Positions 1 to 34,734 of a stretch of DNA of 34,734 bases are shown piece by piece. The DNA is taken from assembly GCF_001434475.1 (NCBI RefSeq), contig NZ_AZGF01000025.1, positions 1-34,734 of the forward strand, read 5' to 3'. The notes under the pieces are model-generated. The model made no database searches. It had not been told where the DNA came from and saw only the letters and a program-made list of their open reading frames with translations. Numbering within the stretch: the stretch's first letter is position 1; the number at the start of each line of letters is the position of its first letter. Both the position numbers and the translations under genes were made by a program. This stretch comes from Paucilactobacillus suebicus DSM 5007 = KCTC 3549. Lineage in GTDB: Bacteria > Bacillota > Bacilli > Lactobacillales > Lactobacillaceae.

Positions 1-37
1 TCTATCAGTACTTCTTGACGAAGAACCAAAAGATGTC

Positions 38-78
38 AAAAGCAGCATTCCCATTACGATGAGAATGCTGCTTTTTTA
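38..78. terminator. Rho-independent terminator, probably bidirectional
   Basis: A 10-bp perfect stem (AGCAGCATTC at 41-50 with GAATGCTGCT at 63-72) is followed by a T-run on the plus strand and preceded by an A-run. It would end a plus-strand gene lying left of the window and the minus-strand gene that stops at 96. No upstream gene can be named from the first 37 bases. Confidence 0.8.
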
Positions 79-95
79 ACTTTGGTCATTTAAAA

Positions 96-656
96 TTAGT
101 CAACAGCCACAATCTGGCCTGTGGCAATTGGCAATGTCGTGTGAGCATCGTATGATGCAACGGCACCAGCTACTGATGCTGGTAAGTTGAGACTGTCTGG
201 AACGCCATGAATATAAATGACACGCTTGTCCAGCTTGAGATCATCGTCACCGAAAGCATCCTTAAAGTTCTGCTTGAGAGTTGCCAATGGTACTTTCTTT
301 TCATATGAGAAACCGCCTTGTTGATCAGCAACTGGATAACGATCATGAGGAATATCCATATTTTCAGGTGCATCATCAAATGGCACCATTGTTGTACCTG
401 ATACTGGTTCTGTTTCCGGTAGGTCAACGAAACCGTCACCGTTAGCATCTTGTAATTCGGTGGCAATCAATGCTTGTTTGCCATCTGGAAAGCCATGAAA
501 ATGCTCCCAGTGTTGGGTGTTAGCTGGGGTACCATGCATATCGATTTTAATTGTTAGAGTATCACCATCGATAGTGAAACTTGCGTGACCGTAAGCCTCA
601 GAACCAATTTTACTTGCATTTAACGGAACAATTGCTGCTTCATAACGTGTTGTCAA
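96..656 (-). CDS. Hypothetical protein with an EF-hand-like loop and a histidine-rich motif
   Basis: Unrecognised protein of 186 aa. The start chosen is TTG at 656, because GAAGGAG lies 7 nt upstream of it; the longer reading frame up to 782 has no ribosome site and would run through a parS-like palindrome. No signal peptide follows this start, so the product is probably cytoplasmic. Two motifs stand out: HWEHFHGF, a possible metal or ligand site recalling CHRD-type domains, and DANGDGFVDLPE, which matches the 12-residue EF-hand calcium loop (D1, N3, D5, G6, D9, E12). A minus-strand TATAAT lies at 688-693. It is transcribed away from the dehydrogenase at 863. Function unknown; calcium binding is inferred from the loop alone. 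Confidence 0.7.
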   Translation of the reverse strand: MTTRYEAAIVPLNASKIGSEAYGHASFTIDGDTLTIKIDMHGTPANTQHWEHFHGFPDGKQALIATELQDANGDGFVDLPETEPVSGTTMVPFDDAPENMDIPHDRYPVADQQGGFSYEKKVPLATLKQNFKDAFGDDDLKLDKRVIYIHGVPDSLNLPASVAGAVASYDAHTTLPIATGQIVAVD

Positions 657-687
657 ATGAACCACTCCTTCACAATAAATTAGCATC

Positions 688-693
688 ATTATA
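688..693 (-). promoter_or_regulatory. -10 element for the 96-656 gene
   Basis: Read on the minus strand this is TATAAT, about 30 nt upstream of the chosen TTG start. The -35 region is weak (T-rich, TTTATT at about 16 nt). Confidence 0.4.
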
Positions 694-765
694 AGTCTTA
701 TCGGCAATAAATAAAGGTAAACGCTCACAATTTCAACGATAAATTTGAAGGCGGTCATAAAACAT

Positions 766-781
766 TGTTTCATGTGAAACA
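766..781. promoter_or_regulatory. parS-like palindrome 1
   Basis: TGTTTCATGTGAAACA differs by one core base from the Firmicutes ParB site TGTTTCACGTGAAACA. It lies between divergent genes. Four similar sites occur in the window (7417, 16536, 21613, 34603). Confidence 0.55.
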
Positions 782-788
782 ATTCGGC

Positions 789-818
789 TTGTTTTCACAA
801 ATAATAGTGATTTATAAT
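789..818 (+). promoter_or_regulatory. Promoter of the 863 dehydrogenase
   Basis: TTGTTT (789-794), an 18-bp spacer, then TATAAT (813-818), about 45 nt upstream of the ATG. The -10 is perfect and the -35 partial. Confidence 0.5.
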
Positions 819-862
819 TCAGTGGAGAGGTCAAATCAGGTACAAATGACGGAGGGAAAATC

Positions 863-1810
863 ATGCAAAAAGTAGTGGTATTAAACGGCGAAGTTGTTAA
901 CTATGATCATCAAATTGATTGGTCAAAACTACCTGGCGATGTAACAGCCTATGATTCGACGTCGCAGGATAAAATTATTGAACGTATTCAAGGTGCAACC
1001 GTGGTAGTAACTAAAGAAATGCCCATGCCAGGCGAGATTATTCGTCAGTTCCCTGATAGTGTGAAAATGGTTTGCGAGGCGGGAACTGGTTTTAATAACT
1101 ATGATATTGATGCACTGAAGGAACGAGGCATTGTTCTAACCAATATTCCTGCATATAGCACGCAACGAGTGGCACATACTGCGATTATGCTGATGATGAA
1201 CTTGGCTAGTTCAATGCAAGAACAGATGCGAATGCTCGCAGTTGGTAATCACGATAATTTCAGTAAACATTTAATGGTTACTCATGAGGAATTAAACGGC
1301 AAAACATTGGGAGTAATTGGCTTTGGCAACATTGGCCGTACGGTTATCAAAGTTGCGCAGGCGCTTGAAATGAATATTTTAGTTTCAACACGGACGCCAC
1401 GAGATGACTTCGACGGCATCCACTTTACGACTCAGGATGAGTTATTCGCTAAAAGCGACTTTGTTTCGTTGAATTTACCTCTAAATCAGGCAACACATCA
1501 TATGGTTGATGCCCAGGTTCTGGATTCCATGAAGTCAACAGCTTTTCTGATTAACACGGCTCGTGGTGGATTAATTGATCAAGATGCCTTGGTCACAGCT
1601 TTGCAACAGCATAAAATCGCCGGTGCCGGTTTAGACGTACAAGAAGTTGAGCCATTACCGGATGACAGCCCATTATTTACCTTGCCTAATGCGATTGTGA
1701 CACCACACATTGGGTGGCGGGGACTAGAGACCCGTCAACGATTGGTTAAAATGATCAGTGACAACATTGCGGCTTTCTTTGATGGTGATCCAATTAATCA
1801 AGTTGTTTAG
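863..1810 (+). CDS. D-isomer-specific 2-hydroxyacid dehydrogenase
   Basis: A 315-aa NAD(P)-dependent 2-hydroxyacid dehydrogenase of the glycerate/phosphoglycerate dehydrogenase type. The Rossmann motif GFGNIGRT lies near residue 150. The catalytic triad of the family is visible: Arg in NTARGG, Glu in VEPLP, and His in TPHIGW. The start is ATG, with GGAGGG 7 nt upstream. Length is normal for the family and there is no ACT regulatory domain, so a role in serine biosynthesis is unlikely. It stands alone, ending at a terminator at 1827. The likely role is reduction of a 2-keto acid with NAD(P)H; the substrate cannot be read from sequence. A second member of this family lies at 27963. Confidence 0.9.
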   Translation: MQKVVVLNGEVVNYDHQIDWSKLPGDVTAYDSTSQDKIIERIQGATVVVTKEMPMPGEIIRQFPDSVKMVCEAGTGFNNYDIDALKERGIVLTNIPAYSTQRVAHTAIMLMMNLASSMQEQMRMLAVGNHDNFSKHLMVTHEELNGKTLGVIGFGNIGRTVIKVAQALEMNILVSTRTPRDDFDGIHFTTQDELFAKSDFVSLNLPLNQATHHMVDAQVLDSMKSTAFLINTARGGLIDQDALVTALQQHKIAGAGLDVQEVEPLPDDSPLFTLPNAIVTPHIGWRGLETRQRLVKMISDNIAAFFDGDPINQVV

Positions 1811-1826
1811 AAAAAATAATAGTAGT

Positions 1827-1866
1827 AAAGACCTCCCATTGAGTTTAAATGGGAGGCCTTTTTAAG
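1827..1866. terminator. Terminator between convergent genes
   Basis: CCTCCCATT and AATGGGAGG form a 9-bp stem, extended by AAAG/CTTT after one mismatch, followed by T6 on the plus strand. It lies between the dehydrogenase and the convergent TetR gene. Confidence 0.85.
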
Positions 1867-1900
1867 TTGCTGATAATGGTTTACTATTTCGTGATCGTGA

Positions 1901-2500
1901 CTAGACTCGTGGGATTCGTTGATTGATTAAGGCAAACTGCTGATCAACTTGTTGCTCGGTTAGTCCACCTGTCAGTGAAAGAACGCTCAGCCCTTCAATC
2001 AAAAACATTAATTGTTCTGATAATGGAATCAATTGTTGATCATCTAGTTTACTCTGGCTGACACCAAGTTTAAGCATTGTTAAGATGGTCTGTTTAATCA
2101 TTGCGAATTGTTCCTGCTGAAATTGCCGGCTAGTTGGTGATTTGTGCGTAAAGTAGAATTCATAGACTGCCCTTAGTAAACTGTCTTCAATATGGTTAAG
2201 CAGACGATCCTTCTGGTTTTGCAAATACTCATTAAACACGTCTTCGAATGGCGTATTATGTTCTACTTCATCGTTGATGTTATCTAAAGAATGACTATTA
2301 CGCTGCTTCAGTACCTCAATAAAAATTTCGTCGACTGATTTGAAATATAAGTATATTCCTCCTCGGCTGATTTGCGTTTCGGTAATAATATCTGCCATTG
2401 TTACATCCAAAAATCCCTTTCTCTGAAAAACTCTCTTTGCGTTCTCAAGGATTGATTGACGCTTATTTTCTTTTCTTTGTTGGTTTGTTAGTTTTGCCAT
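1901..2500 (-). CDS. TetR/AcrR family transcriptional regulator
   Basis: A 199-aa TetR-type repressor. The N-terminal helix-turn-helix spans about residues 15-60 (IL-NAKRVFQRKGF...TMADI...ISRGGIYLYF, the canonical recognition-helix pattern). The C-terminal helical ligand domain is not diagnostic. ATG at 2500 is chosen: GAGGTG lies 9 nt upstream, while the GTG further up overlaps that ribosome site. It is divergent from an ECF transporter S component at 2606, and two palindromes with TGACA/TGTCA arms lie in the gap, one on the S-component promoter. Autoregulation and control of the S component follow as an inference; the ligand is unknown. Confidence 0.9.
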   Translation of the reverse strand: MAKLTNQQRKENKRQSILENAKRVFQRKGFLDVTMADIITETQISRGGIYLYFKSVDEIFIEVLKQRNSHSLDNINDEVEHNTPFEDVFNEYLQNQKDRLLNHIEDSLLRAVYEFYFTHKSPTSRQFQQEQFAMIKQTILTMLKLGVSQSKLDDQQLIPLSEQLMFLIEGLSVLSLTGGLTEQQVDQQFALINQRIPRV

Positions 2501-2521
2501 TAAAAAATTCACCTCAAATAG

Positions 2522-2543
2522 ATAATGACATATGTGTCATTAT
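2522..2543. promoter_or_regulatory. TetR operator O1
   Basis: ATAATGACA-4 nt-TGTCATTAT inverted repeat covering the -35 of the forward promoter. It shares its arms with O2, with centres 38 bp apart. Confidence 0.75.
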
Positions 2544-2553
2544 TATGTATAAT
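2525..2553 (+). promoter_or_regulatory. Promoter of the ECF S-component gene
   Basis: ATGACA (2525-2530), a 17-bp spacer, then TATAAT (2548-2553). The -35 lies inside O1, and O2 lies just after the expected start point, so repressor binding would block it. Confidence 0.7.
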
Positions 2554-2560
2554 TAGCAAT

Positions 2561-2580
2561 TAATGACACGAGTGTCATTA
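2561..2580. promoter_or_regulatory. TetR operator O2
   Basis: TAATGACAC-GA-GTGTCATTA: 9-bp perfect arms around a 2-bp centre, downstream of the forward -10. Confidence 0.8.
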
Positions 2581-2605
2581 AAAATAAAGAATAGTAGGTG
2601 ACATC

Positions 2606-3217
2606 ATGAATTCAAAGGGACACACTTATCACTTAGTTATCAGAGCCGTTTTTATTGCATTGATTGCACTCCAGACTATGATCCCAATGCTTGGGTACAT
2701 ACCGCTGGGCTTTACATCATTAACAATTATCCATATTACCGTGATTGTGGCTGGAATCATGTTAGGACCCATAGATGGAATGTTTGTTGGATTTGTTTGG
2801 GGAATTTTGACTGTGTTTAGAGCATTCACTTCCCCAACTAGTCCAATAGATACGATTGTGTTCACCAATCCAATTGTATCAGTTATTCCACGTGTTTTGG
2901 TTGGTCTAGTTGCGGCAATTTCTTTTAGACTTGTTTATAAATATGTTCATAAAGTCGGGGTTGCCAGTATCGTTGGTGCAATTTTGGGAACCTTAACTAA
3001 CACAATTTTAGTTGTTGCGCTCATGGGTACATTATACACGTCAACTATGACTAAGACCTATAACGTTCCTTCAACCAAAATTTTAGAATTGATGGGTTCA
3101 ATTATTGTCTCAAACGGAATTCCAGAGCTAATCGGTGCAATTATTATTACTCCTTTAATCATAAAAGCCTTGGTCAGTGCAACACATATTCTACCGTGGC
3201 GAGCGGGACAACAGTAA
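2606..3217 (+). CDS. ECF transporter S component (possibly pantothenate-type)
   Basis: A 203-aa integral membrane protein with about six hydrophobic segments, of the substrate-binding (S) subunit type of energy-coupling-factor vitamin transporters. S components work with shared EcfT and EcfA1/A2 subunits, which are not encoded here. The stretch LTIIHITVIVAGIMLGP, followed by a glycine-rich GxxxG helix and an IPRVLVG motif, resembles PanT-like members, but the substrate is not certain. AGGTGA lies just upstream of the ATG. It is controlled, by inference, by the divergent TetR gene through two operators, which is unusual because S components are more often under riboswitch control. Confidence 0.8.
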   Translation: MNSKGHTYHLVIRAVFIALIALQTMIPMLGYIPLGFTSLTIIHITVIVAGIMLGPIDGMFVGFVWGILTVFRAFTSPTSPIDTIVFTNPIVSVIPRVLVGLVAAISFRLVYKYVHKVGVASIVGAILGTLTNTILVVALMGTLYTSTMTKTYNVPSTKILELMGSIIVSNGIPELIGAIIITPLIIKALVSATHILPWRAGQQ

Positions 3218-3219
3218 CT

Positions 3220-3256
3220 AATAAGCCACGACATACTACAGTATATCATGGCTTAT
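3220..3256. repeat. Imperfect hairpin after the S-component gene
   Basis: ATAAGCCA and TGGCTTAT form an inverted repeat directly after the stop codon. It has no T-run, so it is at best a weak terminator or an mRNA 3'-end structure. Confidence 0.4.
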
Positions 3257-3315
3257 GCATCAAATTATACGGATATGAAATCACGACTAGTCTACCGTTA
3301 ATTGTAGTATTTCGA

Positions 3316-3765
3316 TCACTTTCTGTTTCTTACTTTACTAATTAGACTGACGAACGACATGACTATGCCGGCAAAGATCATTAGATATCCAATTGGAATC
3401 AAAAAGAAGTAGGGTTCGTGTAACATGCTAGTGCGGTCAACCCAGCTTGGCATCACCAGTTCTGCCAGAAAACAGATCACGCCGATGATGAATAATACGG
3501 CGGCACCGAAGTTGAGACGTGCACGGTGAGTTTTACTGGTGTCTTTAATTAATTTTGTTTGCATGGTTTTATCTCCTAATATTAAGTCATCAAGGGTAAT
3601 GCCAAAGTGTTGAGCAATTATGACCACAGTTTCTAAGTCAGGAAGGTTACGGCCAGTTTCCCAACTGGAAATTGTTTGACGAGAAACATGTAGTTGATCA
3701 GCCATTTCGGTTTGAGTAAGTTTTGACTGAGTTCTGATTTGATAAATTTGCTCGTTAAATTTCAT
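3316..3765 (-). CDS. XRE-family regulator with two membrane segments
   Basis: A 149-aa protein. Residues 1-65 form a classic Cro/CI helix-turn-helix (LTQTEMADQLHVSRQTISSWE), ending in the LDDLI motif common to this group. Residues about 80-100 and 118-140 are two hydrophobic helices, so the protein is predicted to be anchored in the membrane with the DNA-binding part in the cytoplasm. AAGGAGG lies 7 nt before the ATG. Such short XRE-plus-TM proteins are common in Lactobacillales, often beside transport or envelope genes; here there is no obvious partner. Target genes and signal are unknown. Confidence 0.85.
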   Translation of the reverse strand: MKFNEQIYQIRTQSKLTQTEMADQLHVSRQTISSWETGRNLPDLETVVIIAQHFGITLDDLILGDKTMQTKLIKDTSKTHRARLNFGAAVLFIIGVICFLAELVMPSWVDRTSMLHEPYFFLIPIGYLMIFAGIVMSFVSLISKVRNRK

Positions 3766-3906
3766 GATTCGTCCTCCTTAATTCTCAGTATACTTAATTT
3801 GGTGTAAAAAGCTCGCTTGTCTCTCAAGCAATTAATTAATTTAGGTGTATTACCCGGGAAATAGTACTAAAATTTTGATAAAGACGAATTTAAGGCGGAT
3901 TTAAAC

Positions 3907-4497
3907 ATGATTACAAAACAAGAATTGCCACTTGATGCTACGGTGGCGGGCGAAACATATGAGCAGTGTCATTTTGATTATGCACAGGATACAATCAAAC
4001 TAGACAGCGTTCATTTTATTAATTGTACGTTTGAACAGACAGACTTTAAATTTAGTGAATGGTTAGACTGCACGTTGACGCAGTGCAGATTACCAAATGC
4101 AGACTTTAGTAATAGTTTAATTTACAGGACTAAATTTATGAATTGCCAGTTAACAGGAGTTAATTTCACTCGAAATCGTTGGCATGATTCAACAGTTAGT
4201 GATTGTCAGGGTATGTACTTGATTATGGCTGAAAGCATATTAAAGAACTGTCAGTTTAATGAAACTAAGTTGACTGATAGCTCCTTTCAAAGTGTGCGTG
4301 TACAGTCAAAATTAGTTTTTTCCGAATGTGAGTTATCTGGAGCAGATTTTACAGATACTGCTTTAAACCATGTGGATATTTCTAAGGCTAACTTTGAATC
4401 ACTGACGTTCACACCGTCACTAATCCGAGGATTGAAGATTAATTCATGGCAGGCCGCTATGTTACTTGGTGAAATGGGCGTTGATGTGGCAGATTAA
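3907..4497 (+). CDS. Pentapeptide-repeat protein
   Basis: A 196-aa protein built of A(D/N)Lxx-like five-residue repeats across about residues 20-180 (FINCTFEQTDF, LPNADFSNSL, LSGADFTDTAL, ISKANFESLTF). These fold as a right-handed quadrilateral beta-helix. There is no signal peptide. AAGGCGG lies about 8 nt before the ATG. Family members include QnrB/MfpA-type gyrase-protecting DNA mimics, and lactobacilli carry chromosomal homologues annotated as Qnr-like; no residue here proves that role. It is monocistronic, ending at a long perfect inverted repeat. Confidence 0.85.
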   Translation: MITKQELPLDATVAGETYEQCHFDYAQDTIKLDSVHFINCTFEQTDFKFSEWLDCTLTQCRLPNADFSNSLIYRTKFMNCQLTGVNFTRNRWHDSTVSDCQGMYLIMAESILKNCQFNETKLTDSSFQSVRVQSKLVFSECELSGADFTDTALNHVDISKANFESLTFTPSLIRGLKINSWQAAMLLGEMGVDVAD

Positions 4498-4538
4498 AAT
4501 AGTCGTTAATCACTTTTGCATGGTGATTAACGACTATT
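4498..4538. terminator. Long perfect hairpin after the pentapeptide gene
   Basis: A 16-bp perfect stem (4498-4513 with 4523-4538) and a 9-nt loop start at the stop codon. The T-run is poor, so it may be a weak terminator or mRNA-stabilising structure. Confidence 0.6.
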
Positions 4539-4689
4539 ATGGTATTTTGGTTTGATCAAGTTTTTAATTTTAAGAAATGTAATTAAATTTGATTTAATGT
4601 GGCTTTTCGGTCAACTATTTAGTGGCCACAAACACTTTTGCGTAGGTATTTATACTACTTAAAATCATAGAGATTTTCAATGATATGTT

Positions 4690-4698
4690 TGCTATACT
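4690..4698 (+). promoter_or_regulatory. Extended -10 promoter of the toxin RNA
   Basis: TG-C-TATACT, an extended -10, with no good -35. The predicted start at about 4705 gives a leader that contains the folding sequences at 4718-4748. Confidence 0.5.
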
Positions 4699-4717
4699 TA
4701 TGTACGTTTTGAGTTTG

Positions 4718-4872
4718 TGACGGTTAGCTAGCCCCAGAAAAGCGGGGTGATGCTTATGAATTTTAGTGTTTTACCCCTTAGAGAGGAACAGATGACAGTA
4801 TTTGAAGCAATCACTTCGATGATTGATTTTGCAATACTAGTTGTTGCTCTAATAAACATAAAATAACCGTCA
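4718..4872 (+). repeat. Long-range complementary ends of the toxin mRNA
   Basis: TGACGGTTA (4718-4726) is exactly complementary to TAACCGTCA (4864-4872), which overlaps the toxin stop codon. GTTAGCT (4723-4729) is complementary to AGCTAAC (4884-4890). A CCCC-8 nt-GGGG hairpin lies at about 4731-4747. Pairing of 5' and 3' ends is typical of translationally inert type I toxin mRNAs. Confidence 0.55.
4792..4866 (+). CDS. Small holin-like toxin (TxpA/BsrG type)
   Basis: A 24-aa peptide beginning MTVFEAITSMIDFAILVVAL, nearly all one hydrophobic helix. The N-terminus closely resembles B. subtilis BsrG (MTVYESLMIMINF) and the lactobacillar 'putative holin-like toxin' group. GAGGAA lies 3-8 nt before the chosen ATG. 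An in-frame ATG at 4756 would add 12 residues. Peptides of this family act at the cytoplasmic membrane and are normally silenced by an antisense RNA. The RNA context supports a type I toxin-antitoxin locus. The peptide is shorter than BsrG (38 aa) and lacks a long lysine-rich tail, so it may be a minimal or decayed form. Confidence 0.7.
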   Translation: MTVFEAITSMIDFAILVVALINIK

Positions 4873-4939
4873 TAGTTTTGCACAGCTAACGTTTATTCAT
4901 GAACTATTTGCTGGTAACCGTATCGAACGGCAGACCACG

Positions 4940-4964
4940 GGATGCATTACGGTGCATCCTTTTT
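4940..4964 (+). terminator. Terminator of the toxin RNA
   Basis: GGATGCA, a 6-nt loop, TGCATCC and T5. It lies about 75 nt after the toxin stop, leaving a long 3' UTR that an antisense RNA could cover. Confidence 0.85.
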
Positions 4965-4972
4965 ATGTCCAC

Positions 4973-5001
4973 ATAGTATCATGAATTGCCACATTATTGA
5001 A
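4973..5001 (-). promoter_or_regulatory. Candidate antisense (antitoxin) RNA promoter
   Basis: On the minus strand: TTCAAT (5001-4996), a 17-bp spacer, then TACTAT (4978-4973). A transcript starting near 4966 would run antisense to the 3' UTR and coding part of the toxin. The boxes are imperfect and no antisense terminator could be located. Confidence 0.3.
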
Positions 5002-5106
5002 TGAGTATCATTTAAGATAGAAAGTTTTTTATTTTCTAGAATACCGGTATAACAGCACAGCTGGATACCTAAATTTACTCTATACGTAAAAATTCGAATT
5101 GTTCTC

Positions 5107-5135
5107 TTGAAAAATACGAACGCATGTTCGATAAT
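5107..5135 (+). promoter_or_regulatory. SOS operon promoter
   Basis: TTGAAA (5107-5112), a 17-bp spacer, then GATAAT (5130-5135), with the LexA box filling most of the spacer. Confidence 0.75.
5117..5130. promoter_or_regulatory. LexA/DinR SOS box
   Basis: CGAACGCATGTTCG fits the Gram-positive SOS consensus CGAACRNRYGTTY without mismatch. Its position between -35 and -10 would let LexA block polymerase. Confidence 0.9.
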
Positions 5136-5165
5136 GGTAAACGTAAAGTGATTGGGGTGATTAAA

Positions 5166-6467
5166 ATGAATTATGAGAGTGAGCCGCAAGGAGTTTTTTT
5201 CATGATTGATAACAAGAGCTTTTATGCCAGTTGCGAAAGTGTTGCACGAGGTCTCAACCCGTTGCAGTCTGTACTTGTGGTCATGTCAGAAACAGAAAAC
5301 ACTGGTGGAGGTGGTCTAATTTTGGCTGCTTCTCCAACCGCCAAAAAACGTTACGGTATTAGTAATGTTTCACGAAGACGTGATTTGCCAAATGTGCCCG
5401 AAATGATCATTGCACCACCACGCATGAACCTTTACATTCATAAAAATTTAGCAGTTAATCGAACATTCAGAGATTTCTGTGCTGACGAGGACTGTTATCC
5501 TTACTCGATTGATGAATCCATTCTTGATATGACTAAATCATGGCAATTATTTGGTAGTTCCCCCATGGAAGTCGCTCAAGAAATTCAACACACCATTAGA
5601 CACAAGTATGGCCTGTATACGACTGTTGGAATTGGTAGAAATCCACTACAAGCAAAACTGGCGTTAGATATTTTTGCGAAGCACGATCATAATTTAATCG
5701 GCGAGCTTTCATATGGAACTTTTGGCAAGAAAATATGGCCAATCACTGACTTAACTAGTGTCTGGAGCATCGGGCATCGTACAGCTGACCATTTAAACCG
5801 AATGGGAATTTTTAGCATGGACGATTTAGCACACTGTAATCCATACGAGTTAAAGTCGGAAATGGGAGTCATTGGTTCGCAACTATTTGCCCTCTCGTGG
5901 GGTATCGATCGTAGTAAACTGTCGAAGCTAATTAATCCGGTAGATAAAAGCTGGAGTAATTCGCAAGTATTGCCCAGGGACTACAGTATTCAGCGCGAAA
6001 TTGAGTTAGTGATTAGCGAAATTGGTCAGCAGGTGACCTCGCGGATGCGGCACCATCGGCAAGCAGCGAGCGTCATCAGTTTGGGTTTGGGATTTTCATA
6101 TTCGTCCAGTGAAGAGGACGGTCGTAGTGGATTTCATCGATCAATTAAAGTCGAAACTACTAGTAGTACGGCCGAAATCAATGAAGTATTAATGCGATTA
6201 TTTCGCCAAAATTGGGAGGGCCAAAGCATTCGTAACGTAATGGTCTCCTTGTCTCAATTATCCGAGGACACCGGATTACAATTAAGTTTATTTGAAGCAC
6301 CAGAACCACAGATCAAACGCGACAACGTCGACAGAATCATGGATAAAATTCGTGACCGATTTGGCGTCACCAAGTTAATTATGGCGTCCAGTCTGTTACG
6401 TGGTGGTACGATGTTGGAGCGTGCATCGTTGGTTGGTGGACATAATGGAGGTAATAGCTATGACTGA
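5166..6467 (+). CDS. Y-family (UmuC-like) translesion DNA polymerase
   Basis: A 433-aa error-prone polymerase of the UmuC/UvrX type. ATG at 5166 is chosen because GGGGTGA precedes it by 6 nt; the frame is open upstream but lies over the promoter. The palm catalytic residues are visible: Asp15 in FFMIDNKSFYASCE and Asp116-Glu117 in YSIDES. The helix-hairpin-helix thumb is near residues 195-225, and the little-finger domain about 265-365. QLSLF at 372-376 is a canonical beta-clamp-binding motif. It is the first gene of an operon behind a perfect SOS box, followed by a protein of unknown function and a YolD-like protein, as in uvrX-yolD loci. Its role is DNA damage bypass and induced mutagenesis. 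Confidence 0.95.
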   Translation: MNYESEPQGVFFMIDNKSFYASCESVARGLNPLQSVLVVMSETENTGGGGLILAASPTAKKRYGISNVSRRRDLPNVPEMIIAPPRMNLYIHKNLAVNRTFRDFCADEDCYPYSIDESILDMTKSWQLFGSSPMEVAQEIQHTIRHKYGLYTTVGIGRNPLQAKLALDIFAKHDHNLIGELSYGTFGKKIWPITDLTSVWSIGHRTADHLNRMGIFSMDDLAHCNPYELKSEMGVIGSQLFALSWGIDRSKLSKLINPVDKSWSNSQVLPRDYSIQREIELVISEIGQQVTSRMRHHRQAASVISLGLGFSYSSSEEDGRSGFHRSIKVETTSSTAEINEVLMRLFRQNWEGQSIRNVMVSLSQLSEDTGLQLSLFEAPEPQIKRDNVDRIMDKIRDRFGVTKLIMASSLLRGGTMLERASLVGGHNGGNSYD

Positions 6468-6771
6468 GTCACCAAAAGATGCAGCGGCATTAATTATTGA
6501 ACGATTGGACCAAAATTTTAAACCAACTCGTGGTTTGAGGTACCGAATATACGTTGTAAATGACGTATACGACGATAGCTACAATTTTTTCTTGGATATC
6601 AAGAGCAAATATACTAACGAACGCTCGATTCCGCTCCATAGTCTGGAAGAATACACTCTGGAATATTTAGAACGGGTTATTAGGTTAGTTGAAATGAGTA
6701 CACAGATGACCATCGAATTCCAACATTTTGAGGGATTACGTTGGCCAGTGCGGCAACGACTGATTAAGTAA
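6460..6771 (+). CDS. Hypothetical protein of the SOS polymerase operon
   Basis: A 103-aa protein not recognised in any named family. ATG at 6460 is chosen: GGAGG lies 7 nt before it, and it overlaps the polymerase stop by 8 nt, which indicates translational coupling. The sequence is charged and mixed alpha/beta with no membrane segment or signal peptide. Its position between a UmuC-like polymerase and a YolD-like protein, under a LexA-controlled promoter, points to an accessory function in damage tolerance. Confidence 0.8.
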   Translation: MTESPKDAAALIIERLDQNFKPTRGLRYRIYVVNDVYDDSYNFFLDIKSKYTNERSIPLHSLEEYTLEYLERVIRLVEMSTQMTIEFQHFEGLRWPVRQRLIK

Positions 6772-6778
6772 GGTGTTT

Positions 6779-7165
6779 ATGATGAGACTTGATCGAATTG
6801 ATGATGAAAAATTAGTTGAGCAGTTTTTTCAACGTGATTATCACGACCGTGGCATGCTGAAGTGGGCGGGCTTCTTTTTGTCTGATCATACTAGTGCCCT
6901 GAAGAAAATGTTTGCCAATGAAATTCCTGAAGATTTACAAGAAAAACAGGATGAAAAAGAAGTTAGTTTGTTACTTGCTCAAGCGTGGCATTACAAAAAA
7001 ATGGTGCACGTTCAACTTAACCAATTTCAGCACGGCGAGCTGATAGAGTCGGAAACTGGGCATGTGTTGGGTGTTGATGATGATCAAATCATTCTTCAAA
7101 TTAATGATGATCATTACATGAAACTTGAGTTAGACGAAATTCGTAATGTCGAAATATTATCGTAA
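6779..7165 (+). CDS. YolD-like protein
   Basis: About 128 aa. The N-terminal stretch DRGMLKWAGFFLSDHTSAL matches the YolD signature (DRG..KW...LSEHT), and the C-terminal half resembles the WYL-like beta part of that family. Start codons at 6773 (GTG), 6779 and 6782 (ATG ATG) are all possible; AAGG at 6770-6773 suits 6779 or 6782. YolD-like proteins lie next to UvrX/UmuC-type polymerases in Bacillus and are proposed to replace UmuD as polymerase partners; the biochemical role is unproven. The gene follows the previous stop by only a few bases in the same SOS operon. Confidence 0.8.
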   Translation: MMRLDRIDDEKLVEQFFQRDYHDRGMLKWAGFFLSDHTSALKKMFANEIPEDLQEKQDEKEVSLLLAQAWHYKKMVHVQLNQFQHGELIESETGHVLGVDDDQIILQINDDHYMKLELDEIRNVEILS

Positions 7166-7230
7166 TATAAAGCGTTTTAATTCTGTGGTAAATTAATACT
7201 AGAACAAAAAATACTCGGGGGGTCTTTAGG

Positions 7231-7389
7231 ATGGAATTTAAATATTTTGATGATGAAGAATTAACGTTCGAAACAATGTTGCAGGCAGCGGCTAGTCAGG
7301 ACGTTTATCGCATTGAAGTAACCAGTGCAATTGGTACGAAAGACTACATAAGAACTGGAGCCGGCTGGAAGGAACCTGAAGCATTTTAA
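7231..7389 (+). CDS. Small hypothetical protein, 52 aa
   Basis: An ATG with GGGGGTC and AGG upstream gives a 52-aa acidic peptide starting MEFKYFDDEELTFETMLQAA, with no cysteine, membrane helix or recognised motif. It lies 65 nt after the YolD-like gene, on the same strand and before the first terminator, so it may be the last gene of the SOS operon. Confidence rests on the ribosome site and position. Confidence 0.55.
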   Translation: MEFKYFDDEELTFETMLQAAASQDVYRIEVTSAIGTKDYIRTGAGWKEPEAF

Positions 7390-7416
7390 AATTATATAAA
7401 GCGGTGTATCACTGGA

Positions 7417-7432
7417 AGTTTCACGTGAAACA
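7417..7432. promoter_or_regulatory. parS-like palindrome 2
   Basis: AGTTTCACGTGAAACA has the perfect 14-bp core GTTTCACGTGAAAC and differs only at the outermost base from TGTTTCACGTGAAACA. Intergenic. Confidence 0.75.
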
Positions 7433-7440
7433 TTTTAAAG

Positions 7441-7471
7441 ATAGATTAGATAAAATCTAGTCTATTTTTTT
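7441..7471 (+). terminator. Terminator of the SOS operon
   Basis: ATAGATTAGA, a 5-nt loop and TCTAGTCTAT (one G-T pair), then a run of T. Confidence 0.8.
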
Positions 7472-7540
7472 ATCTTTAGACATAGCTGACTGTGATAGAA
7501 ATTCTTTAAAAAATCTATACTTATTTTTTCCACCAACCCA

Positions 7541-7570
7541 TTGTGTCAGTAAAACGGTTTAGTTTATACT
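7541..7570 (+). promoter_or_regulatory. Promoter of a candidate small RNA
   Basis: TTGTGT (7541-7546), an 18-bp spacer, then TATACT (7565-7570). No coding region follows before the terminator at 7628. Confidence 0.55.
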
Positions 7571-7576
7571 GAGAAC

Positions 7577-7662
7577 GTATTCAACCATCCCTTGAATACA
7601 CCAAACATCCATATCCTATCTAGTGTAGTGCCGCTTGTTACCCGACAAGCGGTACTTTTTTA
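7577..7662 (+). ncRNA. Candidate small RNA of about 86 nt
   Basis: It has its own promoter, a perfect 8-bp 5' hairpin (GTATTCAA at 7577-7584 with TTGAATAC at 7592-7599, loop CCATCCC), an unpaired C-rich middle, and a strong terminator hairpin with T6. There is no reading frame with a ribosome site. C-rich loops of this kind in RsaE/RoxS-type RNAs pair with Shine-Dalgarno sequences; the same use here is inference. It lies alone in a 381-bp gap between the SOS operon and the convergent ABC operon. No known RNA family was recognised. Confidence 0.5.
7628..7661 (+). terminator. Strong terminator of the small RNA
   Basis: An 11-bp stem (7628-7638 with 7645-7655, one G-T pair), a 6-nt loop and T6. 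Confidence 0.9.
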
Positions 7663-7711
7663 TCTAATTAAGCCATAGTATTTATCGTAATGTATTATAA
7701 CTTATTAACAA

Positions 7712-7759
7712 TAAAAGGTGCCGAATAACTCTTATCATAGACAAAAGTTACTTGGCACC
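7712..7759 (-). terminator. Terminator of the hrtBA operon
   Basis: Read on the minus strand: GGTGCC and GGCACC arms (7759-7754 with 7722-7717) and an inner partially paired stem, followed by TTTTATT. Confidence 0.75.
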
Positions 7760-7770
7760 CCTTAATTATT

Positions 7771-8436
7771 CTAAGCGCTTGCAAAATGCCCATCTCGAAT
7801 TCGATAAACACGATCACTCCATTTAGTCATACGTTCATCATGCGTCACCATGATGATGGCCTTCTTATTTTTATGAGCTTCAGTCGCCAAAATTTTAACA
7901 ACTTCGTATGCGTGATCTGAATCAAGGCTTGCAGTTGGTTCATCGGCTAAAATCAAATTAGGATTATGGCAGAGTGCCCGGGCAATGGCAACTCGTTGAC
8001 GTTCACCACCGGACAATTCTTTGGGGTATTTATCCTTCAGATCCCAAATATCTAGTGATTTTAACAATGCTTCACTACGTTGTTGCAGTGATTGATGACT
8101 GAGCTTTTCGACAAGCTTGAATTGATCTGCAACGGTTAAAAACGGAATTAGGTTCGAGCTTTGTAGAACAAAGCCGATGTTATTAAAACGCACGTCATTT
8201 TTCTGTCGATCATTGAGTTTGGTTAGGTTGAGGTTGTCTATTTTAATTGTCCCACGACTTGGTGATTGTAGACCGCCAGCAATCGTTAAAAAAGTACTTT
8301 TACCGGATCCTGATGGTCCAATGATACTGATAAATTCACCAGCGTTAACTGATAAGTTCACGTCTGTAAGAGCAGTGACCAGTGTGTGGCCACTGCCGAA
8401 AGTTTTGTAAATACCATCCATTGTTAAGACAGACAT
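7771..8436 (-). CDS. hrtA: ABC transporter ATP-binding protein, HrtA-like
   Basis: A 221-aa ATPase subunit of the MacB/LolD/HrtA group. Walker A GPSGSGKST lies at 40-48, followed by a Q-loop region (FVLQSSNLIPFL), the signature LSGGERQRVAIARA, and Walker B LILADEPTASLD. ATG at 8436 is chosen: GGAGGTG lies 7 nt upstream, and the permease stop is one base before the start. It energises the permease encoded immediately upstream. HrtA assignment rests on the HrtB-like partner and the divergent HrtR-like regulator: together these form a heme efflux pump that protects against heme toxicity. Confidence 0.85.
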   Translation of the reverse strand: MSVLTMDGIYKTFGSGHTLVTALTDVNLSVNAGEFISIIGPSGSGKSTFLTIAGGLQSPSRGTIKIDNLNLTKLNDRQKNDVRFNNIGFVLQSSNLIPFLTVADQFKLVEKLSHQSLQQRSEALLKSLDIWDLKDKYPKELSGGERQRVAIARALCHNPNLILADEPTASLDSDHAYEVVKILATEAHKNKKAIIMVTHDERMTKWSDRVYRIRDGHFASA

Positions 8437-8437
8437 G

Positions 8438-9532
8438 CTATTCACCTCCGATTGCATTGATTGGATCGACCTTGATAATGGAATGAATGGAGAACAATGC
8501 TCCAATCATCGATACGATAATTAAAACAGCACCGTATAATAGCCACTCGCTCGTGTTAACAGTAAACGGCATGGCCGCTGGTAAAACGAGACTGGTTAAT
8601 ACACTGAGTATGAACGCCAGCACTACGCCAATGACACTAACGATTAGTGACTGGCCAACGACTGACTGAATCAAATAACTATTTTTAATTCCTTGGGCCT
8701 TCAGCACCCCGAATAAACTGATTTTTTGCATTGTCATAACATACAGGAAGATTCCGAGCACCGCAGCCACAATCACGAACAGAAAGTAGATCATTGTATT
8801 CAGTGTCAATTTTTCTGCCGAATACCCTGGTAAGTTAGTGATAAATTCATTGACCGATAACTTGGATAATTTGGCATCTGACTTGTGGGTCGTTATTTTA
8901 GTGGCCTCCGGTGATTGGCCCTTGACCGCAACCAGCGAAATTGGTTGCTGTGCTGTTGTCAGCTCACCACTAGTACCCTTGAGCGATGCGTACGCGTTCA
9001 AATTAAGGTAGATGACTGGTTGAATACTATAGGTAGTCGACTTAGAAATGCCAACAATTTTAAATGCGTGTGGATCGTTGCCAAGCTTTATCTTGTCACC
9101 AAGCGAGTAGCCATCATTCTTTAAATTGGCCGAAATAATTACTTCGTGGTCGTTTGAATACTTGTGGCCCTCAATCAGTGATGGGACGACGAAACTATTT
9201 TCCTGAGCTCCAAAAATTGAGACATTAGTTTTACCCGAATGGCCAGATAGTCTCGATGACGTCGACAGTAAACCGACTGCCGCCTTTCGCTTGGCCTGGA
9301 TTCTCGTCAAATCTGATCGTGTCATCATCGATGCATTGGCAATCTTGTTGCTGTCACTCGACAAGACGATTGTACTAGCATCCCAGTCTGTGATGGCTTG
9401 CTTATGGCCGGTAGCAAGACCGTTAGCTAATCCGGATAACATAAAGACGACGTACGAAACCAGTAGCATGATGCCGATTATGAGAAAGTAGCGTAGTTTT
9501 GCATATTTCATTTCTTTAATTGCGAGGAACAT
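8438..9532 (-). CDS. hrtB: ABC transporter permease, HrtB-like (heme efflux)
   Basis: A 364-aa FtsX/MacB-type permease: an N-terminal membrane helix (about 12-35), a large extracytoplasmic domain (about 40-235), and three C-terminal helices ending in the cytoplasmic KVDPINAIGGE tail. The N-terminus MFLAIKEMKYAKLRYFLIIG closely resembles HrtB proteins. AAGGATG lies about 8 nt before the ATG. It is the first gene of a two-gene operon with the ATPase, and its -35 overlaps a palindrome between it and the divergent TetR gene. By analogy with Lactococcus HrtRBA it exports excess heme; an antimicrobial substrate cannot be excluded. Confidence 0.85.
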   Translation of the reverse strand: MFLAIKEMKYAKLRYFLIIGIMLLVSYVVFMLSGLANGLATGHKQAITDWDASTIVLSSDSNKIANASMMTRSDLTRIQAKRKAAVGLLSTSSRLSGHSGKTNVSIFGAQENSFVVPSLIEGHKYSNDHEVIISANLKNDGYSLGDKIKLGNDPHAFKIVGISKSTTYSIQPVIYLNLNAYASLKGTSGELTTAQQPISLVAVKGQSPEATKITTHKSDAKLSKLSVNEFITNLPGYSAEKLTLNTMIYFLFVIVAAVLGIFLYVMTMQKISLFGVLKAQGIKNSYLIQSVVGQSLIVSVIGVVLAFILSVLTSLVLPAAMPFTVNTSEWLLYGAVLIIVSMIGALFSIHSIIKVDPINAIGGE

Positions 9533-9570
9533 GGGGTCATCATCCTTTCGTGTATCGCTTACAATTTGAC

Positions 9571-9599
9571 AGTATATATCATCGGTGACAATTTGTCAC
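9571..9599 (-). promoter_or_regulatory. Promoter of hrtBA
   Basis: Minus strand: GTGACA (9599-9594), a 17-bp spacer, then TATACT (9576-9571). The -35 lies inside the operator palindrome. Confidence 0.7.
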
Positions 9600-9600
9600 C
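9584..9600. promoter_or_regulatory. HrtR-type operator
   Basis: GGTGACA-ATT-TGTCACC, a perfect palindrome with 7-bp arms between divergent hrtB and the TetR gene. TGACA/TGTCA arms agree with the reported Lactococcus HrtR site type. Confidence 0.75.
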
Positions 9601-9655
9601 ACAAAAGTCAAATATGTTATTATAAATGAAACAAAACATTGGGGGATGATGGACA

Positions 9656-10246
9656 GTGCCGAAAAAAACCTTTAATAATTTGGAAAGTGCTCGTCAGGCA
9701 GAAATTAGAGATATTATGCTACCAATTTTTGCCGAGCAGCCCGTCAGTCAGGTTAAAGTTAGTCGCATTGTTGAGGCACTGGGGATGTCGCGAGGAATTT
9801 TTTACAAGTACTTCGATGATTTGAATGATGCGTATCAATACTTGATAATGTGCTATGCTGGTGAGATTCACGCTGATATTATGCAGGCCATTGCGGACAA
9901 GAAACACGATTTTTTTGGTGGAATCGAAGAATTCTTGGTCACATGTTTAAATCTATCTGACAATGATGATGAAATGAAAAAGATTAAATTACTGACGGAT
10001 AATCAGTCGATATTTTCCAAGCGCGTCAATGTCGGTGAGCATGGTGTGAAACAGTGGCAGAATCTGTTGGTTGATAGTGGAATTGAGATTGGAGATTCAC
10101 AAGAGGCTGAAAGCTTTCTTTACTTTGTGATGCAGCTGGTAATTAATTCATTAAACGATGCAATGATTAATTCATGGGACGACGCTCAGTTGCGAATTGA
10201 GTTTGAATATCGAGTTAAATGGATCATGAACGGAATTAAGAAGTAA
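9656..10246 (+). CDS. TetR-family regulator, HrtR-like
   Basis: A 196-aa TetR protein starting at GTG with GGGGGATG upstream. The N-terminus MPKKTFNNL and the recognition region MSRGIFYKYFDDLNDAYQYL match the HrtR pattern (PRGSFYQYFEDLKDAYFYV). In Lactococcus HrtR senses heme directly and releases the hrtBA promoter. Here the gene is divergent from HrtBA-like genes with a palindrome over their -35. Heme sensing is inferred from context and similarity; the axial histidines were not mapped. Two histidines lie in the ligand domain (IHADI, KKHDFF) and one in GEHGVK. Confidence 0.85.
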   Translation: MPKKTFNNLESARQAEIRDIMLPIFAEQPVSQVKVSRIVEALGMSRGIFYKYFDDLNDAYQYLIMCYAGEIHADIMQAIADKKHDFFGGIEEFLVTCLNLSDNDDEMKKIKLLTDNQSIFSKRVNVGEHGVKQWQNLLVDSGIEIGDSQEAESFLYFVMQLVINSLNDAMINSWDDAQLRIEFEYRVKWIMNGIKK

Positions 10247-10254
10247 TTCAAAAT

Positions 10255-10296
10255 CAGGAAAATGCATTTTATTTTAATGACATTTTCCTGTTTTTA
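10255..10296 (+). terminator. Terminator of the HrtR-like gene
   Basis: CAGGAAAATG (10255-10264) and CATTTTCCTG (10281-10290), then T5. Confidence 0.85.
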
Positions 10297-10370
10297 TTGT
10301 TTATGTAACCGTTTTATGAGTTAATTTACTTAATAAACAAACGTCTGCAACTTTGAAGGAGAAAATTACT

Positions 10371-11081
10371 ATGCACGGATTTATTGGGGAATTTTTTGGT
10401 ACTTGTGTGTTGATCGTTTTAGGACAATCGGTGGCGGCTGGTGCTAACTTAAAGAAGACTTTTGGTAAAGCGACAGGAACTAACTGGTTTTACATCAGTT
10501 TTGCCTGGGGAATTGCCGTTACGATGGGTGTCTACGTTGCTGGTTCACTGGGTTCACTAGGCCATTTAAATCCGGCGATTACGATTGCTTACGCACTATT
10601 TGGCCTATTTCCGTGGCACAATGTTGTGCCCTATATATTAGGCCAAATGTTGGGAGCTTTTGTGGGTGCGGTGATCGTGATGATTCAGTTCTATCCTCAG
10701 TTCAAGAACGCCAAGACTGTTGAAGATGGAAATTCCGTAGCCATCTTTGCAACAATGCCAGCCATCAAAAATAATGTCTTTAATTTTCTCAGCGAATTTA
10801 TTGCCACTTTATTTTTCGTTCTTATTCTTCTAAATTTAGGTAACTTTACCGTTGGTTTGAAGCCATTTATTGTGGGGATGGTGATCTTTATTATCGGTGC
10901 GGGTCTTGGTACAACGACGGGCTTTGCGATTAACCCAGCTCGTGATTTAGCGCCACGATTCGCTTATACAATTATGCCGGTACCTAACAAGGATGTTGCT
11001 CACTGGGAGTATGCTTGGGTACCACTATTTGGACCGATTTTAGGGGCAATTACGGCAGCTGCGGTGCAGGCGGTTGTTTGA
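10371..11081 (+). CDS. glpF: Glycerol facilitator / aquaglyceroporin
   Basis: A 236-aa MIP-family channel with six membrane helices and two half-helices. The first NPA motif is at 67-69 (GHLNPAIT) and the second at 188-190 (AINPARDLAPR). Asp192 after the second NPA-R is typical of glycerol-conducting GlpF rather than strict water channels. ATG at 10371 is chosen: GAAGGAG lies 9 nt upstream, while the TTG at 10353 overlaps that site. It is monocistronic, closed by a strong terminator. Passive uptake of glycerol, and possibly other small solutes such as dihydroxyacetone or lactic acid as reported for lactobacillar paralogues, is the likely role. Confidence 0.9.
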   Translation: MHGFIGEFFGTCVLIVLGQSVAAGANLKKTFGKATGTNWFYISFAWGIAVTMGVYVAGSLGSLGHLNPAITIAYALFGLFPWHNVVPYILGQMLGAFVGAVIVMIQFYPQFKNAKTVEDGNSVAIFATMPAIKNNVFNFLSEFIATLFFVLILLNLGNFTVGLKPFIVGMVIFIIGAGLGTTTGFAINPARDLAPRFAYTIMPVPNKDVAHWEYAWVPLFGPILGAITAAAVQAVV

Positions 11082-11109
11082 TAGTATTCATCAATTAGAC
11101 ATTTAAAAA

Positions 11110-11159
11110 CAATCCATAATGGTTAGCCTGAGCGCTGACCATTATGGATTGCTTTTTTT
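11110..11159 (+). terminator. Strong terminator after glpF
   Basis: CAATCCATAATGGT pairs with ACCATTATGGATTG, with an extra inner AGC/GCT, followed by T7. Confidence 0.95.
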
Positions 11160-11282
11160 CAGTTTTCAAATGTGGTAACTATTGAAGATTGCGTATTTTA
11201 TTAATTATATTAGATAATATTGTCATATACTTAAGCAAGAAATTATCCATATATTTTCGGAATTATATTAACAACACTTGAA

Positions 11283-11298
11283 TAGGACAAATGTCCTA
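11283..11298. promoter_or_regulatory. Palindromic operator upstream of the nucleoside operon
   Basis: TAGGACA-AA-TGTCCTA, perfect 7-bp arms, 16 bp long, the size of Crp/Fnr sites. It is a candidate binding site of the Crp-like regulator at 11416. Confidence 0.6.
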
Positions 11299-11326
11299 AA
11301 TTATTTTAAATTAGCAATACATTTTT

Positions 11327-11340
11327 TGAAAACGCATACA
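11327..11340. promoter_or_regulatory. cre site (CcpA)
   Basis: TGAAAACGCATACA fits TGNAARCGNWWWCA at every position. It lies about 76 nt upstream of the first gene of the nucleoside operon, implying carbon catabolite control. Confidence 0.8.
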
Positions 11341-11415
11341 TTAAGCAAGCCACAATTCCTATTTTAAAAAGTTAATTTCAAATAAAATATAAGCATAGTG
11401 AGGGAGCTATTTATC

Positions 11416-12078
11416 ATGATAAACGACGTATACGCTGCAATTAAGTCCAACGCTAAGGTATCAAGCCTTTTTAAGACCTGTCCTCTTGAAATTATTGATG
11501 AAATTGAAGTGAAAAATTTCAGTACGGGTGAGTTCAAACTCCTTCAAGGCAATAAGTATGATGATACCTATGTGTTAGTTTCTGGGAAAGTAAAAGTTTA
11601 TTTGATTTCTGGAGGTGGTAAGGAAGTTGTATTAGATGTTTATGATGCGGGAATGTTAATTGGTGAACAGGAAGCAATTATTAAAACCGCATATAGCGCG
11701 TCAATTCTGAACATTACACCAGTGGTAATGCTAAAGATTAATAATCGCAATTTTAGAAAATGGATCGATTTAGACCATGTTTTTGCCAGCAATTTTATTT
11801 ATAACTTATCTGAACAACTTTACCATCTAACTAAGCGTACGGAACGCTACAGTCTACATTCTGCTTTAGAACAAACGGTTGCGTATTTAATTAATGAACT
11901 ACAAACAGGCGATCAGATTACTCGCAAACAACTTGAGTATGAAGTAGATACATCATACAGAAACATAAACAGAATTTTACAAATTCTCAGCCAGGTTGAT
12001 GCAATCGAGGTTGACCGCGGCAATATCACAATTTTAGATCATTCAAAACTATACGATATTTTAAGAAACGGGGAGTAA
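11416..12078 (+). CDS. Crp/Fnr-family regulator of a nucleoside operon
   Basis: A 220-aa protein. The cyclic-nucleotide-binding-type beta-barrel spans about residues 15-115 (TGEFKLLQGNKYDDTYVLVSGKVKVY) and is followed by a dimer helix. The C-terminal winged helix-turn-helix is about 160-205 (TRKQLEYEVDTSYRNINRILQIL). ATG at 11416 is chosen: GAGGGAG lies 9 nt upstream. It has no Fnr-type cysteine cluster, and the phosphate-cassette arginine of cAMP sensors is not evident, so the effector is unknown. It leads an operon with a nucleoside phosphorylase 3 nt downstream, a PnuC-like transporter and a phosphopentomutase, recalling the YeiL regulators linked to nucleoside genes. Confidence 0.85.
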   Translation: MINDVYAAIKSNAKVSSLFKTCPLEIIDEIEVKNFSTGEFKLLQGNKYDDTYVLVSGKVKVYLISGGGKEVVLDVYDAGMLIGEQEAIIKTAYSASILNITPVVMLKINNRNFRKWIDLDHVFASNFIYNLSEQLYHLTKRTERYSLHSALEQTVAYLINELQTGDQITRKQLEYEVDTSYRNINRILQILSQVDAIEVDRGNITILDHSKLYDILRNGE

Positions 12079-12081
12079 AAA

Positions 12082-12798
12082 ATGGAAGAAAAACAACCAC
12101 ACACACAGTTAACTAGCGAAATTAATACAGATAGCGCAATTATTATGGGCGATCCTGCCCGTGTTGATAAGATTGCTGAGTTAATGGACAATGTTCAGTC
12201 ATGGGCATTTAACCGTGAATATAAATCAGTAATTGGTGAATATCGTGGCAAACGAATTTTAGCCATGTCAACAGGTATTGGAGCACCGTCAGCAGGGATT
12301 GGCGTCGAAGAACTAAACAACGTAGGTGTTAAAAATGTTATTCGTGTTGGCTCGGCCGGCGCAATGCAAAAAGGCATAGATTTTGGCGAATTAATTATTG
12401 GCGAAGGTGTTGTCCGCGACGATGGATTAACTCAAAAATATGCACCAGGAATTTATCCAGCTGTACCATCATTTAAGCTGATGTCATTAGCTCGAAAATA
12501 CGCTCCTGATGCGGTCTATGGCATTATTCGTTCTCACGATGGATTTTACATGGACGATAACGCTAAAAACGAAGCTTTTTGGTCAGAAAAGGGAATTGTC
12601 GGCGCAGATATGGAATCTGGCGCTTTGATGGTGATTGGCCGACAACGTCATTTAGAAACTCTATCAATTTTAAATAATGTAGTTTTATATGAGGGTGACT
12701 TATCTGCCGGGGTTAATGACTTGGTGAGTGGTGATGATCTAATGGCAAAGGGCGAAATTGCATCACTGAAACTGGCACTTGATATTTTGAGTGATTAA
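12082..12798 (+). CDS. Nucleoside phosphorylase (PNP/uridine phosphorylase family)
   Basis: A 238-aa protein of the NP-I hexameric family. Phosphate-binding elements are GDPARV at 23-28 and RVGSAGA at 88-94; the ribose-binding Met-Glu is MES at 177-179 (GADMESGAL); STGIGAPSAGIGVEEL is the usual glycine loop. The uridine-specific Gln-x-Arg pattern after FY is absent (FYMDDNAKN), and the PNP catalytic SD is not obvious, so base preference is open. It would split a nucleoside with phosphate into base and (deoxy)ribose-1-phosphate, the substrate of the DeoB encoded two genes downstream. GGGGAG precedes the ATG. Confidence 0.85.
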   Translation: MEEKQPHTQLTSEINTDSAIIMGDPARVDKIAELMDNVQSWAFNREYKSVIGEYRGKRILAMSTGIGAPSAGIGVEELNNVGVKNVIRVGSAGAMQKGIDFGELIIGEGVVRDDGLTQKYAPGIYPAVPSFKLMSLARKYAPDAVYGIIRSHDGFYMDDNAKNEAFWSEKGIVGADMESGALMVIGRQRHLETLSILNNVVLYEGDLSAGVNDLVSGDDLMAKGEIASLKLALDILSD

Positions 12799-12816
12799 AA
12801 AGAGGAGGAGTTAATC

Positions 12817-13539
12817 ATGGAAGCAAAACAACACGGTTGGTGGTTTAACCAATTATTTACTAACTGGAAAAAATTTGAAGTTATTTATGTATCTGTTTTA
12901 ATTGCCTTACAAGTAGTAGTTTACGCAATTGCCCCTGACACTGTGATTGGTATGTTATCTGGAGTTACCGGCGTTTTATGTCTTGTCTATGGAATGAAAG
13001 GTCGTAAAATTTCATTTCTATTTGGGGTTGTTCAGTGTCTCTCGATGACTTACATTGCTTGGATTAGTCACGCATATGGATCATTTGCAATGGATATTAT
13101 TTATGTCATTTCACAACCAATTGGCTGGTTTATGTGGGGCCGTGACGAAGCAACTCATTCATTCCAACCAAGGACTAGACGCATGATTTTTGGTGGAGCA
13201 TTTATCGCATGGGGAATTGGCTGGTTTGTGTTGGCTACATTACATGGACAATTACCATATTTTGATTCAATTAACTTTGTTGTAAGTATCATTGCTCAGA
13301 CTCTATACGTTATGAAATTCAAGGAAAATTGGTCATTATGGATTGTTGTTAACATTGCTAACGTTATCTACTGGGGTATTTTAACCGTCCAAACTTTAAT
13401 TGGTGCCACAGATATTGGCTCTCTTGGTGCTAATATGTCTCAAATTGCTCTACAAGCTGCATTGTTATTTAACTCAATTTACGCTACTAAGGTTTGGGCT
13501 AGTGGTGAAGCTGATAACGAAGGTGGAGCTGGTAAATAA
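12817..13539 (+). CDS. PnuC-like nucleoside/nicotinamide riboside transporter
   Basis: A 240-aa membrane protein with about seven hydrophobic helices, of the PnuC (SWEET-like) facilitator family. Tryptophan-rich ends are typical ([27 protein letters not shown]). GAGGAGGAG lies 6 nt before the ATG. PnuC imports nicotinamide riboside, PnuT thiamine and PnuN deoxynucleosides; here the operon partners (phosphorylase, phosphopentomutase) favour a nucleoside over a vitamin. No NadR-like kinase is present, so trapping would depend on phosphorolysis. The stop overlaps the DeoB start (TAATG). Confidence 0.85.
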
Positions 13540-14744
13540 TGACATCAAACTCATATAAATTTAAACGTGTATTTGTAGTTGTATTAGACTCTGTTGGAAT
13601 TGGTGCAGCATCTGATGCATTTAAGTATGGTGATGAAGGCGCGGATACATTGGGTCACGTCGGGGAGTTCTTTGACGGTAATTTAAAGCTACCTAATCTA
13701 GCTAGAATTGGTTTAAGCAACATTCGTCCTAATGCACCTATTACTGGTGTGCCGGTTCAGGATGCTCCAATTGGATGCTTTGGAAAAATGGAAGAAAAAT
13801 CTGTTGGTAAGGATAGTATGGATGGCCACTGGGAAATGATGGGATTACCTGTTTTGCAAGAATTATCAACGTTTCCTAATGGATTTCCTGAAGATATTAT
13901 CCAAAAGATTGAAAAGTTTTCTGGACGTAAAGTAATTGTTAACCGACCTTATTCAGGCACACAGGTAATTCATGACTACGGTGAAGAAGAAATTCGAGAC
14001 AATAGTCTAATTGTGTACACATCTGGTGATTCTGTCATGCAAATTGCTGCACACGAGGATAACTTACCAATAGAAGAATTGTATGAAATTTGTAGTTACG
14101 CACGAACGTTATTAAATGGGCCTGAATACACTGTAGGACGTGTTATTGCTAGACCTTTTGTAGGACCCGATAAAGATCATTTTACCCGCACATCTAATCG
14201 ACATGATTTTAGCTTGGCTCCAACTGGATTAACTGATCTTGTGAAACTACACAATCAAGGTTTATCTGTGATTGCGATTGGTAAAATCAACGATATTTTT
14301 TCAGGCCAAGGAATTGATGAGTCATATCATAATGAAAGCAATAATGATGGCATGGATCATATCGATGAAGTACTCCAAAAGGACTTCACGGGACTGTGCT
14401 TTGCTAACTTAGTTGATTTTGATGTTCTATATGGCCATAGAAGAAATCCGGCAGGCTTTGGACAACTATTGATTGATTTTGATCGCAGATTAGGCAATTT
14501 CATGAGTGAAATGCACGATGATGATCTAATGATGATTACCGCAGACCATGGAAATGATCCGACCTATAAGGGAACTGATCATACTCGCGAAAATGTACCC
14601 TTACTTGCTTATTCACCAGACTTGAATCATCCCGGTTACAACTTGGGTGTTCGTACCACATTTTCTGATTTAGGTGCAACTGTTTTGGATAACTTTGACA
14701 TTGATGTTGAAGGTGTCGGGACAAGCTTTATGGATCAACTTTAA
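13539..14744 (+). CDS. deoB: Phosphopentomutase variant
   Basis: A 401-aa member of the alkaline-phosphatase superfamily that interconverts (deoxy)ribose-1-P and -5-P. Metal ligands are conserved: Asp17 in VVLDSVGIG, the [10 protein letters not shown] segment, Asp-His in TADHGND, and His in GTDHTRE. The phospho-acceptor segment normally reads GKDTMTGHWE, with Thr as the phosphorylated residue. Here it is [10 protein letters not shown], giving Ser93 in its place and Asp95 for the second Thr. The substrate loop has TSGDSV instead of TSADSV. It may therefore be a specialised paralogue rather than the housekeeping enzyme. The ATG overlaps the transporter stop. Last gene of the operon. Confidence 0.9.
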
Positions 14745-14810
14745 ATAATTGGTATAAATTTTACAATTACTCACTTTGCAAGATGATCTTTAATTTATAT
14801 TGGCAAAACG

Positions 14811-14848
14811 ATAGACTTGAAAGAAACACCACTTTCAAGTCTATTTTT
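14811..14848 (+). terminator. Terminator of the nucleoside operon
   Basis: ATAGACTTGAAAG (14811-14823) and CTTTCAAGTCTAT (14832-14844), then T-run. Confidence 0.9.
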
Positions 14849-14883
14849 GTTAACTAAAAAACATTCAGAAGGGGTACTTTATC

Positions 14884-15474
14884 ATGGATCTCGAAATCAA
14901 GGAAACAATTCTGACAAACATTCTCTCAAAATACAACCAAGAAATTACTAACCTTAGTATTCATAACTTAGCAATGATCGCAGCACAATCATTTTTCCCG
15001 CGTAACACCATGGTACTTGGATTAAATGAGCCGCAACGCTATGTATACCTGATTGTTAAAGGTTTATCTCGTAGTTATTACATTGATGAGGACGGCAATA
15101 ATGTCACCAAGAATTTTATGTTAGAAGGAGAGTTTTTGATTGGCGAAGGGCTGTTTTCAGATACCAGTGTTGAAGCTTTTGATGCCGTCGAAGATTTGCA
15201 GTGCTTAAGGTTTGAAGCAGCCGCATTAAAAAAGCTTATCATGAGTGATGACGGTCTCACTAAGTTGTATATTTCGTTGTTAGAAGAAACTATTCGCTAC
15301 AAAATGCAGCGGGAATATGGGTTCCAGAATTTAAATGCTGAACAACGTTATTTAGAGTTTCAAGATATATATGGTAAGGCCGAAAACCGCATGCCACAGA
15401 ACTTAATTGCGTCTTATATTGGCATCAAAAAAGAAAGTTTGAGCCGGCTACGAAAAAAGATGCGGAACAATTAA
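14884..15474 (+). CDS. Crp/Fnr-family regulator 2
   Basis: A 196-aa protein. The beta-barrel sensor domain spans about residues 25-115 (PRNTMVLGLNEPQRYVYLIVKGLSRSYY). The C-terminal helix-turn-helix is short (PQNLIASYIGIKKESLSRLRKKM), as in many lactic acid bacterial Crp-like proteins. GAAGGGG lies upstream of the ATG. Neither a cysteine cluster nor a clear cAMP pocket is seen. The hydrolase at 15544 follows on the same strand with its own ribosome site, so the regulator may control it. It is not closely similar to the regulator at 11416. Confidence 0.85.
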   Translation: MDLEIKETILTNILSKYNQEITNLSIHNLAMIAAQSFFPRNTMVLGLNEPQRYVYLIVKGLSRSYYIDEDGNNVTKNFMLEGEFLIGEGLFSDTSVEAFDAVEDLQCLRFEAAALKKLIMSDDGLTKLYISLLEETIRYKMQREYGFQNLNAEQRYLEFQDIYGKAENRMPQNLIASYIGIKKESLSRLRKKMRNN

Positions 15475-15543
15475 CATAGGTCAATGAGCATTCTCCATTT
15501 TCTTGTTAAATTAGTGTCATCAACGAAATGGAGGAATTTAATT

Positions 15544-16491
15544 ATGACAACTTACAAAAACCAACAAGCATGGCGCGACGTTCAAAACTTCTTACCAAAG
15601 AAGTATCACTTCACTAACAGCTATCACCCAACTGAAGAATCATGGAACTGGAAAGGTAATGGCGTTCATTTAGACACATTCCGTAATCCAAAGGCTAAAG
15701 CTAAAATCATTTTGTTTCACGGCGTTGGTACAAATGGTCGTCAAATCTCAATGATCATTGGTGGCCCGTTAGCTCTTGATGGTTATGAGACAATCACTGT
15801 TGATATGCCGACTTACGGGGTAACGGATGTTAATCCAAACAGTATTATCAGCTATGATGACTGGATTCAATGTGGTAGTGATCTAATTGATGCAGAATTG
15901 GCTAAGGATGATCGTCCAATCTTCCTTTATGGATTGTCGGCTGGAGGAATGGAAACTTATCACGTTGCTGCTCGCAACAAAAAAGTGAAAGGTATCATCG
16001 GAATGACTTTCTTGGACCAACGTAGCAAAGATGTTCAGATGACGACGACTAATAACTGGTTCTGGGGCACATTCGGTATTCCAATGACAAAAATGGCCAC
16101 AAACATGGGATTGAGTGGTTTCAAGATGAAGATGAGTATTCCTTCAAAAATGAGTGCACTAGTTAATGATCCTGACTGCTTAAAGGTTTTGTTCAAGGAC
16201 AAAACTTCGGCAGGTAACAAGGTATCTATGAAGTTTATGAATACTTACATGACATATACTCCAGATATTGAACCAGAAAACTTTGATGTATGTCCGGTAT
16301 TGCTAACTCAACCAGAAGATGATAGGTGGACACCACAGTGGCTTAGTGATCCATTCTTAGATAAGATTACGAAAGTACCAGTTACCAGGACTGTGCTACG
16401 TAATGGGTCACATTATCCGATTGAAGCAACCGCTTTGGATGATTTGCACAAGTATATCTTGGGATTCTTGAAAGACAATTTAAAGGGATAG
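15544..16491 (+). CDS. Alpha/beta hydrolase
   Basis: A 315-aa cytoplasmic serine hydrolase. The nucleophile elbow GLSAGG places Ser132. A likely acid is in PEDDRWTP, and the general base His in NGSHYPIE. The oxyanion HG is in FHGVGTNG near residue 59. ATG at 15544 is chosen: GGAGGA lies 8 nt upstream, whereas the frame start at 15484 has no ribosome site. No signal peptide. The substrate (ester, lactone or amide) is not predictable. It lies 69 nt after the Crp-like gene and ends at a terminator. Confidence 0.85.
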   Translation: MTTYKNQQAWRDVQNFLPKKYHFTNSYHPTEESWNWKGNGVHLDTFRNPKAKAKIILFHGVGTNGRQISMIIGGPLALDGYETITVDMPTYGVTDVNPNSIISYDDWIQCGSDLIDAELAKDDRPIFLYGLSAGGMETYHVAARNKKVKGIIGMTFLDQRSKDVQMTTTNNWFWGTFGIPMTKMATNMGLSGFKMKMSIPSKMSALVNDPDCLKVLFKDKTSAGNKVSMKFMNTYMTYTPDIEPENFDVCPVLLTQPEDDRWTPQWLSDPFLDKITKVPVTRTVLRNGSHYPIEATALDDLHKYILGFLKDNLKG

Positions 16492-16497
16492 AGAAAT

Positions 16498-16526
16498 AGC
16501 ATCGAGAAAATCTCGATGCTGTTTTT
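16498..16526 (+). terminator. Terminator of the hydrolase gene
   Basis: AGCATCGAGA, a 3-nt loop, TCTCGATGCT, then GT5. Confidence 0.9.
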
Positions 16527-16535
16527 GCAGTCAGA

Positions 16536-16551
16536 TGTTTCATGTGAAACT
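16536..16551. promoter_or_regulatory. parS-like palindrome 3
   Basis: TGTTTCATGTGAAACT: two differences from TGTTTCACGTGAAACA, one in the core. Intergenic, directly after a terminator. Confidence 0.45.
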
Positions 16552-16671
16552 ATTTGTTTTCCTTCCAACCTTGTATAACACTAAATCAAATCGTATCATT
16601 AAGCCAAAGTATAGCCGAAATTAAACTCCGACCATATAACGAGGTTGTTTACAGAGAGGAAAGCGATAATT

Positions 16672-17628
16672 TTGAAAATTGCAGTAATTGGTGCAGGTGC
16701 GATGGGATTACGTTACGGGATCTTGTTACAAGAAGCAGGTAACGATGTGGATTTCGTAGAACCATGGAAGCCAAGCTACGATGCCATTAAAAAACAAAAT
16801 GTTGTCTATGTCTCACGTGACGGGAAAAATCGTCAATTGATTAATGTTAGCGTGTATCAACCTAATGAATATCAAACAGAGCCCGACTTAGCCATTTTAT
16901 TTGTGAAACAGATGGAATCTGATCATGCCATGGCTGCATGTAAACATTTCCTGGGAAATAATACCTACGTTTTGACTAATCAAAATGGAATTGGATCTGT
17001 TGATGTCATTGAAAAATATGTACCACAACAACATATCATTGCGGGAACAGCATTTGTGGCAACAGTCCTTAATCACCCTGGCGATGTAAACTTTATGGGT
17101 AATAAAGGGGCAGGCCACACTCATTTAGTTAACGTGACCGAGAAACCTGATGATTTTACCAAGCAAGTCGTTAATGAATTTCAAAAGGCAGGGTTAAACC
17201 CAACACTACTAACCAATTATATGGGAACACTGTGGGATAAGATGATGCTGAATGCCGTTATCAATACAATTTGCACGATGATGGATATTACAATGGGACA
17301 GTATGCGACATTCAGTCAAGCTAGCGAATTGTCAGAAGAACTAATTCAAGAAGGCACTAAGGTAGCCGAGGGTGACGGCGTAAAAATGTTGAAAACGCCA
17401 GAAGAAATGGCAGCAGTTATTCAACGTGAGAGTTCATCTGTTAATCCTTTGCATCGACCATCGATGTACCAAGATATGGTTAATAACCGGCCGACCGAAG
17501 TTGAGTATATTAATGGGTATATTTTAAAACGTGCTAAGGTCCACGGACTTGACGCACCAAAACATGAATTATTAGTAAAATTGGTACATTTGACTGAAGA
17601 AATGCGCCGTTACAAACAACCACAATAA
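16672..17628 (+). CDS. panE: Ketopantoate reductase family protein (PanE-like)
   Basis: A 318-aa two-domain reductase. The N-terminal Rossmann fold has GAGAMGLRYG near residues 7-16. The C-terminal helical domain carries the family lysine in GTLWDKMMLNAVINT (about 184), and the Glu/Ser substrate region near 245-260. The start chosen is TTG at 16672: AGAGAGGAAAG lies about 10 nt upstream, and the TTG at 16645 is upstream of it. It reduces 2-dehydropantoate to pantoate with NADPH in CoA synthesis. In lactic acid bacteria relatives act as D-2-hydroxyacid dehydrogenases on branched-chain keto acids, so the function is not settled. No other pan genes are adjacent. Confidence 0.85.
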   Translation: MKIAVIGAGAMGLRYGILLQEAGNDVDFVEPWKPSYDAIKKQNVVYVSRDGKNRQLINVSVYQPNEYQTEPDLAILFVKQMESDHAMAACKHFLGNNTYVLTNQNGIGSVDVIEKYVPQQHIIAGTAFVATVLNHPGDVNFMGNKGAGHTHLVNVTEKPDDFTKQVVNEFQKAGLNPTLLTNYMGTLWDKMMLNAVINTICTMMDITMGQYATFSQASELSEELIQEGTKVAEGDGVKMLKTPEEMAAVIQRESSSVNPLHRPSMYQDMVNNRPTEVEYINGYILKRAKVHGLDAPKHELLVKLVHLTEEMRRYKQPQ

Positions 17629-17717
17629 CCTGAGCATTTAAATATATAATTGTTACTAGTTAAGTTATAATTCTCCGAGTATGTCACACGAACGTAGTCA
17701 ATGAAAAGGAGACCGTT

Positions 17718-18332
17718 ATGAAAAAAGTACTTATTTTAGGTGCCGGCGGAAATATCGCCCAATTTGTCGAACAGGAACTGGCTGATAAGGCAGATCTAAC
17801 TCTTTATTTGCGCAGTCCACGTAAGTTAGCAAAACAATATGGCACTGTGGTTACTGGTGACGCTTTTGACCATGAACAATTGGTTAAGACGATGAAGGGC
17901 CAGGATATTATCTTCTCAAATCTGGGTTGGCAACATATGGCTGATATGGCCACAGAGGTAACAACTGCCGCTCAAGAGGCGGGAGTGAAACGATTAATTT
18001 GGATTGCAACTGCTGGGATTTATGACGAAATTCCAGCGGCAGATCAGGAAGAAATTCGAGCAATGTTCGGCTCAGCAGATGATCCGACAACCTACTTTGG
18101 TGACGAACGTGTAGGGGCAGACATTGTAGATGCTAGTGAACTGATCACTACAATTATCAGGCCAAATACACTAACGGATGCGGAAGAAGTCGAACCAGTT
18201 TTAGTAACAAAACGAGATGAAGAAATCCGTGGGAATGCAATTTCACGCAAGACGGTGGCACATTTTGTTAGTGATCTGATTTTGAATGATGGCCAGTATT
18301 TGAATGATTCGATTGCGATTAGCAAAAAGTAG
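17718..18332 (+). CDS. NAD(P)-binding protein, NmrA/atypical SDR family
   Basis: A 204-aa single-domain Rossmann protein. The glycine motif GAGGNIAQFV at 8-17 is the atypical-SDR type, followed by GDAFD and NLGW. IATAGIY replaces the classical YxxxK active site, so catalysis is uncertain and a sensor-like or flavin/quinone reductase role is possible. AAAAGGAGA lies before the ATG. It is common in lactobacilli as a stress-linked oxidoreductase. Monocistronic, followed at once by a 111-nt nested inverted repeat. Confidence 0.85.
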   Translation: MKKVLILGAGGNIAQFVEQELADKADLTLYLRSPRKLAKQYGTVVTGDAFDHEQLVKTMKGQDIIFSNLGWQHMADMATEVTTAAQEAGVKRLIWIATAGIYDEIPAADQEEIRAMFGSADDPTTYFGDERVGADIVDASELITTIIRPNTLTDAEEVEPVLVTKRDEEIRGNAISRKTVAHFVSDLILNDGQYLNDSIAISKK

Positions 18333-18333
18333 A

Positions 18334-18444
18334 GTGGGAATTAAGGCGGGTTAGATGCCAGAATGTAAGACATAAATCATAATATTCCGGTCTTGAATAT
18401 TGTGATTTTTGTTTTACATGGCAGGCATCTGCCTTAATTTCCAC
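18334..18444. repeat. 111-nt nested imperfect inverted repeat
   Basis: Four stems nest in order: GTGGGAATTAAGGC (18334-18347) with GCCTTAATTTCCAC (18431-18444); AGATGCC (18353-18359) with GGCATCT (18424-18430); ATGTAA (18363-18368) with TTACAT (18414-18419); AATCATAATATTC (18375-18387) with GAATATTGTGATT (18395-18407). The whole element would fold into one long interrupted hairpin. It has no T-run. It is either a palindromic repeat element (MITE-like) or a structured 3' UTR. Confidence 0.7.
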
Positions 18445-18453
18445 GTTTCAAAA

Positions 18454-18501
18454 AAAACAAGCGATCCGGAGCCCAAAAAACCTCCAGATCGCTTGTTTTT
18501 A
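18454..18501. terminator. Bidirectional terminator
   Basis: AACAAGCGATC and GATCGCTTGTT form the stem, flanked by A-run and T-run, serving the plus-strand NmrA-like gene and the minus-strand exporter. Confidence 0.85.
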
Positions 18502-18511
18502 ACACCGAACC

Positions 18512-19228
18512 TCACAAAAACAAATAATAAATCCCACTAACTCCAATAAATCGATAAACCCATTTTCTAAACGTCGTATCATCCAACTTAGTAGCCAACC
18601 GTGCGGCAATAATTGTTCCAATACCAGCCGAAATCATCCCCACAATAATATAAGAGATATCATGCGGCACCAAAATCCCGTTGAAGACTCTCACGGTATT
18701 GATGTAGAAAACATCGATCATAAAAAAACTCTGAATGCTGGCGGTGTACTCGGGTACCGAATGAGAAAGGGAAAGAAAATATAGTGCCATCAACGGACCA
18801 CCAATTCCCAGTAAACCGTTAAAAAATCCTGAAATGATCATAAAACAGCCAGCAATGTACCAAGGGTATTTGCGACTACCAGCACTTTTAACCAACGTGA
18901 AGTACAGGTAGAGTGCAACAAGCAACCCACCAAGCATCATGCGCAAGATGTGGGTGTCCAGTACGTGGCTGAGATGAACCGACCATGTAGCTACAGATGC
19001 GTAGACGATAAATGGTACGATGATGCGCTTGAAGTTAAAATAGTGTCGGTAACGAATGGTCAAACCAATCATGCTGGCCAACATACTGACGCCGCCAATA
19101 CCAGCTGCCTGATCGATAGGTAATATTGATGGAAAAAAGATCATCATGATGATCACCGCACCAAATCCAGTCAATCCTTGGACGAAACCGCCGAGCATTG
19201 CTGGGAAAATAATTAGTAGCCAAGTCAC
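18512..19228 (-). CDS. TauE/SafE family membrane exporter
   Basis: A 238-aa protein with about seven or eight membrane helices and the internal duplication typical of TauE/SafE (YfcA) proteins: GGFVQGLTGFGAVIIM near the N-terminus and NGLLGIGGPLMALYF in the second half. Start is GTG at 19228, with AAAGGAGA upstream. Family members are linked to sulfite or organosulfonate export, but many are uncharacterised. It is a single gene between two bidirectional terminators, so it is not co-transcribed with the LLM pair upstream. Confidence 0.85.
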   Translation of the reverse strand: MTWLLIIFPAMLGGFVQGLTGFGAVIIMMIFFPSILPIDQAAGIGGVSMLASMIGLTIRYRHYFNFKRIIVPFIVYASVATWSVHLSHVLDTHILRMMLGGLLVALYLYFTLVKSAGSRKYPWYIAGCFMIISGFFNGLLGIGGPLMALYFLSLSHSVPEYTASIQSFFMIDVFYINTVRVFNGILVPHDISYIIVGMISAGIGTIIAARLATKLDDTTFRKWVYRFIGVSGIYYLFL

Positions 19229-19326
19229 AATGACTATTCTCCTTTGGGAAAGTTATATCTCTAGTGTCGCTGAAGAATGGTACGGGGTCAATGGTTCTGG
19301 CAAACTAATTTGATATTATGGCAAAA

Positions 19327-19357
19327 TAAAAATCACAGTCGCCGGACTGTGATTTTT
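19327..19357. terminator. Bidirectional terminator after the LLM operon
   Basis: AAAAATCACAGTC, a 4-nt loop and GACTGTGATTTTT: a 13-bp perfect stem flanked by A/T runs. Confidence 0.9.
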
Positions 19358-19362
19358 GTGTG

Positions 19363-20049
19363 TCATTTAATTTTTTCACCACGCTCCGTGATAATTTTTT
19401 GTCCATATGGGCTATCGTAGATCGTGTTAATTTTATCCTGGAACTCATCGCGTGGGATTGCTTCTCCGAATAATGGACTACCTGGTTCGAGCAGTAAGCC
19501 ATATCGTAATGGACCTAGAAATAGTGGGTCAAATCCGAAAGCCGTAATGACATGTTCCACAGTTGGTCGAATTTCATCGTGATCAGTAGCATAAGCCATT
19601 GCCCGCCTTACGTCAGGGTGTCGATCAACTTCAATTTCTAAATCATGGTAACCCATGTGGTTAAATGCTTTAGCAACTAGACTATTGTTTAAGTGATCTT
19701 GAACTACTTCAGATGATGATCGCTTGAAGTCCGAAATGTTATTGTGAGTGCCATCGACTTCCACCCAATAATTGCTGGCATCAAGAACAATTTTGCCAGC
19801 TAATTTTACTGGATCAAGATCTAGGTAATGTCCCAGTGGAATAGCTAAAATAATCACATCAGCTCGTTCAATGACTTCGTCAGTCGTTAGAGTGATTGTG
19901 CCAGGTGCCAACGTATCAATTACCCATTTCAGGTCTTCAACTTTATGCCGACTACCGATGAGGATTGGCAATTGGGCTTGAATTCCCAGTCGTGCTAGGG
20001 TTGAGCCAAGCTTGCCAGCACCAACGATGCCAATAGTTGGCTCAGTCAT
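19363..20049 (-). CDS. NpdG-like NAD(P)-binding oxidoreductase
   Basis: A 228-aa protein with the fold of F420H2:NADP oxidoreductase / pyrroline-carboxylate reductase N-domains: IGIVGAGKLGSTLARLG at 6-22, a SRHK dinucleotide-phosphate motif, and DVIILAIPLG in the fourth strand. ATG at 20049 is chosen: GGAGGTG lies 6 nt upstream, and the start overlaps the LLM stop by 8 nt, so the two are translationally coupled. Lactobacilli are not known to make F420, so NADPH with flavin is the likelier chemistry. It probably supplies or consumes reducing power with its LLM partner; substrate unknown. Confidence 0.8.
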   Translation of the reverse strand: MTEPTIGIVGAGKLGSTLARLGIQAQLPILIGSRHKVEDLKWVIDTLAPGTITLTTDEVIERADVIILAIPLGHYLDLDPVKLAGKIVLDASNYWVEVDGTHNNISDFKRSSSEVVQDHLNNSLVAKAFNHMGYHDLEIEVDRHPDVRRAMAYATDHDEIRPTVEHVITAFGFDPLFLGPLRYGLLLEPGSPLFGEAIPRDEFQDKINTIYDSPYGQKIITERGEKIK

Positions 20050-21094
20050 TACCATCACCTCCAAGTAGCTCTTTAACCCGTGGAATGACCTTTTCACCAT
20101 AGTTGCGAATTGTGTCTTCACGTTGATGCAGCAGTTGACCACCTGTACCATAAACTAAGTCAAAGCGCTGCATGTCCATGGCTTTCATATTCTTGGCAAT
20201 CTTTTGTGCCACTGTCTCAGGAGTACCGACGTAATATGAACCTTTATCAATTTCAAATTCAAATCGATCACGAGTCATTGGTGCCCAGCCACGATCGATG
20301 CCAATGCGGTCCATTTCCGCTTTGATATATTTCCAACCAACCTCGATTGCTTCTTTTTCATCATCGAGAATGATGCCGTGTGCGTGCATTCCTAAGGGAC
20401 GCTCCGGTTTGTCAAATTGTTTCGTAGCCTTGTGGTATAAATCAACATATGGACGGAAACGAGTCGGCTCGCCACCGATGATTGCGATCACTACTGGTAA
20501 ATCATAATATACGGCACGAATGATTGATTCTGGTGTACCACCAACTGCTACGCTTGTCGCAATTGTTTCACCCTCTGGTAGTTGAGGATAAACGGTGGTG
20601 TCAGTTAGTTTCTGCGTTAGTTTGCCGTTCCAATTCATTGGCTTGCCTTCAAGCAATGCCTGCCACATGGCAATCTTTTCTTCGAACAAGTCATCGTATT
20701 TTTCCAAATCATAACCGTACAACGGGAAGGATTCAGTAAATGATCCGCGTCCTAACATGATTTCTTCACGCCCATTAGATAACGCATGTAGTGTACTAAA
20801 ACGCTCGAAAACACGCACAGGATCGTCACTGCTCAGCACTGTAACGGCTGTGCCTAATTTAATGTTCTTAGTTACTTGCGCCATCGCACTAAGAACAATT
20901 TCGGGACTGCTAATCGCAAATTCTGAACGGTGATGTTCACCTAAAGCAATGAGGTCAATACCGAGTTCGTCTGCCAAATGAGCTTCTTTAACAACTTGGC
21001 GTAGCGTTTCAGCTCCTGTCATTGGGGTACCGTCGTTCTTAAAGCCAATATCACCGAAAGTATCTAATCCAAACTGGTATTTTTTCTCTGTCAT
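20042..21094 (-). CDS. LLM-class flavin-dependent oxidoreductase
   Basis: A 350-aa luciferase-like TIM-barrel oxidoreductase. Family features are EAHLADELGIDLIALGEHH near the N-terminus, LGTAVTVLSSDDPVRVFERFSTL, and MLGRGSFTESFPLYGYD. ATG at 21094 is chosen: GGAGGTAAGCAAA precedes it, whereas the in-frame ATG at 21109 overlaps that ribosome site. It forms a two-gene operon with the NpdG-like gene. An upstream 19-bp palindrome overlaps the leader region, so a dedicated repressor is expected, but no intact regulator gene lies next to it. Reaction on electrophiles, quinones or sulfonates is possible but unproven. Confidence 0.9.
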   Translation of the reverse strand: MTEKKYQFGLDTFGDIGFKNDGTPMTGAETLRQVVKEAHLADELGIDLIALGEHHRSEFAISSPEIVLSAMAQVTKNIKLGTAVTVLSSDDPVRVFERFSTLHALSNGREEIMLGRGSFTESFPLYGYDLEKYDDLFEEKIAMWQALLEGKPMNWNGKLTQKLTDTTVYPQLPEGETIATSVAVGGTPESIIRAVYYDLPVVIAIIGGEPTRFRPYVDLYHKATKQFDKPERPLGMHAHGIILDDEKEAIEVGWKYIKAEMDRIGIDRGWAPMTRDRFEFEIDKGSYYVGTPETVAQKIAKNMKAMDMQRFDLVYGTGGQLLHQREDTIRNYGEKVIPRVKELLGGDGND

Positions 21095-21110
21095 TTTGCT
21101 TACCTCCATA

Positions 21111-21129
21111 TACTTACTTTTAGTAAGTA
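21111..21129. promoter_or_regulatory. Operator of the LLM operon
   Basis: TACTTACT-TTT-AGTAAGTA, perfect 8-bp arms, just upstream of the ribosome site. It is of the type bound by TetR- or HxlR/MarR-like redox or electrophile regulators. Confidence 0.7.
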
Positions 21130-21571
21130 ATAATGTTTAAGGATATTGTACTCGATTGGTGAAAAAATGCAACTAGAATGCGCGTAAGCTTGGAGAAACC
21201 GTAAATGATGATTATCGAAAGATTAGCAATAATGTAAAATGGATAGAAAAGTTAATTTTAAGTTGATGTAGTTATCACGTTAATTGTTATGTTGCTGAAA
21301 AAATTGAACAACATAGTCAATTTTGAATCGACGTCCAATAAATACTGGACCTGTCGCTTTTTGTCGATGAAACAAATGATTCTGATTTAGACTACGAAGA
21401 TATTTACAAACAATTTGAGTTTCATTTGAAAGAGCTATTCAAGTAATATCTGGTTCTTATTTATACATATTTTCGATAAGCATAGATGTATTTTATGTTG
21501 ATTACACAGCTGAAGAATAACATGCTGTGACAGAACAAAGTATATTCATAATGTATTTAAGCTAGTCACAT
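21130..21571. other. Gene-poor stretch with a possible gene remnant
   Basis: No intact gene with a ribosome site was found. The frame at 21342-21446 encodes a short stretch ending in SDLDYEDIYKQFEFHLKELF-K-stop, which looks like the C-terminal helix of a TetR-type regulator. It is preceded by a stop at 21339 and by other-frame fragments. It may be the decayed regulator of the LLM operon. Evidence is weak. Confidence 0.3.
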
Positions 21572-21613
21572 AAAAAGACCAGTCCAAACTAATAAAAGTT
21601 CAGACTGGCCTTT
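21572..21613 (-). terminator. Terminator of the P-type ATPase operon
   Basis: GGCCAGTC and GACTGGTC arms on the minus strand, then CTTTTTATG; A/T symmetry could allow use in both directions. Confidence 0.75.
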
Positions 21614-21628
21614 GTTTCACGTGAAACA
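21613..21628. promoter_or_regulatory. parS site 4, perfect consensus
   Basis: TGTTTCACGTGAAACA, an exact 16-bp palindrome identical to the Firmicutes/streptococcal ParB-binding consensus, placed between the ATPase stop codon and its terminator. Confidence 0.8.
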
Positions 21629-23983
21629 TCATTTGTTGCTGCGAAATACGCGTTTAAATATTCCAATAGCAACAACAATTACAAGATAGATAATTAAACT
21701 ACTAACAAACGCCAAACCAATTAATGACATATTCTCCTGTAATGAATTAATTTGCAGGCTTAGCAGGGATTTAAACAAATAGGCCGCTACAAAGACAGTT
21801 ACAACACTGACGACAGCTAGCAAGAGTTTAAGCAAGTTATATGGTCGACAGATTTTTATCAAACTAAAGAGTGTTATCCATATGACCATATAGAACATCA
21901 GAATTTGAATTTGTGATGATGAAAGTGGCAGTGATTTTGATAATGCCAAAATCGCACCAACACCAACGGTAATTGAAACGGCAAATGGAAAAGCTTGTTT
22001 AATGGCAAATCGTAATGGTTGTCTTTTTACAGGACTTTTATCATTACTAAACTGGAGGAAGAAGGTCGGGTATCCTTCAATTAGAATATCTATCAACGTA
22101 ATTTCAATTGGTAAAAATGGGAACGGTACATTCAGCAGTAAACATACCAGAGATAAAAAGAGCGAGTAAAGAACTTTGACAAAGAACAAACTGCTGACGC
22201 TTGTGATAATATTGACTACGCGCCGACCTTCATTAATCAAATCCGGCAGTCCACCAATATTGTCGTTGAGTAAGACCAGTTGAGCTGCCTGTTGTGCCGC
22301 CGGACTACCACTGTTCATCGCGATACCACAATCCGCCGAACGAAGTGCCAATACATCATTAACTCCATCGCCAATCATCGTGACAGTTCGGTGATGAGAT
22401 TGTAGTGATCTGATTAATTTCAGCTTTTGATTAGGAGTAACACGACCAAAAATAGCATTATTCTCCGCGATTTCAGGTGTAATCTCTTCGTCTTCAATGG
22501 CGGCCATATCAACTAAGCGATCGTTATTTTGAATACCAGCTTGATCAGCAACGGTTGCAATCGTTAAGGGATTATCACCTGAAATAACTTTTACATCAAT
22601 TTGTTGATTTGCACAGTAATCAAGCACGTGCTGCACGTTGGTTCTAATTTGGTCGTTAAAGACAACGATCGCGAGGACCTCTGCTTTAGCTGGATCAATC
22701 TCTTTAACATCAGATGGTAACTGACCAACGCAAACCAGTCGTTTGCCTTGCTGTTGCGCTAATAAAATTTTTTCAGCAATTACAGGCGTGGCAGCTTCAT
22801 CAAATTTTTCTGGTGCACCAATTAGGATTGTCCCTTGTTGGTCAAATTTAACCGCACTCCACTTTGTTTCAGATGAAAAAGGAATTTTACGACTGACGGT
22901 CCAATCACGTCGAGCACCAAAATGGTTTTCCAGTGCTTGAAAAGTCGAATTGTTATCATCTGTGACGGCCACAAAGTTCTGCAATGCTTGCTTCAGTGAC
23001 TCACCAAAATCTGGTGATTTAATTTCGTGAACATCAGCGACTGTAATTTTGCCATCAGTGAGTGTACCGGTTTTGTCTAAACATAAAACATCAGTACGAG
23101 AGAGTGCAGCCAAGGAGTATACATCGTGAACCAGTACATGTTTGACCGATAACCAAACAGAACCAGCGATAAAAGAAACACCTAACAATAGTTGCACACC
23201 GATTGGCAGGATTCCCAGTAATGCGGTTGCAGTATTGAGAATTGTCTGATGTACGGCAGTATTGCGTAATAGATAAGATTGTGCAAACAGTGCAGCCCCT
23301 AGAGGTAACATGATCACACTAGCAATATTATTGAACTTCAGCATTGATTGAAGAATTGGCGAGGTTTCTCTTTGGTTGGCACGAGCCTGCATCGTTAGCT
23401 GAGTGGCAAAGTTGTCTTTACCGACTCGATTAATGCGGGCGTACGCTTTGCCACTGACCACGAAACTGCCGGACAGTAGTTGAGTACCCTTTTCTTTAAC
23501 GATTGGGTCCACTTCGCCGGTCAGTAAGGCTTCGTTAGCAAAAATTTGTCCATTAATCACGATGGCATCAGCACTAATCTGGTCACCAGCGGTTAACTCA
23601 ACCACGTCATTAAGCACTAGTTGCATTGGGTTTAATTTGATCGTTGCTCCATCGCGCAGTGTTCGCACTTGATTTCCAGCCAAAATGGCTAGTTGATTAG
23701 TTACTTTCTGTGCACGCCATTCTTGAACGATTCCACTGATGATATTGAAACTGACAACCACTAGGTAAAGTAAATTGATGTAAGAACCAGTAAGTGCAAC
23801 TAGTACACCAATGCCAAACTGGAAAAAATTCAGCCACGTAAATAAATTACGGCGAATGATTTTTCCCAAACTTGTTTGATCGCTTTCAGTAACTTGGTTG
23901 CCTAGGCCCTTACGTTGTTGCTCAGTTGCTTCACCGCTAGTGAGACCTAATGGCTCTGTCTGTTTTCCGGCAGTTTTTACCAA
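21629..23983 (-). CDS. P-type (HAD-IC) cation-transporting ATPase, unusual motifs
   Basis: 784 aa. The phosphorylation site Asp303 is in DKTGTLTDG, and the hinge is MIGDGVNDVLALRSADCGIAM. The actuator-domain motif is TGEV (155-158) instead of TGES, keeping the essential Glu. The M4 ion-site motif reads PIGV (260-263) where relatives have a PEGL-type motif, so the charged Glu is lost. About ten membrane helices are predicted. Start is TTG at 23983 with GAGG about 11 nt upstream; no better start is seen. It lies 39 nt behind a GT2 glycosyltransferase and is probably co-transcribed. Ion specificity cannot be assigned. Confidence 0.85.
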   Translation of the reverse strand: MVKTAGKQTEPLGLTSGEATEQQRKGLGNQVTESDQTSLGKIIRRNLFTWLNFFQFGIGVLVALTGSYINLLYLVVVSFNIISGIVQEWRAQKVTNQLAILAGNQVRTLRDGATIKLNPMQLVLNDVVELTAGDQISADAIVINGQIFANEALLTGEVDPIVKEKGTQLLSGSFVVSGKAYARINRVGKDNFATQLTMQARANQRETSPILQSMLKFNNIASVIMLPLGAALFAQSYLLRNTAVHQTILNTATALLGILPIGVQLLLGVSFIAGSVWLSVKHVLVHDVYSLAALSRTDVLCLDKTGTLTDGKITVADVHEIKSPDFGESLKQALQNFVAVTDDNNSTFQALENHFGARRDWTVSRKIPFSSETKWSAVKFDQQGTILIGAPEKFDEAATPVIAEKILLAQQQGKRLVCVGQLPSDVKEIDPAKAEVLAIVVFNDQIRTNVQHVLDYCANQQIDVKVISGDNPLTIATVADQAGIQNNDRLVDMAAIEDEEITPEIAENNAIFGRVTPNQKLKLIRSLQSHHRTVTMIGDGVNDVLALRSADCGIAMNSGSPAAQQAAQLVLLNDNIGGLPDLINEGRRVVNIITSVSSLFFVKVLYSLFLSLVCLLLNVPFPFLPIEITLIDILIEGYPTFFLQFSNDKSPVKRQPLRFAIKQAFPFAVSITVGVGAILALSKSLPLSSSQIQILMFYMVIWITLFSLIKICRPYNLLKLLLAVVSVVTVFVAAYLFKSLLSLQINSLQENMSLIGLAFVSSLIIYLVIVVAIGIFKRVFRSNK

Positions 23984-24022
23984 TTTTTTGTGAACCTCTT
24001 CTCCTCAGACCAAGTCGCAAGA

Positions 24023-25036
24023 TTATTGAAATTTCACAATTTTTCGTGCCACATTATAACCGATTTTGGTGGCCCAGCTGCCAATCTTAGTTGGTAAGTA
24101 AGTTAGACCACAGACACGGTGGAAACGGAGGCGACGATATAGTTGTGGTGAACTTGCTTTTACATAATTCCAGAGGTCAGTCCGTTTTTTCAAAGCATCC
24201 TCAGTTCCAATCATCAATAGTAATACCGAAGAAATGGACATTACGGATGAAAGATTGCGCTCCATACAGGCAGTTAGTTTAGGATTATTCAGTGAATAAA
24301 TATCTGTCACATCAATCATTAACTTGGTGACCAATAATTGCTGATCGATGCGATCCATCATGTTTTTGGTGGTGATTGACTGGTCATCGCGACCAATAAA
24401 GTAGCGATAGAGATCTACGTCTAGGTAGCAGATCGTTTTAACCAACGGCAACGGCTGATAAGCAAATAGGTTATCAACGTAAAAAGTATGGAGAGGTAAT
24501 TGAACATGACTTTCGCGGAGGATACTAGTTTTAAATATTTGAGCATGCATGATCAAATATTGCGTTAAACCAAAATTGCTCGTTTCATCCCAACCCTCGA
24601 TTTTATCATCCGTAAAAGCTTTACGATAATTAACAACGTAGGGTGGCTCACCGCTTTTTTCGTATACATAATTGCAGACGATTAGATCTACATTCGTGTC
24701 ATTTTTCTGCCACTGTTCAATTCTTTGTAGTACTTTTTTTAGTGAATCAGCGTCCAAACGATCATCGGAATCAACAACTTTGAAATATTTACCAGTTGCA
24801 TGTCGTAGTCCCGTACCAACAGCGCCACTGTGACCTAAGTTTTCTTGGTTAATTACTTTGACGATTGATGGATACTTGGCTGCATATGTATTTGCAATTG
24901 CTTCTGTCTGATCTGTTGAACCATCGTTAACAACGAGGATCTCGACTTGTTCGCCACCCACGAGCAGACTATCCAAGCAGCGGCCAAGGTAGTCTTCAGA
25001 ATTGTAGCTGGGTACTGTAATGGTCAGACTCTTCAC
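24023..25036 (-). CDS. Family 2 glycosyltransferase
   Basis: A 337-aa GT-A fold enzyme. The nucleotide-sugar binding start LTITVPSYNSEDYLGRCLDS is followed by VVNDGSTDQTE and the DxD-type VVDSDDRLDADS near 91-101. There is no clear membrane helix, so it is a cytoplasmic or peripheral transferase, resembling EpsJ/WcaA-like enzymes of cell-surface glycan synthesis. GTG at 25036 has AAGGAG about 12 nt upstream, a long spacing. It precedes the P-type ATPase in one apparent operon, an unusual pairing. Confidence 0.85.
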   Translation of the reverse strand: MKSLTITVPSYNSEDYLGRCLDSLLVGGEQVEILVVNDGSTDQTEAIANTYAAKYPSIVKVINQENLGHSGAVGTGLRHATGKYFKVVDSDDRLDADSLKKVLQRIEQWQKNDTNVDLIVCNYVYEKSGEPPYVVNYRKAFTDDKIEGWDETSNFGLTQYLIMHAQIFKTSILRESHVQLPLHTFYVDNLFAYQPLPLVKTICYLDVDLYRYFIGRDDQSITTKNMMDRIDQQLLVTKLMIDVTDIYSLNNPKLTACMERNLSSVMSISSVLLLMIGTEDALKKRTDLWNYVKASSPQLYRRLRFHRVCGLTYLPTKIGSWATKIGYNVARKIVKFQ

Positions 25037-25436
25037 TTAAATTTTCCACTCCTTTTATAAATTGATGCATGCCAATAATGCAGCTATTGCGTCCAATTTC
25101 TATTAAATTATGAATTAATTTTATTTTGTATTTATTGAAATAAGTCGATAAAAGTTTTCGTAACCAATTATTACATTTTAGTGTAATTGAAACAAGTTTA
25201 CTCATAGGATAGAAGGATAAATTAATTTTCTCGCATAGGTGTGTTAATTCAGAAGCAGGTTAATAACAAATATAACTAAAAAACAGCCTAATTACATACG
25301 TATATCCTGATTAAAATGAATTATTTTCACAAATTTAAAAATATTTTGGAATGAAAAAGCGATTTCAAAATCGTGTTAGACCACGGGCTTGAGTCTCTAT
25401 TTTCATTATTTGCATAATATTTTACAAAATAAGTAC
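25037..25436. other. Intergenic region left of the sugar-acid cluster promoter
   Basis: AT-rich and without a supported gene. It must hold the minus-strand promoter of the GT2-ATPase operon, which could not be pinpointed. A perfect 14-bp palindrome CGATTTCAAAATCG lies at 25360-25373. The minus-strand frame at 24996-25205 has no ribosome site. Confidence 0.4.
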
Positions 25437-25465
25437 TTGACGAAAAAAACGGAAGCGCATACAAT
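25437..25465 (+). promoter_or_regulatory. Promoter P1 of the catabolic cluster
   Basis: TTGACG (25437-25442), a 17-bp spacer, then TACAAT (25460-25465). A cre-like site covers the spacer and -10. The layout is nearly identical to that of P3 at 30150. Confidence 0.85.
25450..25463. promoter_or_regulatory. cre-like site at P1
   Basis: CGGAAGCGCATACA fits the CcpA consensus TGNAARCGNWWWCA except for the first base. Confidence 0.7.
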
Positions 25466-25480
25466 ACATTCGAAAGTTAC

Positions 25481-25492
25481 TTAACCGGTTAA
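25481..25492. promoter_or_regulatory. LacI operator 1
   Basis: TTAACCGGTTAA, a perfect 12-bp palindrome about 10 nt after the P1 transcription start. It is the best copy of the shared motif TTAA-N-CG-N-TTAA. Confidence 0.85.
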
Positions 25493-25590
25493 CTTAATCT
25501 AACTTTTCACAAAAGGGACGATACGTACTTTATTCCATGATTTAAGGGATTATTAATAATATTGTTATAAGTATAACGGTTAATTAGTCA

Positions 25591-25602
25591 TTAACCGTTT
25601 AA
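25591..25602. promoter_or_regulatory. LacI operator 2
   Basis: TTAACCGTTTAA, immediately before the ribosome site of the first gene. With operator 1 (110 bp apart) it could support looping. Confidence 0.75.
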
Positions 25603-25626
25603 CCAATGGAAGGGAGCCATAGCATT

Positions 25627-26079
25627 ATGTTATTTTCCAATGTTAGCGGCTTGGATCAGTCGGATTACGACAAGTTGGAAAAGGCAATGACATTTCTCAA
25701 AGAGACCGACTTAACTAAGACGCCACTTGGTCGGAGCCATGAGGAAGGCGATATGTTTTATTGTCAAACTTTAGAGTATGAGACCGAAGATATCTCTGAT
25801 GTGCCATTTGAGGTCCATCAAAAAAGATTGGACTTGCACTACATCGTGGAAGGTGAAGAGGAGATTGATGTCTCACCAAATGTTAAATATATCAATGCTG
25901 GTGAATATAATCAGGAGCGAGATTTGCAGTTTGTTAAAACTCCTAACAATTTCAACAAAATTATTCTTCACCAGGGTGATTTTATTCTTATTGGTATGCA
26001 CGAACCACATCGAACAAACGGATTGGTCGATGAAAAGTCAACACATGTTAGAAAAATCGTTTTGAAGTTAGGAAAATAG
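25627..26079 (+). CDS. YhcH/YjgK/YiaL family protein (copy 1)
   Basis: A 150-aa protein of the DUF386 cupin-like family. Visible family elements are the central HQKRLDLHYIVEGEEEI and the C-terminal MHEPHRTNG histidine pair. ATG at 25627 is chosen: GAAGGGAG lies about 10 nt upstream. E. coli members (YiaL, YhcH) sit in operons for diketogulonate and sialic acid use and are thought to be sugar epimerases/anomerases or lyase accessories; the reaction is unproven. It is first in an operon with an MFS transporter and a second divergent copy, suggesting that the two act on successive or anomeric forms of one substrate. Confidence 0.85.
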   Translation: MLFSNVSGLDQSDYDKLEKAMTFLKETDLTKTPLGRSHEEGDMFYCQTLEYETEDISDVPFEVHQKRLDLHYIVEGEEEIDVSPNVKYINAGEYNQERDLQFVKTPNNFNKIILHQGDFILIGMHEPHRTNGLVDEKSTHVRKIVLKLGK

Positions 26080-26091
26080 GAGATGAACAAA

Positions 26092-27393
26092 ATGACAAAT
26101 GATTCTCTTGGCACTAAATGGACTGCTAAACAATTTCTTGTTATTGCAGGAATCTGGTTTGCCTTTTTAATTAGTTTTATTACTAGATTATCTTGGTCAA
26201 CAATCATGCCATCGGCGATCGATTCATTACATTTTACGGTTCAACAGGGTAATACTTATTTAACAGCGTTTTATATTGGTTATGCAATTACTGTTTTACC
26301 TGGTGGTATGTTAGCCGATAAATTTGGTTACCGTAAGTTATTGATGGCAGCCGTTCTTGGTAATTTTATTGTTATGGCAGCTATGATATTTATGCACGGA
26401 TACTGGGATGGTTTAGCACTTCGTTTTATTCTTGGTTTAGTTAGTGGACCGGATTTATCAGCATGTTTAGGAATCATTACTGAATGGTTTGATGGTAAGA
26501 AACGAGCTACTGCTACGGGTATATTTAACACTTGTACATCGTTTGGATTAACTGTGATCAACATTTATGCACCAACAGTGTTAGTTCACTATGGTTGGCG
26601 TGCTGCTTTCGGTGTTACCGCAATGTTTCCACTGGCAGCATTGATCTTTTGTTACTTTGCATTAAAGGGCAATCCTCCATTCCCACAACAATTTGGAATT
26701 AAGGAAGCTAATGGTAATGTTGCAACCGAATCAGTTTGGTCACGCTTGGGTGGTGCAATTAGTAACCGCAGTGTTTGGATGCTAGCTATTACTGGTTTGT
26801 TTGCCACAGGTGCTAAATGGGGTGTTACTAACTGGGCTAACTTGTTCATGGTTAAAAACTTACACTTCAGTTTGATCACTGCCGGGACAGCAATGTCAAT
26901 TTATGGAATTACATCAGTTATTTCAATGGTTGTTGCCGGCTGGATTTCAGATCATTCAAAATGGTCACGTCATACATGGGCAGCAATTTTCATGGCAATC
27001 TTCACACCAACAATTATCGGATTTGCATTGGTACCAAAGGGTAACTTAGGACTTCTATACTTCTGGACTGGCGCCATGGGTGTTGGGGCATTTATGTTTA
27101 GTACTATTACCAACAACCTGTCAGTTGAAGTTGCACCAGCAGATCAAAGAGGAACTGTTTCAGGATTCATCAACGTATTTAATCAATCTGGCTCATTCTT
27201 AGCTCCAATCTTACTAGGTGCATTACTAGCAGGTACTGGTAGCTACGTCACATCATTCTTGGTAATTTCAGTATTCCCACTTATTGCGGTGGTCGCACTG
27301 ATGTTTGTTCGTGAATCTGATGCAGACAAGGGTGCCAAGAAGGTTGTTGTTAACGATGAAGAAGCAGACACAGTAGCAAAAGGAGAATTATAA
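26092..27393 (+). CDS. MFS transporter, anion:cation symporter type
   Basis: A 433-aa permease with 12 predicted helices. The loop 2-3 motif LADKFGYRKLLM is of the G-x-x-x-D-x-x-G-x-R type, and the N-terminal RLSWSTIMPSAIDSLHFT resembles the ACS family (hexuronate, glucarate, tartrate transporters). ATG at 26092 is chosen because TAGGAG lies 9 nt before it; the ATG at 26083 abuts the ribosome site. Flanked by two YhcH-like genes, it is the only transporter in the cluster. The substrate is therefore likely an unphosphorylated sugar acid or ulose, taken up by proton symport. Confidence 0.85.
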   Translation: MTNDSLGTKWTAKQFLVIAGIWFAFLISFITRLSWSTIMPSAIDSLHFTVQQGNTYLTAFYIGYAITVLPGGMLADKFGYRKLLMAAVLGNFIVMAAMIFMHGYWDGLALRFILGLVSGPDLSACLGIITEWFDGKKRATATGIFNTCTSFGLTVINIYAPTVLVHYGWRAAFGVTAMFPLAALIFCYFALKGNPPFPQQFGIKEANGNVATESVWSRLGGAISNRSVWMLAITGLFATGAKWGVTNWANLFMVKNLHFSLITAGTAMSIYGITSVISMVVAGWISDHSKWSRHTWAAIFMAIFTPTIIGFALVPKGNLGLLYFWTGAMGVGAFMFSTITNNLSVEVAPADQRGTVSGFINVFNQSGSFLAPILLGALLAGTGSYVTSFLVISVFPLIAVVALMFVRESDADKGAKKVVVNDEEADTVAKGEL

Positions 27394-27395
27394 TT

Positions 27396-27863
27396 ATGGA
27401 ATTTGGATTAGGTAAAGAATATAAGCGCGACCCAAAGGTACAAGCAAGAATTAAGACAGCAATTGACTGGCTAGAAGGCAAGACGACTGAAGAATTATTA
27501 AACGAACCAATTGGCAACAAAGTAATTGCTGATGGTGTTGAACTACGTTTTCAAAGTTATGATACTCGTGAATATGCAACAATGAATTATGAAACACACC
27601 GCGAACATATTGATATTCACTACATGATTCAGGGTGCAGAATGGGTTCGTTGGGCAGATGCAGGAACTGCTGAACCAGTTGCTGACTATGATCCAGAAAT
27701 TGAAATTCAATTCTTTGGTCACCCAAAGCGTCACAGCAAGGCATTATTAACTGACCGTCATTATGCAATTTTTGATCCCTGTGATTTACATGCTGCTCAT
27801 GGAATTGTTGACGGCAAAGTTAGTCATAATCGTAAGCTTTGTGTCAAAATTGATGTTAACTAA
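27396..27863 (+). CDS. YhcH/YjgK/YiaL family protein (copy 2)
   Basis: A 155-aa second family member, clearly diverged from copy 1: THREHIDIHYMIQGAEWVRW carries the shared DxHYxxxG core, and IFDPCDLHAAHG the C-terminal histidine region, closer to the family norm than copy 1. AAAGGAG lies 10 nt before the ATG, just after the transporter stop. Two copies in one operon are unusual and suggest non-redundant activities such as anomer and epimer interconversion. There is no terminator, but a LacI operator with a new promoter follows. Confidence 0.85.
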   Translation: MEFGLGKEYKRDPKVQARIKTAIDWLEGKTTEELLNEPIGNKVIADGVELRFQSYDTREYATMNYETHREHIDIHYMIQGAEWVRWADAGTAEPVADYDPEIEIQFFGHPKRHSKALLTDRHYAIFDPCDLHAAHGIVDGKVSHNRKLCVKIDVN

Positions 27864-27891
27864 ATCAAATATATTTAATTTGCATAATTAG

Positions 27892-27903
27892 TTAATCGGT
27901 TAA
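27892..27903. promoter_or_regulatory. LacI operator 3
   Basis: TTAATCGGTTAA, overlapping the -35 of P2. Confidence 0.75.
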
Positions 27904-27928
27904 CACAGAATAAATTTTATCGTATACT
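27900..27928 (+). promoter_or_regulatory. Promoter P2
   Basis: TTAACA (27900-27905), a 17-bp spacer, then TATACT (27923-27928), in front of the dehydrogenase gene. The -35 shares bases with operator 3. Confidence 0.75.
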
Positions 27929-27962
27929 AGATAGCAATCACGTTAAAAAGGGGTATTAGTTC

Positions 27963-28940
27963 ATGGCAAAACAAAAAGTATTAGTAACAGGAATTATTCC
28001 TGAACAAGGATTAAAAAAATTACAAGAAACATTTGACGTAACATACACATCTGGTGAACCGTACTCACGCGAATGGATTTTGGATCATATTAGTGAGTAC
28101 GATGGTCTCCTTTTGATGGGAACCAAGGGTGATAAAGAATTAATCGATGCCGCTAAAAATCTGAAAATCATTGCAGTTAACGCGGTTGGTTTTGATCATG
28201 TGGATATCGAATATGCGCGTGAAAAAGGAATTGTTGTTGCCAACGCACCACAAGGTGTTCGTCTACCAACTGCTGAAATGACAATTACATTGTTGCTGGC
28301 AACAGTTCGTCACCTATATGAATATGATAAGATTGTCCGTTCAGGCAACTGGGTTGATGTCAGTGAACAGCGTTACATGGGTATGAGTTTACAAGATAAG
28401 ACGCTTGGAATCTTCGGGATGGGCAGAATTGGCAGCACAGTTGCTAAGTTTGCTCAAGTACTGGGAATGAACGTGATCTATAATGACCCATATCGTTTAT
28501 CAGAAGATCTTGAAAAAGAACTGAATGTTTCCTACGTTGACTTTGATACATTAGTTAAAACTTCAGACGTAATCACACTTCATGCACCAGCATTGCCTTC
28601 AACGATTGGTAAATTCAATGCTGAAATTTTCAGCGAAATGAAGGACACTGCATATATCATCAACGCAGCCCGTGGTGTGTTAATCAAACAGGATGACTTA
28701 ATTGAAGCTTTGAAGAATCACACAATTGCCGGAGCAGGTCTGGATGTATTTGAAACTGAGCCTGATATTCCTGAATCATTACGTGCATTAGACAATGTAA
28801 TCATGTCTCCACACGCTGGTACTGGAACTCTGGAAGCTCGTATTGCAATTGCTGCCGAAGCATCTAATAATATTATTTCGCTTTTGAAAGACGGTAAGGC
28901 TACTAATATGGTTAACAAAGTAGAAAAGTACGCTAAGTAG
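27963..28940 (+). CDS. D-2-hydroxyacid dehydrogenase, GhrB-like
   Basis: A 325-aa NAD(P)-dependent enzyme. The Rossmann loop GMGRIGSTVAKFA is near residue 153. The catalytic set is Arg in NAARGVLI, Glu in VFETEPDIP, and His in SPHAGTGT. GGGG lies before the ATG. In E. coli, GhrB (2-ketogluconate/hydroxypyruvate reductase) lies near the yia genes, and such enzymes reduce 2-keto aldonates. Here the LacI operator over its promoter ties it to the lyxK-type operon, so reduction of a 2-keto sugar acid or related ulose is the likely step. It is distinct from the family member at 863. Confidence 0.9.
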   Translation: MAKQKVLVTGIIPEQGLKKLQETFDVTYTSGEPYSREWILDHISEYDGLLLMGTKGDKELIDAAKNLKIIAVNAVGFDHVDIEYAREKGIVVANAPQGVRLPTAEMTITLLLATVRHLYEYDKIVRSGNWVDVSEQRYMGMSLQDKTLGIFGMGRIGSTVAKFAQVLGMNVIYNDPYRLSEDLEKELNVSYVDFDTLVKTSDVITLHAPALPSTIGKFNAEIFSEMKDTAYIINAARGVLIKQDDLIEALKNHTIAGAGLDVFETEPDIPESLRALDNVIMSPHAGTGTLEARIAIAAEASNNIISLLKDGKATNMVNKVEKYAK

Positions 28941-28958
28941 AAATATATTTAATCACCA

Positions 28959-28996
28959 AAAGCATTGGCAATGATATAATTGCCAATGCTTTTTGT
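28959..28996 (+). terminator. Terminator of the dehydrogenase gene
   Basis: AAAGCATTGGCAAT and ATTGCCAATGCTTT, then T-run. Confidence 0.95.
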
Positions 28997-29101
28997 CTCT
29001 TTGATGCCTCTTCTAAATTGTATATAATTAGTGGTATTATGAATCAAAGTGAGAAATGGGATTATTTCGTTCTGCAATTTTGATAACTCGGAGGAAACAT
29101 T

Positions 29102-30109
29102 TTGGAAAGACTAACAATCAAAGACATTGCTCAAATGGTTAACGTGTCGACTGCGACCATTTCTAACTACTTGAATGGCAACTATTCAAAAATGTCTGGA
29201 AAAACAAGAAACAAAATTGAAGAAATGATTAGGCAAACCAATTACGTTCCCAGCACGGTTGCTCGGGATTTAGCAACGAATGATAGTAAAACGATAGGTG
29301 TGTCTGTAGCAGATATTACCAACCCATTTACTTCGGCAGTTCTTTCTGGAATTTACGAAACTTGCGGGAACCTGGGATATACCGTGATTTTCACTAATGC
29401 CAGTGGGGATGCAATGCAGGAAATTGAAAATATTAATAAACTTAAGCGGCAAGAAGTTTCGGGTTTGATTATCGATCCAGTTGATGCGCAAAGCCCAATT
29501 TTTAAAACACTTAATAATAAAGATGCAGTGATGTTAGATCGTGAAGCTGTGAATATTCAAGTCGATACGGTAGTTACTGATAACTTCAATGCTGTGACTC
29601 ACTTTGTCTCCATGATGAAGGAAAATGGTTACGATGAAATGTACTTTATTACGTGGCCAATTGAACAAATTAGTACGCGTGTTACCCGCTATCAGGGATT
29701 TTTAGATGCTACCGGCTATAAGAATGACGACCATTGTATTGAGATTAGCAATCCCGGTGGGGACGATGAAGCTTTGAAGACACAACTTGCAGAAATTATG
29801 GAGGATCGTGAAGAGACCGGTAAAAAAATCGGCTTCTTCTCAATGAACGGTAAGGTGTTAATTCGTCTTATCCAAGCAATGAGATCAATCAATAAGCAGT
29901 ATCCATTCGATTATGGTGTTGGATCATACGAAGATTTGGATTGGATGGGTATTATGAAGCCAGGCATTAGTTGCATTCATCAAGATTCTGCTCATATTGG
30001 TGAAACAGCTGTTAAAAAATTAATTAGTAAACTGACCAGTGATGATGAACCTGGCAAAGCACAAAGAATTGTTGTACCAACCACATTGAAGCTGCGAGAA
30101 TCATTTTGA
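29102..30109 (+). CDS. LacI-family transcriptional repressor of the cluster
   Basis: A 335-aa protein. The N-terminal helix-turn-helix and hinge are LTIKDIAQMVNVSTATISNYLNG and NYVPSTVARDLATNDSKTIG, followed by a periplasmic-binding-like sugar domain (about 62-335). Start is TTG with GGAGG 7 nt upstream. The gene has no TTAA-N-CG-N-TTAA operator of its own, while five copies lie at the promoters on both sides, so it is the obvious regulator. The overall look is KdgR-like. Its inducer should be the cluster substrate or an intermediate. Confidence 0.92.
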   Translation: MERLTIKDIAQMVNVSTATISNYLNGNYSKMSGKTRNKIEEMIRQTNYVPSTVARDLATNDSKTIGVSVADITNPFTSAVLSGIYETCGNLGYTVIFTNASGDAMQEIENINKLKRQEVSGLIIDPVDAQSPIFKTLNNKDAVMLDREAVNIQVDTVVTDNFNAVTHFVSMMKENGYDEMYFITWPIEQISTRVTRYQGFLDATGYKNDDHCIEISNPGGDDEALKTQLAEIMEDREETGKKIGFFSMNGKVLIRLIQAMRSINKQYPFDYGVGSYEDLDWMGIMKPGISCIHQDSAHIGETAVKKLISKLTSDDEPGKAQRIVVPTTLKLRESF

Positions 30110-30125
30110 TTCTCGCACTTTTTTT
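30093..30125 (+). terminator. Terminator overlapping the LacI stop codon
   Basis: TGCGAGAATCA, loop TTT, TGATTCTCGCA, then C and T7; the stop TGA (30107-30109) is inside the stem. Confidence 0.95.
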
Positions 30126-30149
30126 AGTTGTTAAATTTGATTTCATCCG

Positions 30150-30178
30150 TTGACAACGAAAGAGAAAGCGAATACAAT
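30150..30178 (+). promoter_or_regulatory. Promoter P3
   Basis: TTGACA (30150-30155), a 17-bp spacer, then TACAAT (30173-30178). It is near-consensus, with a cre-like site over the -10 as at P1, and drives the propeller-lyxK-ulaE-araD operon. Confidence 0.9.
30163..30176. promoter_or_regulatory. cre-like site at P3
   Basis: AGAAAGCGAATACA fits TGNAARCGNWWWCA except for the first base, like the P1 copy. Confidence 0.7.
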
Positions 30179-30192
30179 GTGTTTGTTAAAGG

Positions 30193-30204
30193 TTAAGCGA
30201 TTAA
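30193..30204. promoter_or_regulatory. LacI operator 4
   Basis: TTAAGCGATTAA, about 8 nt after the predicted P3 start. Confidence 0.75.
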
Positions 30205-30281
30205 CAAAGGAGAGGAAAAATATCTGAACTTACATCCTTGCTATAACTAAAAGGAACTATGATATTTTTTTGCCATTTTAG

Positions 30282-30293
30282 TTAATCGCTTAA
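30282..30293. promoter_or_regulatory. LacI operator 5
   Basis: TTAATCGCTTAA, 89 bp after operator 4 and just before the ribosome site of the first gene. Confidence 0.75.
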
Positions 30294-30326
30294 CAAAAAA
30301 TAACCCGTTAGAAAGGTCGACTAAAA

Positions 30327-31331
30327 ATGAAGTTTACAAAGGTATTTTCAGATCAGCTGGATCACTGTTACGCCATTATGCGATTGACTGATCAGACACA
30401 TGACTACGTGATTGTAGCCTCAGAAGAAAAGCAACCATGCTATGCATATGATTTAAATAATGATTACAAGCGAACGACAGTCTGGCCAGATGTGGGCGGG
30501 ACGATGACTTTGGTACAGATTCCCGGTACATTGAATTTTTTGGCTACACAACGCTTCTACCCAGGCTTTAGCTCAGCCGCATGTCGAATTGTGAAGGAAA
30601 CGTTCAACGGTACAGACTGGGACCAAACAATCGTGGGTGATTTTCCATATGTTCACCGTTTTGACATTATCCAACACGATGGCGGTCTATGGTTCATTGG
30701 CTGTTCCATTGCTAATTCAAAGAAAAACACTGACGACTGGAGTGATCCTGGCAAGGTGTGGGTTGGTGATTATGATGACAATGCTGAAACCGTTAATAAC
30801 TTGCACGCCCTCGACTTTACGCTGACTAAGAACCATGGTTACAAGAATATGAACGGTTATTCGTTAATTACTGGTGTTCAAGGGGTCTACCGTGTTGATT
30901 ACCCAACGACTAATGAGGATTGGAAATTAACACGTCTGGTTAGCGAAGAGACCAGTGATATTGCTACAGCCGATGTCAATGGTGATGGTAAAGACGAATA
31001 CTTCACGATTGAAGGATTCCATGGTCCATACACTAGAATTTACGATAACCAGTTCAATACTTTGTATAAGAGTGAGGCAGTTTCACCATTTGGCCATGCT
31101 ATCTGGGGTGGCTTGATTGGTAGCAAAAACTATTTTGTCTTTGGCTACCGCGATGGTAAGCAAGATCTTGAAGTTATCAGCTTTGACAATAACAAGATCA
31201 ATATTCAACTGGTTGATAAGCAAGTTGGTCCAAGTAACGCGACTGTTTACGAAAAGGATGGAACGCAGTACTTGTTGTCTGCTAATCGTGAATCTGATGA
31301 AGTTGCCATTTATAAAATTAGCGAAGCCTAA
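30327..31331 (+). CDS. Cytoplasmic FG-GAP/VCBS-type beta-propeller protein of unknown function
   Basis: 334 aa without a signal peptide or membrane segment, although most FG-GAP proteins are extracellular. Repeated beta-rich blades are seen; one carries the calcium loop DVNGDGKDE at 216-224. Conserved-looking histidines lie at 110 (FPYVHRFDI), 170 (TKNHGYKNM), 232 (GFHGPYTRIYD) and 257 (FGHAIWGG). The blade FDIIQHDGGLWFIGCSIAN, then DDWSDPGKVWVGDY, recalls sugar-modifying propellers such as aldos-2-ulose dehydratase. It is the first gene of the operon with LyxK, UlaE and AraD homologues, so an enzyme acting upstream of the kinase (dehydratase, lactonase or epimerase) is inferred. The ribosome site is GAAAGG, about 9 nt before the ATG. 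Confidence 0.8.
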   Translation: MKFTKVFSDQLDHCYAIMRLTDQTHDYVIVASEEKQPCYAYDLNNDYKRTTVWPDVGGTMTLVQIPGTLNFLATQRFYPGFSSAACRIVKETFNGTDWDQTIVGDFPYVHRFDIIQHDGGLWFIGCSIANSKKNTDDWSDPGKVWVGDYDDNAETVNNLHALDFTLTKNHGYKNMNGYSLITGVQGVYRVDYPTTNEDWKLTRLVSEETSDIATADVNGDGKDEYFTIEGFHGPYTRIYDNQFNTLYKSEAVSPFGHAIWGGLIGSKNYFVFGYRDGKQDLEVISFDNNKINIQLVDKQVGPSNATVYEKDGTQYLLSANRESDEVAIYKISEA

Positions 31332-31355
31332 CCAATTAATAGCAGGTGAATTGTA

Positions 31356-32888
31356 ATGAATAAATACTTTTTAACAATCGATAATGGTGGCACAAATACT
31401 AAGGCAATCGTCATCGATACCAAGGGTAACCAAATAGGGGCCGTGGCATTTCCAACAATGAGAATTGAGGACAAGCCTGGGTTCCATGAAATTGATCTGA
31501 ACGAACTCTGGAATGCCATTAGCGATGCTATCAACAAAGTAATTGTCAAAACCAAAATTGATTCGATCGACATTGTTGGTGTTTCGTGCGTTGGCCATGG
31601 TAAGGGATTATATATGTTGGACGAAAATCATGAAATTTTCGCTCATGGGATTCTTTCAACCGATTCGCGAGCAGTTGACTTAGCCGAACAATTTGAAGCT
31701 AAAAATGGTGAAATTTTCCCAATCAGTCATCAGCATGTGATGGACAGCCAGTCGCCGGTGTTATTGAACTGGTTGAAGCAAAACGATTTCAAGACGTACA
31801 GCAACATTGGCGTGGTTCTTTCTGCCAAAGACTTTGTCAGATCACAACTGACTGGTGAAGTGTATCAGGAATATGGAGATGCGTCAGGAAATAATTTTCT
31901 AAACCTCGACACTAAGGAATATGATCCCCAACTATTCGACTTCTTTGGCATCAAAGAAATGTACGATAAAATGCCACCTCTCAAGTACTACGATGAGTTG
32001 GCCGGACACGTGACGAAAAAGGCTGCGGTTAAAACGGGATTGGCGGCTGGAACACCGGTCTTTGCGGGAATGTTTGATATTGATGCTTGTTCACTTGCTA
32101 CTGGCGTGCTCGACGATAACTATTTCAGTGTGATTGCTGGAACGTGGAATATTAATGTTTTTCCATCAACTAAACGAGCTGATGAAGCGTCAGGATTGAT
32201 GAATTCAATTTATCCAACTGGGTTGAACCTAGTTGAAGCTTCTAGTGCAACATCGGCGGGCAATTTAGCCATGACACTGCAAAGTTTAATGAGCGAAGAA
32301 ATCAAGAACGCCGCAACCAGTGATCAAAGTATTTATGATGTGCTTGAAGACTTCCTTAATCACACAGACGCAAGCTTTTCCAAGGTAATCTTCTTCCCAT
32401 TTCTGTATGGCTCCAATGTTAATCCAGATGCCGAGGGTGCCTACATTGGTATTCAAAGTAGTACGACCAAGTCGGCAATGGTTCGCGCCGTCTATGAGGG
32501 GATTGTATTCGCCCATCGTTATCACATCGAACAATTGTTAAAAGTATTAGGACATAAACCACAGGCAATTCGATTGTCTGGTGGTGGTACTAATTCAAGT
32601 GCCTGGGTTCAAATTTTTGCCAATATATTGAATATTCCCATTCAGTTAGTTGAAGGATCAGAACTTGGCGGTCTTGGTGGAGCCATGGGCGCTGCAGTCG
32701 GTAGTGGAGTGTATGACAACATTAATGAAGCTGTCGACAACATGTTCCACCTTAGAACCGAGATCAAGCCTCAACCTGATCAAGTGAAAATTTATGATCA
32801 AAAATATCATATGTATTTGAAACTGCTAGACAGTTTAGATGGCGTGTGGAGTGACTTCAAAACAATGCAGGAAGGAATTGGTGAATAA
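31356..32888 (+). CDS. lyxK: L-xylulose / 3-keto-L-gulonate kinase (FGGY)
   Basis: A 510-aa FGGY carbohydrate kinase. The N-terminal ATP motif is IDNGGTNTKAIVID (8-21), the catalytic base Asp241 is in GMFDIDAC, and the C-terminal nucleotide site is RLSGGGTNSSAWVQIFANIL. Stretches such as GHGKGLYMLDE, ILSTDSRA and FFPFLYGSN track E. coli LyxK (YiaP) closely, more than XylB or AraB. AGCAGGTG lies before the ATG. Its stop overlaps the next start (TAATG). The product would be L-xylulose-5-P, or a keto-acid phosphate as with 3-keto-L-gulonate; the absence of a SgbH/UlaD decarboxylase in the cluster favours a pentulose. Confidence 0.9.
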   Translation: MNKYFLTIDNGGTNTKAIVIDTKGNQIGAVAFPTMRIEDKPGFHEIDLNELWNAISDAINKVIVKTKIDSIDIVGVSCVGHGKGLYMLDENHEIFAHGILSTDSRAVDLAEQFEAKNGEIFPISHQHVMDSQSPVLLNWLKQNDFKTYSNIGVVLSAKDFVRSQLTGEVYQEYGDASGNNFLNLDTKEYDPQLFDFFGIKEMYDKMPPLKYYDELAGHVTKKAAVKTGLAAGTPVFAGMFDIDACSLATGVLDDNYFSVIAGTWNINVFPSTKRADEASGLMNSIYPTGLNLVEASSATSAGNLAMTLQSLMSEEIKNAATSDQSIYDVLEDFLNHTDASFSKVIFFPFLYGSNVNPDAEGAYIGIQSSTTKSAMVRAVYEGIVFAHRYHIEQLLKVLGHKPQAIRLSGGGTNSSAWVQIFANILNIPIQLVEGSELGGLGGAMGAAVGSGVYDNINEAVDNMFHLRTEIKPQPDQVKIYDQKYHMYLKLLDSLDGVWSDFKTMQEGIGE

Positions 32889-33796
32889 TGAATTCATTAG
32901 GTATTTACGAAAAAGCATTACCAGAAAATCTTAGTTGGATTGAAAAATTTAAACTCGTAAAAGAACTTGGTTTTAACTTCCTAGAATTTTCGATTGATGA
33001 AAGTGATGAAAAACTAGCTCGGTTGGAATGGACGCGTGAACAACGAGCAGAATTCCGTGATGCTATGTGGCAAACTGACAGTCGCATTAACACACTAATG
33101 CTTTCAGGCCATCGCCGTTATCCTCTTGGTTCAAAGGATCCAGCTATTCGTGCTAAGTCACTAGACATGATGCAAAAAGCGATTGATTTGGCAATTGATT
33201 TGGGAATTCGTAACATCCAAATGGCCGGTTATGATGTATACTATGAAGGTAAATCGGTTAACTCGCGTGAGCTCTACGTTGAAAATCTAGCCAAATGTGT
33301 CGAAATGGCTGAAAAGAAAGACGTTATGCTTTCTATTGAAACAATGGATGATCCGTTCATCAATTCCTTGGCCGACATTGCACACTACAAGACACAAGTG
33401 CGCAGTCCTTGGTTACAGAGTTATCCTGATTTGGGGAACCTGTCAGCTTGGCCGGAGAACAATGTGGCGCAGGAATTGGAAAACAACATCGACAATGTGG
33501 TTGCTGTTCATTTGAAGGATACATTGCCTGTTACTGCAACCTCTAAGGGTCAGTTCAAGAATGTGAAGTTTGGCGAAGGATGCGTTGATTTTGAAGGTTG
33601 CCTACGGACGTTGAAGCGTTTGAACTACTCAGGCAGTTTCACAATTGAAATGTGGTCTGGATCTGACAATAACGCCATTGATGAAGTTAAAGAGGCTAAA
33701 TCTTTCTTTGATGCATTGTTCAAGACGGTTGGAATCGACCAAGAACCTGTGAGTAATCAATTAGCTAATGATTTAGGAGGAAAAATTCATGCTTGA
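32888..33796 (+). CDS. ulaE: L-ribulose-5-phosphate 3-epimerase
   Basis: A 302-aa TIM-barrel epimerase of the UlaE/SgbU group, interconverting L-xylulose-5-P and L-ribulose-5-P. The start [17 protein letters not shown] and HRRYPLGS are hallmark stretches. Metal ligands are in place: Glu151 (SIETMD), Asp181 (SYPDLGN), His208 (AVHLKD) and Glu254 (TIEMW). It is about 18 residues longer than E. coli UlaE; the tail overlaps the ribosome site and first 8 nt of the next gene. Coupled by overlap to both neighbours. Confidence 0.95.
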
Positions 33797-34517
33797 AGAT
33801 CTAAAGCAAAAAGTTTATGAAGCAAACATGATGCTGCCAAAGCTTGATCTTGTTACTTTTACCTGGGGTAATGTGTCACAGATTGACCGGGAAAAGGGCC
33901 TGTTTGTGATTAAGCCATCTGGTGTTGATTATGATGTTATGAAGCCAGAAGATATGGTAGTTGTTAACTTAAAGGGTGAGGTTGTTGAAGGCGACATGAA
34001 CCCATCAAGTGATACACCAACACATACTTATCTGTATAACCATTTTCCAAATATTGGTGGGGTAACACATACTCATTCACCTTGGGCAGTTTCATTTGCT
34101 CAAGCAAAGATGGATATTCCTGCCTTTGGGACAACTCATGCTGACACATTCTATGGGGATGTACCGGCTGCCGATGCATTGAACCAAAAGGAAATCGAGG
34201 ATGCTTACGAAGCAAACACTGGCAAAGTGATTGTTGAAACCTTCGAAAAACGTGGTATCGATCCAGATGCTGTACCAGCTGTTTTGGTTAGCCAACATGG
34301 GCCATTCACTTGGGGCAAAGATGCTGCCGATTCAGTGCATAATGCTAAGGTACTCGAAGTGGTTGCCGAAATGGACTACCATACGCTTCAGTTAACACAC
34401 GATGATAGCCATGTGCCACAATACTTGCTCGACAAGCACTACTACCGTAAACATGGTGCTAATGCATATTACGGTCAGAATAATGCTAAGTCGCAGGGAC
34501 ATGCGAAGAAAGCTTAA
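33789..34517 (+). CDS. araD: L-ribulose-5-phosphate 4-epimerase
   Basis: A 242-aa class II aldolase-fold enzyme (AraD/SgbE/UlaF). Zinc ligands are His94, His96 (GVTHTHSP) and His170 (SQHGPF). The catalytic Asp119 in HADTFYG and the tyrosine in [14 protein letters not shown] match the E. coli pattern. It converts L-ribulose-5-P to D-xylulose-5-P, the entry to the phosphoketolase/pentose phosphate route. GGAGGA lies 8 nt before the ATG, inside the ulaE coding end. No AraA or AraB is adjacent, so it serves the L-xylulose branch rather than arabinose. Last gene before a terminator. Confidence 0.95.
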
Positions 34518-34526
34518 TAATTTACG

Positions 34527-34566
34527 AAAATGGCACCGAGGTCAAACTTGGTGCCATTTTTTCTTT
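34527..34566 (+). terminator. Terminator of the lyxK-ulaE-araD operon
   Basis: AAAATGGCACC and GGTGCCATTTT arms with T-rich tail mark the end of the cluster; no further gene is seen to the window end. Confidence 0.95.
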
Positions 34567-34602
34567 TAAATGTTTAAAATGATGCTTGGGTATTTATTCC
34601 AT

Positions 34603-34618
34603 AGTTTCACGTGAAACA
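34603..34618. promoter_or_regulatory. parS-like palindrome 5
   Basis: AGTTTCACGTGAAACA, perfect 14-bp core, intergenic after a terminator. Confidence 0.75.
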
Positions 34619-34734
34619 AATAAAGATTAATTTATGTTTAGATTCACTCAAGCATGTATTAACCATGCTAACCAGGCATATTAATTCAGTGCAATAAGCA
34701 TTTCACATATCCAAAGAACGCTCCTATCCTAGTA

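Follow-up and report, generated by a model that had tools for sequence, protein, structure and literature searches.

A predicted beta-propeller protein as a candidate substitute for UlaD in a putative 2,3-diketo-L-gulonate cluster of Paucilactobacillus suebicus

Which protein supplies L-xylulose-5-phosphate in a gene cluster that carries the epimerases for this compound, and neither UlaD nor SgbH? The question is raised by positions 25437 to 34566 of a 34,734-nucleotide stretch of Paucilactobacillus suebicus DSM 5007 = KCTC 3549 (contig NZ_AZGF01000025.1), hereafter the window. A preliminary description of this DNA had assigned the lower half of the cluster to the L-xylulose-5-phosphate branch, and had pointed to a propeller protein as a possible player in the upper half.

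Genes and regulation of the cluster

Nine uninterrupted open reading frames, all on the forward strand, were recovered as previously described. The cluster begins with YhcH1, of the YhcH/YiaL family (DUF386; 25606-26079; PF04074, 7.2e-30; 24% identity to Escherichia coli YiaL), an MFS transporter (26083-27393; PF07690), and a second YhcH/YiaL protein, YhcH2 (27396-27863; PF04074, 1.6e-21; 30% to E. coli YiaL). The transporter lies between the two yhcH genes in relatives as well. These are followed by HADH, from the D-2-hydroxyacid dehydrogenase family (27963-28940; PF02826/PF00389), a LacI-family regulator (29102-30109; PF00356/PF13377) and PROP, a predicted beta-propeller (30327-31331). The last three genes encode KIN, a FGGY kinase of the LyxK type (31356-32888), a UlaE/SgbU-type L-xylulose-5-phosphate 3-epimerase (32888-33796; 49% to SgbU) and an AraD/SgbE-type L-ribulose-5-phosphate 4-epimerase (33789-34517; 58% to SgbE). 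From PROP to AraD the genes are closely spaced, with 24 bases between the first two and overlaps of 1 base and 8 bases at the next two junctions.

The assignment of the lower half holds. Both epimerases are clear, with 415.7 bits to PRK13210 (cut-off 200; a UlaE-type L-ribulose-5-phosphate 3-epimerase) and 402 bits to PRK08193 (cut-off 257). KIN resembles E. coli LyxK over the full length (31%, 280 bits), against 118 bits to XylB, the one other E. coli FGGY kinase in the comparison. LyxK is annotated as acting on L-xylulose; LyxK-like kinases (36-37%) are also present in an apparent tetritol cluster, and therefore this likeness does not settle the specificity of KIN. The remaining families are broader. 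The best models for the transporter, PgtP (144 bits) and the D-galactonate transporter (128 bits), are both far below cut-off, and its earlier label as ACS-type is not decided by these models. The top NCBIfam model of the regulator is RbsR, with 159.6 bits versus a cut-off of 382. HADH has glyoxylate reductases as its best PDB relatives; its former label as GhrB-like was loose, because PGDH (280 bits) and glyoxylate reductase (270 bits) score higher than GhrB (197 bits), all below cut-off.

The first base of the cluster, 25437, is also the first base of a promoter-like site before yhcH1 (TTGACG-N17-TACAAT, 25437-25465, forward strand). Another is found before PROP (TTGACA-17-TACAAT, 30150-30178, forward strand), both being consensus matches seen by eye. 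Sequences which we take to be cre-like lie inside the former (25451-25464) and at the latter (30163-30177). Five intergenic sites, three of them perfect, match the palindrome GTTAANCGNTTAAC, a predicted LacI-type operator. Two sites with one mismatch precede yhcH1 (25480-25493 and 25590-25603), and in both the 14 bases are identical in the related loci L003, L004 and L005. A perfect site precedes HADH (27891-27904), as one also does in L003, and two perfect sites precede PROP (30192-30205, with sites at the same place in L003-L007, and 30281-30294, with same-place sites in L003-L007 and others). The window total is six, versus 0.10 expected. No further perfect sites were found in the genome. 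Outside this contig the operator recurs at four places, always with one mismatch; three of these fall within open reading frames (416 to 928 codons), and the fourth lies in no frame of at least 150 codons. At least one operator site was present in 15 of 16 related loci. The transcription units of the cluster share this predicted operator, and would form a LacI-controlled regulon. A terminator-like inverted repeat with A and T tails separates HADH from lacI (28958-28996), and a hairpin with a T-run, seen by eye, follows araD, with the cluster ending just after, at 34566.

The missing decarboxylase and the propeller protein

None of the nine cluster genes matched SgbH/UlaD, a YiaK-type reductase, a TRAP or PTS transporter or a lactonase, in agreement with the preliminary description, and E. 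coli YiaK had no match at E 0.01 among the nine proteins. The contig stops at 34734, so absence within the window alone would prove little. The gap extends, though, to the whole draft genome (81 contigs, 99.98% complete), in which UlaD had no match at E 1e-3; a UlaD elsewhere in the regulon, which would have spoken against an undescribed system, was thus not found. In other genomes the same query picked up proteins at 24-36% identity. The single OMPdecase-family protein of the genome (197 bits) sits between open reading frames that, judged by eye, encode PyrD and PyrE, and is therefore PyrF. Weak UlaD relatives (20-39 bits) do occur in some UlaD-less genomes with kinase-type clusters; these are probably hexulose-phosphate synthases, which may still act on 3-keto-L-gulonate-6-phosphate. 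At E 1e-3 there were none in the genome of the window, in G171, in L. enshiensis or in L. koreensis.

At 1e-3, neither Pfam nor NCBIfam gave a match to PROP itself. The lack of a PF00215 match places it, by domain, outside the UlaD/SgbH family (OMPdecase suprafamily). Its AF2 model (pLDDT 79, pTM 0.82) predicts an all-beta propeller, unrelated in sequence and fold to UlaD/SgbH, which are TIM barrels. The 50 matches listed in a fold search with this model were generic propellers only, among them PON1 and a SMP-30-type lactonase, with 9-10% identity in those rows. A likeness to VCBS/FG-GAP propellers is suggested by the predicted fold and by a weak similarity to FG-GAP_3, which reached 15.5 bits in the window PROP (gathering cut-off 26.9) and was found in 11 of 22 PROP members (E up to 10, best 0.0013), around one DxNxDG motif. 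No signal peptide was seen by eye. Eight residues (H110, R111, N169, H170, H257, R275, N304 and N320) are identical across 28 PROPs.

PROP in ascorbate operons

The pointer to the propeller protein proved fruitful, since PROP recurs in ula operons that lack UlaD. Among 395 Lactobacillales genomes, 125 encode the ascorbate PTS protein UlaA, and in 117 of these UlaD is a strong match, at E 5.6e-61 or lower. The other eight are exactly the genomes of one genus (g47, family f5) in which PROP ends the ula operon, as seen in seven and presumed at a contig break in the eighth. The association between UlaD absence and PROP (Fisher 2.6e-9) overstates independence, as all eight genomes belong to that one genus. 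In five of them the order UlaG-EIIA-UlaA-EIIB-AraD-UlaE-transketolase-PROP is found on one contig. The transketolase is split by a contig break in G353 and G389, where PROP comes after its remaining piece, and in G377 PROP begins a contig. Outside the Lactobacillales, PROP adjoins ula genes in five genomes from four families (f34, f135, f78, and two from f42), the f42 loci being ordered UlaG-EIIA-UlaA-EIIB-UlaE-PROP-AraD. UlaD had no match in four of these genomes and a partial one of 20 bits in the f78 genome, G519. Together, UlaA, UlaG and PROP occur with UlaD not found in 13 genomes, the eight of g47 plus G566, G713, G519, G428 and G736; UlaA of G519 is only 28% identical, and the contig of G566 is too short to show UlaE or AraD. 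All four UlaG proteins tested (L052, L145, L146 and L148) pass the ascorbate-6-phosphate lactonase model, with 608-646 bits at a cut-off of 306. These arrangements suggest that PROP occupies the place of UlaD in ula operons of other Bacillota.

Window-type loci are themselves tied to ascorbate through the ula genes beside them in relatives. In P. nenjiangensis and P. oligofermentans, ulaG, EIIA, ulaA, EIIB, ulaD and ulaE follow immediately downstream, to the extent that the loci reach, and in P. oligofermentans an operator with one mismatch stands before ulaG. In G386, UlaG, UlaD and EIIC-GAT adjoin yhcH1-MFS-yhcH2-lacI. UlaD is thus carried right beside the window-type cluster in these three genomes, an observation against PROP standing in for UlaD. 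PROP is also found in 6 of the 117 genomes with both UlaA and UlaD, so it is not present solely for want of UlaD. In the PROP tree, for which the tool warns of long branches meeting between the main groups, a kinase-type PROP of f73 clusters with a ula-type PROP of f42 (99/96), inside a f42/f73 group (100/100). In three genomes of f3/g63, a PROP of 28-29% identity, on a long branch (1.95) yet with all 28 invariant columns kept, accompanies a HADH, a GAT-type PTS, a galactonate dehydratase and a KDPG aldolase. It is hard to see where a decarboxylation would fit in these galactonate-type clusters. In G012, PROP lies outside any visible sugar cluster.

A proposed diketogulonate route and its alternatives

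The preliminary description had implied a different upper chemistry, a view that fits poorly with PROP in ula operons having the ascorbate PTS and UlaG, and no UlaD. The simplest reading of these operons is the same decarboxylation by an unrelated protein. We consider it reasonably probable that the window cluster, under LacI control, serves the breakdown of 2,3-diketo-L-gulonate, which arises when oxidised L-ascorbate is opened, and that it parallels yiaK-S of E. coli gene for gene. The MFS transporter may import 2,3-diketo-L-gulonate or a related ascorbate product, and YhcH1 and YhcH2 would deal with its ring or anomeric forms, YhcH1 as an anomerase-like accessory. HADH, placed by slot-filling, would take the role of YiaK and reduce 2,3-diketo-L-gulonate to 3-keto-L-gulonate. 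KIN, a putative 3-keto-L-gulonate (or L-xylulose) kinase, would form 3-keto-L-gulonate-6-phosphate, which PROP, judged by its genomic replacement of UlaD, would decarboxylate to L-xylulose-5-phosphate. UlaE and AraD would then yield L-ribulose-5-phosphate and D-xylulose-5-phosphate, for entry into the phosphoketolase pathway in a heterofermenter. The kinase route would join the PTS/UlaG route at 3-keto-L-gulonate-6-phosphate, and PROP, UlaE and AraD are common to both gene sets.

Compared with yiaK-S, the candidates are HADH for YiaK, YhcH1/2 for YiaL, the MFS transporter for YiaMNO, KIN for LyxK, PROP for SgbH, UlaE for SgbU, AraD for SgbE and LacI for YiaJ/PlaR. The systems share a YiaL-type protein, a LyxK-type kinase, SgbU/UlaE, SgbE/AraD and a regulator of their own. 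The window differs in having PROP instead of SgbH, a HADH outside the YiaK family, MFS instead of the YiaMNO TRAP transporter among its nine genes, a LacI instead of an IclR-type regulator, and two YiaL-type proteins. Klebsiella pneumoniae yiaKLX1X2PQRS, in the part of the source available a second ascorbate system beside ula, likewise has a secondary transporter (YiaX2) instead of YiaMNO (PMC4324149), but its gene names imply an E. coli-type PQRS set with SgbH. The ula operon (UlaABC-UlaD-UlaE-UlaF, UlaG) is alike in the lower pathway, whereas the window cluster lacks PTS and UlaG and uses a kinase. The galacturonate-mannonate pathway of L. suebicus is likewise a lactobacillus route by which a sugar acid reaches the phosphoketolase pathway, with kinase and epimerase genes left unidentified; as far as the available part of that account goes, it runs, unlike the window, via UxaC, tagaturonate epimerase, UxuB and 6-phosphogluconate, and names no PROP-like gene (PMC6978723).

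Several overlapping readings compete with this proposal, and their likelihoods do not add to one. That the cluster serves a compound not derived from ascorbate (L-xylulose, L-lyxose or some acid yet to be identified, for instance), its propeller and two YhcH proteins performing undescribed chemistry as earlier suggested, is unlikely: KIN could use L-xylulose directly, the annotated substrate of LyxK, and neither MFS nor HADH is diagnostic of substrate, but ula genes are linked to the cluster in relatives, PROP has its own ula context, and a kinase-type PROP groups with ula-type PROPs. Somewhat less likely still, PROP could isomerise, epimerise or dehydrate a keto sugar acid by a different enediolate step, in the way of aldos-2-ulose dehydratase, as part of a pathway that bypasses UlaD chemistry. 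The f3/g63 clusters would then be covered too; in them a HADH adjoins PROP, and in the window type it lies next to PROP or one gene (lacI) away. The VCBS propeller group includes aldos-2-ulose dehydratases, by the part of the source available (PMC8023676); the context of these propellers differs from that of PROP, and all family matches are weak. Against this reading, the flow from UlaG to UlaE in ula operons requires a decarboxylase. Besides regulators and PTS-type frames, the sole other unassigned gene of the ula loci is the g47 transketolase, and a transketolase also rises with the UlaD-containing ula regulon of Streptococcus pneumoniae, according to the available part of the report (PMC4324149).

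We regard it as improbable that PROP works as a hydrolase, for example a lactonase, in the manner of the paraoxonase and SMP-30 propellers, with decarboxylation spontaneous or left to another enzyme. Beta-keto acids can lose CO2 unaided, and PON1 and the SMP-30-type lactonase are among the structural matches; these are generic to propellers, though, and a UlaG lactonase is already present in the PROP-type ula loci. A non-catalytic PROP, as sensor, chaperone or regulator, is very improbable. Many propellers are binding platforms, yet the 13 genomes would then have ula genes and no decarboxylase found, and the invariant His/Arg/Asn set suggests a site under strong selection. On balance we lean, at slightly better than even, towards PROP as a new decarboxylase family that replaces UlaD/SgbH non-orthologously and is interchangeable between PTS/UlaG operons and kinase-type clusters across Bacillota, with the window cluster swapping three yiaK-S functions (transporter, reductase and decarboxylase) for unrelated proteins.

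If true, a family without a Pfam or NCBIfam model would gain a specific reaction. We know of no beta-propeller decarboxylase, so PROP would be, as far as known, the first on this scaffold. Genomes that would otherwise be scored as having broken ascorbate pathways would be complete, and the upper half of the window cluster, left unplaced in the preliminary description, would be filled. A possible use of oxidised vitamin C by some lactobacilli would be accounted for as well.

Gene content and regulon of the cluster

The cluster (25437-34566) consists of nine uninterrupted genes on the + strand, namely, according to family models, yhcH1, an MFS transporter gene, yhcH2, a D-2-hydroxyacid dehydrogenase family gene (HADH), lacI, a predicted beta-propeller protein gene (PROP, 30327..31331), a LyxK-type FGGY kinase gene (KIN), ulaE and araD. 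The nine-gene arrangement in the preliminary description is thus borne out. PROP (334 aa) matched none of the Pfam and NCBIfam models at 1e-3. KIN matched Escherichia coli LyxK at 31% and 280 bits, versus 118 bits for XylB, and UlaE and AraD were 49% and 58% identical to E. coli SgbU and SgbE. The genome is a 2.65 Mb draft of 81 contigs, and the window is one entire contig of 34,734 bases, which ends soon after araD.

Copies of the palindrome GTTAANCGNTTAAC precede yhcH1 (two, at 25480 and 25590, each with one mismatch), HADH (a perfect one at 27891) and PROP (two perfect ones, at 30192 and 30281). With up to one mismatch, the window holds six sites, one of them within ulaE, against 0.10 expected from shuffled sequence. 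These are six of ten sites genome-wide, and all three perfect ones lie in the window. As a control, the reversed pattern gave 21 matches genome-wide, so one-mismatch matches are in themselves not rare; three of the four sites outside the window are internal to ORFs (416, 642 and 928 codons). Operator-like sites also precede the corresponding units in relatives, with at least one site in 15 of the 16 related loci checked, L044 being the single exception. These include Levilactobacillus loci whose yhcH2-MFS-yhcH1 forms its own unit, likewise preceded by an operator-type site. Promoter-like sequences, recognized by eye from consensus matches, occur 5' of yhcH1 and PROP. Judged from the sequence, the cluster is one regulon, with a predicted operator common to its units.

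Elsewhere in the window, genes for a Crp-like regulator, a phosphorylase-superfamily protein, an NMN-type transporter and a Metalloenzyme-superfamily protein lie in a row (11398-14744), an arrangement that resembles a salvage operon for a nucleoside or for nicotinamide riboside. Upstream of the cluster, the minus strand encodes a 784-aa protein (21629-23983) whose translation, read by eye, is P-type ATPase-like.

Relatives of the cluster

PROP relatives were found at 13 loci in named genomes, from Paucilactobacillus, Lentilactobacillus, Levilactobacillus, Furfurilactobacillus and one MAG, and in 21 of 395 Lactobacillales genomes, including the window's own; the two sets overlap in part (L. sunkii, L006/G386; L. 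otakiensis, L007/G171). The recurring core is HADH-PROP-KIN-UlaE-AraD, in some relatives with lacI between HADH and PROP. Two uptake modules alternate or coexist: (a) MFS with two YhcH proteins, and (b) an EIIC-GAT permease without PTS partners, with Amidohydro_2 and AP_endonuc_2 proteins. The permease and the Amidohydro_2 protein adjoin HADH-PROP in L007 (5154-7641), L014 (6410-8861), L043 and L044, and may be a dehydroascorbate importer and a lactonase feeding the same core. In L042 and L043, KIN has no adjoining ulaE/araD, and their genomes (G366, G316) carry UlaA, the ascorbate PTS protein, and UlaD, the 3-keto-L-gulonate-6-P decarboxylase, elsewhere.

A KIN search of 106 genomes (E 1e-80) found one further genome, its kinases lying in a tetritol-like cluster. 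G055 encodes LyxK-like kinases (36-37%) in L177 (4197-11620) and L178; in L177 they lie with genes for Dak1, Dak2, an SDR, triosephosphate isomerase and, as judged by eye, an RpiB-like protein, a set reminiscent of tetritol catabolism. The PROP copies of L. kisonensis (L008:849-1727) and G389 (C7:658372-659395, spanning two reading frames) and that of G670 (family f42; L151, a C-terminal stretch only, near AraD), being in two frames or partial, are decayed copies or assembly errors. In G012, a PROP relative (L045:9759-10832) adjoins a repetitive surface-protein ORF, outside any visible sugar cluster. A plasmid search with PROP gave no match.

PROP and UlaD in ascorbate gene sets

No UlaD match was found in the window's genome at E 1e-3, and a search of the draft genome and its operator sites for a UlaD elsewhere in the genome or regulon was equally negative. 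The single OMPdecase-family protein (197 bits) lies between PyrD-like and PyrE-like ORFs; such a match occurred in 15 of 16 genomes tested, L. enshiensis being the exception. Among genomes whose PROP lies, as in the window, with a LyxK-like kinase (kinase-type), those of L. otakiensis, G470, L. enshiensis and L. koreensis also had no UlaD match. Others had weak ones, scoring 20 bits in G306, 39 in P. vaccinostercus, 33 in L. andaensis and 36 in L. fujinensis, which are probably hexulose-phosphate synthase-like; the UlaDs counted among the 395 genomes scored 206 bits or more. PROP and UlaD occur together in G386, G374, G366, G267, G316, G211, P. nenjiangensis and P. oligofermentans, and probably in F. 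milii.

The same 395 genomes were searched for UlaD and for UlaA (E 1e-100). UlaA was present in 125, of which 117 had a strong UlaD. The other eight (G234, G285, G313, G353, G361, G377, G381 and G389), all of genus g47, each encode PROP, as compared to 6/117 of those with both UlaA and UlaD (Fisher 2.6e-9, ignoring phylogeny, with all eight UlaD-less genomes from one genus). In five of the eight (L046, L049, L050, L051, L052), one contig carries UlaG-EIIA-UlaA-EIIB-AraD-UlaE-transketolase-PROP. The contigs of G353 and G389 stop within transketolase, the rest of which is followed by PROP on a separate contig. For G377, too, the operon's contig ends within transketolase, and PROP lies less than 320 bases from a contig start.

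In the wider Bacillota, a profile of 22 PROPs matched 8/398 genomes, including the window's own. PROP adjoins ula genes (ula-type) in five others: G566 (f34), G713 (f135), G519 (f78, with a UlaA of only 28% identity), and G428 and G736 (f42). The 4.9 kb contig of G566 holds PROP, a 584-aa ORF, UlaG and part of UlaA. G470 (f73) is kinase-type, with PROP-UlaE-AraD-GntR-KIN-AP_endonuc_2-MFS-YhcH, in which GntR and AP_endonuc_2 were assigned without a family model, the latter by 27% identity to that of L053. The seven non-window genomes had no UlaD match at E 1e-3, save a 20-bit partial one in G519. UlaG passes the NCBIfam L-ascorbate-6-phosphate lactonase model in L052, L145, L146 and L148, and those of L149 and L150 are 56% identical to the L052 protein. 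In a sample of 239 Bacillota genomes, UlaA (E 1e-80) was found only in G428 and G566, both with PROP and without UlaD.

An ascorbate context also appears beside kinase-type clusters. Directly downstream in L004 (P. nenjiangensis) and L005 (P. oligofermentans) lie ulaG, EIIA, ulaA, EIIB, ulaD and a ulaE, to the locus end, with an operator-like site (one mismatch) 5' of ulaG in L005. Beside yhcH1-MFS-yhcH2-lacI, G386 encodes an FGGY kinase, a UlaG scoring 555 bits (cut-off 306), a UlaD scoring 291 bits (cut-off 250) and an EIIC-GAT permease relative. On contig 31 (L180:1206-6916) the kinase, UlaG, UlaD, a HAD protein and the permease, without PTS partners, form a row, which could be a non-PTS ascorbate route with a kinase instead of PTS phosphorylation. 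As far as the accessible parts of the sources go, ascorbate or 2,3-diketogulonate use is served by yiaK-S and by a Klebsiella variant with the secondary transporter YiaX2 (PMC4324149, PMC6958661), and the S. mutans decarboxylase is given as SMU.273 (PMC4802650).

A candidate propeller decarboxylase

A ula operon with PTS, UlaG, UlaE and AraD but no UlaD leaves one step empty, from 3-keto-L-gulonate-6-P to L-xylulose-5-P, and if KIN acts as LyxK does, the same step is empty in kinase-type clusters. We propose that PROP would catalyze this decarboxylation, and HADH the reduction of 2,3-diketo-L-gulonate. Among the ORFs compared, ula-type PROPs had no HADH relative next to them, as expected if HADH has this role; L153 has a distant one (28%) about 3 kb from ulaG. 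In the PROP tree, the f73 kinase-type protein and an ula-type one from f42 form a pair (99/96) inside a three-member group (100/100), whose third member is ula-type, suggesting that close PROP relatives serve both routes; the tool warned of long branches meeting between the two main groups.

The AlphaFold2 model of PROP from 13 sequences (pLDDT 79, pTM 0.82; single-sequence model, pLDDT 36) is almost all beta. The best 50 of 1343 Foldseek matches were generic propellers; the best PDB matches were at 9-14% identity, with LGI1 EPTP on top (TM 0.64-0.67). The PROP profile matched no PDB sequence at E up to 10. Across 28 PROPs, 28 columns are invariant, including H110, R111, N169, H170, H257, R275, N304 and N320, and H232 is conserved in 27, with Tyr replacing it in the remaining one (L045, from G012). 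If its residues meet in the fold, this His/Arg/Asn set would suit a metal-held enediolate and a phosphate.

Transketolase, encoded in the g47 operon, is an unlikely decarboxylase there, since in S. pneumoniae, according to the accessible part of PMC4324149, ascorbate raises a transketolase together with UlaD, UlaE, UlaF and UlaG, in a regulon that does contain UlaD, and since none of the nine window genes encodes a transketolase. The accessible text of PMC6978723 leaves the L. suebicus 6-phosphomannonate 2-epimerase unidentified, and PROP as this enzyme was set aside, because PROP contexts point to ula genes. The main reason for keeping our confidence in a PROP decarboxylase only somewhat above even is another context, in f3/g63 (L053:9014-16112, L054 and L055). 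There, PROP occurs with HADH, AP_endonuc_2, GAT-type EIIB/EIIC/EIIA, KDPG aldolase and a galactonate dehydratase that scores 565 bits against a cut-off of 311, as judged by family models run on L053 alone, its EIIB and EIIA being assigned by position. Decarboxylation has no obvious need in these clusters. All 28 invariant columns are kept in their PROPs, which diverge at four other positions; the residues are therefore not enough to tell these proteins from the rest. Either they differ in function, or the PROP reaction is broader than decarboxylation.

In open-access PMC literature, searched by titles and abstract openings, we found no propeller decarboxylase and no such gene set. A novel L-ascorbate pathway is reportedly the subject of a 2020 JACS paper. 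The preliminary description had taken the missing genes, UlaD among them, to imply different upper chemistry. That reading is right in part: the gap itself stands, yet a different chemistry becomes less likely, as PROP occupies the place of UlaD in ula operons. Gene content thus makes it somewhat probable that the cluster is a diketogulonate pathway with PROP in the decarboxylase role, and what is new here is probably an enzyme, with no new pathway needing to be invoked.
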